Assembly: GCA_903875275.1 (NCBI GenBank)
Contig: CAIQVX010000359.1
Coordinates: 1-64,000, forward strand
Direction: 5' to 3'
Source of the DNA: an uncultured beta proteobacterium
GTDB taxonomy: Bacteria; Pseudomonadota; Gammaproteobacteria; Burkholderiales; Burkholderiaceae_C
DNA length: 64,000 nt
In this document: piece by piece, positions 1-64,000 of the stretch
How positions within the stretch are numbered: position 1 is the stretch's first letter
How the letters are laid out: every line of letters begins with the position of its first letter
Program-made: the position numbers and the translations under genes
Notes under the pieces: generated by a model
What the model was told of the DNA's origin: nothing
Seen by the model: the letters and a program-made list of their open reading frames with translations, nothing else
Databases searched by the model: none

Positions 1-93
1 GGACGCTCGTGGATGGTCGGCGTGAGAAATTGGGTCGGCGCCGCAGCGGTCAAGAAACCAGCTTTTGGTCACGCTGTGCTGGGTGCACTTTGA
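1..93 (+). CDS. C-terminal fragment of an upstream protein (partial at window start)
   Basis: Frame 1 reads GRSWMVGVRNWVGAAAVKKPAFGHAVLGAL then TGA at 91-93; 5' part lies outside the window. Confidence 0.3.
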   Translation, partial: GRSWMVGVRNWVGAAAVKKPAFGHAVLGAL

Positions 94-135
94 TAAACGA
101 ATTTTGCATGGCCGACTACTTACTCAAGGAGAATA

Positions 136-894
136 TTGGTGAGTATTATCGGACGGCTCAAATTCATCAAAAGAATTCAGGCGTATCGACCGGGGTTTCT
201 GGGGCTCGTGATGAACCCAGATTACATTACCCGGCGTGGCCTATTTAAAGCGGTACGCAGCATCGCACCTTTAATCAAGGGCAATGTACTGGACTTTGGT
301 TGTGGCTCGAAACCGTATGAATATCTATTTGTCAATGCGACCAAATATATTGGATGTGATATACAAACAAGTGGACACGACCATACTGAGAGTCGTGTTG
401 ATGTCTTCTATGATGGTCTGACCTTACCTTTTTCCGATGCGACCTTTGACTCTGTCGTTTCCTTCGAAGTCTTTGAGCACATCTTCAATTTGCCCGATGT
501 ACTCAGTGAGATCCGTCGAGTAACCAAACCTGACGGATACCTATTAATCACAATCCCATTCGCCTACGAGGAACATGAAGTGCCCTACGATTTTGCTCGA
601 TACACGTGCTATGGAATCTCGACAGTCTTACAAACAGCAGGCTACGAAGTCATAAAAAATGAGAAAAGTGGCGGATACCTCCTCGCTGTACATCAAATGC
701 TTATGATATACATCGTTAGACTGCTCCCCAAGAGCAAACTATTGTTTAATTCGGTACAAGCGCTGATCCTGTTCCCGCTGACTAGTTTTGTTCTATTGCT
801 CGACTTGATCTTACCAAGACACTATGATTTCTATTGCAACAATATTGTACTTACCAAAAAGAGAAAGGAGGAGAGTTCAGAAACCCCAGTTTGA
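136..894 (+). CDS. Class I SAM-dependent methyltransferase
   Basis: ORF 252 aa, motif VLDFGCGSKPYEYLF and SFEVFEHIFN...EIRRVTKPDGYLLITIPF; start codon TTG/GTG ambiguous. Confidence 0.8.
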   Translation: MVSIIGRLKFIKRIQAYRPGFLGLVMNPDYITRRGLFKAVRSIAPLIKGNVLDFGCGSKPYEYLFVNATKYIGCDIQTSGHDHTESRVDVFYDGLTLPFSDATFDSVVSFEVFEHIFNLPDVLSEIRRVTKPDGYLLITIPFAYEEHEVPYDFARYTCYGISTVLQTAGYEVIKNEKSGGYLLAVHQMLMIYIVRLLPKSKLLFNSVQALILFPLTSFVLLLDLILPRHYDFYCNNIVLTKKRKEESSETPV

Positions 895-950
895 CCAAAA
901 TTAATAAGCTACCCCGCTTGATCTAATACTGATGCCAATAGTATTTAGGG

Positions 951-966
951 CAGACGCTTACGTCTG
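951..966. terminator. Hairpin between convergent methyltransferase and acyltransferase genes
   Basis: CAGACG-CTTA-CGTCTG perfect stem; no U-tract, so termination function uncertain. Confidence 0.35.
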
Positions 967-981
967 GGCCATTACAGCTCG

Positions 982-2166
982 CTATTGCGATGAGTTTTGG
1001 GCTCCACTCTTCATAAGCCGGCGTAGTATCAATAACAAACGTTGCCGCACTCTACCGGTGTACTTTTCTGCAATCAAGTACGATGCATAACAATAAAGAT
1101 AAAGAAAAATGATCAACCCCAAAAAATACGAGATGCCTCCAAAAGTTGGCTGTTGCTGAAATTTGATCCCAAATTTCTCATACAAGAACGCAACAGAAAA
1201 CACAAGCGCAGGGAAGTGAAAAAGATAGGTCGAATATGAAAATTCCGCGACAAATGAGTTCATCTTTAATAATCTTGCCGATCCGCAGCTCTTGCTCATG
1301 CCAACCAGCGCAATAACAAATGAACATCCAAGGGAAAAATCACGAAAAAAAGAAATGGAGTCGGATTCTGGGACCATCAGATTTTCTACGTTATGACTCA
1401 GTCTTGACGCTGTCATTACAACTGTGAAAATCAATAATCCGACGGTAGGTGTCATACCTCTAGCGCCCGCCTGGATCCAGGTGAATGCGAGAAATCCTAA
1501 GCACCAAATAGATCCCCAAAGAGCCATCTTGAATGGGAGTGCAACCATAAGACATATCGCAGCACAGGTCGCTAGTAACCGAATCTTTCCATTTCCGACC
1601 AACCCCACACCTACCAATCCGAATGCGCAGTAGTACCACCATTCGTAAGCCAAACTCCAAAGTGGCGCATTACTACCAAAAGTACCAGTCAGAACACCTT
1701 GTAAGTTGAATAAATTAGATACAAAAATGGGGAAGCTCAATGTATTTGCAATTGTGCTATTGAGTGACACCGTGCTGTACTGCGCTGAATTGGTGTAAAG
1801 CTCGCTTTGGTTGTACCAGTTGAGTCCCACATAGTCCAAGACAAGCGTCGAAATCATCGCAGGAATGAGGGTGATATAAATCCTACTAATGCGAGCAGCC
1901 AAATAAGATGGGACATCGTAGCCATCATGTCTCCATTTGAACAAAGTAGAAGCACCCACCAAATAACCGCTAAGCACAAAAAAAATAATAACAGACTCAT
2001 GCCCGAATCCGGTTATGAAGTACAGTGCTTTTGTGAAAGCTGTTTTTTCCACGACATGCTTGTAATCAACAAGCACCAGGTGGCGAACATGCCCAATCAA
2101 GACCAAAAATGCTGCAAACCATCTCGAAGCATTTAGGAAATTTGAAAAAGCTGGGTTATGTATCAT
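982..2166 (-). CDS. Acyltransferase family 3 (OafA-like membrane O-acyltransferase)
   Basis: NASRWFAAFLVLIGHVRHL N-terminus, multiple TM segments, FVLSGYLVG motif. Confidence 0.85.
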   Translation of the reverse strand: MIHNPAFSNFLNASRWFAAFLVLIGHVRHLVLVDYKHVVEKTAFTKALYFITGFGHESVIIFFVLSGYLVGASTLFKWRHDGYDVPSYLAARISRIYITLIPAMISTLVLDYVGLNWYNQSELYTNSAQYSTVSLNSTIANTLSFPIFVSNLFNLQGVLTGTFGSNAPLWSLAYEWWYYCAFGLVGVGLVGNGKIRLLATCAAICLMVALPFKMALWGSIWCLGFLAFTWIQAGARGMTPTVGLLIFTVVMTASRLSHNVENLMVPESDSISFFRDFSLGCSFVIALVGMSKSCGSARLLKMNSFVAEFSYSTYLFHFPALVFSVAFLYEKFGIKFQQQPTFGGISYFLGLIIFLYLYCYASYLIAEKYTGRVRQRLLLILRRLMKSGAQNSSQ

Positions 2167-2211
2167 TTGTCGGCGGGTGAAAGTACAGTTGGATCTAAAT
2201 TGAACTTAGTG

Positions 2212-3414
2212 TCAATCATCCAGATTGGAACCAACTCTGATGTTATTACTGCTTAGCTTGGTCTGCCAGCTGACGAACTCTGCCTTTTCCCACGCTTCTG
2301 TGGGAATAATCGGAGTGTTTGCGGCACACATCCCTTCTTGGCACGAGGGGAACCACCAAGGGTTTGATCCCCCCTTGGCGTTGATCCAGCCTACGGTATT
2401 TTTAGCAACTGAATTTCCGGCAAAGTTTTCCAAAGGTGATTTTGGATTGACCGAGACGTACAAGCCAACATTGGCCGACGCAATTCTGTTGCCATCTGGC
2501 AGTTTCCCTGTGGCAATAACGCGGTTGTTCCACACGAGCACGTGGTGGCCGCTCGCAATCCCCACGCCATAGTTGCTGGTGTTAACCACCTGGTTATTGT
2601 AGATACGCACGTAGCCTGTAGCCTCTGCAAGCGTGGTGACATCGCCATCAGTGATGATGCCGCCACCGCTAAAATTGTCGCTCAACGGTTCATTGGGGTA
2701 AGCACCCCGTATGTAGTTGTCGTGGATGAGGATCGGGCTATCGGATGTGCCGCTGCTTCGGTACACGTTAATGTTGTCTTCAACCCGGCTTCTGCGGGGC
2801 TCATTGATCACCTCGTTCCAGGCGATTTCGATGCCACTGGTCGCCCTGACATTGTTGAGTTGTGTGAATTGAACAGGCAAGAATTTCTTGGACGAGTACC
2901 CACCAACTCCATTGCTGAGCCGACCTTCAATGTTGAGCGCCTTGTTATAGCGAATCGCAATGCCTTCGTTTGATTTGCCGGCGCCATCAACGTAAATGCC
3001 AGCGGTGCCAAGCAGTGTGTTATTTTCAACTATCAGTCTTGCGGGCATGTAGACGCTGACAAAACGGCCAGTTTCACCGTCCAGTACATTAGGATTGAAC
3101 CCCTGTGCTATGCAATTTCTGACAGTAATATTGGTGCCAGGCAAAAGCGATCTGATCATGTGGGACTTGCCGCGCAAATGGCAATCCTCAATCACCACAG
3201 CCGCCGTTGTATTGACAGTGATGGCGGGCACATTGGGGACGGCACTTTCCCAATTACCCCTATGAATGCCACCCGCGGAAATGACCAGTGGTGCCCTGTA
3301 TTCAAGCGGCTTACTATCGGAGGTGATGGTGTCGCCGTGGGCGTTCAATGCCAAGGCGAAGAACGCCATTGCATACTTCACAACTATTGGGAATGCACTG
3401 CGTTTGTGGCTCAT
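2212..3414 (-). CDS. Secreted right-handed parallel beta-helix (pectate-lyase-like) protein
   Basis: N-terminal signal-like segment; repeated NNxI/NNxV rungs (VRNCIAQGF, VENNTLLGTAG, IHDNYIRG, IYNNQVVNTS, VWNNRVIATG). Confidence 0.7.
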   Translation of the reverse strand: MSHKRSAFPIVVKYAMAFFALALNAHGDTITSDSKPLEYRAPLVISAGGIHRGNWESAVPNVPAITVNTTAAVVIEDCHLRGKSHMIRSLLPGTNITVRNCIAQGFNPNVLDGETGRFVSVYMPARLIVENNTLLGTAGIYVDGAGKSNEGIAIRYNKALNIEGRLSNGVGGYSSKKFLPVQFTQLNNVRATSGIEIAWNEVINEPRRSRVEDNINVYRSSGTSDSPILIHDNYIRGAYPNEPLSDNFSGGGIITDGDVTTLAEATGYVRIYNNQVVNTSNYGVGIASGHHVLVWNNRVIATGKLPDGNRIASANVGLYVSVNPKSPLENFAGNSVAKNTVGWINAKGGSNPWWFPSCQEGMCAANTPIIPTEAWEKAEFVSWQTKLSSNNIRVGSNLDD

Positions 3415-3484
3415 GAATTTTCTTTTTTGACCGTAGAAGTGTGTCAGGCATCACACCAGCCCACTGTATGATGTTACTGTCAAT

Positions 3485-4327
3485 TTGATGGCAGGGTGCG
3501 CCATCACCAGCGCATATAACGTAATAATTACCCAAAGAGATGTCAATGTGCCAGCTCTGATTGAAAAAGTGACCAAGAATTTGCTGGGCGTCCCAATCGA
3601 TTCCATTAGTTTTGCGAATGCGATAGACCGTGTGCTGGTTTGGGGCCACACCCATCAGAGTCGCTATGTGGTTCTTGCTAATGTACATGTCGTAGTAACC
3701 GCATCGAAGAACCCAGATTTTGGTCAAGTGGTCGCATCTGCCAATATGGCCGCACCCGATGGCGCCCCCGTTGCCTGGATGATGCGGCAATTGGGCGCAG
3801 TGCACCAAACGCGTGTAACCGGCCCCGATCTTACGTGGGCGCTACTCGGACGCTGTGAGTCTGAAGGCTTGCCTGTGTATTTCTTCGGAAGTTCACGCGA
3901 GACACTCGTGCGTCTTGCCGAACACATTACCGCCGCATTCCCCGCCCTGCCAGTCGCAGGTTTCGAAGCACCGCCCTTCAGACCTTTGACCGAGCAGGAA
4001 GACGCTGATGTTGTGGAGCGCATCAACGCCAGCGGAGCCGGCTTGGTTTTTGTGGGCCTGGGTTGCCCGAAGCAGGAGTGTTGGATGCACGCACACCGAG
4101 GCCGGGTCAACGCGGTCATGCTGGGCGTGGGAGCGGCGTTTGACTTTCACGCCGGCACCGTGTCCCGCGCGCCAGCCTGGATGCGGGACCACGGTCTGGA
4201 ATGGCTGCATCGATTGATCAGCGAGCCCGGTCGGCTTTGGAAAAGGTACCTTGTAACGAACACGCTCTTTGTCATCGGCGCCATCCGACAATTGGCAGCG
4301 CAACGGTTCTTTTCCGGAAAGAGCTGA
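3485..4327 (+). CDS. WecG/TagA/CpsF family glycosyltransferase
   Basis: GVPIDSISF...LANVHVVV, PDGAPVAW, GLGCPKQECWM, GVGAAFDFHAGTVSRAPAWM, GLEWLHRLISEPGRLWKRY; true start may be downstream. Confidence 0.9.
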   Translation: MMAGCAITSAYNVIITQRDVNVPALIEKVTKNLLGVPIDSISFANAIDRVLVWGHTHQSRYVVLANVHVVVTASKNPDFGQVVASANMAAPDGAPVAWMMRQLGAVHQTRVTGPDLTWALLGRCESEGLPVYFFGSSRETLVRLAEHITAAFPALPVAGFEAPPFRPLTEQEDADVVERINASGAGLVFVGLGCPKQECWMHAHRGRVNAVMLGVGAAFDFHAGTVSRAPAWMRDHGLEWLHRLISEPGRLWKRYLVTNTLFVIGAIRQLAAQRFFSGKS

Positions 4328-4348
4328 GTGTGGTGACGGGGGCCTCCC

Positions 4349-6508
4349 TCAAGGCCTCCCCCCCACCTCCCTCAGCATCGCCCGCACCCGGTACAGATTC
4401 GCGGTCATGTCGGCCAGGCCGGCGCGGTCGTAGTCCAGGGTGTCGCTGAGAAGGTTGTGCCTTATCTCTGGCACCACGCCGTAGCCGGCGTTGAGCGAAT
4501 TGATTGAATTGCCCACGCGCGAGCCGATGCCGTAGACCCACTGGTCGCTGCCGCGCACGGTGGCGGGTCCAACCATGGTGGCTGCGCGCTCGCCGATGGG
4601 CATGCTGATCTCGAAGCCTGCGTACTTGACGCGGTCCGGGTTGATTGAGCCGCTGTAGCGCGTATCCCGGTAGTACAGCGTCAGTCGGTTGTCGCCAAAC
4701 CAGTGATGGCTGGCGAACCGCACGCCGTGGTCCTGGTTGTAGAACTGCCCGGCCTGGGCTTCGAGCATCCAGCGGCCGTCAACAAGGCTCCAACGCGCCG
4801 CCGCCAGCCCTAGCGGATGGGTCACCGTGTCGTTGCTCAGGCCGGTGGTGTCCTTGCCCGCGTAATACCCGGCCAGGGCGCTCAGGCGCACACTGCCCTC
4901 GGGGCTGAGCCAGGCCACGTCAAGCTGACCGCCGTAGTCGTTGTGCTGAACATAGCCCACGCTGCCCTGCGCCCACATGCGGGGCCCGATCTGCTGCTGG
5001 TACGACAGCACGGTACTCTCGACCCCGCCCCGCACACGCTCGCGCCCATAGGCCTTGTCACTGCCAAAGTTCTCGGTATTCATCACGGGCGCGGTCACCC
5101 GGCCCTGCCACAGCAGGCCACGCCCTAGCGCCACCTCCCAGGCCAGATCCAGCCCCACCGAGAGGTCATAAAGCCCCACTTCGTTGCCCAAATGCTGACG
5201 CAGTACCGGGCCCAGCTCAAACTGGGGCCGCAGTGCCTCCCAGCGCTGTGTCTGCGCTGGTGCCACCGCCCAACCAAGCGCCGGCGCGCGCGCCGACTGG
5301 CCGTTGTCCAGCGCCAGGGCGGCGCGGCCGTCGCACCACCAGTTGCCCTCGGTAAAGCGGGAGAGGCAGGCGGAGCTTGCGGCCACCGACAGCACCGGGT
5401 CCTGCAGATAGGTCAGCGTCAGGCGCACCTGCTCGTCGCCCCGGGCGCTCTTTTGCCACAAGGCCAGCGCCATGCCCAGCGCGTCAAGACGGTTCTTGCG
5501 CCAGACCAGCGGCTCGGTTTGCACCACCCAGTGCCTGGCCTCGTCAAAACCCACCCACACCGATGAAAAACCAGCTTTGCTGAGGCGGCTGGCCAGTTCG
5601 TCGGCCCGCCTGGCTTGTGTTGCTACGGATTCGGCCTCTGCTGCTGCTGCCGGCACTGCCGCCGGCGCGGCCACGGCCACGGCCACAGGCATGGCATTGG
5701 CGCTTGCCGCGGCTGGCTGCGCAGACCCCAAAGTTGAAGTCGTAACGGGTAACCTGCGCGTGCCCCGATTCAGGTTGCGTTTGTCAAAACTCAGCGTCAG
5801 GGCGATACCAGCCTGCCAGGCCTGCTGATCCGTGCGGTCGCTTAGTTTGCGGCTGATTCCCACTTCCAGTGCCAGTTGCTCGGTCAGGGGACGCGCGTAA
5901 CGCACGCCGACACGCAGATCGTGGCTGTCAAACTCGGCCAGCGCGCGCCAGTTGTCGGTCAGAAACACCTGCGTGCTGCCAAACAGGCCATCGAGCGACG
6001 AGTAGGCGTGGTTGCCCTTGGCATAACCCAGGCTCACGTCCACCGAGCCAAACGACGAGGTGGCCACACCGTAGTAACTGCGAAAGTTGGTGGCCGCGCC
6101 ACCCACGTCCACCGCGCCAAAAGCCAGCCGTGTGTCCCAGCCAAAGCGCAGCGGCAACTGGTACTTGCCGCTGGCCGAGAGGTCGCGCATGGCGCCGCTG
6201 CAGGTTGGGCTTGCCAGGAACGCGTTGCAATGCAGATCGCCCTCGTAAGCCAGACGGCCCACCACTTCCAGCCCCGGCAGCACGCCAAAGCCCAGGTTCA
6301 CCGAACCAAACGCCCCCTCACCTGCGTTGCTGCGCTTCTTTTCCGGGTTGCTGTTGGTCCATGACAGCGATGCCATGCCCGGGTCCAGCACATCAGCGGT
6401 GGGCGAATTGATGGAACCGGTGAAGCCGGCGGGGCCAAGCTGTGCCTGAACCGAGCCAGCCAAGGCAAGCGGGCAAAGGCACAGCAGTTTGAGTGGTAGG
6501 TAACGCAT
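4349..6508 (-). CDS. YjbH-domain outer-membrane exopolysaccharide biosynthesis lipoprotein/barrel protein
   Basis: GPAGFTGSINSPTADVLDPGMASLSWTNSNPEKK N-terminus and beta-barrel-like alternation typical of YjbH family. Confidence 0.75.
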   Translation of the reverse strand: MRYLPLKLLCLCPLALAGSVQAQLGPAGFTGSINSPTADVLDPGMASLSWTNSNPEKKRSNAGEGAFGSVNLGFGVLPGLEVVGRLAYEGDLHCNAFLASPTCSGAMRDLSASGKYQLPLRFGWDTRLAFGAVDVGGAATNFRSYYGVATSSFGSVDVSLGYAKGNHAYSSLDGLFGSTQVFLTDNWRALAEFDSHDLRVGVRYARPLTEQLALEVGISRKLSDRTDQQAWQAGIALTLSFDKRNLNRGTRRLPVTTSTLGSAQPAAASANAMPVAVAVAAPAAVPAAAAEAESVATQARRADELASRLSKAGFSSVWVGFDEARHWVVQTEPLVWRKNRLDALGMALALWQKSARGDEQVRLTLTYLQDPVLSVAASSACLSRFTEGNWWCDGRAALALDNGQSARAPALGWAVAPAQTQRWEALRPQFELGPVLRQHLGNEVGLYDLSVGLDLAWEVALGRGLLWQGRVTAPVMNTENFGSDKAYGRERVRGGVESTVLSYQQQIGPRMWAQGSVGYVQHNDYGGQLDVAWLSPEGSVRLSALAGYYAGKDTTGLSNDTVTHPLGLAAARWSLVDGRWMLEAQAGQFYNQDHGVRFASHHWFGDNRLTLYYRDTRYSGSINPDRVKYAGFEISMPIGERAATMVGPATVRGSDQWVYGIGSRVGNSINSLNAGYGVVPEIRHNLLSDTLDYDRAGLADMTANLYRVRAMLREVGGRP

Positions 6509-6699
6509 GATGCAGGTGTTGGTTACAGTTCTTTGACGTAGCTAAGTTGTCGCGCACCATCGTAGTGCCTGTCGCATTCCAGCACAAAACCAGAAAAATA
6601 CGGAAGTTGTGAATGTGCCAAGAATCGTGTGAAATGATATACAGTAGCAGTGTTGTCAGAATTGTCACAGAAAACTACTGGTTAATCGGAGGTTTACGC

Positions 6700-8433
6700 A
6701 TGAAAACGACTATACGGACATGGGCCAGCGCCCTTGCGTTCGCGGTAACTGCCGCGATTATTACCGGCTGCGGCTCCTCGAGTCCGCCAGTCGATGTGGT
6801 GGTGCCGCCACCCGCCGTCACTGCGCCGGGCGTGGCCTTGCAAGCCGTGGTGAAGGATGCCTCCACTGGCAACCCAGTCGCTCCGGTCGCCCCCGCCGTG
6901 GTCACCGTCTCGGTGTATGGAGCGGACGCCAACAAGGTGGTCAGCTACGAGGGTGCGTCCATTTACAGCGCCACCAACGGTTTCGCCGGCCCGTTTACAA
7001 CTGCAAACGGCTACTTGACCATTTATGTCAAGCCCGGAACACCCGTGCCAAGCCAGATGGCCTTGCGCGTGGTTGCCAGCGCCAACGGCTACGTCACCTC
7101 CAGTGAAGACGTGGTGGTCAAGAGCACCGACCTCAATTCCGACGGCTCCACAAAGGGTATAGACGTCAACATTTCGCTGGTCAAGGTCAGCGCACCGCCG
7201 CCCAGCGTCACTGTGGCGACCGAGCCAGTGACAGTGACCGCCGGCGTCAGCCCACCCACAGCAACCACCAATACCACGCCCGAGTCCACAGCCGTGGTGA
7301 ACGGTTCAACCGTCAACCTGGGCAGTGCCACGGTAGAGGTTCCGGCCACCACAGCAATTTACGCCGATGCCGCCAAGACCGTACCGCTTCCATCAGGTAG
7401 CACCAACCTCATCGTCACCTACAACAACAGCGTGACCACCAATTCGCTGGCCGCATTTCCGGGTGGATTCACCATGAGCCAGGACGCAACCGGCACTGCG
7501 CTGGCCGCGCCCGCCGTGTTTGTTACGGCCGGCTTTGCGTCGGTGGAACTTGTTGTTACGGCGCCTGACGGAACAGTCACCCAGGCCAAGACCTTTGACA
7601 AACCAGTCAGCGTGACAATTCCCATCCCCAAGGGAACCATCAGTCCGGCAACCGGTCTGGCCGTGAAGGCTGGCGACATCATTTCAATCTGGGCCTACAA
7701 CTCGACAACCGGCGCCTGGGGTGTTCTGAAGCTGAACAACGGCACGATTGTGAAGGGTACGCTGGGTGCACTTAATGCCAGCAACAACACCTTCCCGGTC
7801 ACATTCGCAACCGATCACCTGACCTACTTTGCCATGGGTGATGTGCTGGCGCCAGCGCAACAGTGCACCAATGCAGCAATCAACGTTATTGGTGCGGGCA
7901 CTTACGAACTCGATTTCGTCTTCACCAAGGTCGGTGGCGGCTGGAGTTATCAGGGTACCCGTCCCGCCAACAGCACAAGAGCGCTGACAGTTCCCTCGGC
8001 ACCTGCGGGCCCGGTGACGGTTCAGGTTTATCAAAAGCCGGCCGGCACATTGATCAACACCTTATCAGTGGCAGACCTTTGTGCCAGCGGCGGAAACTCT
8101 TTGACCGTGACACCTGCAGCGATACCTGTTGCTGGACTGACTGTGACGGTGCGCCGTGTTTGCAGCGCCAACGCCAGTGCGTTTACCTTGGCCTCTGGTG
8201 TCAAAGCGCAGGTAAGAAACGTTGACACTGGTGTGCTCGCCGCAACAGCCATCACCAACACGACCGGAGTGGCCACATTCAGCAACCTTAACCTGGGGTC
8301 TTACGTCGCGGAGGCCGTGGATTCTGCTGGACAGGTCCTCGCGACCAGTAGCATGACGTCGCTTGCAACAGGCGATGCCAAGTCGGCGACGTTGGACATA
8401 TCCACCACCTGCTCGGTGATCTCGGGAGGCTGA
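6700..8433 (+). CDS. Large secreted lipoprotein, Thr/Val/Pro/Ala-rich, Ig-like/carboxypeptidase-regulatory-like repeats; function unknown
   Basis: MKTTIRTWASALAFAVTAAIITGCGSSS lipobox; GVATFSNLNLGSYVAEAVD C-terminal Ig-like/CarbReg-like motif; ORF extended upstream but ATG at 6700 has RBS GGAGG. Confidence 0.65.
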   Translation: MKTTIRTWASALAFAVTAAIITGCGSSSPPVDVVVPPPAVTAPGVALQAVVKDASTGNPVAPVAPAVVTVSVYGADANKVVSYEGASIYSATNGFAGPFTTANGYLTIYVKPGTPVPSQMALRVVASANGYVTSSEDVVVKSTDLNSDGSTKGIDVNISLVKVSAPPPSVTVATEPVTVTAGVSPPTATTNTTPESTAVVNGSTVNLGSATVEVPATTAIYADAAKTVPLPSGSTNLIVTYNNSVTTNSLAAFPGGFTMSQDATGTALAAPAVFVTAGFASVELVVTAPDGTVTQAKTFDKPVSVTIPIPKGTISPATGLAVKAGDIISIWAYNSTTGAWGVLKLNNGTIVKGTLGALNASNNTFPVTFATDHLTYFAMGDVLAPAQQCTNAAINVIGAGTYELDFVFTKVGGGWSYQGTRPANSTRALTVPSAPAGPVTVQVYQKPAGTLINTLSVADLCASGGNSLTVTPAAIPVAGLTVTVRRVCSANASAFTLASGVKAQVRNVDTGVLAATAITNTTGVATFSNLNLGSYVAEAVDSAGQVLATSSMTSLATGDAKSATLDISTTCSVISGG

Positions 8434-8580
8434 TCCTCCACTCTGTGACGCTTCGGCCTGTTTCCGAACCGGCCGAGGTAACCGCGTCGCTGGAGGCACG
8501 GCCTGTCGGGCCTCTGTTTGAGCCGGTTTCGACGTACACTCGGTACGGGTCAAATCCAAACAACAAAACGCGGGAGCGGC

Positions 8581-8847
8581 ATGAGCCAGATGACTTACCG
8601 CACCTCGGTTTACCGGGGTGCCTACGCAGCCCTGTTCGTGGGGATGTATCTGCTGCTGGCAGCCTATCTGCTGTCGGGGGATGATTCGGGCTCCGACAGC
8701 AGCAGCGGCGTCTGGCGTCTGCTGATTGGCATGCTGCTGGCCGCTGCAGTGGGCACCGGCTTTGGCCCGGCACTGCACCGGAAGATTTTCCCGCGCCGCA
8801 CCCGGCGTCACCCGCGCCACCACATCAGCCGGCATTCGTCGAAGTGA
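8581..8847 (+). CDS. Small membrane protein, two predicted TM helices, Arg/His-rich C-terminus
   Basis: 88 aa MSQMTYRTSVYRGAYAALFVGMYLLLAAYLL...LLIGMLLAAAVGTGFGPALHRKIFPRRTRRHPRHHISRHSSK directly upstream of phosphatase gene. Confidence 0.55.
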   Translation: MSQMTYRTSVYRGAYAALFVGMYLLLAAYLLSGDDSGSDSSSGVWRLLIGMLLAAAVGTGFGPALHRKIFPRRTRRHPRHHISRHSSK

Positions 8848-8848
8848 C

Positions 8849-9313
8849 ATGAGCCAACCCACGTTCTCCATACTGGTCGTCTGTACCGCCAACATCTGTC
8901 GCAGTCCGGCCGCGCAGTCGGTGCTGTCGGCGCAGTTGGCCCAGCAACCGGCACGGGTCGAATCGGCCGGCACCCGGGCTTTAGATGGCAACGCCATTGA
9001 TGCAGACATGGCAGCCCTGCTGAAAGTACGGGGTTTTGATACCATGGAGCAGCATCGGTCACGCCCGATCATGCCCACCATGCTGGCGCGTTACGACCTG
9101 GTGCTGTGCATGCAGGACCAGCATCTGCAGGAGGTGCTGGCGCTGTACCCGGCCGGGCGCGGCAAAGTCAGACTGCTGGGCCACTGGAGTGACCAGGAGA
9201 TTGGGGACCCGATTGGCCAGGCAGAACCGGTCTACGCAGCAGCGCTGGACCAGATCGAGCTCTGTGGCGGGCAATGGACAAAGAAATTGATAGACATGGG
9301 AATGATGCAATGA
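8849..9313 (+). CDS. Low molecular weight protein-tyrosine phosphatase (Wzb/Etp type)
   Basis: VVCTANICRSPAAQS (CX5R) active site; adjacent to wza/wzc-like genes. Confidence 0.9.
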   Translation: MSQPTFSILVVCTANICRSPAAQSVLSAQLAQQPARVESAGTRALDGNAIDADMAALLKVRGFDTMEQHRSRPIMPTMLARYDLVLCMQDQHLQEVLALYPAGRGKVRLLGHWSDQEIGDPIGQAEPVYAAALDQIELCGGQWTKKLIDMGMMQ

Positions 9314-10443
9314 CAGAACATTCAAGAGCCCGCGTGCTGGCACTGCTGCTGCCCGTGGTGCTCGCCGCCTGCGGTACAGCCCCGGGCATGTACATGGCGA
9401 CTGCGCCGAGCGAGCAGGCGCGCAGCACCTGGTTTGGCACGCGCGCCGCCGAGCCACAAAGCAGCATCGACTTTTCCCTGATCCGCCTGGGCGCCGACAA
9501 CATGAGCAAGTACGCCGCTCCCGTCAACGGGGCCGCCGCCACTCCCGCATTCAGCGGCAAGGACGCCGGCCCGTACCGCCTGGGACTGCAGGATGTGCTG
9601 CGCATCAACGTCTGGGGTCATCCCGACTTCATGCCTACGCTGTCAGCCGTTTCCTCCACCGGTGTGGCCAGCGTGCCGCTGGGCCGCACCATCAATGAAG
9701 ACGGCACCCTGTTCTTTCCGCTGGTGGGCACACTGCGCGCCACGGGCCTCACCGTGGCCGAGTTCCGCGCCGTGCTGACCAAGGCGCTGGCCAAGTTCAT
9801 CAAGGACCCGCAGGTGGACGTGGACATTGCGGCCTTTCGCAGCCAGCGCGTGTTCCTGGCCGGCGAGGTCAAGGCACCGGGCGTCGTGCCCATCACCGAC
9901 ATCCCGCTCAAGATCACCGACGCCATTGCCGCGGTTGGCGGCACCACCGCCGATGCCGACATGGGTGTGGTGCAACTCACCCGCGCCGCCCAGAGTTTCA
10001 CCATCGACCTCAACCGCCTCTACTTTGGCGGTGAACTCGCCCTTAATCTGACGCTGCAGCATGGTGACGTGCTGACCGTGCCTGACCGGCAGGCACGCAA
10101 GGTCTTCCTGCTGGGCGAAGTGATGCAACCCAAGTCTTACGTGCTGCGCCGGGGCCGCGTCAGCCTGGCCGAGGTGCTGGCCGATGCGGGCGGTCCGAAC
10201 CCGCTGTCTGCCAATGCCGGCGAAGTCTTTGTCATGCGGCTGGGCACAGACGGCAAGCCGCTGGTGTTCCAGCTTGACGCGCGTGAGCCGGTGGCTCTGT
10301 TGCTGGCCGACCGTTTTGATGTGCAGGCGCGCGACCTGGTCTACGTCAACCCGACCGGAATGACACACGCCGTGCGAATCATGAACCAGTATCTGCCGCT
10401 GTTGCAGGGGGCATCCAGCGTCAAGGCAGTTGGCGGCTTCTAA
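9310..10443 (+). CDS. Polysaccharide export outer-membrane protein (Wza/OPX family)
   Basis: VVLAACGT lipobox; YRLGLQDVLRINVWGHPDF (Poly_export) and SLBB-like VFLAGEVKAPGVVPITD / VFLLGEVMQPKSYVL. Confidence 0.92.
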   Translation: MTEHSRARVLALLLPVVLAACGTAPGMYMATAPSEQARSTWFGTRAAEPQSSIDFSLIRLGADNMSKYAAPVNGAAATPAFSGKDAGPYRLGLQDVLRINVWGHPDFMPTLSAVSSTGVASVPLGRTINEDGTLFFPLVGTLRATGLTVAEFRAVLTKALAKFIKDPQVDVDIAAFRSQRVFLAGEVKAPGVVPITDIPLKITDAIAAVGGTTADADMGVVQLTRAAQSFTIDLNRLYFGGELALNLTLQHGDVLTVPDRQARKVFLLGEVMQPKSYVLRRGRVSLAEVLADAGGPNPLSANAGEVFVMRLGTDGKPLVFQLDAREPVALLLADRFDVQARDLVYVNPTGMTHAVRIMNQYLPLLQGASSVKAVGGF

Positions 10444-10490
10444 GTAAGCCGTTCACCACACCAACGTCAACCTATCTTTACCAGGCTCCC

Positions 10491-12851
10491 ATGGCGACAG
10501 AAACCAGCGACCGCAACAACGACAACCGCCCCCTTGTTCAGGAGGAAGAGGGGCTCTCGCTTGTCGACATTCTTGAGAACGTCCTCTATTTCAAGTGGCA
10601 CTTCATCGTGGTGGCCAGCGTGGTGTTCACGCTGTCGGTGTTTTACGCCATCATGGCCACGCCGGTCTACACCGCCGACGTCCTGATCCAGGTGGAGGAA
10701 AAGAAGGGCTCTTCCCTGGGCGCACTGAACGCCGTGGCCAAGGCGCTGGATGTGCAGCAGTCGCCAGTGATGGGTGAAATCGAAATCATCCGCTCGCGCA
10801 ACGTGATCGGGCGCGCAGTCGAGGCCGAACTGGCCCACACCAGCATCCGGGTTGCGAACCGGCTACCCTTTGTTGGTGGCTGGCTGGCCCGCCTGAGCGA
10901 GCGCGACAGCACCGGTCTGGCCAAGCCGCTGTGGGACTGGGGCAATATTGCCTGGGGTGGTGAAGCATTGACGCTGGACGAGTTCGTGGTGCCGGAGCGC
11001 TATTTCGGCCGGCCTTTTGACCTGATCGCCGGCGCCAGCGGCGCCTGGTCGCTGCGGGATGCCGAGGGCACGACCGTGCTGCAGGGCAAAGCCGGGCAAA
11101 GTGCCCAGTCCGCTGACGGGCAGTTCAAGCTCTGGGTCACCGGCATGAAAGCACGGCCCGGCAACCGTTTTGAGATTCGTCGCTACTCGGTTCCGTCGCG
11201 CATCAGCCAGATCCTGGGGCAGATGACCGCCACCGAAACCAAGCGCCAGTCCAGCGTGCTCAAACTCACCTTTGAAGACACCAACCCGGCCAATGCGGCG
11301 CGCATGCTCAACGCCATTGCCGACGCCTACCTCAAGCAGAATCTGGAGCGCCGCTCCGAGGAAGCCGACAAGAGCCTGAAGTTCCTGCAGGAGCAGTTGC
11401 CCGAACTGCGCAAGCAGCTCGAAGTGGCAGAGAAAGCCTTCAACGGCTTTCGCAACCGAGAGAAGACCATAGACATCTCGGGTGAAATCAAGGTGCTGCT
11501 GGACAAGACCACCAGCATCGAAAAACTCCGGATGGAAAACGAGTTCAAGCGCAAGGAATTGCTGCAGCGTTATGAACCGAATCACCCCGCCATCCGGGCG
11601 CTGGACAGCCAGATCGCCAGCCTGAAGGGCGAATCACAGACCCTGGGCCGGGACATTTCCACATTGCCTAACACGCAACAGGACTACATCCGCTTTGCAC
11701 GCGACGTGGAGGTCAATAACCAGCTCTACGTTGGCCTGCTCAACAACGCGCAGCAGTTGCAGGTCGCCCGCGCCGGCACCACCGGCAACGTGGCGATCAT
11801 TGACCGGGCCGTGGTACCGGAGCGCCCGTCGCGTCCCAACAAGCCGCTGACGGTGGCCATTGGTGGCCTGCTGGGCCTGCTGCTGGGCTTTCTGGCCAGC
11901 CAGTTGCTGGCCATGATGTCGGGCATTGTGCGTGACCCCAAGAAGCTCGAGCTCAGGACTGGCATCCAGACCTACGCGATTCTGCCGTTCGCCCCGGAAC
12001 AGTTCGACAACGAACAGAGCGAGAGTAAACCCTTCCTTCTGGCGCACGAGAAGCCGACGGCGGTGGTGATCGAGGCCTTGCGCAGCATGCGCACAGCGCT
12101 GCTCTTTGCGCTGTCTGAAACACCCCGCGCCAAGGTCATTCTCATCACCTCGGCAGCGCCCTCACAGGGCAAGAGCTTTATTGCAGCCAATCTGGCCTAC
12201 CTGATAGCGGCGGCCGGCAAACGCGTGCTGTTGGTGGATGCCGACGTGCGCCGATCTTCCTTGAAGCACTACTTCAACCTGCCGGACAAGGTGAAAGGCC
12301 TTTCCGACGTACTCAAGGACAACCTCCAGTTTACCGGGTTCGTTCTACCTGAAGTGCACGCCCATCTGGACATGCTGCCTGCGGGCGCACGTGTCAAGAA
12401 CCCGGGCGATCTGTTCTCCAGGCAGGCGCTGGTCGACACCATCACCAACGCTGCCAACAGTTACGACTTTGTGGTCATCGACTCACCGCCAGTGCTGCCA
12501 GTCAATGACGCTGCGGCGCTGTCCAAGTGGGCTGACGTCACCGTGTTCGTGGCGCGGCAAGACTCGGTCAGCCAGTCTGAAGTGGCAGAAGCCCTCATCC
12601 TGCTTGCCAAGTCCGGCAAACCGGTCAGCGGACTGGTCTTCAACGGTTACATCCCGTCGACCCTGCGCTATGGCTACGGTTATGGCTATGGTTATGGCTA
12701 CCGCTACCGCAAGTATGGCGGTCGCTATGGCAAGGGCTATGGTTACGGACGGGGGTACGGCAAAGGCTACGGGTACGGCTACGGAAAGAGCTACGGCTAT
12801 GGTTATGGAGATGACGATGCTGAAAAGACGGCCCAGAAGGCGCCCAAGTAG
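10491..12851 (+). CDS. Polysaccharide co-polymerase / tyrosine autokinase (Wzc/EpsB type) with Gly-Tyr-rich C-terminal tail
   Basis: Wzz-like N-terminus, GNVAIIDRAVVPERPSRPNKP, Walker A-like TSAAPSQGKSF, VLLVDADVRR, VVIDSPPVLPVNDA; ~18 Tyr in last ~50 residues. Confidence 0.95.
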   Translation: MATETSDRNNDNRPLVQEEEGLSLVDILENVLYFKWHFIVVASVVFTLSVFYAIMATPVYTADVLIQVEEKKGSSLGALNAVAKALDVQQSPVMGEIEIIRSRNVIGRAVEAELAHTSIRVANRLPFVGGWLARLSERDSTGLAKPLWDWGNIAWGGEALTLDEFVVPERYFGRPFDLIAGASGAWSLRDAEGTTVLQGKAGQSAQSADGQFKLWVTGMKARPGNRFEIRRYSVPSRISQILGQMTATETKRQSSVLKLTFEDTNPANAARMLNAIADAYLKQNLERRSEEADKSLKFLQEQLPELRKQLEVAEKAFNGFRNREKTIDISGEIKVLLDKTTSIEKLRMENEFKRKELLQRYEPNHPAIRALDSQIASLKGESQTLGRDISTLPNTQQDYIRFARDVEVNNQLYVGLLNNAQQLQVARAGTTGNVAIIDRAVVPERPSRPNKPLTVAIGGLLGLLLGFLASQLLAMMSGIVRDPKKLELRTGIQTYAILPFAPEQFDNEQSESKPFLLAHEKPTAVVIEALRSMRTALLFALSETPRAKVILITSAAPSQGKSFIAANLAYLIAAAGKRVLLVDADVRRSSLKHYFNLPDKVKGLSDVLKDNLQFTGFVLPEVHAHLDMLPAGARVKNPGDLFSRQALVDTITNAANSYDFVVIDSPPVLPVNDAAALSKWADVTVFVARQDSVSQSEVAEALILLAKSGKPVSGLVFNGYIPSTLRYGYGYGYGYGYRYRKYGGRYGKGYGYGRGYGKGYGYGYGKSYGYGYGDDDAEKTAQKAPK

Positions 12852-12869
12852 CTCTGGCATGGTCGCACC

Positions 12870-13997
12870 ATGAATTGGTTCAAGGAATTCCCTCACTACG
12901 TTTGGCCTATCGCCACATTTGCCACGGGTCTGGCGGCCTGGTTTGGGGCCATGCTGCTGGTGCTGACCAAGTCGCTGTATTTCCGTGATTCGATCACCAC
13001 CAGCAACGTGGTCCAGCGTGTCCATGTTGAGCCAACGCCGCGCATTGGTGGATTGGCACTGTATTTCAGCGTGCTGCTGGGAACGGTGCTTTCAACCGGT
13101 GAATCGCGCCATTTCCTGATGTATCTGGTGATGGCCGGAACACCCGCCTTCGCCTTCGGCTTGCTGGAGGATTGCACCCATCGCGTCCCGGTCGTCACGC
13201 GCCTGTTTGCCACACTGGGTAGCGGTATTCTGGGCTGCTTCATCACGGGCTCGACCATCACTGGCATTGACGTGCCGCTGATCGACACCTTGCTGATGTG
13301 GGCGCCGCTGTCAGTCGTCTTTACGGCCTTTGCCGTCAGCGGCGTCGCCAACGCTTTCAACATCATCGATGGCTTCAACGGGCTTGCCTCTGGCACCGCC
13401 ATGATCGCACTCTGGGCAATGGGCCTGGTAGGGCTGCACCTGGGCGATGTCCAACTGGTCAACGTGTGCGTGATTCTGGCAGCAGCGATCACCGGGTTTC
13501 TGCTGGTCAACTGGCCCTTTGGCAAGCTGTTCATGGGAGACGGCGGAGCCTATTTTGTCGGTTTTGCCGTGGCCTGGGTCGCGGTGTTGTTGCTGGAGCA
13601 TCACCCCGAAGTGTCGGCCTGGTGCCCCTTGCTGATTTGCGCTTACCCCGTGCTTGAGGTGGTGTTCAGCATGCGTCGGCGTCGCCTGCGCAACCAGATT
13701 GTGGGCCATGCGGACCGACTGCACCTGCACAGTCTGGTCAAGCGCCGCGTGGTGCGCCAGTTGTTTCCCCGCGTCAACCGCACGCTGCGCAATTCAATCA
13801 CCGGCGCCCTGCTGTGGGCCATGACCTTGCTGCCTTCCGTGTGGGCCGTTCTGCTGTACGACGACACACCGCAGCTGATGCTGGGTCTCGTTGCTTTTGC
13901 CTTGGCCTACCATGTGCTGTATGTGCGCCTGGTCCGCTTCGGCTGGCATCTGCGGCGCCCGGCTGGGCCGCCGCCGGTGGCGCACAGCTCCAAGTAA
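12870..13997 (+). CDS. Undecaprenyl-phosphate sugar-1-phosphate transferase (MraY/WecA/TagO family, GT4)
   Basis: EPTPRIGG, VANAFNIIDGFNGLASG, FGKLFMGDGGAYFVGF, RLHLHSLVKRR. Confidence 0.9.
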   Translation: MNWFKEFPHYVWPIATFATGLAAWFGAMLLVLTKSLYFRDSITTSNVVQRVHVEPTPRIGGLALYFSVLLGTVLSTGESRHFLMYLVMAGTPAFAFGLLEDCTHRVPVVTRLFATLGSGILGCFITGSTITGIDVPLIDTLLMWAPLSVVFTAFAVSGVANAFNIIDGFNGLASGTAMIALWAMGLVGLHLGDVQLVNVCVILAAAITGFLLVNWPFGKLFMGDGGAYFVGFAVAWVAVLLLEHHPEVSAWCPLLICAYPVLEVVFSMRRRRLRNQIVGHADRLHLHSLVKRRVVRQLFPRVNRTLRNSITGALLWAMTLLPSVWAVLLYDDTPQLMLGLVAFALAYHVLYVRLVRFGWHLRRPAGPPPVAHSSK

Positions 13998-14006
13998 GGG
14001 CCGGCA

Positions 14007-14501
14007 ATGGGTTGGTACCTCATCCATACCAAACCCCGACAGGAACAGCGCGCTCTGGAAAATCTGGTCAACCAGGGCTACGACTGCTATCTGCCCCTGC
14101 TGGCGACGGAAAAACTGCAGCGTGCCGTACTGAAGGTGGTGCAGGAACCTCTCTTTTCGCGCTACCTGTTCATTCACCTGGACACGCATCAAAGCAGCAA
14201 GAGCTGGACACCCATCCGGTCCACCCAGGGCGTGAGTCGCCTGGTCACCTTCGGCTCCGAGCCGGCCAAGGTGGAGTCCGAACTGATCGAGGCGCTGCGT
14301 TCAAGAATCGACCAGACCAACAGCACGCCCGAGCGTCTGTTCCAACCGGGTGAACGCGTGCAAATCAGGGACGGCTCATTTGCGGGGCTGGAGGCCATCT
14401 ACCAGATGCCCCGGGGCGAGGACCGGGCCATGGTGCTGATCGAGTTGCTGAGCAAGCCGGTGAAACTGACACTGGCTCCAGCCAGCCTGCGAAAACTGTA
14501 A
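14007..14501 (+). CDS. Specialised NusG paralogue (RfaH/UpxY-like transcription antiterminator)
   Basis: GWYLIHTKPRQEQRALENLVNQGYDCYLPLL NGN domain and FQPGERVQIRDGSFAGLEAIY KOW motif, in EPS locus. Confidence 0.88.
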   Translation: MGWYLIHTKPRQEQRALENLVNQGYDCYLPLLATEKLQRAVLKVVQEPLFSRYLFIHLDTHQSSKSWTPIRSTQGVSRLVTFGSEPAKVESELIEALRSRIDQTNSTPERLFQPGERVQIRDGSFAGLEAIYQMPRGEDRAMVLIELLSKPVKLTLAPASLRKL

Positions 14502-15902
14502 TCAGCTAAGCAGTTCTTCGGGCTGCCTGCAAACCTTTAGGCCCTGCAGTGAAAAGCCATTGCTCTTGCCCGGGTAAATGCGAACCTTGGTAAAACCGCT
14601 GCCGGTTGAAAACAAAGGTGTTTTCAGCGCATGCGCTGCATCATCACCCGGCACCGCCAATGTGAAGCGACGCGTTGCCACACCGGGCCCGGAAGCCTCC
14701 AGCGTCAGCGTTTTGGCGCCGGCGCTGGTGGCCTGGGCACTCAGGTAATCGAGCTTCTCGACCGGCTTGTCAAAGCCGATTTCGACAAAATCACTGTCGT
14801 TGGTGGCGGCAACGGCCAGGTCCGAGCCCCTGAGGTTGGCCGCGTTCGCTGCCAGTCCCAGCGGCGCCAGTCTGGCGCCCACGGCCGATGCCTTGCAACT
14901 GCGCTGCACCAGCGCAGAGACGCGCAGCAGCCATTCGGTGTTGTTGCTTGCGTAGCGGGCTTCGCGGTACATGTAGTCAGGCGGCGCGCGCATGTCGCGC
15001 TCTGGCATCTCCCAAATCATGAGTTTGGGTGGCTGTGTCTGGAAGGCATCATCGCGGAGATAGCTCTCCAGACCGACCCAGGAACCCTGATCAGCACCCA
15101 CAGAAACGCTCAGAAACTCACGCTGCAGTGCAAAGCGCAACGCATCCTGAAACCCGGTCCAGGCGCTCGAGTAGCTGCTCCCCATCAACGTCAAACCAAG
15201 GGCAGGCGCGTTGCCCAGCAGGTCCTGCTTGGCAGTTTGAGGCCGACTGACCTTGATCGGCGTCACCTGCTCGAACGCCATGATCGGTGAGTCCGGTGGC
15301 AACTGGTCTGTCAGATCCCTTCGCCTGGAAGTCTGCCGTCGCAAGTTGGTCATCTCAAATTTCTCCTCTGGCAGAGCGTCCAGTACTTTTTTCAGAGCGG
15401 AGTGTGCATCCAGCGCGGCTTTGACCGCCTGCGCCGCCACCATCGCGCCAACAGGTGTCCAGTGCGTGTCCAGCCGGTAATACAGCGGTGTTGCACTGGC
15501 GCGCTGCGGGCTGGTCATGAACGCGGTATTGAGGTCGATGATGTTGACGTGGGCGGCCTGCAGAACCTTGCTCATGCGCTCGTAATTGCCTTTCATGTAG
15601 TCATTCACCCTGACATCGTCCGGAAGGAACTCGGAATAGATGCGCATCTTCAGGGGCACCATCGCCACGGCCATGCTGATGCCATTGGCCGACAGCACTT
15701 TGTTGACACGTTGAATCAGGTCAATCGACGTACCCGTCGCCGCCATGTCGGTGGTGTCCGATATTTCGTGCCGATAGAAGAGCCAGTCGCTCTTGCCAAC
15801 AATGCCGGCGGGAGCCTCCGCCGCCGCCAGGCCGGCCATGCCGGTCGAGCTGGCGATCACTGCGCCAAAAATCCATTTCCCTGGTGTGTTGTTGTTCATC
15901 AT
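14502..15902 (-). CDS. AlgJ/AlgX-like SGNH-fold polysaccharide O-acetyltransferase protein
   Basis: GKSDWLFYRHEI, LYYRLDTHWTPVGAMVAAQAV (DxHW), GLTLMGSSYSSAW; N-terminal signal-like segment. Confidence 0.75.
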   Translation of the reverse strand: MMNNNTPGKWIFGAVIASSTGMAGLAAAEAPAGIVGKSDWLFYRHEISDTTDMAATGTSIDLIQRVNKVLSANGISMAVAMVPLKMRIYSEFLPDDVRVNDYMKGNYERMSKVLQAAHVNIIDLNTAFMTSPQRASATPLYYRLDTHWTPVGAMVAAQAVKAALDAHSALKKVLDALPEEKFEMTNLRRQTSRRRDLTDQLPPDSPIMAFEQVTPIKVSRPQTAKQDLLGNAPALGLTLMGSSYSSAWTGFQDALRFALQREFLSVSVGADQGSWVGLESYLRDDAFQTQPPKLMIWEMPERDMRAPPDYMYREARYASNNTEWLLRVSALVQRSCKASAVGARLAPLGLAANAANLRGSDLAVAATNDSDFVEIGFDKPVEKLDYLSAQATSAGAKTLTLEASGPGVATRRFTLAVPGDDAAHALKTPLFSTGSGFTKVRIYPGKSNGFSLQGLKVCRQPEELLS

Positions 15903-15933
15903 TCACTGCTCTCGTCAAAGTCAAAGTCCGGAT

Positions 15934-16641
15934 TCATTTCCCGGTGTAGCGCTCAATCTTGTTTTGCACCGCGCGCGCCGTCAGTTTGCCGCCATCGCCG
16001 GGAAGCAGCAAAACGCTGTAGGTGCCGCCCTGGGCCATGGCCAGCGAAGTACGCGCCAGTGCTGTCTTGTCGCCACTGCGGACGGCCATCAGCTCGATCG
16101 AAATCGGATTCACCAGGATCGAAGTTGACACGCCGTAAGACAGGCCCAAGAACACTTTGGTGTTGCCGTCTGCGGTGAGCACATCCAGCGTGCCGGCCTT
16201 GGCGTCAAGGTGATAGACCGTCAGCAGTGCCTTGAGTTTGTTGGAATTGGCCTTGTCCTCAAACACGGTAGGTGCCACATCCGCTCGCAAGGCAGCAAAA
16301 GCCACCGTCATGGCTCGTCCGCGCACAACATCAAGCGGTGCTGTCAGAAGCGCTGCAGACTTGCCGGATGCATGAATGGCGATGCTGTGTTTGCCGGCGC
16401 TGAGCACCATGTAGTCGCTGGCCTCACCGGCGCCAAGCTTGCGGATGCGAAGCTGGCCATCGACAAGAATGTCGACCGCCGCATCGCGACTGGCCAGCAA
16501 GACGCGCACATAAGCCGAGTCCGCTGGCGGCTCGGGGTCATAGAGCAAGCCGGCGGACTGCGCCCACAGGCCGGTACACAGGCACGCCAGCAAGGCGGCC
16601 AGCATCGGACCCCAATGTCTCGCGGAGATGCGAAATGGCAT
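15934..16641 (-). CDS. AlgF-like periplasmic O-acetylation protein
   Basis: LLYDPEPPADSAYVRVLLAS...VLSAGKHSIAIHASGK and C-terminal TYSVLLLPGDGGKLTARAVQNKIERYTGK. Confidence 0.65.
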   Translation of the reverse strand: MPFRISARHWGPMLAALLACLCTGLWAQSAGLLYDPEPPADSAYVRVLLASRDAAVDILVDGQLRIRKLGAGEASDYMVLSAGKHSIAIHASGKSAALLTAPLDVVRGRAMTVAFAALRADVAPTVFEDKANSNKLKALLTVYHLDAKAGTLDVLTADGNTKVFLGLSYGVSTSILVNPISIELMAVRSGDKTALARTSLAMAQGGTYSVLLLPGDGGKLTARAVQNKIERYTGK

Positions 16642-16693
16642 GTCAATCCTTCAAGCTCAAACAGGTTGATTTCAAACCCATGATAAACACAGA

Positions 16694-18532
16694 TCAGCGA
16701 CCGGCGCTGACCGGCGGTTGATCGAAATAGACACCCCAGACGTATTCGCCGGGGGCCATCCCCTCCAGCACCACAGCGCTGCGCCAGTTGTCCACGCTGG
16801 TTATCCTGGGCACTTTGCCTATGCCCCCGGGAGTGACCAGCCGCAGCAATGCCCCTGACTCCGGCAGGTTGACCCACACCGATACCGGCTGTCCGAGCGG
16901 ACCCGATCCGGTGACAGTGACCTTGAGCTGAATGCCGACCGCAGCACTCTCCAGTCTGGCACTGACCCGCGCGCGCTCACGCCACCAATCGGCCACCTGA
17001 GTCGCAGTGGTCACCCAGACGCGGCCGCGCCGGGCTTTGAGACTGTCAAAAAACTCTGCCAACTGCTCTTTGCTCAGCATGCTCTGCCCGGGCACACTGA
17101 CAATCGACAGTCCGGCCATTTTGTCAACCAGATCGAGTTCCGCAAGAAAGGTCTTCATGCCCACTTCCGGCTCAGCGTCAATCAAGTCTTCGGGCGGACT
17201 TTGTGTGCGCGGCAGAAACACCATCGGCCTGGCCGTATTGACCACACCCGCGCTCTGCGAGAAATAAGGCAAGCGCGCGTCGCCAGTTCCCATGAAACCG
17301 AGGAAATGGCCAACCCCGCGCTCCTGCAACAGCCTTTCTGTGGTCGCATCGTAGGAATCCATTGGGGCGCGAAAGCCGGCGCTGGTGGGGAGGTTGAATC
17401 CGGCCTCCTTCATTTCAGCGACCATGGTTTCCAACCGTTTGCCCTGCGTCACAGCCGCCTGGTCCTTGAAGCCTTCAAAGCGGTCGCCATGGTGATCCAC
17501 TTCATGGCCCTTTGACTGAATTTGCTTGAGTATTTTGGCCGATTTCGGAGCACTGTCGCTGAGCAGGTAGTAGGTTGCGCGCAGGCCTGCTTCCTCGAGG
17601 GCTTTCGCGAACAACAGGTCTGCGTCGACCATCACGTCAATCGCCCCCACCGCCACCATCAGCGCGCTGGCGTATGGGTGCGGCCAGGTGCTCACAAAAG
17701 CGTCGGGTTGGCGCAGCAGCCACATCAGTGCGTTGTGGGCAATCGCCTCCAGTGCCTTTGGATCGGCCGAGCGCCAGAGTGGTTCCGGGTAGCCCAGCAC
17801 CACTGAACGCGACAGTCTTCCGCTGCTCTGCCGACGTTCGTCAAACACAATGGTGCTGCTGGCCTTGCCCGAGCTGGCGCTACGCGACCAGTCCATCAGG
17901 TTGGCAGCCGTCTGCCCGCCGAGCATGCGCAGCGGGTACCAGCCCTGGGCATATTCAAGCCAGACTCGCAGGCCCGCAGGCAGGTCGTGCAAGACGGGGT
18001 TGTCACCGTGCAATATCAGAAACGTGTCTTCCTTCTCGCCCTCATTGGTCCCGACCACCTTGACGTCAAGGGCACTCTCCATGAAGTCATAGCCACGCCA
18101 TTCACCGCTCTCGTTGCGCACACCTGTCATCCAGGTCGACAACACGGCGCCGCCTTTGCCACGAAAGTCAATGATGGCCTGCTTCTCGCGCTCCGACAAA
18201 GCCTGGGTTGAGGGCAACAGCAAGACGCCAGGCTGCAGTTTTTCCAGTTGTTCGACCGTTTGCACCGTCTGGAAAGGGATCCGGTATTTGCGCAGGAACA
18301 GGTCCCAGGTCCGCACGCTTTCGTTGGCGTCCATACCTCTGGCCGTGAGCCGAGCGCGCGTTGTCGCCGACGCATAGAGCTGCACCCGCTGGACCCGGAT
18401 TGCGCTCGCCATGCCAACGTCCGCTGGCGTTGCTGCCACGCCAGTGCCAGGTAGCCACAGCGCCACGGAAATCAGGACCAGGCAAGCCTCTGCAAGACGC
18501 CATCCCTGCAGCCACTTATGCCGACATTGCAT
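16694..18532 (-). CDS. Polysaccharide deacetylase-like (CE4-related) protein, paralogue A
   Basis: LRATYYLLSD, EVDHHGDRFEGF, SAGFRAPMDSYDATTERLL; N-terminal domain shares LLLPS..AL..RE...I..FR.KGGA.L.TW.TG with the protein at 23649-25544. Confidence 0.7.
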   Translation of the reverse strand: MQCRHKWLQGWRLAEACLVLISVALWLPGTGVAATPADVGMASAIRVQRVQLYASATTRARLTARGMDANESVRTWDLFLRKYRIPFQTVQTVEQLEKLQPGVLLLPSTQALSEREKQAIIDFRGKGGAVLSTWMTGVRNESGEWRGYDFMESALDVKVVGTNEGEKEDTFLILHGDNPVLHDLPAGLRVWLEYAQGWYPLRMLGGQTAANLMDWSRSASSGKASSTIVFDERRQSSGRLSRSVVLGYPEPLWRSADPKALEAIAHNALMWLLRQPDAFVSTWPHPYASALMVAVGAIDVMVDADLLFAKALEEAGLRATYYLLSDSAPKSAKILKQIQSKGHEVDHHGDRFEGFKDQAAVTQGKRLETMVAEMKEAGFNLPTSAGFRAPMDSYDATTERLLQERGVGHFLGFMGTGDARLPYFSQSAGVVNTARPMVFLPRTQSPPEDLIDAEPEVGMKTFLAELDLVDKMAGLSIVSVPGQSMLSKEQLAEFFDSLKARRGRVWVTTATQVADWWRERARVSARLESAAVGIQLKVTVTGSGPLGQPVSVWVNLPESGALLRLVTPGGIGKVPRITSVDNWRSAVVLEGMAPGEYVWGVYFDQPPVSAGR

Positions 18533-18574
18533 GCTATCTCCCCCTGATCAGGTCAAATCGATTATGATGAAAAA

Positions 18575-20518
18575 ATGAGTGGAGCTCGTGCAACGATTAT
18601 GAATGATCCAGTCACCCTTTTGCCAGTTTCTCCAGCGGTACAGCTCAGTATCCGAGGGCTGGACAATCTGACCAACAACCTGATTGTGGGCGGTCTGTAC
18701 ATACTCATTGCAGAAACACCTTCAGCCCGCTTTCCGGTGCTGGCCGGGAGCCTCGGTGCCGCACTCAAGGACGGCCTGCCCTGCACCGTCATCGTACCGT
18801 CCAACCCGGAGTCTTTCATTCAGCGAATCGAGTCCTTCGGCCACTCCATCACGCCCGGGCTGACCACCAGTGATCGCCTGCAGTTCTTTGTCATGCAGGA
18901 TGAGTTTTCGAAGACGATGTTCCGCTACGGCGCTGAGGGTTTTGTCAAGGAGTTGGACCATTTTGAAGTTCCACCGGGCAGCTACCTGGTTTTTGACCAG
19001 GCCGATGAACTGCTCAGCCTGCACGATCTGTCGCTCTCGCTGGACCAGGTGGACGTCATTGGCAAATGGTTGCACGAGCGGCAGATCACCGCGCTGCTGG
19101 TTTTTTCGCGCGTCACCGAGGCTCACGCCAACACACTCAACGCCTTGATGGACAACTTGACCGGGATCGCCCGGCTTGGAGGAAACCGGGAGGGACTGGA
19201 GCTGAACTTCGACTACTGGCAGTCCCCTGACGGCACCGTTGCGGCCAAGAACTTCCGGCTGATCACGCTGGAGTCAGGGCTCTACGAAGCGGGTATGAAG
19301 TCTGTCGCGGTCGAGCAGTTTGCGGGTGAGCCTGGCGAGGAGACCGAGGTCGAACCGCAGGACCTGGAACCTCACTTCTTCTATATGGACCCGGATCTGG
19401 GCAGCGTGGCCAAACAGATGCCAGGCGTCTGGGCGCGGGTTGATACCCTGGTCGGCATGATGCACGCCAGTCGCAGCGCGCGTTCGGGTACTGTGATCCT
19501 GAGATTTCAGGGCGACACCAGCTTGCGTCAGTTGTCGGAAACTGTCCACACACTGCGCATGACCCTGGGACGGCGGGCACACATCGTGGTGCAGGAAAAG
19601 GGGGCTTCCCTGCGCTACCAGAACGAAGCCCTGCTGCTGCGTCTGGGCGCCAATCTGGTGGTGCACAAGGACGTGCCCACCAGCCGTCTGCCGCTATTGC
19701 TTGAGTCGTTGCGCGGCCAGATCTTCAGCCGCGATGTCAACATCAACTTCGAGGCGGCACTCTCCAGCGTCAACCCGAGCCGACTGCGCGGCTACCTTCT
19801 GCCTGCGCGCTTTGTGCGTGAGGTGAATATCATTCTGGAGCGCGCCGAAACCCTCAACGTGCCCTACGCCATGGTGGTTGGCAAGCCGGCACAAAGTACG
19901 ACCATGGTCGATGTCCTGATGCGCATCAAGCTCGCGCGCCCCGGCGATCTGATCACGGCCGACAACAGTTACTGCTATCTATTCCTCAACGCGTGCCCGC
20001 AAACAGTGCTGCTGACAACCCTGGAACGGCTTCTGGGCGGTGCGCTGGAGGACTCGTTCGAGGCCCCAAGATTTCTGGTGGAGAGTGCCGAAGTGGGGGC
20101 TGAACTGGCAGCCCTGACACACGCCGTCGAACACGGCGAGCTGCCAGACTATTCGTCGCTGAGCGAGCCGTTGGAGGTGATCGAGGACGCAGAGCCGGCC
20201 AGGTCGCAGGCATCGGCCGCGACAGCCCTGGCGGCAGTGGTCCCCCTTGGTGCCCCTGCCAGTGCGGCGACAGCGGCTTCGCGCTTCGTGGCACGCGATG
20301 AGGTGCGCTCCCCTGCTGACGCCCGCACCAGCAACATTCGCACCCAGCCACTACCGGGGCCCGACACCGGGGCCGAGCCCGTAGAGCCTGCACAATCGCC
20401 ATCCGCCATGCCGGTTTTTGGAAAGAAGGAAGCGCCCTGGGCCAAGCGCGCTGCGCCGCCTGCGTCCGCTACCGCTGCGGCCAGGAACACGCCTGCGCCG
20501 GCCGATCCAGCTACCTGA
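18575..20518 (+). CDS. BcsE-like protein with GIL domain (putative c-di-GMP receptor); start could be 18599
   Basis: N-terminal NTPase-like region (GGLYILIAETPSARFPVLAGSL...), GIL region with RPGD (RxGD) at 19937-19948 followed by LITADNSYCYLFLNAC; Ala/Pro-rich C-terminal tail. Confidence 0.75.
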   Translation: MSGARATIMNDPVTLLPVSPAVQLSIRGLDNLTNNLIVGGLYILIAETPSARFPVLAGSLGAALKDGLPCTVIVPSNPESFIQRIESFGHSITPGLTTSDRLQFFVMQDEFSKTMFRYGAEGFVKELDHFEVPPGSYLVFDQADELLSLHDLSLSLDQVDVIGKWLHERQITALLVFSRVTEAHANTLNALMDNLTGIARLGGNREGLELNFDYWQSPDGTVAAKNFRLITLESGLYEAGMKSVAVEQFAGEPGEETEVEPQDLEPHFFYMDPDLGSVAKQMPGVWARVDTLVGMMHASRSARSGTVILRFQGDTSLRQLSETVHTLRMTLGRRAHIVVQEKGASLRYQNEALLLRLGANLVVHKDVPTSRLPLLLESLRGQIFSRDVNINFEAALSSVNPSRLRGYLLPARFVREVNIILERAETLNVPYAMVVGKPAQSTTMVDVLMRIKLARPGDLITADNSYCYLFLNACPQTVLLTTLERLLGGALEDSFEAPRFLVESAEVGAELAALTHAVEHGELPDYSSLSEPLEVIEDAEPARSQASAATALAAVVPLGAPASAATAASRFVARDEVRSPADARTSNIRTQPLPGPDTGAEPVEPAQSPSAMPVFGKKEAPWAKRAAPPASATAAARNTPAPADPAT

Positions 20519-20598
20519 TCCGGTACGCCAAGTTGGGTACAGGCGCCGCACTATCTATGCAACAATGACACAGGAATAACTAAGGTGGCTCGACTCCC

Positions 20599-22059
20599 AT
20601 GAAACCGTTCCATTGCCCGTCAACCCTTCCATCAGGCCGCGCCAAACCGGTCAGGTCTTTGAAATGGAAGTTAGCCCCTTTTCTCTTGTCGCAGACACTG
20701 GCTTTGCCAGCGCTGGCGCAGACCACCGATTTCTCACCAAGTGCGCCCAGTGGCCGCTCGGGTCTGTCCGGTCCCGGTACGGAGCCGTTGATCCTGGCGC
20801 CATTCAAGTACATTGCACCGTCCAGTGTCGACAGCACCGACCGCGGCGCACCAACCGAACCCGCAAAGCCCAAGCGCAAGCCAGCACACCAGCGCATCGC
20901 CGATCTCAGCGCCGCCGGTGATTACAAGGCCGCTGGCACCGAGGGCCTGGCCCTGATGTCGCGGGACAAGCCCGATGAAGAGTTGCAGCTGATTGTGGCC
21001 AACAGTCTGGCCTGGACCGGTCGCCTGAAAGAGGCAGTGCCCGCGTACCAGGGACTGCGCACCGGGAAATACGCCGATCAGGCCGCCGTGGGCCTGGCCA
21101 GCATTTACCATTGGCGGGGCCGTGACGACCAGGCCTTGCCACTGTACCGGGCGGTTCTGGCCAACGATCCTGGCAACACCAGCGCTCTGGAGGGTCTCGA
21201 TCTGGCCACGCGCGAGACCGCCCCGCGCACCCTGCTCAGCTTTGGCCAGGGCCGGGATTCTGCGGATGACGAGCGCCGCTCCGTCACGCTCAGTCACCGC
21301 TGGCGCGACCGTACCGGCACCCACATTTACGAGGTGGAAACCAGCGGCGTTCTGGACACGCTGCCTGGCGTAGAGACCAGGCAGCAGGACCTGACGTTTC
21401 GTTACCAAAACGTGGGGATGGCGCTCAAACCCAGTCTGGAGTTGAGCATGCCCACCAAGGACGACAATTCCCTGTATGCCAGCGCCAGTGTCAAGCTCTT
21501 TGACGACAAGCTGAGCCTCAGTGCAGGTCGTGTCAACTTTGGACGGATGGCGACGAACCCGAAGGCACTGGCCTTGCATCTGTCGGCCATGCATATCGGC
21601 ATCACGGCATCCAGGGAATTCTCATTCGGCACGCTGCAGGGCAAGATCAATCTCTACGATGTCTCCGACGACAATCTCGTGGCAGGGGGGACCCTGCACC
21701 TGAACTCCAGTTGGAGACCGCTGGGTAGCAATTTCAAGCCCTTCATTGGCATCGAGAGCCGGGGCGCCAAATTCAACACCGCCAACTACTGGTCGCCCGA
21801 GCAGGGAATGGGCATGCTCTATTCCGGGCTGCTCGGGGAGTGGGGGTCGATGGACTGGACACTTTATGCCTCCGGCCAGATCGGCTTGCGTCTCTTTGGC
21901 GATGCCGGCACCAGCTGGAGTGTCTCCGGCGGCGGCAAGTACTGGCTGACACACAACACCGCGCTCAGTGTCAATCTCTGGTCTCTTGACAGTTGGCGCG
22001 ACAACGCCGCCTACCGGGCCCGAGCCGCCACCGTGAATCTGGAAACGCTTTGGAGATAA
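20599..22059 (+). CDS. PgaA-like outer-membrane protein: short TPR region plus beta-barrel
   Basis: RIADLSAAGDYKAAGTEGLALMSRDKPDEELQLIVANSLAWTGRLKEAVPAYQGLRTG TPR-like; C-terminal barrel ending TVNLETLWR. Confidence 0.6.
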   Translation: MKPFHCPSTLPSGRAKPVRSLKWKLAPFLLSQTLALPALAQTTDFSPSAPSGRSGLSGPGTEPLILAPFKYIAPSSVDSTDRGAPTEPAKPKRKPAHQRIADLSAAGDYKAAGTEGLALMSRDKPDEELQLIVANSLAWTGRLKEAVPAYQGLRTGKYADQAAVGLASIYHWRGRDDQALPLYRAVLANDPGNTSALEGLDLATRETAPRTLLSFGQGRDSADDERRSVTLSHRWRDRTGTHIYEVETSGVLDTLPGVETRQQDLTFRYQNVGMALKPSLELSMPTKDDNSLYASASVKLFDDKLSLSAGRVNFGRMATNPKALALHLSAMHIGITASREFSFGTLQGKINLYDVSDDNLVAGGTLHLNSSWRPLGSNFKPFIGIESRGAKFNTANYWSPEQGMGMLYSGLLGEWGSMDWTLYASGQIGLRLFGDAGTSWSVSGGGKYWLTHNTALSVNLWSLDSWRDNAAYRARAATVNLETLWR

Positions 22060-23417
22060 AGGGCGCCGGGCGCTATGCCTGGCGTTACGGCTGGGCCACT
22101 CTGGCCGTGGGCGGTGTGGCTATCTTGCTGGCTTTTAGCTACGACGCCGTGCGGGATTCCCAGGGCTCGTTCATGGTTTTGCTGCAAAACTATGTGCTGG
22201 CCGCGGTCACCTACTATCTGCTTTTCTTTCTGATCCTGCTGGTCTTGCGTTTTGCGATTCTGATCCTGTACTCCTTCATGGATCACCTCGAATCTTTGTA
22301 CAAAGTGCGTGGCAAGGAGGGCTTCAGGTACCGTGAAGACAGTTCCCTGCCGATGATCTCGTTGATCGTCCCGGCCTACAACGAGGGCCCGGTTATTCAA
22401 CCAGCGATGCGTGCCTTGCTGGCCATGGACTACCCAAATTACGAGGTCATTGTGGTCGATGACGGTTCCACAGATGACACTTATGAGAAAGCCCTCGAGG
22501 TGGCACGTAAGTCACTGGAGGTGGAGGTGCGCGTCATTACCAAGCGCAATGGCGGCAAGGCTGACGCCCTGAACACCGGCATATCCCTGGCACGCGGTGA
22601 GTTTGTTCTGAACATGGACGGCGACACCAAACTGTCCCCCAACACCTTGCGCGTCTGCATCCGGCATTTCGAGAATTCCAAGGTCGGCGCGGTCGCCGGC
22701 AACGTGAAGGTGATCAACCGCGAAAATCTCTGGACCCGGATTCAGGCACTGGAATATGTTGAGGGCCTCGCAATGGCACGCAAGGCACAGAGCTTTGGAC
22801 GGGTCGTCAACATCATCCCCGGACCGCTGGGCATGTTTCGCAAGTCGGTCCTGCAGCAAGCCGGAGGCTACGACCGAGACACTTTTGCCGAAGACTGTGA
22901 CCTGACGCTCAAACTGCTGATGCGCGGCTGGCACATTGCTTACGAACCGGCGGCCATTGCCTGGGTCGAGACACCCAGCGGCCTGCTCGACCTGCTCAAG
23001 CAGCGCTACCGCTGGACGCGTGGCATTTTGCAGGCCACCGCCAAACACAGCCACGCGTTGTGGCAGCCGCGCAAGGCCGGAATCAACTGCTATATTCTGT
23101 GGTACATGCTGTTCGAAGGCGTGATGTGGCCTTTTTCGAATCTGCTGGGCAACCTCTTCTTTGCCTTTGTCGGTCTGCAGTACGGCCTCGCCACACTGCT
23201 TTTTTACTGGTGGCTGCAACTCACCGTGCTGGACGTGGTTGCTGCAGCCTACTGTGTTGTGGTTGAAGAGGAAGAGCCTTCCCTTATTTTTTACGCCATC
23301 ATGTTCCGGCTTTTTTATATTAATATCATCGACGTGTCCAAGGTCTTTGCCACCATCGAGCAGTGGCGGGGCCAGTCAATGACATGGGGCAAGCTGGAGC
23401 GAGAAGGAAAACTCTGA
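22050..23417 (+). CDS. Processive family 2 glycosyltransferase (PgaC/IcaA/NodC-like polysaccharide synthase)
   Basis: SLIVPAYNEGPVIQPA, VIVVDDGSTDDT, LNMDGDTK, FAEDCDLTLKLLMRGW, KQRYRWTRGIL (QxxRW); TM helices both ends; likely TTG start overlapping upstream stop. Confidence 0.88.
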   Translation: MEIKGAGRYAWRYGWATLAVGGVAILLAFSYDAVRDSQGSFMVLLQNYVLAAVTYYLLFFLILLVLRFAILILYSFMDHLESLYKVRGKEGFRYREDSSLPMISLIVPAYNEGPVIQPAMRALLAMDYPNYEVIVVDDGSTDDTYEKALEVARKSLEVEVRVITKRNGGKADALNTGISLARGEFVLNMDGDTKLSPNTLRVCIRHFENSKVGAVAGNVKVINRENLWTRIQALEYVEGLAMARKAQSFGRVVNIIPGPLGMFRKSVLQQAGGYDRDTFAEDCDLTLKLLMRGWHIAYEPAAIAWVETPSGLLDLLKQRYRWTRGILQATAKHSHALWQPRKAGINCYILWYMLFEGVMWPFSNLLGNLFFAFVGLQYGLATLLFYWWLQLTVLDVVAAAYCVVVEEEEPSLIFYAIMFRLFYINIIDVSKVFATIEQWRGQSMTWGKLEREGKL

Positions 23418-23418
23418 C

Positions 23419-23649
23419 ATGGATCTTATTTCCATCCTGGCAACGGTCATTCTGATCACCACCGTCGGCACCATGGTGGTCGGCGTTGGCGCCTATGCGG
23501 CTTTCAAGCTGCGTGACAAGCGCCGTCCAAGCAGCAACCGGGCTGATGAGACTCTGAATGCCGGTGAACAGCTGGAGCCTGTGTTTCTGAGGCGCTATGT
23601 CCCTGGGGTGCCAGTTCAGGCGGCACCCGAGTCGGCACCTGATGCGTAA
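23419..23649 (+). CDS. Small single-TM protein between GT2 synthase and deacetylase
   Basis: 76 aa, MDLISILATVILITTVGTMVVGVGAYAAFKLRDKRRPSS; contiguous with flanking genes. Confidence 0.6.
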   Translation: MDLISILATVILITTVGTMVVGVGAYAAFKLRDKRRPSSNRADETLNAGEQLEPVFLRRYVPGVPVQAAPESAPDA

Positions 23650-25544
23650 TGGCGCGGCACCCGTCACTGCATCCCGCTGGAGTCAAAGTACCCGAGATTG
23701 AGCGTCGGGGACGACGCTCGTCCCTCCTGGGCCTGGGCCCGTACCTGCCGGCCATGATCATCCTGAGCCTGGCTGTGCCCTTGCTCATTTACCTGTTGTT
23801 CATGCAGTCGATGGGCTGGAATCTGCCCCTGCTTGGAATGCATGGCGCGGTCTCGGTGGCGAAACCGGCTGGCTCCAACGTCATTCTGTACAACTCGAGC
23901 AACAGCAAGTCGTATTTCGCCGGTATTGGGGGAAATTACGACGTCCTGTTGGGTCCCTGGCGCAGCTATTTTCTGAGTCGCAAGCTTGAGTTCCGGGAAG
24001 TACAGACGCCGGCTCAGTTGCACCAGCAGGACAGCGGCGTTCTGGTGCTACCCTCCGCGGTAGCCCTGAGCGACGAGGAGCGCTTTGAGATCATGGCGTT
24101 CCGCAGCAAGGGAGGCGCCATACTGGGGACCTGGGCCACTGGCACGCGCGACGGCAAGGGGGTCTGGCAAGGCTGGCAGTTTCTGGGGAATCTGGGAGTC
24201 CGAGTGATTGGTGAACTGCCCGCGAGCGCCAACGCCAACGCCCTGATCCTGACGGGAGAGTCACCGGTGTCCCACACCACCCTGGCAGGCCAGCGAATCG
24301 AATTATCCAAGACCGCGGAGTCCATGCTGCGCGCTGGTGGAGAAATGGTGGCCGGTCGTTTCATGAACTGGTCCCGCATTCCAGATGAGGAGCGCCGCGG
24401 CGAAGGTGCCGTGATTTTTTCCGAAACTTCAGAGCAATTGGGGCGATTTGCCTATTACGCCTTCGCCGAATCGGCGTGGGAAGCACACACGCTGGGAACC
24501 TATGAGGTGATCGACGACACCTTGAATTGGCTGCGGCGCGAGCCCAGCATGATTCGCGCGGCCTGGCCCGCAGGCAAGCGTGCAGCGCAAATTATCGAAA
24601 TGGACACCGAGGAGGGCTTTTCCAATGCGCTTGCCTTTGCATCAATGTTGCAGTCCATCAACTACCGTGGCACGTTTTACCTTCTAACCTCGGTGGCCAG
24701 GACCTTTCCCCAGATCGTGACCCAGTTGGCACGCGACTTTGAAATTGGTTACCACGGAGACGTTCATACCAGTTTCAAGGGCCAACCGAGCACCGATCAG
24801 GAACAGCGTCTGCGCGCCATGAAGGCTGAGTTGGCATCCCTGGCACCTGATCTGAACGGAGTCACTGGCTTTCGGGCGCCAACTGAAGGCTATGACGCGG
24901 TCACCGAGCAGCTACTGCCCAAGTTCGGCATTCGCCATCACACTGCCGATCCCAACCGCAGCAGCGCGCGCCTGCCAGTGCTGGTGCGCACCGAAGGTGG
25001 GGACCCGGCCAATACGCTCGTGGTACTTCCAAGAACCCAGCGCGATGACATCAACTTGTACTGGGAGAAGCTCAATACCGAGCAGACCACCCGGGCACTG
25101 ATTGACGATTTCGATCTGTCACTCGATACCGCCTCCCTGGGGCTGCTGAGCGTGCACAGCCAGAATTTCAAGGCAGACGGCACGCTGATCGCAGCCATGC
25201 CGGGTTTTCTCGAACATTTGAAGTTGCGTCGAGATCTGCTCTGGATGGCTTCTGCGGGTCAGGTGGCAGACTGGTGGCGCGACCGCGAACGGTTCAGATT
25301 ATCCTCGAGCGCCAGTGGCAAACGCCTGGAATTCAACATCACCATCACCGGCGATCAGCCTTTGAGCGGCGCCACCGTGATCGTGATGCTTCCGCAAAAA
25401 GGGGTTCAAGCTGTGGTAGAGGGTGCCAAGATTGGCATGGTCAAGCCCACCGTATCCAAAATTGATGACTACCGAGCGGCCATTGTGTTTGACAAGCTGG
25501 CCCCGGGCTCCTACGTTTACCAGACCACTTTCTCATCGCGATGA
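23649..25544 (+). CDS. Membrane-anchored polysaccharide deacetylase-like (CE4-related) protein, paralogue B
   Basis: N-terminal TM; FYLLTSVARTFPQIV, EIGYHGDVHTSFKGQ (HxxxH), VTGFRAPTEGYDAVTEQLLPKFGIRHH. Confidence 0.75.
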   Translation: MARHPSLHPAGVKVPEIERRGRRSSLLGLGPYLPAMIILSLAVPLLIYLLFMQSMGWNLPLLGMHGAVSVAKPAGSNVILYNSSNSKSYFAGIGGNYDVLLGPWRSYFLSRKLEFREVQTPAQLHQQDSGVLVLPSAVALSDEERFEIMAFRSKGGAILGTWATGTRDGKGVWQGWQFLGNLGVRVIGELPASANANALILTGESPVSHTTLAGQRIELSKTAESMLRAGGEMVAGRFMNWSRIPDEERRGEGAVIFSETSEQLGRFAYYAFAESAWEAHTLGTYEVIDDTLNWLRREPSMIRAAWPAGKRAAQIIEMDTEEGFSNALAFASMLQSINYRGTFYLLTSVARTFPQIVTQLARDFEIGYHGDVHTSFKGQPSTDQEQRLRAMKAELASLAPDLNGVTGFRAPTEGYDAVTEQLLPKFGIRHHTADPNRSSARLPVLVRTEGGDPANTLVVLPRTQRDDINLYWEKLNTEQTTRALIDDFDLSLDTASLGLLSVHSQNFKADGTLIAAMPGFLEHLKLRRDLLWMASAGQVADWWRDRERFRLSSSASGKRLEFNITITGDQPLSGATVIVMLPQKGVQAVVEGAKIGMVKPTVSKIDDYRAAIVFDKLAPGSYVYQTTFSSR

Positions 25545-26336
25545 GCGTGGTGTCTGGTGCGGCCGCACTAGGGCGGCGGCGCAGTGCGTGATCAACCAGC
25601 GCGCCAGTCGCACAATGTCGCGGCTGGCGTCGCAAGCACCATCATATTGAAGCAGCGGACGCTCAAAAGCGAGCGCTTCCGAAACCGCGGCGGCGCGCCC
25701 AATGGTGATCGGGCAAAGCTGTCTCTGGTAGCTGCGCTGCAGCTCGGTGCAGACCTGGGTCGCGAGTTCATTGTTCTGGGAGACTTGATTGACCAGAAGG
25801 TGCAACCCGTAAAAGTCGCTGCGTTCGCTGGTGTACTCCTGAACCAGGGTTTGCAAGCGTGCAATCGTCGCAAACGAAGCTGCATCTGCCAGCACCACCC
25901 CCAGCGCCCATTGGGACGCCAACAGTGCCTGCTGCAGGAACGCCGAAGGGCCGGGCGGCGTGTCCAGAATCACAAAGTCGAAAGCACGCTGGTCCAGTGA
26001 AAACAACTGCTCCAGAACCCAGCCCGGGTGCTGCTTCAGCATGGCTTCAAATTCTTCCAGTTCGGACTTCAGTGCCGTGCCGAACGGAATGAATTTCACA
26101 CCGAATGGACTCCTGTAGATCAACTTCGCCGTGATGCCTTCGCGCACGATGCCAGAAATGTCGCGTGGGTCCATGCCAAGATGCAATCGCAACGCATTCT
26201 GCATGTCCAGATCAATCAGCAACACACGCTGTCCTTCCTGCGCCAGAGCTATCGCCACATTGGCAGCCAGTGTCGTCTTCCCGACCCCACCCTTGGCGGA
26301 AATGAAAGAGATGACCTGCATGGATGGGTGCGGCAT
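25533..26336 (-). CDS. MinD/ParA-family ATPase, second BcsQ-like (YhjQ) protein
   Basis: SFISAKGGVGKTTLAANVAIALAQ deviant Walker A, LLIDLDMQNALRLHLGMDP, FVILDTPPGPSAFLQQALLAS. Confidence 0.85.
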   Translation of the reverse strand: MPHPSMQVISFISAKGGVGKTTLAANVAIALAQEGQRVLLIDLDMQNALRLHLGMDPRDISGIVREGITAKLIYRSPFGVKFIPFGTALKSELEEFEAMLKQHPGWVLEQLFSLDQRAFDFVILDTPPGPSAFLQQALLASQWALGVVLADAASFATIARLQTLVQEYTSERSDFYGLHLLVNQVSQNNELATQVCTELQRSYQRQLCPITIGRAAAVSEALAFERPLLQYDGACDASRDIVRLARWLITHCAAALVRPHQTPRSSR

Positions 26337-26361
26337 CAGGCCAGTGCTGCCATGGCCATCA

Positions 26362-29300
26362 TCACTGGAACCCGAAAGCCGGGCCCAAGCCGTCAAAGGC
26401 ATAGCGCAGGTAGAAACTGCCAGCCTGCTGCGAAAAATTGCGGCTGTTTTCGAAGGTCAGACGCCCACCCAGGGTGAATCTGGGAGCCAGCAGGTACTCA
26501 AACGATCCGAACAGGTTGTAGCCCAAACCCGAGCCCGATTCGGCCTCGTAGTAGGTCGGGTACAGGGCTCCCGCCTTCAGCACCCAGGCGCTCTGCAACT
26601 TTGCATCGTTCGGAAAGTAGGCTACCCGGTCCTGCGAAAATTTCTGCAGGCTGAAGTCGCCGCCGATCTGGTAGCTCAGTGCGCCACGGCGCCCCGAGAG
26701 CTCCCATGGAATACCGAGGCTGAAGTACTGCTGCGGACTGAAATAGCCGCCATGCCCGAGTGTGTAGAAGCCCAGATTGTCCCGGTACGCCATGGCGGTC
26801 ATGTTCAGTCCTGCCTTGAATTTGGCACTTGAACTCTGGTAGATCCGCCAGTACGCGCCCATGCTGGCTTCAAACTGCGTGTTGTCCTTGACACCTTGGC
26901 CGCTGAGTTGGGCTGCACCCAGGTCGGCGTACACACCGCGCTCATCGCCTCCGAAATTGAAATTGAATTGCGCTCCGGTCTTCACCACGCCACCCCAGAC
27001 TTGCAACGTCTGCGGATCGCGCATGCCGGCTGCGGAGAGCACGCTGTCGGTGACAGCGCGCCGACTCAAAACCCCTTTGAGCGTGAAATCTTCCAGACGC
27101 GTGGCAAAGCTCAGTTCGCCAACAAGATGCGTCACCAGAAAACCCAGCGGCGTGGTGCCGATCCGCAGGCTCATGTCCTCGTCGCGATAGCCGACGGACA
27201 GGCCAACGCCGCTGGCATCCTGGTCCGGCACGGGATCAAAGCCGGCCTGCAGCGGCCCCAGCCCGGCGGAACCCACCCTGGCGATATTGCCCGGATCACT
27301 GCGGTTGAGCGTACCCACGCCGAGCACTGTGGGTGTCAGTTTCAGTGTGAATGCACCGTTGCCCCCACTGGGCAGGGCCAACTCGATCGGGAATTCAAAT
27401 TCGCTCAGGCGACCCAGCCCGGGTTCCCCGGTGCGTGTGCGAAATCGCGGGGTGACGTCCATGGTCAGAGCCAGTTTCAGCTTCGTCGCGCTGATCTCGT
27501 CTTCCAGTGTGGGCTCCCTCGGCGCCGGCACGGGCGCAGGCGCGGCCGTGATGCTGCGTGCAGTGATGACTGGCGTGAGCACTTCCGGCACACGGGCCAG
27601 CGCCGGTCTGCTGGCGGACGCTACCCCTTTTGACTCACGCAGTTCCGGGATCGGCAGCAGGCCGCCGTGTTCGTTGGCCGGTGCCGCCGCCAGATCCGTA
27701 CCCCTGGCCGAGTTTGCCACCCTGGGACGCTGCAGCGCCTGCGCCCGCTCAAGATACTGCAAGGCCTGCTCCGGATTGCCGCTTTCGCGCTGCACACGTG
27801 CCATGGCCATCAATGCACGCACATCTTCAGGTGCAATTTCCAGCGCCACTTCGGCATGAAGGGCAGCCGTGTCGGGCGCTTTGGCAGCAAGCGCAACGGC
27901 AATGGCAAACAGACGGTGATCCAGGTCACCCGGTTCGCGCGCTATCACTTCCTCCGCCGTCGCCAGTGCCTTGCGTGAGTCACCCGCAGAGTTTTCAATG
28001 CGCGCCAGTGCCATCAGCAGGCGCGGCTCATCCGATCGCTCCAGAGCCTGACTGACGATGCGCAGGGCATCATCAAGCTGCCCGGTCTGACGCAGGGCAT
28101 CGATTTGGCGCAGCGTGAAGGCCAGGATGATCTTGTTGATGTCTTCCTGCTGTGTGGTGCTCAGGCGGGGCGATTGCGCCAGCGCCCGCAACACGGGGGT
28201 CAATTCCGCGTCGCGCTTGTCATCGAGCAGAACGCCCGCGTACTGGATACGCAAGTCAATGTTGTCGGCTGGCAGACGTTGGACAATGTCGCGCATCAGG
28301 CGCAATGCTTCAGCCGGCTGCCCCAGGCCCGACCAGCATCCTGCCACCAGCGCCGACAGGGAAATATCGCCGCTCGCCTGCAATTCCGCCTGCTGCGCCA
28401 CCTCCCGTGCCTGGCGCAAATTGCCCTGGGCGTACAGCTGCTGAGCACGCCGCACCTGCAGATTGACGGAAATTCGGCGCAGGTCATCCAGAATATTGGC
28501 GTTGCGGGCCGGCACCGGGATGCGCTCAATGGTTGCCAGCGCCTCAGGCCACATCTTCTGTTCTGCGTACAACAGGGCTCGGGCATGCAGTGCCTCGGGC
28601 AGCTTGGGTTGGATCGTCAGAAGGGCCTCAAGCATGGTTTGGGCGCGTCCTGGATCGCCAAGGCGCTGATACTGACGCGCCAGGGCCAGGCGTACCCAGG
28701 GATCCGCCGGATCCAGCATCAGGGCCACCTCCAGCCTGGTCACAGCCGCCCGGTAGTCTGCCGCGCGCTCATCGGCTTCCGCCAGCTTGAGCATGGCGTT
28801 GGCCTTGAGCTGGTTGAGCCCCCCCATCTTCTGGGCAGTGGCTTCGTCCAGCGTCGAGATCAGGGCCATGGCCTCAGCCTCACGTGCTGTTCGCAGCAGC
28901 ACGGCGATCAGCCCCCGAAACGCGCCTGGATCGCTGGCGGATGTCTTGAGCGCCAGGCGGTACATGGCCTCGGCCTTGTCGAGCTGGCGTTTCTCCAGCC
29001 ACAGGTCGCCCCACAGAACCTGGCCCAGGACCTGCTGGTCGTCGAGTTTGGTGGCCTGTGCCAGCTTCTCCTCGGACTCGATCAGTTTGCCGGCTTCCCG
29101 CGCTGCCACGACCTGCTGGATCAGGGTCCAGTAGTGCGCACTGTCGCGCGCCTGCTTCCATCGCCCCGCATTGCGACGGTCGCGCAGCATCGCCTGATCG
29201 AGCAGACGAAGTGCCTCTGCGAAGGATTGCTGGCGCAAGCGCACGGTTCCGAGGCCACCCAGTGAGTCCGCGTCACGCGGCTTCTTCGCCAGAATGGCTT

Positions 29301-30162
29301 CAAAACGCGCGCCTGCCGCTTCCACGTCACCCTGTTCGAGCAACGTGAAGCCTGCCTGGCTGGGTTTCTGCCGCACACCTTTCCTGGCATCGGCCAGTGA
29401 CTGGTCCAGTGCCGCGAGTCGCTCCTGCACAGCCTGATCATCAGGATTCCTGGACAAATAGCCTGTCATCAGGGCGCGGTCCGCGCGTCGCGCATCGAGC
29501 CAGACCAGCGCCTGGCTCAAACTCTGTCGCACTTCCGGATCGGCCTGACTCATGGCCGACAGACGGCGTATGCCTTCGCGCCGCGTTGCCTCCCGGTAAG
29601 TCAGGTGCCGCGCCAGCGCGAACACATAGCGCGGATTCTCAGGGCTGGCACGTACCAGTTCCTCCAGACCGCCGCGCGCCTCATCCCAGCCCTCCCGGGT
29701 CGCACCGAGGGTCTGGTAGTACTCCAGGCCCAGTTGCCCGGTCGGCTTGCTGGTACCCAGGGCGCTGCGGTAGTTGCTGGCAGCGGCTTCCGGTTGACCG
29801 GCTTGCGCCAGTTTGCGTGCAGCACGGATAGCAGGCGCGTTTTTTCCGGCCCTGAGCGCCATCTCGAGTTCTGCCAGACCCGCTGGCGCTGCCGCCAGTT
29901 GGGTTGCCCGCAGGTAGAGCTCCTGTGCCTGCGCCAGTTGGCCAGCGCGCGCCTGAAGGACGCCCAGTCGCACCAGCCCCTCGGGATGATTCGCATCGGC
30001 GCGCAGCAGTTTCTGCCAGGCCCCGATCGCAAGATCATCCCGGCCGCTCTGCTGCCAGTAGCGTGCCTGCTCCACCAGCTTGCGGGTAGCCGCATCGTCA
30101 GCCGCCCAGGCCGATGAAAGACCACTGCCAAGCGCAACAATCAGAAGAATCAGTTTTTTCAT
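26362..30162 (-). CDS. bcsC: Cellulose synthase complex outer-membrane TPR/porin subunit BcsC
   Basis: ~1266 aa, signal peptide MKKLILLIVALGSGLSSAWA, many TPRs, C-terminal BcsC barrel ending GSFYLRYAFDGLGPAFGFQ; in bcs operon. Confidence 0.93.
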   Translation of the reverse strand: MKKLILLIVALGSGLSSAWAADDAATRKLVEQARYWQQSGRDDLAIGAWQKLLRADANHPEGLVRLGVLQARAGQLAQAQELYLRATQLAAAPAGLAELEMALRAGKNAPAIRAARKLAQAGQPEAAASNYRSALGTSKPTGQLGLEYYQTLGATREGWDEARGGLEELVRASPENPRYVFALARHLTYREATRREGIRRLSAMSQADPEVRQSLSQALVWLDARRADRALMTGYLSRNPDDQAVQERLAALDQSLADARKGVRQKPSQAGFTLLEQGDVEAAGARFEAILAKKPRDADSLGGLGTVRLRQQSFAEALRLLDQAMLRDRRNAGRWKQARDSAHYWTLIQQVVAAREAGKLIESEEKLAQATKLDDQQVLGQVLWGDLWLEKRQLDKAEAMYRLALKTSASDPGAFRGLIAVLLRTAREAEAMALISTLDEATAQKMGGLNQLKANAMLKLAEADERAADYRAAVTRLEVALMLDPADPWVRLALARQYQRLGDPGRAQTMLEALLTIQPKLPEALHARALLYAEQKMWPEALATIERIPVPARNANILDDLRRISVNLQVRRAQQLYAQGNLRQAREVAQQAELQASGDISLSALVAGCWSGLGQPAEALRLMRDIVQRLPADNIDLRIQYAGVLLDDKRDAELTPVLRALAQSPRLSTTQQEDINKIILAFTLRQIDALRQTGQLDDALRIVSQALERSDEPRLLMALARIENSAGDSRKALATAEEVIAREPGDLDHRLFAIAVALAAKAPDTAALHAEVALEIAPEDVRALMAMARVQRESGNPEQALQYLERAQALQRPRVANSARGTDLAAAPANEHGGLLPIPELRESKGVASASRPALARVPEVLTPVITARSITAAPAPVPAPREPTLEDEISATKLKLALTMDVTPRFRTRTGEPGLGRLSEFEFPIELALPSGGNGAFTLKLTPTVLGVGTLNRSDPGNIARVGSAGLGPLQAGFDPVPDQDASGVGLSVGYRDEDMSLRIGTTPLGFLVTHLVGELSFATRLEDFTLKGVLSRRAVTDSVLSAAGMRDPQTLQVWGGVVKTGAQFNFNFGGDERGVYADLGAAQLSGQGVKDNTQFEASMGAYWRIYQSSSAKFKAGLNMTAMAYRDNLGFYTLGHGGYFSPQQYFSLGIPWELSGRRGALSYQIGGDFSLQKFSQDRVAYFPNDAKLQSAWVLKAGALYPTYYEAESGSGLGYNLFGSFEYLLAPRFTLGGRLTFENSRNFSQQAGSFYLRYAFDGLGPAFGFQ

Positions 30163-30167
30163 TTGAA

Positions 30168-31304
30168 TCACATTGTGCATGACGAACCCACTCCCCATTG
30201 CAAGCGACCGTCCGGCGCAAACCGGAAACGCTGATCCATCCATCCCAGGGCAAACAGCCCCAGGGCCTGCTCATAGTAAACCGACGGAACGCCACCCATT
30301 GCAATAATTCTGAGTCGCTGCTGTCGGGCTGCCGATCTGGCTCCCACGGCCTCCAGAAAGGGCAGCAGGGCCGCTGAAAAGCCGCCCGGGCCACTGCCCC
30401 CCTGGGCCCGACCCGAACTGGCATCCACCATGACCGGCGGCACCAGCAGCTGCTCAACCAGCCTCGTCATCCCCTTCATGCGCGCCAACAAACGCACACG
30501 GTAAGGGTCTTCGACCGGGGTCATGGCCGCCCAGAGATAGGTCCGGATGGCGTCAAAACCACCCTTGAAACCGATCGCCGGATCGAGCACGAAGCCGCGC
30601 TCCGACACCGCAACCCAGTCTGGCACCAGGTACTGTGGTGTGACCGATTCCAGCATGCTGACGGTGCTGTCCGCCAGCGCAGTCCACACGCCGGACGGCA
30701 CCTCCGTGGCCAGCCCGCGCAGCACCGGCATGGGCAGGTAGCTCGGGTTGAGCTGCCAGCCTCCACTCTTCAGGGCAAAGCCCTGCGGCCCGGGCAGCAA
30801 CACCGGGCCCAGGCCCGCCACATTAATCACAAGTTCCTTTTGAATGCGCGCCTGCATCAGTTCTGCACTGGCTTGCAGGCTGCTGTCAGGCCAGCGTCGT
30901 GCCGCCTGAAACAGGACATAGACCAGCCAGAGATCAGCGTCGCTGGCCGCGTTGCTGTCCAGCACGCCCCAGCTACCGTCGATGCGCCGGCCCCAGTGCC
31001 AGGCCAGCAACCGCGCAGACAGGTCGCCCTGTGCCAGATTGGCGCGGGTCCAGCTCAGCAGCCGATCAAACGTGGAACGGTCGTTGGCGACGAGCGCAAA
31101 GAACATGGCGTAGGCCTGCCCTTCCGAGGTCGAGTGACTGTCCGCGGAATAATCGACAACACGTCCGTCGCCCTGAATGAACTTCTCCCTGAACGTGATC
31201 CAGTCCGGCCAGCTGTCGCAATTCGCCGCCAGCGAGTCCGTCAGCGGGCTGGTGGCGGCGGCCAGCGCGGTCAGCACACTCAGGAAGTGCCGCCGCGACT
31301 TCAT
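30168..31304 (-). CDS. bcsZ: GH8 endoglucanase BcsZ
   Basis: W..F...FI..DGRVVDYSADSHSTSEGQAYAMFFALVANDRSTFDRLLSWTRANL GH8 signature; position in bcs operon. Confidence 0.93.
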   Translation of the reverse strand: MKSRRHFLSVLTALAAATSPLTDSLAANCDSWPDWITFREKFIQGDGRVVDYSADSHSTSEGQAYAMFFALVANDRSTFDRLLSWTRANLAQGDLSARLLAWHWGRRIDGSWGVLDSNAASDADLWLVYVLFQAARRWPDSSLQASAELMQARIQKELVINVAGLGPVLLPGPQGFALKSGGWQLNPSYLPMPVLRGLATEVPSGVWTALADSTVSMLESVTPQYLVPDWVAVSERGFVLDPAIGFKGGFDAIRTYLWAAMTPVEDPYRVRLLARMKGMTRLVEQLLVPPVMVDASSGRAQGGSGPGGFSAALLPFLEAVGARSAARQQRLRIIAMGGVPSVYYEQALGLFALGWMDQRFRFAPDGRLQWGVGSSCTM

Positions 31305-31342
31305 GCGAACCAGTTGTCTGCCGACCGACACCGCCGCGCACC

Positions 31343-33676
31343 TTACTCGGACTTGTGTTGCATGCGCCGCGCAGCAACCTCCCGCAAAGCGCGGTACATG
31401 AAGGTCGCCAGCAGGATGCAGATCAAGATACCGATCAGGCTCGCCAGCACCGGGTGACTGGCAAAGGCCCAGCGCAGATGGATCGTCATAGGCAGCGAAC
31501 CGAGGTAATAGGTCTCACCGACCTTGGCATGCCGATCCCCCTTGTCGTCCACCAGCACAAAGTCGCCCTGAACGCTCTTGATGCGCACCGGGTCGAGCAG
31601 GATGTCTGCAATCTTCAGCAAATCAGCCGCCTTGTCGGCATACAACAGCACAACGCTGCGCCGCGCCTGCAGCGGTGACTCAAACGCCATCAGACTTGTC
31701 AGGTCGCCACCGCCTTTCAATTTCAGGATGCCGTCCGGGCGCGGTATGTCCTGCACATCCTTCTCTTCCCAGCGATAGAGGGCGCGCCGGAAGATGTCAG
31801 GCTCGCGCAGCCGTTGCTCACCATCGACCTGCAGCAGCGGCAGACGGTCCGCCCACTTGGACATCAGGCTCTGGTCCTGCGCCGAACCGATGACAATCAG
31901 ATCGCGCTGAGCCACCTTGTCGACTTCCGTGGACGAGACCACCGCATGACGCAGGGCCGGATAGGCAGTAGCCTCACCCATGCGTCCTGCGATCATCAGG
32001 TAAGCGCCGATTTCGTCCGCGTTGGGTTGTTCCGGCAACACAAATGCTGTCTCCGACAAATCGGCCAATCGGGTGAACGGGAAGCCGATCTTGCTGAACG
32101 AGGCGAGATCAGGCAAGGCGGCGTAACGCGGAAATCCGCTGAAGTCGAGCGTCGATTCCGGATCGATGGCACCGCGCAGGTTGTCGGGCAGCGTGTCCCT
32201 GCATTCCCCTTCCTTGATCAGGTCAAAGAAGTAGTGAAACTGAAGCTGGTTGCGCCCGTCAAATCGGTGCAACGGTACGTGCAGCAGTTCCTCCTGGTAG
32301 TTCGGCGTCTTGCCGAAGAAGGGTGTCTTCAGCAGATTCTTGCTTTCCGGCTTCCTGCCGGGTTCATCCAGAGCCAGCGCGCGAACGAATTCCTCGTTGA
32401 AACTGACATTCAGGCTCGACTTCTTGCCCAGTGGCGGCGCTGAAAAACGGTACTTCAAGTCCAGCGGTACACCCTGGCTGCGCCAGGTAAACAGGTCGGG
32501 TGCGACCCGGAAATTGACCCGGACAACATCCGGAAAGAACCCCTGCACCTGCAGGTCTTCGGGCTGTGCCAGTTCGGCAAACCGGACCGGTCTGTCGCTC
32601 GGCACCCAGGCCGGCGCGTCATAGGGTTTGCGCGGCGGTGGCTCGACGTCCTGAGAGACCACAATCCGTCGCCCGCTGGGTGTGCCATTGCCCAACACCA
32701 GGGCGCGCACCGCGCGCAGCAGTTCTTCTTCGTTATCGCCCGTGATCAGCAGCAGCTTGGCGGCCGGATTGGTGGGGTGAGGCTCGATCGAGACGCTGGC
32801 CTGACCCGTCCCTGCCAGCGTACCCAGCTTGTCCCCGCCCTGCAGGACCACCACCGCGTTGCCGTCAGGCAGTGCGTTCAGGAAGGCCGGAAAGCGCGCG
32901 CCGCGATAGCTCGCCAGACTGCCAAACCAGGAGGCCATCACGCCTGCCGCCTTGAGTGTGCCAAACGAGGGCGCACTCCCGAACACAAAGGGAAGCTTCA
33001 GGCTCTGGTTATCGCGCTTGTCAAAAAAGGGCGCAGGCAGGTACTTCAGGTCGCCCGCCATGGCCAGCGGCACCAGTGTCAATTCAAGTCGCCCGAGATT
33101 GCTCAGTTCAAGCCACAGGGAACTGTGCAGGGGGTCCTCGCACTTGTAGGTGTAGTGCCCGATCAGGCGAAACTGGAGCTTGTTGTAATCGGTGAAAAAC
33201 CGTGGATCCAGGTCGATTTCGCGCTTGTTGCCAAGCACCTTGTCGTGCGGCAAAGCAATGACGGAGGATATTTCGCCATTGAGCATCACGTTGAGGTGGC
33301 TCAATTCCGGCAGCAGCGAAGGGGAATAGGCATAGTCAAACTTGAGCTTGGCCGAGGCGACGACTTCATCGGACCGGATCGCAAACGGCAGCGACATGGA
33401 CCCTTCGACCCCGCGCAGGCGGATCGGTGTCAGTGCACCAAGCTCCTTGAACGTGTACGACATGACGCGCGGGCGCGCCAGGGCAATCGCCGGACTGCTG
33501 CTTGCCAACGCTGCAGCGGCAACTGGGCTTTCCTTCTCCGTGATGATGGCCGATTTGTGCGTTCTGGCTTCCACGGGCGTGCCAAACAGAGTCAGCAAGC
33601 CCGTGCACAGGGCAAGCACCAGGGCAAGCTTCAGGACCGGGTCGCGCAGAGGCCCCGGCATTGCAAACAGCTTCAT
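31343..33676 (-). CDS. bcsB: Cellulose synthase regulatory subunit BcsB
   Basis: LRGVEGSMSLPFAIRSDEVVASAKLKFDYAYSPSLLPELSHLNVMLNGE; C-terminal TM; ATGA overlap with bcsA if start is MKLFAMPG. Confidence 0.93.
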   Translation of the reverse strand: MKLFAMPGPLRDPVLKLALVLALCTGLLTLFGTPVEARTHKSAIITEKESPVAAAALASSSPAIALARPRVMSYTFKELGALTPIRLRGVEGSMSLPFAIRSDEVVASAKLKFDYAYSPSLLPELSHLNVMLNGEISSVIALPHDKVLGNKREIDLDPRFFTDYNKLQFRLIGHYTYKCEDPLHSSLWLELSNLGRLELTLVPLAMAGDLKYLPAPFFDKRDNQSLKLPFVFGSAPSFGTLKAAGVMASWFGSLASYRGARFPAFLNALPDGNAVVVLQGGDKLGTLAGTGQASVSIEPHPTNPAAKLLLITGDNEEELLRAVRALVLGNGTPSGRRIVVSQDVEPPPRKPYDAPAWVPSDRPVRFAELAQPEDLQVQGFFPDVVRVNFRVAPDLFTWRSQGVPLDLKYRFSAPPLGKKSSLNVSFNEEFVRALALDEPGRKPESKNLLKTPFFGKTPNYQEELLHVPLHRFDGRNQLQFHYFFDLIKEGECRDTLPDNLRGAIDPESTLDFSGFPRYAALPDLASFSKIGFPFTRLADLSETAFVLPEQPNADEIGAYLMIAGRMGEATAYPALRHAVVSSTEVDKVAQRDLIVIGSAQDQSLMSKWADRLPLLQVDGEQRLREPDIFRRALYRWEEKDVQDIPRPDGILKLKGGGDLTSLMAFESPLQARRSVVLLYADKAADLLKIADILLDPVRIKSVQGDFVLVDDKGDRHAKVGETYYLGSLPMTIHLRWAFASHPVLASLIGILICILLATFMYRALREVAARRMQHKSE

Positions 33677-35901
33677 TTTTTCCATACCTCCAGACGCCTC
33701 CACTGCGCAGTCGGGCCCAACCTTCTGAGCATGCGAAGCAGGCCATCAACACCGACACCCAGCACCTCGCGCAAGCCGCGCAGAGGCCTGTCAATATCGC
33801 GGTCGGACAACCAGCGCTGCCACGCATCGCCGCGCGAGTAGGTCGCAGCGACCAGTGCACGGTAGTCTTCCAGACTCATATTGTCAAAACGGGCACGCAG
33901 GACCCGCCCCTGATTGAAGACCACAGCCGCCGGGATGGCAAATTCGCGATCACCCCGAAACAGCGAGATTCTGACCGGACTGCCCTGCTCAACGGCGAGT
34001 TCGACTGGCAGCTTGATGGCCAGGCCACCTTCCGAGAAGTCTTCCGCTTCACACGCGACCGTGCGCCCGTTGGGCAAGCGGATCATCGCCGGCAGACTGA
34101 TTTGAACCCGCCAGTGCTTGCGGATCTGGCGCGCTTCCAGCGCCACCGACATGGTGGCTGCGAGAATGGTGAGGTTGTAGAGCGTCCACAGCAGGTTGAA
34201 CAGCACGGTGCCGAATTCGTGGGTATTCCACCAGAACAGGCGGCCAACGCCGATGCCCAGTCCAATCACGTTGAAAGCCAGAATGACAAGGTAAGGCAGC
34301 GAGATTTTCCAGTCAAAATATTCCTTGTCAACGCGTCCCCCCTTGGCGGTGACGTTGAAATTGCCCAGCTTCGGGTTGATGATCGCCAGCGTCGTTGGCA
34401 CCATGATGTACCAGGCCAGTGCCGTCTCGTAGACTTCGGCCCAGAAAGTATGGCGGTGGTTGCCCTGCATCCGGGAATTGGCAATATTGGCATGAATCAG
34501 GTGGGGCAACGCATAGACCGCGATCAGGTCGGCCGAGGCCTGGATCACGTGCGCCTCAAAAAAAAGGTAGGTCAGCGGCGCGGTCAGAAAGATGATCCGT
34601 GGCAGTCCGTAGAAGAAGTGCATCATGGCATTGAGGTAGCACAGGCGCTGGGGCCAGCGCAGTCCCTTGCCAAACAACGGGTTGTCCAGACGGAAAATCT
34701 GCGCCATGCCGCGCGCCCAACGGATGCGCTGCCCCACGTGCGCCGAAAGGCTTTCGGTGGCCAGACCCGCGGCCTGAATCACGCCCAGGTAAGCCGTGTT
34801 GTAGCCCCGGCGGTGCAGCTTGAGCGCGGTATGGGCGTCTTCGGTCACCGTCTCGATCGCCACCCCGCCAACTTCCAGCAGCATGGTGCGCCGCAGGACG
34901 GCGCAGGAACCGCAGAAGAAGGCCGCGTTCCAGAGATCGTTGCCGTCCTGGACCAGTCCGTAGAAAAGCTCACCCTCATTGGGCATTTGCCGGAACAACT
35001 GCAAGTTGCGCTCGAACGGATCGGGTGACAGGAAATGGTGCGGCGTCTGAACCATGGCAAGCTGGCGATCTTGCAGGAACAGCCCGACCGTCGCCTGCAG
35101 GAAAGTCCGGGTAGGAATGTGGTCGCAATCAAAAATGGCGATCAACTCGCCATTCGTGTCGGGCAGTGCCGCGTTGATATTTCCGGCCTTGGCATGGAGG
35201 TTGTTCGAACGTGTCACGTAATTGACGCCAACCGAGGCAGCAAACTCGCGGAAATCGTCACGGCGCCCGTCGTCCAGCAGATACACATTCATCTTGTCGC
35301 GTGGCCAGTCCATGGCAAGCGCGGCAATGACCGTTGGCATGACCACCGACAGGGGCTCGTTGTACGAGGGTATGAAGACATCCACCGTGGGCCACAACGA
35401 CAGGTCCTGGGGCATGGGCACCGGCTGGCGGCGCAGCGGCCAGGCGGTCTGAAAGAAGCCGATGATCAGAATGAGCCAGGCGTAGAACTCAGCAGCCAGC
35501 AATCCCAGCCCCAGCAGCAGATCCGCACTGATGTCCAGTTGCATGCTGGTGGTAAAACGCCAGTACAGGTACCGTGTGGATGCCAGCACCGACAGGCTGA
35601 CGAGAACCAGCGTCACCAGGGTTCCGACATAGCGGCGGATGTACAGGGCGAGCGCCGCGATCACCAGTGAAAACACCAGCTGCTCGTTGCGTGAAAACGG
35701 AATTGTGATCAGCAGCAGGAACAGCACCAGGCAGCCGATCGATGTCACCACGAGCACGCCCGGTGCCGACCATGCCGACCAGTTCACCAGCCGGTTGCCC
35801 GACTCGTTGAGAAGGCCGTAAAGGTAGCGCGGGTTGAACAGCGAGCGAGCACCCGCGCCCCGGTGCTCGCGCCAGCGCGACGGAATCGAACGCAGGTTCA
35901 T
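33673..35901 (-). CDS. bcsA: Cellulose synthase catalytic subunit BcsA (UDP-forming) with PilZ domain
   Basis: VDVFIPSYNEPLSVV, LLDDGRRDDF, IFDCDHIPTRTF, VTEDAHTALKLHRRGY, GQRIRWARGMAQIF (QxxRW); PilZ RKHWRV...DFSEGGLAIKLP. Confidence 0.97.
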   Translation of the reverse strand: MNLRSIPSRWREHRGAGARSLFNPRYLYGLLNESGNRLVNWSAWSAPGVLVVTSIGCLVLFLLLITIPFSRNEQLVFSLVIAALALYIRRYVGTLVTLVLVSLSVLASTRYLYWRFTTSMQLDISADLLLGLGLLAAEFYAWLILIIGFFQTAWPLRRQPVPMPQDLSLWPTVDVFIPSYNEPLSVVMPTVIAALAMDWPRDKMNVYLLDDGRRDDFREFAASVGVNYVTRSNNLHAKAGNINAALPDTNGELIAIFDCDHIPTRTFLQATVGLFLQDRQLAMVQTPHHFLSPDPFERNLQLFRQMPNEGELFYGLVQDGNDLWNAAFFCGSCAVLRRTMLLEVGGVAIETVTEDAHTALKLHRRGYNTAYLGVIQAAGLATESLSAHVGQRIRWARGMAQIFRLDNPLFGKGLRWPQRLCYLNAMMHFFYGLPRIIFLTAPLTYLFFEAHVIQASADLIAVYALPHLIHANIANSRMQGNHRHTFWAEVYETALAWYIMVPTTLAIINPKLGNFNVTAKGGRVDKEYFDWKISLPYLVILAFNVIGLGIGVGRLFWWNTHEFGTVLFNLLWTLYNLTILAATMSVALEARQIRKHWRVQISLPAMIRLPNGRTVACEAEDFSEGGLAIKLPVELAVEQGSPVRISLFRGDREFAIPAAVVFNQGRVLRARFDNMSLEDYRALVAATYSRGDAWQRWLSDRDIDRPLRGLREVLGVGVDGLLRMLRRLGPTAQWRRLEVWKK

Positions 35902-36662
35902 CGAGCGGAGGGCTCCAGCAGACAACTCGCAAGGCGCTGAAAGTCCTGCGTCGCCTGACATCGCGGATCGTAGACCAGGACCGGCTGCAGGAATGCCAGA
36001 GCCTCACTCACCGCTTCGTCCCGGTGGATACCAACCGGCAGCAGGCGCTTGCCCAGTCGTTGCCGCAGCACTTCTCCCATATCGCGATTCAGCCGAACCG
36101 CTTCGTCCATCTGGTTCAGCAGGTACACCGTCTCCAGATCCGGACGCTGAAAACGCATCTGTTCGATCCAGGATTCCATCGCCATGATCGTCGAGTAGGA
36201 ACCGGCATCGGGCAGCAACACGATCAGTACCAGATCGGCACAGGCAAAGGCCTGATTGAGGTAAACCGAAGGTCCCGGGGGCAGATCGATCAGCACCACG
36301 TCGTCTTCACCAAGGCCCGACTGCGCCAGTTGCCTGCCGAGCCAGTCGGGCTCGCTGGCCAGAATGTTCTCGAACGCTTCCCGCTCGGCCTCGCTGACCG
36401 CCCCGTACGGAATGCAGTTGACACCGTAGGCGCTGCCCACCAGCACGTCGCGCCAGTTGCGCCGCCGCAGCGACTGACGGCAGACACTCTGGCGCTCCAG
36501 TGCGTCCAGACCCAGATGCAGATGCAGCGCGTTTTGTGGATCGAGGTCGACCGTGCTGATACAGCCTTCCCCAAGTTCAGCCGCCATCGCAACGGCCAGA
36601 TTTGCAGTTACGGAGGTTTTTCCCACACCCCCTTTCATCGACACAACAACAACAACGCTCAT
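35898..36662 (-). CDS. bcsQ: Cellulose biosynthesis MinD-like ATPase BcsQ
   Basis: VSMKGGVGKTSVTANLAVAMAAEL, TVDLDPQNALHLHLGLD, VLIDLPPGPSVYLNQA. Confidence 0.92.
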   Translation of the reverse strand: MSVVVVVSMKGGVGKTSVTANLAVAMAAELGEGCISTVDLDPQNALHLHLGLDALERQSVCRQSLRRRNWRDVLVGSAYGVNCIPYGAVSEAEREAFENILASEPDWLGRQLAQSGLGEDDVVLIDLPPGPSVYLNQAFACADLVLIVLLPDAGSYSTIMAMESWIEQMRFQRPDLETVYLLNQMDEAVRLNRDMGEVLRQRLGKRLLPVGIHRDEAVSEALAFLQPVLVYDPRCQATQDFQRLASCLLEPSAR

Positions 36663-36698
36663 ACTGCTCCCGGCTGCAAAATTGTAGAAAGAAGAGGG

Positions 36699-36971
36699 TC
36701 AGCCCCTGGACCTCGCCTTTTCCCTGATCCTGGCACCGCCCTCAAGGCGACCAAAGACCTGGCTCAGCGGACTGTATTCCAACCAGCCCTGTTTTTGCTG
36801 CGCTGACAGGGGCGGCGGCATGACACGCTGGTCAGGCGCCATGGACTTCATCAAGGGCCATTTGTTCTCTGCAAGGTCAGCATCGGCGTCGCGGTTGAAC
36901 TCCCTGAATTCACTGCTGCCGGACCAGAAAGTCCGAAACAGCGCACCCGCATCGTCGACACGTTTCGACAT
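36699..36971 (-). CDS. BcsP/BcsR-like small cellulose biosynthesis protein
   Basis: 90 aa MSKRVDDAGALFRTFWSGSSEFREFNRDADADLAENKWPLMKSM; KWPL motif and position immediately upstream of bcsQ. Confidence 0.6.
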   Translation of the reverse strand: MSKRVDDAGALFRTFWSGSSEFREFNRDADADLAENKWPLMKSMAPDQRVMPPPLSAQQKQGWLEYSPLSQVFGRLEGGARIREKARSRG

Positions 36972-37074
36972 CTTCACGTCCCCAGTGTTCGCACGCGCCG
37001 ACTCTCGCGCCTGGTCCGGAGGGATTATGGGGCATTTCAACTGCACCCGCCCCTGCAGCGGCGATGTAAACGCC

Positions 37075-37713
37075 TTACGTGCCACCGACATAGGGATTGC
37101 TTTTTCGCTCGCGACCAAAGGTGCTCTCGGGACCATGTCCCGGGATGAAAACGGTTGCGTCACCCATGGGCCAGAGCCTCTCCACAATGCTGGAAATCAG
37201 GGTCTCGTGGTCACCCTGGGGCAAGTCGGTGCGGCCAATCGAGCCGGCGAACAACACATCACCCACAAAAGCCCGGTTCGCCTCCACGCTGTGGAACACC
37301 ACGTGCCCCGGTGTGTGCCCGGGGCAGTGCCGCACCTGCAGCGTGGACTGCCCCAGGGTGACGGTGTCGTGGTCATTCAGCCAGCGCGTGGGGGTGAATG
37401 GCATGGCCTGGGCAAAGCCGAACATCTTGCTCTGGGCCGGCAGACCGTCGATCCAGAATTGGTCCGCCTGCTGCGGGCCAATGATGGGAAGTTGCAGTTG
37501 CTGAGCCAGTTCACCAACCGCCCCTGCATGGTCGATATGGGCATGCGTCAGCCAGAGCTCAACCAGCGTCAGCTGGCGCTGCTTCACCGCAGCCAGCAGC
37601 AGTTCGATGTCGCCGCCCGGGTCTATGAGGGCCGCCCGCCGGGTCTGGTCACACCAGACCAGAGAGCAATTCTGTTGAAAATTCGTAACAGGAATGGTTT
37701 GATAGCGTAGCAT
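37075..37713 (-). CDS. MBL-fold metallo-hydrolase (glyoxalase II-like)
   Basis: LTHAHIDHAGAVGEL (HxHxDH), CPGHTPGHVVFHS, FVGDVLFAGSIGRTDLPQGDHETLISSI, FIPGHGPEST. Confidence 0.93.
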   Translation of the reverse strand: MLRYQTIPVTNFQQNCSLVWCDQTRRAALIDPGGDIELLLAAVKQRQLTLVELWLTHAHIDHAGAVGELAQQLQLPIIGPQQADQFWIDGLPAQSKMFGFAQAMPFTPTRWLNDHDTVTLGQSTLQVRHCPGHTPGHVVFHSVEANRAFVGDVLFAGSIGRTDLPQGDHETLISSIVERLWPMGDATVFIPGHGPESTFGRERKSNPYVGGT

Positions 37714-37725
37714 TTGAAGCACATT

Positions 37726-38769
37726 CTAGGGGCTCAAGCCGGTCTGCGGTGCGCTCGCTTGTGCTTGCTCGATTCGTTCGGCCAGCAGGTCTACAAAATT
37801 CCCGTCGCCAAGCGAAATCCGAATCCTGACCGGCAGGTACTGCAGGCTCGGAGCAAACCACAATTCGGCAGTGATGACACCCGCGGGATTGGCCACCGGG
37901 CGCGGACGCAGGTGAAACGCAGCCACCGGTCCAATTTCAGGCAACTGCAGCACGTCCTGCGCCACCACGTCGTAAGTCCAGCGGGACACGCCCTGCGGCC
38001 TGGCCAGCCACAGACTGACCTGAGCTCCCACCTGCAGTGCGTCCTGACCGGTGACAAAGCGGTGGCTCAATTCAACAAACTGGCTCGCCGTGTCCTGCAC
38101 TCCCGGTGGCTGGGGCAACTCGGCGCCGTTGTCGAACCGGATGGCGGTGCCATCAAAGCGCAAGCGGCGCACGCCCCAGGGAAACTGTTCCTCATAGACC
38201 TCTGGCAACAAGGTGGTCCCGCTGGCCTCGCCCTGGCTGATCATGGAAAGGCGCAGTATCACGGCCATGCTCAGATCGACACGCACCTGGTAGCGGCTTG
38301 CCTGGCGCTGCCATTGCACACGCGCACTGCCGTACAGGTCACCGCGGTAGTAGCCGCCCATCCGGTAGCTCACACGGGTGTCGGCCGGCCAACTGTCGGC
38401 GCTTGACCCGGGCCGATCCGGCACAAGCTCCTGTGCTGGCTCTGGCGATGCCGCCGGCTCGGTTGGCTGCGCTGCCTCGTCCGGTACCTGCTCGCCCGAA
38501 ACGGACACAGCCTCGGGTGCCGGCGTCACTTGCGGCGCCGACGCCGCCCGCCCGAGCGGCAGCGCTGCACGCACCACAAGCGCCGCTGGCGGTTGCGCTG
38601 CCACGGCCGCGGGCAGCGGTTTGATGATCCGCGTCAGCACCGGATCCGCCATCGCCAGCAAACGGCTTTGCGCCGGAAGCTGGGTCTGCAGCCAGTGCAG
38701 GCCCAGGCCGTGCCCCACAAGCACAGCCAGCAGCAGGACAAACCAGCGCCATCGTCGGTGCCGGTCCAT
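37726..38769 (-). CDS. DUF3108 family periplasmic protein
   Basis: N-terminal TM MDRHRRWRWFVLLLAVLVGHGL, Ala/Pro linker, YRGDLYGSARVQWQRQASRYQVRVDLSM...; internal start set at ATG 38769. Confidence 0.7.
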   Translation of the reverse strand: MDRHRRWRWFVLLLAVLVGHGLGLHWLQTQLPAQSRLLAMADPVLTRIIKPLPAAVAAQPPAALVVRAALPLGRAASAPQVTPAPEAVSVSGEQVPDEAAQPTEPAASPEPAQELVPDRPGSSADSWPADTRVSYRMGGYYRGDLYGSARVQWQRQASRYQVRVDLSMAVILRLSMISQGEASGTTLLPEVYEEQFPWGVRRLRFDGTAIRFDNGAELPQPPGVQDTASQFVELSHRFVTGQDALQVGAQVSLWLARPQGVSRWTYDVVAQDVLQLPEIGPVAAFHLRPRPVANPAGVITAELWFAPSLQYLPVRIRISLGDGNFVDLLAERIEQAQASAPQTGLSP

Positions 38770-38920
38770 TGCCGCGGAAGAGCGGGGATGGACCGTGGGG
38801 GCAGGGGTTGCTAAGATCACAGCCCCGATCTTATGCAACACGGCGTCGTCCAGGCGATGCCAAACCGGCTCCAGCAGCGGCGAAGCCGTAACCTCAACCG
38901 CGTGTATTGAAAGGAACGTC

Positions 38921-39664
38921 ATGATCATCTCCCTTGTCAACCACTCCAAAGTCATCACGGATGAGCAGGTGCAGGAGGCGATTCGGGCGATCAACCGCCA
39001 GCTCAAGGAAGACTTCGAACCCTACTGGAGTTTTTCTGCCACGCTGCGGCTGGAAGGCCCCATTGGCAAGCGCCCCAGCATCAGCAATCTGGGCGACATG
39101 CGCGGCGACGCTGTGATGTACATCGTCGATGGCGTAAACGCCCTGAGCGCGACCGGCTGGCACCTGGCCAACTACAAGGACATTCCCTACGGCATCGTCT
39201 TTCTGGGCCTGTGTGCACAGATCAAGGAGGCCTGGTCGGTCACGCTGTCCCATGAAACCCTGGAACTGGTGGGCGACCCCATGGCAAATTTGCTGGTGCA
39301 GGGTAATCACCCCGTCGACCGTCGGCGCCGGGTGTTCCACCTGTTCGAAATGTGCGACGCTGTGCAGGCTGAGACCTACCACATTGATGGCGTCGAGGTG
39401 TCCAACTTTGTGCTGCCGAGCTATTTCAGCCTGGGTGAACAGCCCGGGCGCCGCAATGACTTTCTCGGTCGATCCTATAAAGGCAAGACCCTGCCCTCTT
39501 TCGGAATGAACCCGGGCGGTTACCTCAACATTCTGGATGCCGCCACGGGCAAATGGGAACAGCCGGTCTATGTGGATGACAAGGAAGCCGAGCGACGCCG
39601 CAGGTTGAAGGGCAAAGTCCACGAGGGCCGCGGTTATCGGCGCTCACACGCTGACCCGCAGTAA
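38921..39664 (+). CDS. Conserved hypothetical protein with HExxE-type motif
   Basis: MIISLVNHSKVITDEQVQEAIRAINRQL..., VTLSHETLELVGDPMANLLV; ATG 38921 with RBS AAGGA. Confidence 0.65.
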   Translation: MIISLVNHSKVITDEQVQEAIRAINRQLKEDFEPYWSFSATLRLEGPIGKRPSISNLGDMRGDAVMYIVDGVNALSATGWHLANYKDIPYGIVFLGLCAQIKEAWSVTLSHETLELVGDPMANLLVQGNHPVDRRRRVFHLFEMCDAVQAETYHIDGVEVSNFVLPSYFSLGEQPGRRNDFLGRSYKGKTLPSFGMNPGGYLNILDAATGKWEQPVYVDDKEAERRRRLKGKVHEGRGYRRSHADPQ

Positions 39665-39702
39665 GCCCTGGCCTGCCGACACGCTCGCCCGATTGAATCG
39701 CG

Positions 39703-42700
39703 ATGTCGATCGAACAGCAACAACTGGCCGCCGCGATTGCGGCACTGGAAGCCCAGCGCGAATTGCTGGGCAGCGCTGTGGTCGAGACCGCGCTGGGGCC
39801 CTTGCGCGAGCGCCTGGAAAAACTCGCGCACCAGGCAGACAGCGAAACGGCCGACGCCGACCAGACGCTCAGGCAGGTGAGCGTTCTTTTTCTCGATGTC
39901 GTGGGCTCCACAACCTTGAGTCAGCAACTCGACCCCGAGGACTTTCACACGGTCATGGATGACGCACTGGCAAGCTGCACGGTCATCGTCGAAAACCGCG
40001 GCGGCCGCGTGCTGAAGTATGCCGGAGACAGTTTGCTCGCCGTCTTTGGTGCAGACGAAGTTCGGGAAGACGACGGCGAACGCGCGGTGCAGGCCGGCCT
40101 GGAATTGCTCGATGAAGGCCGGCGCCAGGGCCAGCAGGTGCTGGAGCGCTATCTCCACCCGGGCTTCGATGTGCGGGTAGGAATCCACACCGGTCCGGTG
40201 CTGCTGGGTGGCGGGCTCGACGCCGGGAACAACATACGGGGGTTCACGGTCAATGTCGCCGCCCGCATGGAGCAGACGGCGCCCGCCGGCGCTCTGCGCA
40301 TCAGCCATGAGACCTACCAACAGGTTCGCGGCGTGTTCGATGTGGTGGCCCAGGACGCGATCCATGTCAAGGGGGTTGACGCGCCGATGCTGACCTACCT
40401 GGTACTGCGCCGCAAACCACGCGCGTTTCATGTCAACAGTCATGGCGTTGAGGGCGTCGAGACGGCCATGGTCGGCCGCGACGCCGAAATGGAGCAGTTG
40501 CAGGCGGCGTTCAAGCGCCTTTACAGCCAACGCAAGCTTTCCGTGATGACGGTGGTTGCGGATGCTGGCGTCGGCAAGAGTCGCCTGTTGTTTGAATTCG
40601 AGAACTGGGCGGAGGCGCGCCCCGAGGTTTTCTACTTCTTCCAGGGACGTGCCAGTCCTCTGACGCAGAGCCAACCCTATGGGCTGTTGCGCGACATCAT
40701 CGCCTGGCGCCTGGGCATTGCCGACAGCGACAGCATGGCCACCGCCAAGGCGAAGCTGGAGCAGGGCCTTGCGCCCCTGTTCCAGGCAGAGGACGGCGCT
40801 GAAATGGCGCAGGCGCACGCCCATCTGCTGGGACATCTGGTCGGAATGGACTTTGCTGACAGCCAACACATCCAGGGCATCGCCGACGACTCCAGGCAGT
40901 TACGCAACCGCGGCTTTCACGCCGCTGCGCAAATGTTCCGCCACTTTGCAGTGCAGAACAAATCACCCGTCCTGCTGCAACTCGATGACCTGCACTGGGC
41001 CGATGACGGCTCGCTGGACTTCCTGAGCTATCTGGCCCAGGTTAATCGCGATGTGCCAACCCTGATCCTGACGCTGGCACGACCGGCACTGTTTGAGCGA
41101 CGTCCCGATTGGCACGATCAGGCCGGTTCGCAGCGCCTGCTGCTGCACCCGCTGGACGGCACGGCCAGTCGGCAACTTGTCAATGAACTGCTGAAGAAGT
41201 TGCCGGAAATACCTTCCTTGCTGCGCGAACTGATCACGGGGGGTGCCCAGGGCAATCCCTTCTACATGGAAGAGTTGGTCAAAATGCTGGTGGACGAAGG
41301 CGCCATCGTCACCAGCGCCGACCCGTGGAGTGTCAACGCCGAGCGGCTGCTGAGCACCCATGTTCCCCAGTCACTGACGGGCGTGCTGCAGGCGCGCCTG
41401 GACGGCATCAAGTCGCAGGAGAGGCTGGCGCTGCAGCAGGCCAGCGTCATTGGTTTTGTCTTTTGGGATCAGACCCTGGCCGCACTGTCGGCGCAGGCAC
41501 CGGCCACCCTGGCGGCGCTGGTACAACATGAACTGGTCATTGCGCAGCATGGCGCGGCGCCCGCCGGCAGCGTTGAAGGCGCGCGTGAATATGCGTTTTC
41601 ACACCAGGTGCTGCACCAGGTCACCTACGACACGTTGCTGAAACGAACCCGACGCCTGCACCACGGGCAGGCGGCCCGCTGGTTCGCAAGCCAGACCGGT
41701 TCACGTGCCAAGGACTTCCTCGGCGCCACCGCAGAGCACTTCGTCAAAGCCGGCGAAACAACGCAGGGCTGCGAGTACTTCGCACGGGCCGCAGAGCACG
41801 CTGCAGCACGCTACGCCCACGATGCAGCCACCGACTATGTCAGCAAAGCGCTGGCACTGACCGATCAGCCACAACAACGCTGGCGTCTGCTGGCGGTGCG
41901 CGAGCGGACGCTGGACCTGCTGGGAAAGCGCGACGAGCAACTGGCGGACCTCGATGCCATGGAGCAGTTGGCCCAGCAAACGGATGACGACCGCGCTCGC
42001 TGTGAGATCGCCTGGCGCCGCAGCACCTTTGCCATGCGAACCGGAAACTACCAGGTCATGGAGGTCGCGGCGCGCCAGACCATGGCCCTGGCGGATCGCC
42101 TTGGCGATGCCTTGATGGGCCTGCGCGGTCAGCATCGTCTGGCGCTGGCCTTGACCTACCTCGGCGATGATGCGACAGGACAGACACTGGCCACCGATGG
42201 CCTTGCCACGGCACGTGCCCTTGGCAAGCGGCAGATTGAACCCCTGTTCCTCAACGCCCTGTCGGTGATCGCCGACATTCAGGGCGACCAGATGCGGTCG
42301 CTGGAGATGGACCAGCAGGATCTGATCATCAACCGCGAACTCGGAAACCGGCGCAACGAGGCGATCGCGCTGGGCAATCTGGGCAACGCCTGGCTTCGCC
42401 TGGGCGAAAACACCCAGGCCCGCACGCATCTGCAAGCCTGCCTGCGCCTGACACGTGCCGTGGGTGACCACTCGACCGAACCCAACACGCTGAGCAGCCT
42501 GTCGACGCTGGCATTGCGCGAAGGCGAGGATGCGATGGCGCTGGCACACGCGCAGACTGCGATTGACATGGCGACCGAGGTCCAGAGCCCCGTCTTCCAG
42601 GCCATTGCCCTGTGCTCGCTGGGCAATGCCGAACTCGCGCTCGGGCGCCATGCGCAGGCTGAGGCAGCGTTCCAGCGTGGGCGGGACATCGCGATCGCCC

Positions 42701-43053
42701 TGGGCAACGCCACGGCGATTGATGCCAAGGCAGGACTGGTGCGGGTGGCACTGGCGCAGCGTGACAGCACGCTGGCTCTGCAACTGGTCGAGGAACTGCT
42801 GGCGCAGTTGGCGACCGACAGTTCGCTGGAAGGCACTGAGGCGCCCTACCTCGTCCGACTGACCTGCCAGCAAGCGCTGGCGCAGGCCGGTGATGCGCGC
42901 GCCGATACCGTGCTGCGAAAGGCCTACGCTGATCTGCTGACCGAGTCCATTGCCATCTCCAACCCGGCTGTGCGTCACAGCTTTCTTGACAGGATTCCGG
43001 AGCACCGCGCCATCGTGGCCGCCTGGAACAAGCATCCGGTCACGCCTGCCTGA
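39703..43053 (+). CDS. Class III adenylate/guanylate cyclase domain-AAA ATPase-TPR multidomain signalling protein
   Basis: SVLFLDVVGSTTLSQQL...VLKYAGDSLLAVFGADEV...ERAVQAGLELL; VVADAGVGKSRLLFEFENW (P-loop); C-terminal TPR-like repeats. Confidence 0.9.
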   Translation: MSIEQQQLAAAIAALEAQRELLGSAVVETALGPLRERLEKLAHQADSETADADQTLRQVSVLFLDVVGSTTLSQQLDPEDFHTVMDDALASCTVIVENRGGRVLKYAGDSLLAVFGADEVREDDGERAVQAGLELLDEGRRQGQQVLERYLHPGFDVRVGIHTGPVLLGGGLDAGNNIRGFTVNVAARMEQTAPAGALRISHETYQQVRGVFDVVAQDAIHVKGVDAPMLTYLVLRRKPRAFHVNSHGVEGVETAMVGRDAEMEQLQAAFKRLYSQRKLSVMTVVADAGVGKSRLLFEFENWAEARPEVFYFFQGRASPLTQSQPYGLLRDIIAWRLGIADSDSMATAKAKLEQGLAPLFQAEDGAEMAQAHAHLLGHLVGMDFADSQHIQGIADDSRQLRNRGFHAAAQMFRHFAVQNKSPVLLQLDDLHWADDGSLDFLSYLAQVNRDVPTLILTLARPALFERRPDWHDQAGSQRLLLHPLDGTASRQLVNELLKKLPEIPSLLRELITGGAQGNPFYMEELVKMLVDEGAIVTSADPWSVNAERLLSTHVPQSLTGVLQARLDGIKSQERLALQQASVIGFVFWDQTLAALSAQAPATLAALVQHELVIAQHGAAPAGSVEGAREYAFSHQVLHQVTYDTLLKRTRRLHHGQAARWFASQTGSRAKDFLGATAEHFVKAGETTQGCEYFARAAEHAAARYAHDAATDYVSKALALTDQPQQRWRLLAVRERTLDLLGKRDEQLADLDAMEQLAQQTDDDRARCEIAWRRSTFAMRTGNYQVMEVAARQTMALADRLGDALMGLRGQHRLALALTYLGDDATGQTLATDGLATARALGKRQIEPLFLNALSVIADIQGDQMRSLEMDQQDLIINRELGNRRNEAIALGNLGNAWLRLGENTQARTHLQACLRLTRAVGDHSTEPNTLSSLSTLALREGEDAMALAHAQTAIDMATEVQSPVFQAIALCSLGNAELALGRHAQAEAAFQRGRDIAIALGNATAIDAKAGLVRVALAQRDSTLALQLVEELLAQLATDSSLEGTEAPYLVRLTCQQALAQAGDARADTVLRKAYADLLTESIAISNPAVRHSFLDRIPEHRAIVAAWNKHPVTPA

Positions 43054-43077
43054 GCCCCGCACGGGTGCTGCACTGCT

Positions 43078-43881
43078 TCAGAGAGTCCAGTCGTACTCGA
43101 TGCTCAGGGGCGCATGGTCGGAAAACTTCTCCGCTTTGTAGATTTCGGCCGAGCGCGCTCCCAGTGCCATGGCTTGCGTAGCCAGGTGATAGTCAAGCCG
43201 CCAGCCAACGTTCTTGGCGTAGGCCTGGCCACGGTTGCTCCACCAGGTGTAGGCCTCTTCGGTCGTGTCGGGATGCAAATGCCGATACACATCAACCAGA
43301 CCGGCGTCGGTCAGGAGTCGGGTCATCCAGGCCCGTTCTTCCGGTAGAAAGCCCGAGTTCTTGCGGTTGCCCTTCCAGTTCTTCAAATCAATTTCCTGGT
43401 GCGCAATATTGACGTCGCCACACAGAATGAAGTCGCGCTCCTCTTTGAGTCGGCCCAGGTGCGGATAGAACTCCTGCAGAAACCGGTACTTGGCCTGTTG
43501 CCGGTCCTCACCCGAGGAACCACTTGGAAAATAGCAACTGATGATGGACCTTCTGGCGCTGGCGCTGTCAAACCGCAACTCGACATAGCGCCCCTCGGCG
43601 TCAAACTCGGACGAGCCATAACCGACCAGTACATCGCTGGGCTCGTGGCGGGTGTAGACCGCCACCCCGGAGTAGCCCTTTTTTTCCGCGAAATGAAAAT
43701 AGCCTCGCAGGCCGACCAGTTTTTCAAAGCGGCCTGCGACATCAGCGGCTTGCGCCTTCACTTCCTGTACACAAATACAATCGGGCCTGGATTGGGCCAG
43801 CCAGGCTTCAAGTCCTTTGCTGCTGGCCGAGCGGATACCGTTGAGGTTGAGACTGGTCAATTTGAACAAGGAATTTCCCAT
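43078..43881 (-). CDS. xth: Exodeoxyribonuclease III
   Basis: FKLTSLNLNGIRSA, CVQEVKAQ, FILCGDVNIAHQEIDLKNWKGNRKNSGFLPEERAW, WWSNRGQAYAKNVGWRLDYHLAT, FSDHAPLSIEYDW. Confidence 0.95.
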   Translation of the reverse strand: MGNSLFKLTSLNLNGIRSASSKGLEAWLAQSRPDCICVQEVKAQAADVAGRFEKLVGLRGYFHFAEKKGYSGVAVYTRHEPSDVLVGYGSSEFDAEGRYVELRFDSASARRSIISCYFPSGSSGEDRQQAKYRFLQEFYPHLGRLKEERDFILCGDVNIAHQEIDLKNWKGNRKNSGFLPEERAWMTRLLTDAGLVDVYRHLHPDTTEEAYTWWSNRGQAYAKNVGWRLDYHLATQAMALGARSAEIYKAEKFSDHAPLSIEYDWTL

Positions 43882-44590
43882 GGCAGAGAGTGTCGCAACA
43901 AATCCCGGACCCGCCGCTGCGCAGGATGCGCTGGCCCAGGATTTCTTGCAGTTTGTGGTGGATTGCGGCGTGCTGCGTTTTGGAGAGTTTAAGACCAAGG
44001 CCGGCCGCATCAGCCCCTACTTCTTCAACGCGGGTCAATTCGACGATGGTGCCAAACTGGGACAGCTGGCACAGTTCTATGCACAGCGCCTGCTTCGGAG
44101 TGGCGTTGAATTCGACATGATCTTCGGCCCCGCCTACAAGGGCATTGCGCTGGCCGCAGCGCTGGCGGTGGAACTGGCCCGGCTCGGGGTGAATGTTCCT
44201 TTTGCCTACAACCGCAAAGAGGCCAAGGATCACGGTGAAGGTGGGACCCTGGTCGGCGCCAAATTGCGGGGACGGGTGCTGATCGTTGATGATGTCATGT
44301 CAGCCGGCACGGCCACACGGGAATCCATTGCCATCATCCGCGGCGCGGGCGCCACGGCGCATGCGGTCATCATCGCCCTGGACCGGCAGGAAAAAGCCAC
44401 AGAAGGTGGCGCCGATGTGCCTTACAGCGCGGTTCAGTACGTGCAGCGTCAACTCGGACTTCAGGTTTGCTCGATTGCCAGACTCGGGGATTTGATGCAG
44501 TATCTGGAACAGCACCGCGCCAACGGTCTGGCTATCGACCAGGAGCGCGTCCAGGCCTACCAGTTGCGTTACGGTGTCACAGAAAGTTAA
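43880..44590 (+). CDS. pyrE: Orotate phosphoribosyltransferase
   Basis: FGEFKTKAGRISPYFFNAGQFDDG, FGPAYKGIALAA, YNRKEAKDHGEGGTLVG, VLIVDDVMSAGTA. Confidence 0.97.
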   Translation: MAESVATNPGPAAAQDALAQDFLQFVVDCGVLRFGEFKTKAGRISPYFFNAGQFDDGAKLGQLAQFYAQRLLRSGVEFDMIFGPAYKGIALAAALAVELARLGVNVPFAYNRKEAKDHGEGGTLVGAKLRGRVLIVDDVMSAGTATRESIAIIRGAGATAHAVIIALDRQEKATEGGADVPYSAVQYVQRQLGLQVCSIARLGDLMQYLEQHRANGLAIDQERVQAYQLRYGVTES

Positions 44591-44592
44591 GC

Positions 44593-45291
44593 ATGTTTAA
44601 AGCTTGCACCACGCATCGCGGACAGCCGCACACTCTACCGGCTGCGGCCGTGCTGCTGGCCCTGCTGGCCACGGCGTCGGTCCAGGCACAACGCCCAGGC
44701 ACACCCGAGATCTACACCTGTGTGGACGCCAAAGGTCGAAACCTCACATCAGACCGACCGATTGCCGAGTGCCTCGATCGCGAGCAGAAGATGCTCAACC
44801 CCAGCGGCACCGTCAAGGCTCGGGTCGGACCGAGCCTGACCGCCCAGGAGCGAGCCGAGTTGGAGGCCAAAGAGAAGGCTCAGCTGGAGGAGAAGGCTCG
44901 TCTTGACGAGGAAAAGCGGCGTGATCGGGCCTTGCTGGTGCGCTACCCCAACAAGACGGTGCATGACCACGAGCGTACCGTCGCACTGTCCCAGATCGGT
45001 GTTGTGCGACAGGCAGCGCTGACCCGCACGGAGGAACTGCAACGCCAGCGGGCAGCGGTGATGGAGGAGATGGAGTTTTACAAGAAAGACCCGAACAAGG
45101 CCCCTCCCTCGGTACGGCGCCAGCTCGAAGAGGTCAACAACAGCCTGGCCGTGCAGGCGCGCTTTGTTGCCGAACAGGACGCCGAAATCAAACGCGTGAA
45201 CTTCCGTTTTGAGGAAGAACTGTTTCGCTTGAAGCAGTTGTGGGCCAAGCAGGTCGCAGTTCCAGCCGCGAGCGCCAGCAAGACCCGCTGA
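44593..45291 (+). CDS. DUF4124 domain periplasmic protein
   Basis: Signal peptide then IYTCVDAKGRNLTSDRPIAECLDREQ. Confidence 0.8.
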   Translation: MFKACTTHRGQPHTLPAAAVLLALLATASVQAQRPGTPEIYTCVDAKGRNLTSDRPIAECLDREQKMLNPSGTVKARVGPSLTAQERAELEAKEKAQLEEKARLDEEKRRDRALLVRYPNKTVHDHERTVALSQIGVVRQAALTRTEELQRQRAAVMEEMEFYKKDPNKAPPSVRRQLEEVNNSLAVQARFVAEQDAEIKRVNFRFEEELFRLKQLWAKQVAVPAASASKTR

Positions 45292-45292
45292 C

Positions 45293-46753
45293 TCAGCCGA
45301 TCTTGCGGCGCAGCAGTTCGTTCACCTGCTGCGGGTTCGCCTTGCCCTGGCTGGCCTTCATGATCTGGCCGACCAGGGCGTTCAGCGCCTTGCCGTTACC
45401 GCCCCGGTATTGCTCAACATTTTTCGGGTTGGCCGCGAGAACGCTCTCGACAATCTGTTCCAGTGCGCCAGTGTCATTGAGCTGCTTGAGCCCCTTGGCC
45501 TCGATGAGCCGGTCGACATCGCCGTCCTCGCCGCTCCAGAGGGCATCGAACACCTGCCGGGCGGCATTGTTCGAAATGGTTCCATCCGCAATGCGCTTGA
45601 TCAACTGGGCCAGTTCAGGGGCGCCCACCGGCGCTTGCGTGATGTCGATCTCCTGTGCGTTCAGACGACGTGCAAGCTCACCCATGATCCAGTTTCCAGC
45701 CAGTTTCGGCTGCGCACAGGCTTGGGCCGTCGCCTCGAAATAGGCCGCCATGGCGCGACTTTGTGTCAGCGCGGTCGCGTCATAGTCAGACAGCCCGTAG
45801 TCGCTGGCGAAGCGTTGCGCCATCGCACGCGGCAACTCGGTCATGGTGGCACGCACACGCTGCACCCACTCATCGGCGATCACCAGCGGTGGCAGGTCCG
45901 GGTCCGGGAAATAGCGGTAGTCGGCGGCGTCTTCCTTGCTGCGCATGGCCCGGGTCTCACCGGTGTCGGGGTTGAAGAGCACAGTAGCCTGCTCGATCGC
46001 GTGACCGTCTTCAATTCTCTCGATCTGCCAGCGCACCTCAAAATCGATGGCCTGCTGCATGAACTTGAAACTGTTGAGGTTCTTGATCTCGCGCCGGGTG
46101 CCCAAAGGAGCACCGGGTTTGCGCACCGACACATTGGCGTCACAGCGAAAGCTGCCCTCCTGCATATTGCCGTCACAGATACCGATCCAGGTGACGATCT
46201 TGTGCAATTCCTTGGCGTAGGACACCGCTTCGGCACTGGAGCGCATGTCGGGCTCTGTCACGATCTCCAGCAAAGGCGTACCGGCCCGGTTCAGGTCGAT
46301 CCCGGTCTGGCCGATAAAGTCTTCATGCAGCGACTTGCCAGCGTCTTCTTCCAGATGCGCCCGCACCAGACGCACACTGCGCTTCTCGTCGCCCAGAAAG
46401 AACTCGACCTGACCACCCTGCACCACGGGGATTTCAAACTGGCTGATCTGGTAGCCCTTGGGCAGGTCCGGATAAAAGTAGTTCTTTCGCGCGAAGATGC
46501 TGCGCGGCGCGATGTGAGACCCGACGGCCAGACCAAACTCGATGGCACGCTCCACGGCCCCCTTGTTCATCACCGGCAAAGTACCCGGCAACGCCAGATC
46601 GACGGCGCAGGCCTGGGTGTTTGGCGCAGCACCAAAAGCGGTCGGGGCGCGGCTAAAGATTTTGGACTGGGTGGAAAGCTGCGCGTGGGTCTCGAAGCCG
46701 ATCACCACTTCATAACCGTGTACCAGCGCGGACTTGACTGTACTCATGTTCAA
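45293..46753 (-). CDS. gatB: Asp-tRNA(Asn)/Glu-tRNA(Gln) amidotransferase subunit B
   Basis: [69 protein letters not shown]. Confidence 0.98.
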
Positions 46754-48225
46754 AACCCCTCCGGTTTGGCGAGGTGCCAGTCGGTTGCCTGCTGCAGGCG
46801 ATGCGCGGCATTGAGCAGCCTGGATTCCTGCAGATAGTTGCCTATGAGTTGCATCCCCACCGGCATGTTGGATGCACCCCTGCCCACCGGAACACTCATG
46901 CCGGGCAGGCCTGCCAGCGACGCTGGCAAGGTGAAAATGTCGGCCAGATAACTGGCCACCGGATCGTCGCTCTTGTCACCCAGTTTCCATGCGACCGTGG
47001 GCGCTACCGGGCCGGCGATCAGGTCACATTGCCTGAATGCCTGCTGGAAGTCGTCAGCAATCATGCGCCGGATTTTCTGTGCCTGCAGATAGTAGGCGTC
47101 GTAGTAGCCATGCGAGAGTACGTAGGTTCCTATCATGATGCGGCGCTTCACTTCGTCACCAAAACCCTGCGCGCGGGTCTTCTTGTACATCTCGATCAGG
47201 TCGCTGTAATGCTCGGCCCTATGGCCAAACTTGACGCCGTCAAAACGGCTCAGGTTGCTCGACGCCTCCGCTGGCGCAATGATGTAATACACCGGGATCG
47301 ACAGCTCGGTGCGTGGCAGCGTGATCGGCACCAGTTTGGCACCGAGAGTCTCGTACTCCTTCAGCGCGGCCTCGACAGCAGCGCGCACGTCGGCGGCGAG
47401 ACCGTCGCCAAAAAACTCGGCCGGCACGCCAATGCGCAAACCCGCCAGAGAATCGTCCAGGTTGCGGGCAAAATTTTCAGCCGGCACGTCCAGCGAGGTG
47501 GAGTCACGATCGAGGTCTGGCCCGCACATCGCCGACAGCAGCAAGGCGCAGTCTTCGGCCGAGCGCGCCAACGGTCCGGCCTGATCCAGGCTGGAAGCAA
47601 AGGCCACCATGCCGTAACGCGAGGCGCGACCGTAAGTCGGTTTGATGCCGGTGATACCGCAGAACGAAGCCGGCTGCCGGATCGACCCCCCGGTGTCGGT
47701 GCCTGTGGCTGCAGGCACCAGGCGCGCTGCCACCGCAGCCGCGCTGCCCCCCGACGAACCCCCTGGCACCCGACTCCGGTCCCACGGGTTTTTCACCGGA
47801 CCAAAGGCCGAGTTTTCATTGGCCGAGCCCATCGCGAATTCATCGCAATTGAGCTTGCCCAGGGTGACCGCGCCCTGTGCCGCCAGATTGGCCACCACCG
47901 TCGCGTCAAAAGGTGAGCGGTAGCCTGCCAGCATTTTGGAGCCGGCGGTGGCGACGAAATCGCGCGTCACAAAGATGTCCTTGTGCGCCACAGGCACGCC
48001 AAGCAGGGGCGCGCCGGTCTGGCCCGCGGCCAGCGCGACATCGGCTGCTCGCGCCTGCGCCAACGTGGCTTCCTCATTGAAATCAAGAAAAGCGCCGAGT
48101 TCGGCATGGGCATGCGCACGCGCCAGGAAATGCCGGGCCGTCTCCAGCGCCGAGACCTCGCGCTGGCGCAACTGGGCGGCCAGCTGCGCCACGCTCAAAT
48201 CGTGCAGGGCAGAAGGAGTTTTCAT
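46750..48225 (-). CDS. gatA: Asp-tRNA(Asn)/Glu-tRNA(Gln) amidotransferase subunit A
   Basis: [60 protein letters not shown]. Confidence 0.98.
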
Positions 48226-48521
48226 TCGATCACCTTCGGAACCAGAAACAGGCCCCGCTCGACCGCCGGCGCATTGCGCTGGTTGGCCTCGCGCTGGTTG
48301 GGCTCGCTGGCCGCATCCTCACGCAGACGCAACACCACATCCTGCCAGCAAGCCACCGGATGCGCCAGCGGCTGCAGACCGGCGGTGTCAACCGCACGCA
48401 TTTTCTCGACCAGGTCGAAAAAACCATTGATTTGAGTGAGCATGCGCTCACTTTCGGATGAACTCAATTCCAATCGGGCGAGATTGGCAATGCGGTCGAT
48501 ATCAGCAGAAGTCAGGGACAT
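48222..48521 (-). CDS. gatC: Asp-tRNA(Asn)/Glu-tRNA(Gln) amidotransferase subunit C
   Basis: [41 protein letters not shown]. Confidence 0.95.
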
Positions 48522-48678
48522 AAGGAATTTTTGATCGAAATCAGGGACCATACGCCGCGCGAGAGACTTCGACGGGCGATGTTTTCACAGGCGATGGGGT
48601 ATTATCTCGCCTTTGGCCCACTTGTCCGCCACAATGCGGTTTTGCGCTGAAAATGTACGCAATTCACACTGTCAATAG

Positions 48679-49767
<1,089 letters not shown>

Positions 49768-49782
49768 GAGCGGAGCGCAGCG

Positions 49783-50703
49783 ATGCCGCTTGGTACGCTG
49801 GACGGTACTCCGCCACCCTTCTTCAGGCAGGGTCCGTCCGCCCTGTCAAAACTGGCTTTCTTCAGTGCCCTGGCGCTGTTCCTCATGGTCGCCGACACCC
49901 GCTTCGAGATCGCGCGGCCGCTGCGCTTGGTGATTGCCAGCGTCCTTTACCCGGCGCAGTGGCTGACGCTACGCCCTGTGACCTGGGTTCAGGGTGGCTC
50001 CGAGTATTTTCAGTCCCTGAGATCGTTGCAGGCTCGGGAAGAAGCAGCACGGCACAAACTGTCGGCACAGTCGCACCGCGCAAACCAGGTGGAACAACTC
50101 GCACTGGAAAATTCACGCCTGCGCCAGTTGCTGGGTCTGCGCGACAAGGTCAGCACCTCCTGGCAAGCCGCGCAGGTGCTGTATGACGCAGCCGACCCCT
50201 ACACCCACAAGGTCATCATTGACCGTGGCGGGCTCGAAGGGGTGCTGGCCGGCTCGCCGGTTCTGGACGAAAACGGCGTGCTCGGACAGGTCACCCGCGT
50301 CTACCCCATGGTCAGCGAAGTCACACTCGTCACCGACCGTGATCAGGCGACACCGGTACTGAACACGCGCACCGGAGCGCGGGGCGTTGCATTCGGCGAC
50401 CCGGTGCTGCGCGCCAACGCGCTGGAGTTGCGCTACATGGCCGCCAACGCCGACGTGCAGGCCGGCGACCTGCTCACCACCAGCGGCGTTGACGGCGTCT
50501 ATCCGCCGGGTCTGCCGGTAGCCAGGGTGGAGAAGGTTGAGCGCCGCGTCGACTCTGCCTTCGCACGCATCAGTTGCCAGCCCACAGCCCTGGTGTCCGG
50601 GGTGGGGCACGTCATGGTGCTCAAGCCGATCACCACGCAGATGCCGCCGCGACCGCCGGTCGAGGCGGCCAGCGCGCCACCCAAGCGCGGGAGCCGACGA
50701 TGA
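49783..50703 (+). CDS. mreC: Rod-shape determining protein MreC
   Basis: Follows mreB; coiled coil, LRQLLGLRDKVSTSWQAAQVLYDAADPYTHKVIIDRGGLEGVLAGSPVLDENGVLGQV. Confidence 0.95.
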   Translation: MPLGTLDGTPPPFFRQGPSALSKLAFFSALALFLMVADTRFEIARPLRLVIASVLYPAQWLTLRPVTWVQGGSEYFQSLRSLQAREEAARHKLSAQSHRANQVEQLALENSRLRQLLGLRDKVSTSWQAAQVLYDAADPYTHKVIIDRGGLEGVLAGSPVLDENGVLGQVTRVYPMVSEVTLVTDRDQATPVLNTRTGARGVAFGDPVLRANALELRYMAANADVQAGDLLTTSGVDGVYPPGLPVARVEKVERRVDSAFARISCQPTALVSGVGHVMVLKPITTQMPPRPPVEAASAPPKRGSRR

Positions 50704-51230
50704 TCATGCGCCCTGGCCATCAGTTGCTGCTGCCGGCCAATCCCTTCTTCATACTGGGCAGCCTGCTGGCGGCGCTGGGATTGAGCATGCTGCAAAACAT
50801 GGGCCTGTTCGGTCGCGCAGCCTGGACGCCGGATCTGCTTGAGTTGACGCTCGTGTTCTGGACCATTCATCAGCCCCAGCGTGTTGGCATTGGCATCGCT
50901 TTTATCTTTGGAATATTCGTCGACGTGCACCAGGGCGCGCTGCTGGGTCAGCACGCACTGGCCTACACGGTACTGAGTTTTCTCGCAATCGCAATTCATC
51001 GCCGGCTGCTCTGGTTCAAGGTGCCATCACAAGCCTTTCAGGTGTTCCCGCTTTTTGTCGCAGCGCATGTGATAGAACTGATCTGCCGCCTGTCAGCCGG
51101 CGGCGCCTTTCCGGGTTTCCTGATGCTGTTTGCGCCGGCACTGGAGTCTCTGCTGTGGCCTGTGATCAGCGTGCTTCTGCTGGCGCCGCAAAAACGCTCC
51201 CCCGACCCTGACGCGAACAGACCCCTGTAG
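50700..51230 (+). CDS. mreD: Rod-shape determining protein MreD
   Basis: Start overlaps mreC stop (ATGA); TM-rich, FIFGIFVDVHQGALLGQHALAYTVLSFLAIAIHRR. Confidence 0.92.
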   Translation: MIMRPGHQLLLPANPFFILGSLLAALGLSMLQNMGLFGRAAWTPDLLELTLVFWTIHQPQRVGIGIAFIFGIFVDVHQGALLGQHALAYTVLSFLAIAIHRRLLWFKVPSQAFQVFPLFVAAHVIELICRLSAGGAFPGFLMLFAPALESLLWPVISVLLLAPQKRSPDPDANRPL

Positions 51231-51237
51231 CAATATG

Positions 51238-51345
51238 ACCCCCACGCTTGCCGCTTCGCGTGCTACGCTGCCCCCCGAGGGGGCCGGCCCTCGGGCAGGT
51301 CTCGGAGAGACTGCACGACAGGCTTGGCGCGGCCCGGCGCGGCGG
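51238..51345. repeat. GC-rich intergenic element with perfect hairpin (GCCCCC-CGA-GGGGGC, 51270-51284); resembles dispersed Comamonadaceae intergenic repeat
   Basis: Sequence CCCACGCTTGCCGCTTCGCGTGCTACGCTGCCCCCCGAGGGGGCCGGCCC between mreD and mrdA. Confidence 0.5.
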
Positions 51346-51350
51346 CTGCC

Positions 51351-53300
51351 ATGACCGAACTTCGCAACGTTGAGGCCGACCTGTCGCGCTTTCGCGCGCG
51401 GGTGCTGGTGGCCACGGTGGCAGTGATCGTCTGCTTCATGCTGGTCGCTGCCAGACTGGCCTACCTCCAGATCGTGCGCCACGACGACCTGCTGGAACAG
51501 GCCGAGAACAACCGGACCGCGATCGTTCCGGTGGTCCCCAACCGCGGACTGATTTTGGACCGCAACGGCATTGTGCTGGCAAGCAATTACTCGGCCTACA
51601 CACTGGAAGTGACGCCCTCCAAGATCGCCAATCTGGAGCAGACGATCGAGGAACTCTCACTGGTGCTCGATATCACGGCGCGCGACCGTCGTCGCTTCAA
51701 GAAAATTCTGGAGGAATCCAAGAGCTTCGAGTCGCTGCCACTGCGCACCCGCCTCAGCGACGAGGAAGTGGCCAAGTTTGCGGCTCAGCGCTTCCGCTTT
51801 CCAGGCGTCGAGATCAAGGCCCGCCTGTTTCGAAGCTACCCCTACGGCGAACTGGCAAGTCACGTGATCGGCTACATCGGTCGCGTCAATCCGGCAGAAA
51901 AGGAAAAGCTCGATGAGTCCGAGGACCAGGCCAATTACCGGGGCACCGAGTACATAGGCAAACTCGGTGTCGAGCAGAGTTTCGAGTCCCAGTTGCATGG
52001 CACCACCGGTGTCGAATCGGTGGAAACCTCGGCCGGTGGGCGCGCCATGCGCAAACTCGCCAGCAGTCCGGCCACGCCTGGCAACACGGTCAAGCTCTCG
52101 ATCGACATCCGGCTGCAGCACCTGATCGAGCAGTTGTTCGGAGACCGGCGCGGGGCACTGGTGGCCATGGACCCGAAGACCGGCGAAGTGCTGGCCTTCG
52201 TCAGCAAACCCACTTTCGACCCCAACCTGTTTGTTGAAGGCATTGACAGCGAAAACTGGCAGTCACTCAACGAGTCGCCCGACAAACCACTCCTGAACCG
52301 GGCCCTGCGCGGAACCTACCCCCCCGGATCCACCTACAAGCCCTTCATGGCGCTGGCAGCGCTGGAGACCGGAACTCGAACACCCGAGCAGTCCATCTCG
52401 GACCCAGGCTACTTCATGTTTGGCAACCACCGTTTCCGCGATGACAAGGAGGGTGGTCATGGCACGGTGAATATGTACCACTCGATCGTCCAGTCCTGTG
52501 ACACCTACTACTACATACTGGCCAACGATCTCGGCGTGGATACCATCCACGAGCAGATGCAACGCTTCGGCTTTGGCGAACTGACCGGCATTGACGTCTT
52601 TGGCGAGGTGGCAGGCCTGCTGCCCTCGACTGCGTGGAAGCGCAAGGCCTACAAGCGCCCTGATCAGCAGAGGTGGTATTCCGGCGAGACCATCTCGCTG
52701 GGCATCGGCCAGGGCTACAACAACTTCACCATGCTGCAACTGGCTTCGGCCACTGCAACACTGGCCAACAACGGCGTCAAAATGAAACCGCATCTGGTCA
52801 AGGAAGTGGTGGACATCCTGACCCGCGCACCCACCGCGACCACACGCCAATCCGTGGGTCAGGTGATCGCCAGGGAAGCGAATATCGCAGTGATCAAGAA
52901 CGCCCTGATGGGGGTCAACATCGAGGGCACCTCAGCGTCGGCGTTTCGTGGCGCCGGCTACACGAGCGGCGGCAAGACCGGAACGGCGCAGGTGATCCAG
53001 ATTAAGCAGAATGAGAAATACGTCGCTTCCAAGACCGAGGAGCGATTTCGCGACCACGCCCTGTTTACCGCCTTTGCGCCGGCAGAGGAACCCCGGATCG
53101 CCCTGGCCATGGTGGTCGAGAACGCAGGCTTTGGTTCGCAGAACGCCGCTCCCATCGCGCGCCGCGTCTTTGACTACTGGCTGTTACAGCAGTACCCGAG
53201 CGAAGAAGACATTGAAGCGGTTCAAAAGGCGCAGGCCACGGCACCGATCGGCAAACCGCGACCGCTGGCCGAAGTACCCTGGCCACCCCCCGCGCCGTAG
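51351..53300 (+). CDS. mrdA: Penicillin-binding protein 2
   Basis: VPNRGLILDRNGIVLASNYSAYTLEV, YPPGSTYKPFMA (SxxK), GGKTGTAQV (KTG); ATG 51351 chosen. Confidence 0.97.
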   Translation: MTELRNVEADLSRFRARVLVATVAVIVCFMLVAARLAYLQIVRHDDLLEQAENNRTAIVPVVPNRGLILDRNGIVLASNYSAYTLEVTPSKIANLEQTIEELSLVLDITARDRRRFKKILEESKSFESLPLRTRLSDEEVAKFAAQRFRFPGVEIKARLFRSYPYGELASHVIGYIGRVNPAEKEKLDESEDQANYRGTEYIGKLGVEQSFESQLHGTTGVESVETSAGGRAMRKLASSPATPGNTVKLSIDIRLQHLIEQLFGDRRGALVAMDPKTGEVLAFVSKPTFDPNLFVEGIDSENWQSLNESPDKPLLNRALRGTYPPGSTYKPFMALAALETGTRTPEQSISDPGYFMFGNHRFRDDKEGGHGTVNMYHSIVQSCDTYYYILANDLGVDTIHEQMQRFGFGELTGIDVFGEVAGLLPSTAWKRKAYKRPDQQRWYSGETISLGIGQGYNNFTMLQLASATATLANNGVKMKPHLVKEVVDILTRAPTATTRQSVGQVIAREANIAVIKNALMGVNIEGTSASAFRGAGYTSGGKTGTAQVIQIKQNEKYVASKTEERFRDHALFTAFAPAEEPRIALAMVVENAGFGSQNAAPIARRVFDYWLLQQYPSEEDIEAVQKAQATAPIGKPRPLAEVPWPPPAP

Positions 53301-53325
53301 ATCGGACTGGCGCAGCAGTGCACGC

Positions 53326-53362
53326 AAAAAAAAGGGCACCAGCGTCGGCTGGTGCCTTTTCT
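53326..53362. terminator. Bidirectional intrinsic terminator between mrdA and the convergent GMC oxidoreductase gene
   Basis: AAAAGGGCACCAGC-GTCG-GCTGGTGCCTTTTC perfect stem flanked by A-run (5') and T-rich tract (3'). Confidence 0.9.
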
Positions 53363-53487
53363 CATTTGTAAGCCCAAACGGGCTGTCTCCACGGTCCTTC
53401 TTCTTCCATCAAGTCGCTGTTGCCAACGCTTGGTGCAACTGTAAGCGCCCCGGGGGACTCCGGCATCAGTGCTTACCCTTTCAGGAT

Positions 53488-55212
53488 TTACCCTCTGGTC
53501 AAAGCCAGGGCGTCCTCGGCAATCCACTGTGCGGCCTTCTCGGCAATCATCAGCGCCGGCGAATTGGTGTTGCCACTGGTGATGGTGGGCATGACACCGG
53601 CATCGACCACGCGCAGGCCAGCAATCAATCCGCCCCGCCCGCGCACGCACAGACGTGAGTCCAGCACCGCCAGCGGATCGTCGGCTGGCCCCATGCGGGT
53701 GGTACCCACCGGATGAAAGATGGTGGTGGCAATGTCGCCAGCGAGCTTGGCCAGTTCATGGTCGCTCTGGTACTGCACACCCGGCTTCCACTCCTGCGGC
53801 TGGTACCTGGCCAGCGCGGGTTGTGCCACGATGCACCGTGTCAGGCGCAGCGAGTCGGCCGCCACCTTGCGATCCTGGTCGGTGCTGAGGTAATTGGGCG
53901 CGATGGCCGGCGCATCCTGGAAATTGCCACTGCGGATCCGGATCCAGCCGCGACTCGTGGGATTGAGGTTGCAGACACTGGCAGTGAACGCGTTGAAACT
54001 GTGCAGGGGCTCGCCAAAGGCCTCCAGACTGAGCGGCTGCACGTGGTACTCAATGTTCGGGTAGGGCTGCTGCGGATCACTGCGCGTGAAGGCACCCAGT
54101 TGCGACGGCGCCATGCTCATGGGGCCGCTGCGCTTGAGCGCGTACTCGAGACCGATCAGGGCCTTGCCCCAGAGCGAACTGGCCTGGGTGTTGAGGGTCT
54201 TGACGCCCTGTACCTTGAACACCGCGCGGATCTGCAGATGATCCTGCAGATTGGCGCCGACGCCGGGAGCATCGTGCACGACGGCGATGCCATGCTCCCG
54301 CAGCAGGGCCGCCGGCCCAATGCCCGAGAGCTGCAGAATCTGCGGCGAGCCGATGCTGCCAGCGCACAAAATCACCTCCGCGCTGGCGCTGGCACAGATC
54401 ATCTGCGACTGATCCCACACCTGCACCCCAACGCAGCGCTGGCTGCCGTCAGCCTGTGTATCAAGCTTCAGCTTGGCCACCTGGGCTGCCGTCCACATCT
54501 CGAAATTGGGTCTTGCGTAACAGGTGGGACGCAAGAAAGCTTTGGCAGTGCTCCAGCGCCAGCCATTACGCTGGTTCACCTCAAAGTAACCAACACCCTC
54601 GTTGTCGCCACGGTTGAAGTCATCGGTGGCGGCAATGCCCGCCTGTTGAGCTGCCTGTGCAAATGCGTCCAGCACATCCCAACGCAGTCGCTGCTTCTCC
54701 ACCCGCCATTCGCCACCGGAACGGCGATGGCGCAGCAGCTTTCGGTAGGGCGTGGAGGCGTCACTCATCAGTTCCGGCGCCACGCCGCGCGCGCCGTGGG
54801 CCGCGCTGGCCCCCTTGTAGTGGTCTTCGTGCAGCTTGAAATAGGGCAAGACATTGTTCCAGGCCCAGGTGTCATCGCCGGTCAGGCGCGCCCACTGGTC
54901 GTAGTCGCGCGACTGCCCGCGCATGTAGATCATGCCGTTGATGCTGCTGCAACCACCCAGGGTCTTGCCGCGCGGGTAGCGCAGCACCCGGCCATTAAGC
55001 CCGGCGTCCGGCTCGGTGCTGTAAAGCCAGTCGGTGCGCGGATTGCCGATGCAGTACAGATAACCGACCGGAATGTGAATCCAGTGGTAATCGTCCTTGC
55101 GACCGGCTTCGATCAGCAGCACCCGCTTGCTGGCGTCGGCTGACAGACGGTTGGCCAGCAGGCAACCCGCAGTGCCGGCACCGACGATGATGTAGTCGAA
55201 CTCGGTACTCAT
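53488..55212 (-). CDS. GMC-family FAD-dependent oxidoreductase (choline dehydrogenase-like)
   Basis: FDYIIVGAGTAGCLLANRLS, RGKTLGGCSSINGMIYMRG, LCAGSIGSPQILQLSGIGP, HPVGTTRMG. Confidence 0.95.
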   Translation of the reverse strand: MSTEFDYIIVGAGTAGCLLANRLSADASKRVLLIEAGRKDDYHWIHIPVGYLYCIGNPRTDWLYSTEPDAGLNGRVLRYPRGKTLGGCSSINGMIYMRGQSRDYDQWARLTGDDTWAWNNVLPYFKLHEDHYKGASAAHGARGVAPELMSDASTPYRKLLRHRRSGGEWRVEKQRLRWDVLDAFAQAAQQAGIAATDDFNRGDNEGVGYFEVNQRNGWRWSTAKAFLRPTCYARPNFEMWTAAQVAKLKLDTQADGSQRCVGVQVWDQSQMICASASAEVILCAGSIGSPQILQLSGIGPAALLREHGIAVVHDAPGVGANLQDHLQIRAVFKVQGVKTLNTQASSLWGKALIGLEYALKRSGPMSMAPSQLGAFTRSDPQQPYPNIEYHVQPLSLEAFGEPLHSFNAFTASVCNLNPTSRGWIRIRSGNFQDAPAIAPNYLSTDQDRKVAADSLRLTRCIVAQPALARYQPQEWKPGVQYQSDHELAKLAGDIATTIFHPVGTTRMGPADDPLAVLDSRLCVRGRGGLIAGLRVVDAGVMPTITSGNTNSPALMIAEKAAQWIAEDALALTRG

Positions 55213-55214
55213 GC

Positions 55215-56003
55215 TCAGCGCCCGGCCCAGTTCGGCTTGCGCTTTTCCTGGAAAGCCTTCTGGCCTTCCTTGGCATCCTCGGTGAGGGTGAACAGGGCAA
55301 TCTGGCTCTCGGTGAATGACATCGACTCCTCAAACGCCATGGCCTCGACTTTTTTCATCGTGTACAGGCCGCGCCGGATGGCCGCCGGGGACTTGTCCAG
55401 CAGCCGCTCCAGCAACCATTGCAATTTGAGGTCGACGTCGTCGTCCACGTAATTCACCAGGCCCACTTCGAGCGCCTGCGCGGACGTGATCGGCTCGCCG
55501 GTCAGGCACATTTCATTCAGGATCCGTCGCGGTATCAGATGCTGCAACACGCTGAGCACCTGCGCCGGAAAGACGCCAACCTTCACTTCCGGCAGACCAA
55601 AGATGGCGTGGCGCGCCGCCACCGCCATGTCGCACATGGACATCAGCCCCATGCCGCCCGCCATGCAGGCCCCGTTGACACGGGCAATCAGGGGCACATA
55701 ACTCGCACGCGCGACCCGCAACAACTGCGCCAGATGCCCGTGCGGCTCCGAATAATCGGTGGTAAAGGCCTGCGCCGACTGCAGATCGGCACCGGCGCAG
55801 AAGGCCTTGGTTCCGGTGCCGGTGATGACAATCGCACGAATGTCGCGCCGGCCCTGGGCCCCGGAAATGGCCTGCGTCATTGCTGCCAGCACCGCGTGGC
55901 TCATGGCGTTGCGCCTCTCCTCCCGATGAATGGTCAGCCACAGCACGGGTCCGCGCTGCTCGACAACAAGCTCGGGGGTGGGTGACGAAAGGGTAGTGTT
56001 CAC
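55215..56003 (-). CDS. Enoyl-CoA hydratase/isomerase family protein (GTG start)
   Basis: VVEQRGPVLWLTIHREERRNAMSHAV, AFCAGADLQ, INGACMAGGMGL-like motif RVNGACMAGGMGLMSMCDMAVAA; RBS AGGAGAGA before GTG. Confidence 0.92.
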   Translation of the reverse strand: MNTTLSSPTPELVVEQRGPVLWLTIHREERRNAMSHAVLAAMTQAISGAQGRRDIRAIVITGTGTKAFCAGADLQSAQAFTTDYSEPHGHLAQLLRVARASYVPLIARVNGACMAGGMGLMSMCDMAVAARHAIFGLPEVKVGVFPAQVLSVLQHLIPRRILNEMCLTGEPITSAQALEVGLVNYVDDDVDLKLQWLLERLLDKSPAAIRRGLYTMKKVEAMAFEESMSFTESQIALFTLTEDAKEGQKAFQEKRKPNWAGR

Positions 56004-56117
56004 TTGTCTCTCCTGTTTCCGGCATTTTGCCGCAAGCCGCTCGCCATTGGCGTTACGATGGCTGACCAGACACGGCCACCCACTTTCCATTTCAACACTT
56101 TGACAGAGCGCAAGGCG

Positions 56118-57248
56118 ATGCCCGACAAAAGTCCCAACATCACGCGTCGAAGTACGCACGAGGGGATGCATCTGTTGTTGTCGGGTTGCTGGACTGCCGC
56201 ACGGCTGGCCGAGCCCGAGAGCTGGACTCACATTGAACGCATGCTCGCACAGAGTGAGGAGCCCGGCTCCGCACCCCTGACCTGGGACCTGCGCAAACTT
56301 CAACGCCTCGACCACACCGGCGCCCAGCTGCTATGGAACGCCTGGGGTCATCGCTGGCCGGACCAGCTGTTGCTGCTAGAGGCGCAGCGCCCCATGCTGA
56401 ACCGGGTCGCTCACTACGCCCGCACAGCCCCTGCGCCTGCAGGAAGAACACTGTGGCAGTACTTTCTACTGCTGGGCCAGGGACTGCTGGTGGTGACAGA
56501 GCACCTGCAGTCCCTGACACGCCTGATCGGTCAGCTTCTGCTCGACAGTGTGAAGCTGGCAAGGCATCCGGGTCAGGGCCCATGGCGGGACGTGTCCGGA
56601 CACCTGTACCGCATCGGTGCCACCGCATTGCCGATCACGGCGCTGGTCGGCTTCCTGATCGGCGTGGTGCTGGCCTACCTGATGTCGCAGCAATTGCGCC
56701 AGTTTGGCGCGAATTCCCTGATCGTGAATATTCTGGGAATTGCCCTGATCCGCGAGCTCGGACCGGTTCTGGCTGCCATTCTGATTGCCGGGCGCTCCGG
56801 CTCAGCCATCACCGCCCAGATTGGCGTCATGCGTGTCACCGAGGAACTCGACGCGATGCGCGTCATGGGCATCGCCAAGGGTTACCGTCTGGTGCTGCCG
56901 CGCGCCATCGCCATGGCCATTGCGATGCCGCTGCTGACGGTCTGGACCACGCTCGCGGCGCTGCTGGGCGGCATGCTGGCCGCCGACCTGGTGATGGGCG
57001 TCACGCCGGCGTATTTCTTTGAGGCCCTGCCGCGCGCCGTCAATGTGTCCAACCTCGGGCTGGCGGTCGGCAAATCGGTCGTTTTCGGACTGCTGATCGC
57101 CATCATCGGCTGCCACTATGGCCTGCGCGTCAAACCCAACACACAAAGCCTGGGCCAGGGCACAACCGCTTCCGTCGTGTCCTCGATCACCATGGTCATT
57201 CTGGTGGACGCCCTGTTCGCCGTCGTCTTCAAGGACATTGGCCTATGA
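56118..57248 (+). CDS. MlaE-type ABC transporter permease with N-terminal STAS-like domain
   Basis: LTWDLRKLQRLDHTGAQLLWNAW STAS-like; NSLIVNILGIALIRELGPVLAAILIAGRSGSAITAQIGVMRVTEELDAMRVMG MlaE signature; start 56058 also possible. Confidence 0.92.
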   Translation: MPDKSPNITRRSTHEGMHLLLSGCWTAARLAEPESWTHIERMLAQSEEPGSAPLTWDLRKLQRLDHTGAQLLWNAWGHRWPDQLLLLEAQRPMLNRVAHYARTAPAPAGRTLWQYFLLLGQGLLVVTEHLQSLTRLIGQLLLDSVKLARHPGQGPWRDVSGHLYRIGATALPITALVGFLIGVVLAYLMSQQLRQFGANSLIVNILGIALIRELGPVLAAILIAGRSGSAITAQIGVMRVTEELDAMRVMGIAKGYRLVLPRAIAMAIAMPLLTVWTTLAALLGGMLAADLVMGVTPAYFFEALPRAVNVSNLGLAVGKSVVFGLLIAIIGCHYGLRVKPNTQSLGQGTTASVVSSITMVILVDALFAVVFKDIGL

Positions 57249-58042
57249 GCCTGGCTGTGGCACCGGTCATCAAGATCCACAAACTCTGGTCGGTGTTCCG
57301 CAACGCTGGCCACGAGTCCGTGATTCATCAGGACCTTGACCTCAACGTCAAGGCCGGCGAGCTGGTGTCCATCGTCGGCGGCTCCGGCAGCGGCAAGACC
57401 GTGCTGCTGCGACAGATCCTGGGTCTGGAAACACCGGCGCGCGGGCGTGTCACGGTACTGGGTCGACCGGCCTCCGAGATGGGTACCCAGGGCGCAGCCA
57501 GCCGCGTTGGCATGCTGTTTCAGCATGGCGCCCTGTTCTCCGCTTTCACGGTCCTGGAAAACATCGCCTTTGCCCTGCGCGAACTCAAGACACTTCCGGC
57601 CGCGCTCATCCGCGACGTCGCCATGGTCAAGCTGCAGATGGTCGGACTTGACCCGTCGCAGGCGCACAAGATGCCAGCCGATTTGTCGGGCGGCATGGTC
57701 AAACGCGTAGCACTGGCGCGCGCGCTGGTGATGGACCCGCCGCTGCTGCTGCTGGACGAACCCACGGCCGGTCTGGACCCCGACAGCGCCGACGCCTTCT
57801 GCAAGCTGCTACGCTCGCTGCACCGCGAGCTCGGTCTGACAGTGCTGATGGTGACGCACGATCTGGACACACTGTTTGAGCTCAGCACCCGCATTGCCGT
57901 GGTGGCCGACAGGCACATCATCGTCAGCGGAACCGCGGCCGAAGTGATGGTCTGTCCCCATCCCTTTGTACGTGATTTTTTTCAAGGTGCCCGCGGACGC
58001 CGCGCAGCAACCTTGTTGCCGCCGGTAGCGGCGTCGGTGTAA
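57245..58042 (+). CDS. ABC transporter ATP-binding protein (MlaF-type)
   Basis: IVGGSGSGKTVLLRQILGLE Walker A, LSGGMVKRVALARALVMDPPLLLLDEPTAGLDP. Confidence 0.95.
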   Translation: MSLAVAPVIKIHKLWSVFRNAGHESVIHQDLDLNVKAGELVSIVGGSGSGKTVLLRQILGLETPARGRVTVLGRPASEMGTQGAASRVGMLFQHGALFSAFTVLENIAFALRELKTLPAALIRDVAMVKLQMVGLDPSQAHKMPADLSGGMVKRVALARALVMDPPLLLLDEPTAGLDPDSADAFCKLLRSLHRELGLTVLMVTHDLDTLFELSTRIAVVADRHIIVSGTAAEVMVCPHPFVRDFFQGARGRRAATLLPPVAASV

Positions 58043-58064
58043 AAAGGGGAACCTGAGGTCCACC

Positions 58065-59030
58065 ATGGAAAACAAATCTCACGCCATCGCGGCCGGCACC
58101 TTTGTGCTGCTGATGCTGGCACTGCTGATTGCACTGGCAGTCTGGCTGACACGAGACAGCCGGCAGCTGCGCGTCTTCGAGCTGACCAGCCGCGACGCCG
58201 TGAGCGGCTTGCAGGCGCAGGCTTCGGTGCGATTCAAGGGCGTTCCTGTGGGCAAGGTCACTGACATTCAAATCGACCCCCTGGTCAGCGGCCAGGTGCT
58301 GATTCGCATCGCCATCAACGAGCAGGCACCCATCACGCAGACGACCTTTGCCACGCTCGGCTTTCAGGGTGTGACCGGACTCGCCTTCGTGCAGCTTGAT
58401 GACAGTGGCGAGTCAAGTGAAGCGCTGCAGACCAGCGAGCGCCGGCCGCAGCGCATTCCGATGCGACCCAGCCTGCTTTCCAGGCTGTCAGATCAGGGCG
58501 TGCAGATCCTGTCACAACTGGAAGAAACTGCGCGCCGCGTCAACCTGCTGCTGGCGCCAGCCAACCAGCAAAGTCTGCTGTCCGCCGTAACCAGTCTGGA
58601 TCAGGCCGCCGCAAGTATTCAAAGACTCTCCAGTGCCTCCGGCGAGGCCTTGCCGCAGCTGGTCCAGGAAGCCAGCGCCACCCTCAAGGCCGTCAAGGAC
58701 ACGTCGGTGCGCGTAGGTGAAAGTGCGGACGAGGCGCGGCTCTCGGCTCGCGCCTTCCGCTCGGTGACCGAACGTATGAACGAGCCGGGTGGCACGCTGG
58801 ACCAGATTGCCAGCGGCACTGAAACGCTGGACCGCAGCGGGCAAAGTCTCAACACCAGCACCCTGCCCCGTGTCAACCGGGCGCTGGAGGACACAGCCCG
58901 CGGTGCGCGCCAACTTGGCCGCGCCGCCGGGACCCTGCATGAAAACCCGCAGTCGCTGCTGTTCGGTAACCCCGCCATCCCGCCCGGCCCCGGCGAGCCC
59001 GGCTTTGCTGCCAGTCCTGGCAGGCCCTGA
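58065..59030 (+). CDS. MCE/MlaD-domain substrate-binding protein
   Basis: N-terminal TM; SVRFKGVPVGKVTDIQIDP and LGFQGVTGLAFVQLDD MCE motifs. Confidence 0.93.
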   Translation: MENKSHAIAAGTFVLLMLALLIALAVWLTRDSRQLRVFELTSRDAVSGLQAQASVRFKGVPVGKVTDIQIDPLVSGQVLIRIAINEQAPITQTTFATLGFQGVTGLAFVQLDDSGESSEALQTSERRPQRIPMRPSLLSRLSDQGVQILSQLEETARRVNLLLAPANQQSLLSAVTSLDQAAASIQRLSSASGEALPQLVQEASATLKAVKDTSVRVGESADEARLSARAFRSVTERMNEPGGTLDQIASGTETLDRSGQSLNTSTLPRVNRALEDTARGARQLGRAAGTLHENPQSLLFGNPAIPPGPGEPGFAASPGRP

Positions 59031-59038
59031 GGAGCTCT

Positions 59039-59713
59039 ATGAACCCGATGATTCGACCGATCCTTGCCTGCCGCCGCCGCTTGCTGACTGCCGCGTTGAT
59101 GCTGGCGCTCTCGGCCTGCTCGCTACAGCAGCAGAACCCCCGCATTGCCATCTACGACTTTGGACCGGGCCCGCTGAGCGCCAGTGCCGTCAATCCGTCA
59201 GGACAACTGCCCGCCCTGCTGCTGGACGTGCTGGACGCCCCTGCCGCACTGGACAGCACGGCCGTGCTCTACCGCCTGGCCTATGCCGACAGCCAGCAAC
59301 TGCGCCCCTACGGGCTGGCGCGCTGGAGCATGACACCGGCGCAGTTGTTGCGCCAGCGCTTGCGCCAGCACCTGGGCCAGCAACGCGCCTTGCTGACTCC
59401 GGGCGACAGCGTCGAGCTCACTGCCGGGCAGCCACTGCGGCTGCAGATTGAGTTGGAGGAGTTCAGCCAGTTGTTCGAGAGCCCCGAAAAAAGCAGTGGC
59501 CTGCTGCGCTTGCGCGCCACGCTGTCGCGCCCTGGTCCCAAAGGCGGCCAATGGCTGGCACAGCGCGGTGTGGTCGTGCGCCGCAGCGCTGACTCGGCCG
59601 ATGCCGCCGCAGGCGTACGGGCTCTGACAGCGGCGACCGACGCCGCAGCGCAGGAACTAGAACAGTGGCTCAAGGAATTTGCGCAGCAGCCAGGCGCGAG
59701 CCCTCAGCGCTGA
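59039..59713 (+). CDS. ABC-type transport auxiliary lipoprotein (PqiC-like)
   Basis: LALSACSLQQQNPRIAIYDFGPGPL lipobox; W..PP..L..QRLRQHL; end of MCE operon. Confidence 0.85.
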   Translation: MNPMIRPILACRRRLLTAALMLALSACSLQQQNPRIAIYDFGPGPLSASAVNPSGQLPALLLDVLDAPAALDSTAVLYRLAYADSQQLRPYGLARWSMTPAQLLRQRLRQHLGQQRALLTPGDSVELTAGQPLRLQIELEEFSQLFESPEKSSGLLRLRATLSRPGPKGGQWLAQRGVVVRRSADSADAAAGVRALTAATDAAAQELEQWLKEFAQQPGASPQR

Positions 59714-59752
59714 CAAGAAACCAACACACCGCTGATCGGGTTCAAAAATTCT

Positions 59753-59766
59753 TTGATTTAAATCAA
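59753..59766. promoter_or_regulatory. Perfect FNR/Anr-type box TTGAT-TTAA-ATCAA upstream of cytochrome cluster
   Basis: Sequence TTGATTTAAATCAA, 14-bp perfect palindrome matching consensus TTGAT-N4-ATCAA. Confidence 0.75.
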
Positions 59767-59895
59767 CCAGATCTCATACGATAGGATATCGGGGTACGCG
59801 GTAGACTTCAGAAGGTTTATCCTGTCAGCCAAGTAACCTCGGGTTGGCTTGGGGTTGCCGTAAACTCGTTAAATCTGTTACCTGAAAGGCTTGAA

Positions 59896-60237
59896 ATGAA
59901 ATTGAAACAACTCGCCGTGCCCTTCGCCATCGCGATGCTGGCCGGACTCTCCACGCAAACCATGGCAGCCGTCGACGCCGACGCAGCAGCGGCTTTGTTC
60001 AAGAAGAATGACTGCGGCAAGTGCCATTCCATCGACAAGTCCAAGAAGGGGCCGGCGCTGAAGAAGATTGCCGCCAATTACAAGGGCAAGGCTGACGGCC
60101 AGGCCAGCATCATCAAGAACATCACGACTGGCCCGAAGGTCAAACTTGACGACGGCAGCCAGGAAGAGCACAAGATCATCGACACCAAGGATCAGGCGGC
60201 CCTCAAGAATCTGGCTGACTGGATTCTGGCGCAGTAA
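59896..60237 (+). CDS. Small periplasmic monoheme c-type cytochrome
   Basis: Signal peptide MKLKQLAVPFAIAMLAGLSTQTMA; one CGKCH at 60013-60027; no Met in mature protein. Confidence 0.9.
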   Translation: MKLKQLAVPFAIAMLAGLSTQTMAAVDADAAAALFKKNDCGKCHSIDKSKKGPALKKIAANYKGKADGQASIIKNITTGPKVKLDDGSQEEHKIIDTKDQAALKNLADWILAQ

Positions 60238-60367
60238 CAACCAGACTGCCCCTCGGGATGCGGAATGGTTCAACATTTGGGATGAATTGCAAAGAGATAA
60301 CGGTATCGCGCTAACCGCTTAGAGCAGTTCGTGTCGTGTCGTTTAACCTGGAAACGACGGAGAAAAA

Positions 60368-62926
60368 ATGAAACATTCATTGACTCGTTGGGGTGTTGTG
60401 GGTTTGTTGTTGGCCGCTGTGGCCGGTTGTGGTGGCGGTAGCGGTTCTTCCGCGCCGGTGCCACAGGTGCCGGTCGTTGCAGCCAACAGCGCGATCGCAG
60501 CAGCCAGCGCACTGGCTGCCAATGACGCAGCCACAAACCCTGCCGCCGCATTTGCGGTATTGCAGAACGCAGGCATTGCGGCGGTTGTTGTCAATGGCGC
60601 GCCCAAAGTGAACTTTGCGGTGTTCTCCGATGGCGCGGTCAAGGCCGGCCTGAAGGTCACCGACGTCAGCTTCGCCATTGCCAAGCTGGTACCCGGCAGC
60701 AACGGCAACCCGGATCAGTGGGTCAATTACATTTACCGCAAGGAAACGGCCACGGCAGGCGTAGGCCCTGGTGGTACGCCCGCACTGGCGTCGGCCATGC
60801 AGGCAACCACCGACCCCAAACAGACAGATGCCACCTTGCTGGCTGCGCAACTGGCGTACAACCCTGACGGGTATTACAGCTACACCTTCAAGACCAACAT
60901 CCAGGACCCGGCGCAGACCAATGGCGTCGTGTTCGAACCCTCACGCACGCACCGCATCGCCATTCAGCTGAGCTACAAGAATGCGGCCGGCGAGACAATT
61001 ATGGTCAACCCCTACCTCGATTTCACGGTGGACGCTGCCGGCAAGTCGGTGCCGGTCACCGATCCAGCCAAGACGCGCAAGATCGCCGATGTGTCCTCGT
61101 GCAACAGTTGCCATGAAAAGCTGGGCCTGCACGGCGGCGGCCGTGTTGACACGCAGTACTGCGTGCTGTGCCACAACCCCGGCACTTCCGACGCCAACAG
61201 CGGCAACAACCTTAACCTGGCGACCATGGTGCACAAGATCCATGCCGGCAAGCGCCTCAGTGGCGCCGGCGAGGACTACACCATCTGGGGTTACCAGAAC
61301 AGCAAACACAGTTACGCCGAGGTCGGCTTTCCGCAGGACCTGCGCAATTGCAGCAAGTGCCATTCCGGCGCCAATGCCAGCACCCCGCAGGGCGACAACT
61401 GGAAGAGCAAGCCAAGCAAGGAAGCCTGCCTGACATGTCACGTCAGCACGGTCGGCTCGGCCTGGGAAGTCCTGCACAAGATTGTGGCCGTGCAGCGCCT
61501 GGGCGCCGGTGCGGCCGCCAGCGCCCTGTCGAATCAGGAATGCGTGCGCTGCCATGACGCGGGCTCCGTCGTCTCAGCCGAGGCAGTGCACTTCAACCAG
61601 GTCGAAGTGAATGCTGCCAAGTACAAGATGAACATCGAAAGCGTTGCCTTCAATGACACCGCCGACCACAAAGGACGCAGTGTCACGGTCAAGTACTTCC
61701 TGTCAGACCCGACCAACGGCAACACCGCCTACAACCTGGTCACTTCCGAGTGCACCAGCACACCTGCGCTGAACTGCGCCAACACCACCAAGTTCGGCAA
61801 CCTGCGCTTCTACCTGGCCTATCAGAACATGGTCGGTCAGTTGGCTGCCGTGACCGAATACTCGGCCTACAACAACGGTGGTGGCACCGCTACCGCCTAC
61901 GCCTACAAGGGCACGAACGATGGCAGCAACCACTACACGGTAAGCCTGCCGGTGCCTGACGACAGCGCCACTGCGGTGGCCTTCGGAACGGCACGGGTGC
62001 TGAGCATCGGCCAGATCAAGGAGCCGCAACTGGCCGCAACCTCGGGCAGCAGTCCGCGCACCGTGGCCATACCGGCAGCGCTGGTCAACACACTCGTGCA
62101 GCACAGTTCCACCGAACTCGCTCTGTCAGGCACGCTGCAGCCACGCCGCACCATTGTTTCCAACGAGAAGTGCAACGCCTGCCACAGCAAGCTCGGCGCC
62201 GCCTCCGGCTCCAACACCCTGCCCAACGCCTTCCACAGTGGGGGCCGCAACATGGTGGAGGCCTGTGTCCTTTGCCATGACGCGAACCGAGTCTCGACCA
62301 CGGTCATGACCAACGGCATGGCTCTGAACGAGTCCTATCAGTTCAAGCGCATGATTCACGGCGTACACGGCAGCTCCAAGCGCACTTACCCGTTCACCAA
62401 TGGCAACATGACGCAGGGCATTTTTGACAAGGTAACGGGCGCACCGGTTGCTCCGTGGACGGTCCCGATGAAAGACAGCTACGGACGCGCCATCGGAACC
62501 ACCGGCCCCGGACTGAACGGCGTCGTCGGTCCGAGCAGCGTCGAGAACTTCGCTGCCGAAGTGGCCTGGCCGGGCGTTGGCATCAACTGCAACGCCTGCC
62601 ACGTCAACGACTCGTACAAGATCGACCAGAGCACGCTCGGAGCGGTTGTCCTGAAGAACGGTGCCTCCGCCACCGGGTCTGCGGTATTTGGCGGAGCAAC
62701 CGCACTGACCGATCCGAACCAGTGGAAGGTGATCTCGCCCAAGGCCGCAACCTGCACCGCTTGCCATGACTCACCGGCAGCAACCGACCACGTGGTCAGT
62801 TTCGGCGGTGCCTCGTTCGGCAGTCAGACACAGGCGCAGATCGCCGGTTCACCGCGCGAGACCTGCAACGATTGCCACGCCAGCGGCGGCTCCAAGAGCG
62901 TGGACCTTGTCCACGGTCAGAAATAA
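60368..62926 (+). CDS. OmcA/MtrC-family decaheme c-type cytochrome, outer-membrane lipoprotein
   Basis: Lipobox LLLAAVAGC; ten CXXCH (CNSCH, CVLCH, CSKCH, CLTCH, CVRCH, CNACH, CVLCH, CNACH, CTACH, CNDCH). Confidence 0.95.
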   Translation: MKHSLTRWGVVGLLLAAVAGCGGGSGSSAPVPQVPVVAANSAIAAASALAANDAATNPAAAFAVLQNAGIAAVVVNGAPKVNFAVFSDGAVKAGLKVTDVSFAIAKLVPGSNGNPDQWVNYIYRKETATAGVGPGGTPALASAMQATTDPKQTDATLLAAQLAYNPDGYYSYTFKTNIQDPAQTNGVVFEPSRTHRIAIQLSYKNAAGETIMVNPYLDFTVDAAGKSVPVTDPAKTRKIADVSSCNSCHEKLGLHGGGRVDTQYCVLCHNPGTSDANSGNNLNLATMVHKIHAGKRLSGAGEDYTIWGYQNSKHSYAEVGFPQDLRNCSKCHSGANASTPQGDNWKSKPSKEACLTCHVSTVGSAWEVLHKIVAVQRLGAGAAASALSNQECVRCHDAGSVVSAEAVHFNQVEVNAAKYKMNIESVAFNDTADHKGRSVTVKYFLSDPTNGNTAYNLVTSECTSTPALNCANTTKFGNLRFYLAYQNMVGQLAAVTEYSAYNNGGGTATAYAYKGTNDGSNHYTVSLPVPDDSATAVAFGTARVLSIGQIKEPQLAATSGSSPRTVAIPAALVNTLVQHSSTELALSGTLQPRRTIVSNEKCNACHSKLGAASGSNTLPNAFHSGGRNMVEACVLCHDANRVSTTVMTNGMALNESYQFKRMIHGVHGSSKRTYPFTNGNMTQGIFDKVTGAPVAPWTVPMKDSYGRAIGTTGPGLNGVVGPSSVENFAAEVAWPGVGINCNACHVNDSYKIDQSTLGAVVLKNGASATGSAVFGGATALTDPNQWKVISPKAATCTACHDSPAATDHVVSFGGASFGSQTQAQIAGSPRETCNDCHASGGSKSVDLVHGQK

Positions 62927-62952
62927 CCGTGGACCTTTTGAAGGAAATTGGG

Positions 62953-63921
62953 ATGCGAATCAATCGTTTAATCGCCATCATCGGCCTGGGCCTGTTCGCG
63001 CTGCTGGGCTCGCCCGCCTGGGCGGCCGGCGAAACCGGCGCCAAGCTCTGCGTCACCTGCCACGACGAGGAAGACCTGCCCGACATGAGCCGCTCGGCGC
63101 ACGGCTTCTCGGCCGACAAGCGCGTGCCAGACTGCATCACCTGCCACGGAGAGAGCCCGACACACGCCAAGAAGCCCGCAGATGTGAAGGAGCGTCCGCG
63201 CCCCGATCGCATGTACATCCGCTCCTACGCCTCTCCACCCAGCGTGCGCAACGCAGCCTGCCTGAGCTGCCACAACAAGGACCCGAAGCGGGCCTTGTGG
63301 GCCGGCAGCCAGCATGACAGCGCCGACTTGGCCTGTAACTCCTGCCACAAGATTCACGCGAATCGTGACAAGGTCATGAACAAGGCGACCCAGACCGAGG
63401 TCTGCTATACCTGCCACAAGGAACAGCGCGCCCAGCTGAACAAGCCCTCGCATCACCCGATTCCCGAAGGCAAGATGAGCTGCGCCGATTGTCACAATGT
63501 GCACGGCTCAGCCGGCCCCAAGCTGGTCAAGCGTGACAGCACCAACGCCACCTGCTACACCTGCCACGCGGAGAAGCGCGGCCCCTTTGTGCACCAGCAT
63601 GAACCGGTGGCGGAAGACTGCGCGAACTGCCACAACCCGCACGGCAGCACCGTTGCCGCCATGCTCAAGTCACGTCCGCCGCTGCTGTGTCAGCAATGCC
63701 ATACCCCGCACGTCGCCGGTGGCGTGGGCGCCGTCGCTGGTCAACCCGGTGTTTCTAGCGCTGCTGCCGGTCTGACGGCGCCGCTGATCAACGCCACCAC
63801 CAACGGCAAGAACGTCGCCAACCTGTGGCAGGGTCGCAGCTGCCTGAACTGCCATACGCAGATTCACGGTTCCAACAATCCGTCGGTCACGAACCCGACG
63901 CCTCAGCTGATGCTGCGCTGA
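62953..63921 (+). CDS. DmsE/MtrA-family decaheme c-type cytochrome
   Basis: Signal peptide; ten CXXCH (CVTCH, CITCH, CLSCH, CNSCH, CYTCH, CADCH, CYTCH, CANCH, CQQCH, CLNCH); MtrA-like spacing and adjacency to MtrC-like gene. Confidence 0.95.
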   Translation: MRINRLIAIIGLGLFALLGSPAWAAGETGAKLCVTCHDEEDLPDMSRSAHGFSADKRVPDCITCHGESPTHAKKPADVKERPRPDRMYIRSYASPPSVRNAACLSCHNKDPKRALWAGSQHDSADLACNSCHKIHANRDKVMNKATQTEVCYTCHKEQRAQLNKPSHHPIPEGKMSCADCHNVHGSAGPKLVKRDSTNATCYTCHAEKRGPFVHQHEPVAEDCANCHNPHGSTVAAMLKSRPPLLCQQCHTPHVAGGVGAVAGQPGVSSAAAGLTAPLINATTNGKNVANLWQGRSCLNCHTQIHGSNNPSVTNPTPQLMLR

Positions 63922-63937
63922 AGTACCGAGAGCAATC

Positions 63938-64000
63938 ATGATCAAAACCGATTCTTCTTTCCGCTTCCAACGCAGCCTGCTCGCGCTGGCGCTGACAGCC
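63938..64000 (+). CDS. 5' end of next gene, predicted MtrB/PioB-type outer-membrane porin (truncated by window end)
   Basis: ATG at 63938 with signal-peptide-like MIKTDSSFRFQRSLLALALTA; identity inferred from cluster context only. Confidence 0.5.
   Translation, partial: MIKTDSSFRFQRSLLALALTA

Follow-up and report, generated by a model that had tools for sequence, protein, structure and literature searches.

A candidate exopolysaccharide locus with alginate-, Pga- and cellulose-type parts between wza/wzc genes and a bcs operon in an uncultured Burkholderiales bacterium

The window (the whole stretch of DNA analyzed, 64,000 nucleotides) contains two divergent gene blocks at 14502-25544: on the minus strand algX, algF and a deacetylase homologue, and on the plus strand bcsE, a TPR/16-strand barrel gene, a GT2 gene encoding QRYRW, a small transmembrane (TM) protein gene and a CE4 deacetylase gene. 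The original prediction had placed Alg-like, Pga-like and BcsE-like genes here, between a wza/wzc locus and a full bcs operon; all eight genes are present at the coordinates given, and both flanks were found, with wza, wzc, a GT4 gene and the RfaH gene to the left and bcsQ-C-Z-B-A-Q to the right. The profile searches proposed with it, for BcsE, AlgX, AlgF and CE4, all gave matches (scores below), with Pfam Polysacc_deac_1 at 34 and 29 bits for the two CE4 proteins.

14007-14501, plus strand: RfaH-type antiterminator (TIGR01955, 185.9 bits)
14502-15902, minus strand: AlgX/AlgJ-like SGNH O-acetyltransferase with an extra C-terminal domain (PF16822, ALGX, 2.6e-55, 188 bits)
15934-16641, minus strand: AlgF-like periplasmic protein (PF11182, 5.4e-15, 56 bits, above cut-off)
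16694-18532, minus strand: deacetylase A, a CE4-fold paralogue, predicted catalytically dead (PF01522, 3.7e-8)
18575-20518, plus strand: BcsE with a predicted c-di-GMP I-site, RPGD (RxxD) (PF10995, CBP_BcsE, 2.4e-68, 232 bits)
20599-22059, plus strand: predicted TPR plus 16-strand outer-membrane barrel exporter (AlphaFold model, Foldseek; conserved in nine genomes)
22050-23417, plus strand: processive GT2 synthase with D, DxD, ED and QRYRW (PF13641, Glyco_tranf_2_3, 6.4e-39, 135 bits)
23419-23649, plus strand: small single-TM protein with a conserved tail, (E/N)P(I/V)FLxR (sequence and alignments)
23649-25544, plus strand: deacetylase B, a membrane-anchored CE4 de-N-acetylase with intact metal site (PF01522, 1.4e-6)
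25533-36662, minus strand: complete cellulose operon bcsQ-C-Z-B-A-Q (PF06564, PF05420, PF01270, PF03170, PF07238)

The GT2 gene probably starts at the TTG at 22050, not at 21993 where the ORF opens. The RfaH gene ends one base before algX and sits on the wza/wzc side. Plus-strand ORFs at 36820-39664 were rejected as genes: minus-strand genes for a BcsR-like protein, a metallo-beta-lactamase and a DUF3108 protein are likelier there.

Copies of the GT2 in beta-proteobacteria are 58-82% identical to that of the window. Identity to E. coli PgaC is 31-34% over the catalytic core, and the best NCBIfam model, PgaC_IcaA, scores 219.1 bits against a cut-off of 422.3; the GT2 has no high-identity match to a characterized operon. 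By sequence (Pfam), the barrel protein shows TPRs only, and it scores 21.9 bits with the PgaA model (cut-off 366.65). Its AlphaFold model (mean pLDDT 74) consists of TPR helices and 16 strands, with BcsC, PelB and the PgaA barrel (target TM 0.68) as the best PDB matches by Foldseek. The “Pga” labels first given to the block proteins hold for architecture only: the barrel fold, QxxRW GT2 and CE4 domain are there, but the PgaC and PgaA model cut-offs are missed.

Deacetylase B bears out its assignment, with MDTE, HxxxH, GFRxP and SVH, and so the metal site, kept in all nine orthologues; its AlphaFold model was poor (pLDDT 50) and was set aside. Deacetylase A had also been read as a deacetylase. 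It is a CE4 homologue, but the ligands of the Asp-His-His metal site are kept in none of four orthologues; MDTE, the second His of HxxxH and LSVH are lost in the copies from the window, L021, G251 and G938, and the protein looks catalytically dead. Verrucomicrobial relatives of both deacetylases lack the catalytic residues, and in the deacetylase tree two verrucomicrobial rows are long branches whose placement is not trusted. The AlgX homologue was aligned to AlgJ (4o8v) and AlgX (7ula) by phmmer with DTHW and GSSYS matching, and its intact Asp-x-His and Ser motifs are kept in six of six block-linked homologues. The AlgI (MBOAT) and AlgJ pair of this genome is on another contig, C98.

The GT2 block was found in nine proteobacterial genomes, including that of the window. 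All nine keep a core of TPR-barrel, GT2, small TM protein and deacetylase B genes, preceded in eight by bcsE. The gene order recurs in several families at 30-80% protein identity, which indicates that the locus is more than a chance assembly. Co-occurrence of the two blocks, a premise of the original prediction, is partial: algX adjoins the GT2 block in six of the nine, but not in G719, G730 or G945, and the first two of these lack the algX/algF/deacetylase A block. Among 300 sampled genomes of the order, just one besides the window genome has the specific deacetylase B, and that one is also the sole other with a close AlgX; the plasmid collection yielded no deacetylase B relative, and GT2 matches at 35-38% only. 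A scan with two narrow peptide patterns recovered just three loci, the genome search being more sensitive. This bacterial machine is rare and conserved.

The GT2-linked BcsE proteins form their own clade (support 100/100), apart from cellulose-linked BcsE; other BcsE genes of the order adjoin bcs genes or bcsF/bcsG. The c-di-GMP motif RxGD, aligned with E. coli RTGD, is found in seven of the eight GT2-linked copies. Control by c-di-GMP through BcsE is not universal, since G945 has no adjacent bcsE and the copy in G904 is truncated. The small TM protein matches no Pfam family and gave no BLAST match to E. coli BcsF; its layout is the same as that of BcsF, whose tail in E. coli is Pro-Arg-Tyr, and it is possibly a BcsF counterpart. 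Its tail motif persists in G945, with no bcsE beside the block.

Although the bcs operon was initially taken as a mere flank, the bcs operons that adjoin or partner the block, a number of which have a dead BcsA, are part of the picture. A BcsA without its catalytic motifs is encoded in a bcs operon of five of the nine genomes; in the window genome this operon is at C98, beside the AlgI/AlgJ genes. DDG, DxD, TED, QxxRW and the PilZ RxxxR are degraded in four of four complete copies of this BcsA' and kept in six of six true BcsA proteins. In G945 and G904, the GT2, small TM protein and deacetylase B genes run directly into bcsD-P-Q-A', and in these and G938 (a complete genome) the dead-BcsA operon is the sole bcs operon found and has the only BcsB. 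G251, G719, G730 and G836 have normal BcsA only, so not every genome with the block has the dead-BcsA scaffold. A GH18 glycosidase gene, absent from the window, occurs in five genomes, adjoining the block in G251, G719 and G836 (6e-14 to 8e-25) and inside the dead-BcsA operon in G938 and G904. The GH18 genes hint at a GlcNAc-type polymer; CE4 and GT2 family membership leaves the sugar unfixed.

Several known systems share parts with the locus. The E. coli type II Bcs gene set is bcsRQABZC-bcsEFG (PMC7439463, PMC11470070); BcsE with RxxD, a small single-TM protein in the operon, a TPR-barrel exporter and a nearby BcsQ are common to both, whereas the block BcsE, from a distinct clade, shares its operon with a PgaC-like GT2, a separate barrel and a CE4 deacetylase, and neither the block nor the adjacent bcs operon has a BcsG pEtN transferase gene annotated. 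From alginate operons of Pseudomonas the block has AlgX/AlgJ and AlgF homologues, while profile searches found no alg8, alg44, algK, algE, algG or algL domains in it. The Wss acetylated cellulose operon combines bcs genes with alginate-type acetylation proteins (PMC7112194), as does C98, where, however, BcsA' is dead and the genome has a second GT2, barrel and deacetylase; in neither the window bcs operon, which has no AlgI, nor C98 do AlgI/AlgJ-type proteins share an operon with a catalytically competent cellulose synthase. Gallionella carries the GT2 block, and an iron-stalk cluster was therefore considered. The sfz/sfb clusters, which have a BcsB-like Sfz1 and an EpsE-GT2 fusion, Sfz2, are likewise GT2-type and reported in Gallionellaceae, with no BcsE, CE4 or AlgX reported (PMC8250860); this reading was rejected, as the block GT2 lacks an EpsE domain and the block lacks BcsB. 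On the features tested, the block does not qualify as pga, alginate or Wss.

Since all nine genomes have bcs operons, BcsE and AlgX/AlgF could serve cellulose: BcsE would regulate the adjacent synthase and AlgX/AlgF acetylate its product as in Wss, with the GT2 and deacetylase B making a separate polymer merely alongside. The only BcsE of the window genome is indeed in the block, next to a complete bcs operon that has a PilZ-bearing BcsA and no bcsE, and the bcs operon of G719 holds a different AlgF/AlgI/AlgJ set. Against this, bcsE still heads the GT2 operon in G719, G730, G938 and G836, whose bcs genes lie elsewhere; algX/algF accompany the GT2 block, not bcs, in G938 and G836; and the G938 BcsE retains RxGD though the only bcs operon there has a dead BcsA. 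We regard this explanation as unlikely, if the most serious of the three considered here.

A divergent poly-beta-1,6-GlcNAc operon, with the GT2 as PgaC, the barrel as PgaA, deacetylase B as PgaB and the small TM protein as PgaD, would account for the top-scoring PgaC_IcaA model, for the resemblance to the PgaA barrel and for the GT2 with QxxRW, TPR-barrel exporter and CE4 deacetylase shared with pgaABCD. It is improbable given how far both model scores fall below cut-off; moreover, E. coli PgaA, PgaB and PgaD have no alignable similarity to the block proteins (a plain pga operon was rejected on these two counts), the PgaB C-terminal hydrolase domain and PgaD are missing, and BcsE, AlgX and AlgF are foreign to pga. 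That the cluster is decaying or fortuitous, in a rapidly shuffled polysaccharide region, would fit its rarity in the order, the variable presence of algX, algF, deacetylase A and bcsE, and the truncated bcsE of G904, but with intact frames, invariant active-site residues and an order conserved across families at the identities given above, it is very hard to credit.

We therefore favor, with some confidence, the reading that the block encodes a distinct synthase-dependent exopolysaccharide machine, with its putative synthase, exporter and modifying enzymes, that is able to borrow a dead cellulose synthase scaffold. The machine probably produces a sticky amino-sugar polymer, which it would also trim, acetylate and export; the hybrid locus originally proposed, with acetylation, deacetylation and a BcsE sensor, is supported at the sequence level, except that one deacetylase looks dead. 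From gene content, order, conservation and motifs kept or lost, which were observed directly, we infer substrate, linkage, interactions and regulation as follows. The GT2 would polymerize, across the inner membrane, a HexNAc that is most likely beta-linked GlcNAc. In the periplasm, deacetylase B would strip some N-acetyl groups, and deacetylase A probably has a binding or guiding role and does not cut the chain. AlgX and AlgF, here with the AlgI/AlgJ pair from the other contig, may add O-acetyl groups. Export would be through the TPR/16-strand barrel. BcsE would sense c-di-GMP, perhaps held at the membrane by the small TM protein as by BcsF in E. coli. In several relatives, and probably here too, the inner-membrane platform would be a scaffold of the cellulose type, with BcsB, two BcsQ, BcsD and BcsP around a non-catalytic BcsA. 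Full conversion of a cellulose scaffold, with BcsA as the non-catalytic platform, the PgaC-like GT2 and its barrel as synthase and exporter, and BcsE, BcsQ, BcsD, BcsP and alginate-type acetylation acting on a GlcNAc-type polymer, is a more tentative proposal, somewhat short of an even chance.

Synthase-dependent exopolysaccharide types are usually listed as cellulose, acetylated cellulose, PNAG, Pel and alginate; this locus crosses the borders between them and recurs in several families. If the favored reading is right, the Bcs scaffold and the c-di-GMP sensor BcsE would be separable from cellulose synthesis, the roles of BcsE and BcsQ would become testable against a different synthase, and a partly de-N-acetylated, O-acetylated matrix polymer would be predicted in Burkholderiales and in relatives of the iron-oxidizing Gallionella.

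All eight genes of the original prediction are present at 14502-25544, in two blocks whose divergent starts lie about 40 bases apart:

14502-15902, minus: algX
15934-16641, minus: algF
16694-18532, minus: CE4-like protein A (deacA)
18575-20518, plus: bcsE
20599-22059, plus: TPR/barrel protein
ORF opening at 21993, plus: GT2; a likelier start is TTG 22050, which is in frame and overlaps the stop codon of the barrel gene
23419-23649, plus: single-TM protein, 76 residues
23649-25544, plus: CE4-like protein B (deacB)

Their predicted placement between a Wza/Wzc locus and a full bcs operon also holds: wza, wzc, GT4, and RfaH form the left flank, and a complete bcsQ-C-Z-B-A-Q operon the right. The RfaH-type antiterminator (14007-14501, plus) abuts algX, and could act on long EPS operons. 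Positions 1-2000, in the wza/wzc EPS region, have a lower GC content (0.44 vs. ~0.62), hold a methyltransferase and an acyltransferase, and are possibly a recent import. Upstream of bcsQ2, 36699-39006 (minus) includes a weakly BcsR-like gene and metallo-beta-lactamase and DUF3108 genes; plus-strand ORFs there are probably spurious. Beside the bcs operon is a gene for an adenylate-cyclase-like, AAA and TPR protein (39703-43053, plus), whose counterpart at the same place in the beta-proteobacterial MAG G671 (L048) is 74% conserved.

The plus-strand (GT2) block is rare. It was found in nine proteobacterial genomes: that of the window (G000), G671 (L021), the Gallionella MAG G251 (L022), G719 and G730 from the family of G251, and G938, G836, G904, and G945 from the family of G000. 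By sample, this is one other genome among 300 of the order (searched by deacetylase B), 3 of 159 in the G251 family, and 5 of 261, G000 included, in its own; among 399 genomes of the phylum there was no true block besides G000, the single other match being only 36%. A Verrucomicrobia MAG (L023:1040-11734) has a reduced relative with GT2, small TM protein, and a long TPR protein; its two deacetylase relatives both lack catalytic residues, and neither BcsE nor BcsB was found in it.

The locus appears to work like a synthase-dependent EPS system. The GT2 has processive motifs, but no high-identity match to a characterized operon: it scores 219 bits against the PgaC model (cut-off 422) and shares 31-34% identity with E. 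coli PgaC. The barrel protein, predicted to be PgaA-like, is so in fold (its model, TPR helices plus 16 strands, matches BcsC, PelB, and PgaA) but not in sequence, by which PgaA is ruled out. From each of pga, alginate, type II bcs, Wss, and sfz, the locus departs in one or more of the defining features tested. In line with the original prediction, no description of the combination was found in the open-access literature searched; with coverage so restricted, this is weak evidence.

The RxGD I-site of BcsE is retained in seven of eight copies and aligned with E. coli RTGD. BcsE is scarce (9 of 300 genomes in the order sample), and the remaining seven copies there adjoin bcs genes or bcsF/bcsG. 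The five GT2-linked copies included in the tree form one clade (100/100) on a long branch, and in each of five GT2-block genomes searched the linked copy is the sole BcsE. In E. coli, the single-TM peptide BcsF recruits BcsE, its cytosolic tail contributing an extra strand to the N-terminal domain of BcsE (PMC11470070). The small TM protein shares this layout and carries a conserved (E/N)P(I/V)FLxR tail; its sequence does not detectably match BcsF, so that the comparison may be taken as a lead rather than a claim of membership.

The two putative deacetylases fared differently. Protein B keeps its CE4 motifs (MDTE, HGDVH, GFRxP, SVH) in all nine orthologs, with a HAEVH variant in G904 that retains both His. 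In four of four copies of protein A, the motif-1 context, second His, and motif-5 His are gone, and it is therefore most likely a non-catalytic paralog. AlgX keeps its Asp-x-His and Ser motifs, which align with AlgJ and AlgX structures.

AlgX accompanies the GT2 block in six of nine genomes, adjoining it in G000, L021, G251, G938, and G836 (in G938 and G836 with no bcs operon alongside) and lying on an abutting contig in G904; it is absent beside the block in G719, G730, and G945. AlgF is with algX in all of these six except L021. Among the 300 genomes of the order, G251 is the only other with a close AlgX and the only other with deacetylase B, a coincidence of ~1 in 300 by simple arithmetic if each were placed randomly. 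The G251 block is also flanked by AlgI MBOAT and AlgJ. In G671 (L021:1092-1361, L047:238-5835), the genes after algX encode an AMP-binding ligase, phosphopantetheine carrier protein, GNAT, and MBOAT, suggesting a different acyl donor route, as if an acyl group other than acetate were transferred.

A second bcs locus in G000 (contig C98, L026:432-10437) carries bcsD, bcsP, bcsQ, a BcsA relative (BcsA'), bcsB, a 169-residue bcsC without barrel, bcsQ, AlgI MBOAT, and AlgJ; beyond it come a PEP-CTERM protein and a second set for polysaccharide export. This BcsA' has lost the DDG, DxD, TED, QxxRW, and PilZ RxxxR motifs, as have those of G671, G945, and G938, apart from isolated single letters; all the motifs are kept in six of six true BcsA compared. 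In G945 and G904, bcsD-bcsP-bcsQ-bcsA' directly continues the GT2 block, a protein without Pfam match occupying the bcsD position in G904. Since two G904 contigs each end within bcsA', the full order, with the join inferred, is likely bcsE-barrel-GT2-smallTM-deacB-bcsD-P-Q-A'-B-Q-GH18-algI-algJ, with deacA-algF-algX convergent to it. The dead-BcsA' operon contains the only BcsB found in G938 (complete, one contig), G945, and G904; these cells thus probably lack a functional cellulose synthase, and their scaffold must have some other role. That BcsA' is a non-catalytic platform for the GT2 system is a tentative reading, somewhat short of even; G251, G719, G730, and G836 have normal BcsA only, which makes the dead scaffold a common though non-obligatory partner. 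G719 also has a cellulose operon (L063:752-14087) with a 633 aa BcsC without barrel, then AlgF-like, AlgI, AlgJ, and a pair of SGNH-like proteins; this may be an operon for acetylated cellulose that uses another, borrowed exporter.

A GH18 gene with its catalytic Glu retained lies 3' of the block in G251, G719, and G836, and inside the dead-BcsA' operon in G938 and G904. Because GH18, CE4, and PgaC/NodC-like GT2 family activities all point there, the polymer may be of a beta-linked GlcNAc type. Gene order, recurrence, motifs intact or lost, barrel fold, and BcsE clade are demonstrated; that the block makes its own modified, exported polysaccharide we consider somewhat more likely than not. The GT2 would polymerize the chain, deacB trim N-acetyl groups, and deacA bind the polymer; AlgX/AlgF, together with AlgI/AlgJ, would add O-acetyl, the barrel would export the chain, and BcsE would convey a c-di-GMP signal, the parts perhaps being held together by a Bcs scaffold around BcsA' or, where this is absent, by the normal Bcs complex.
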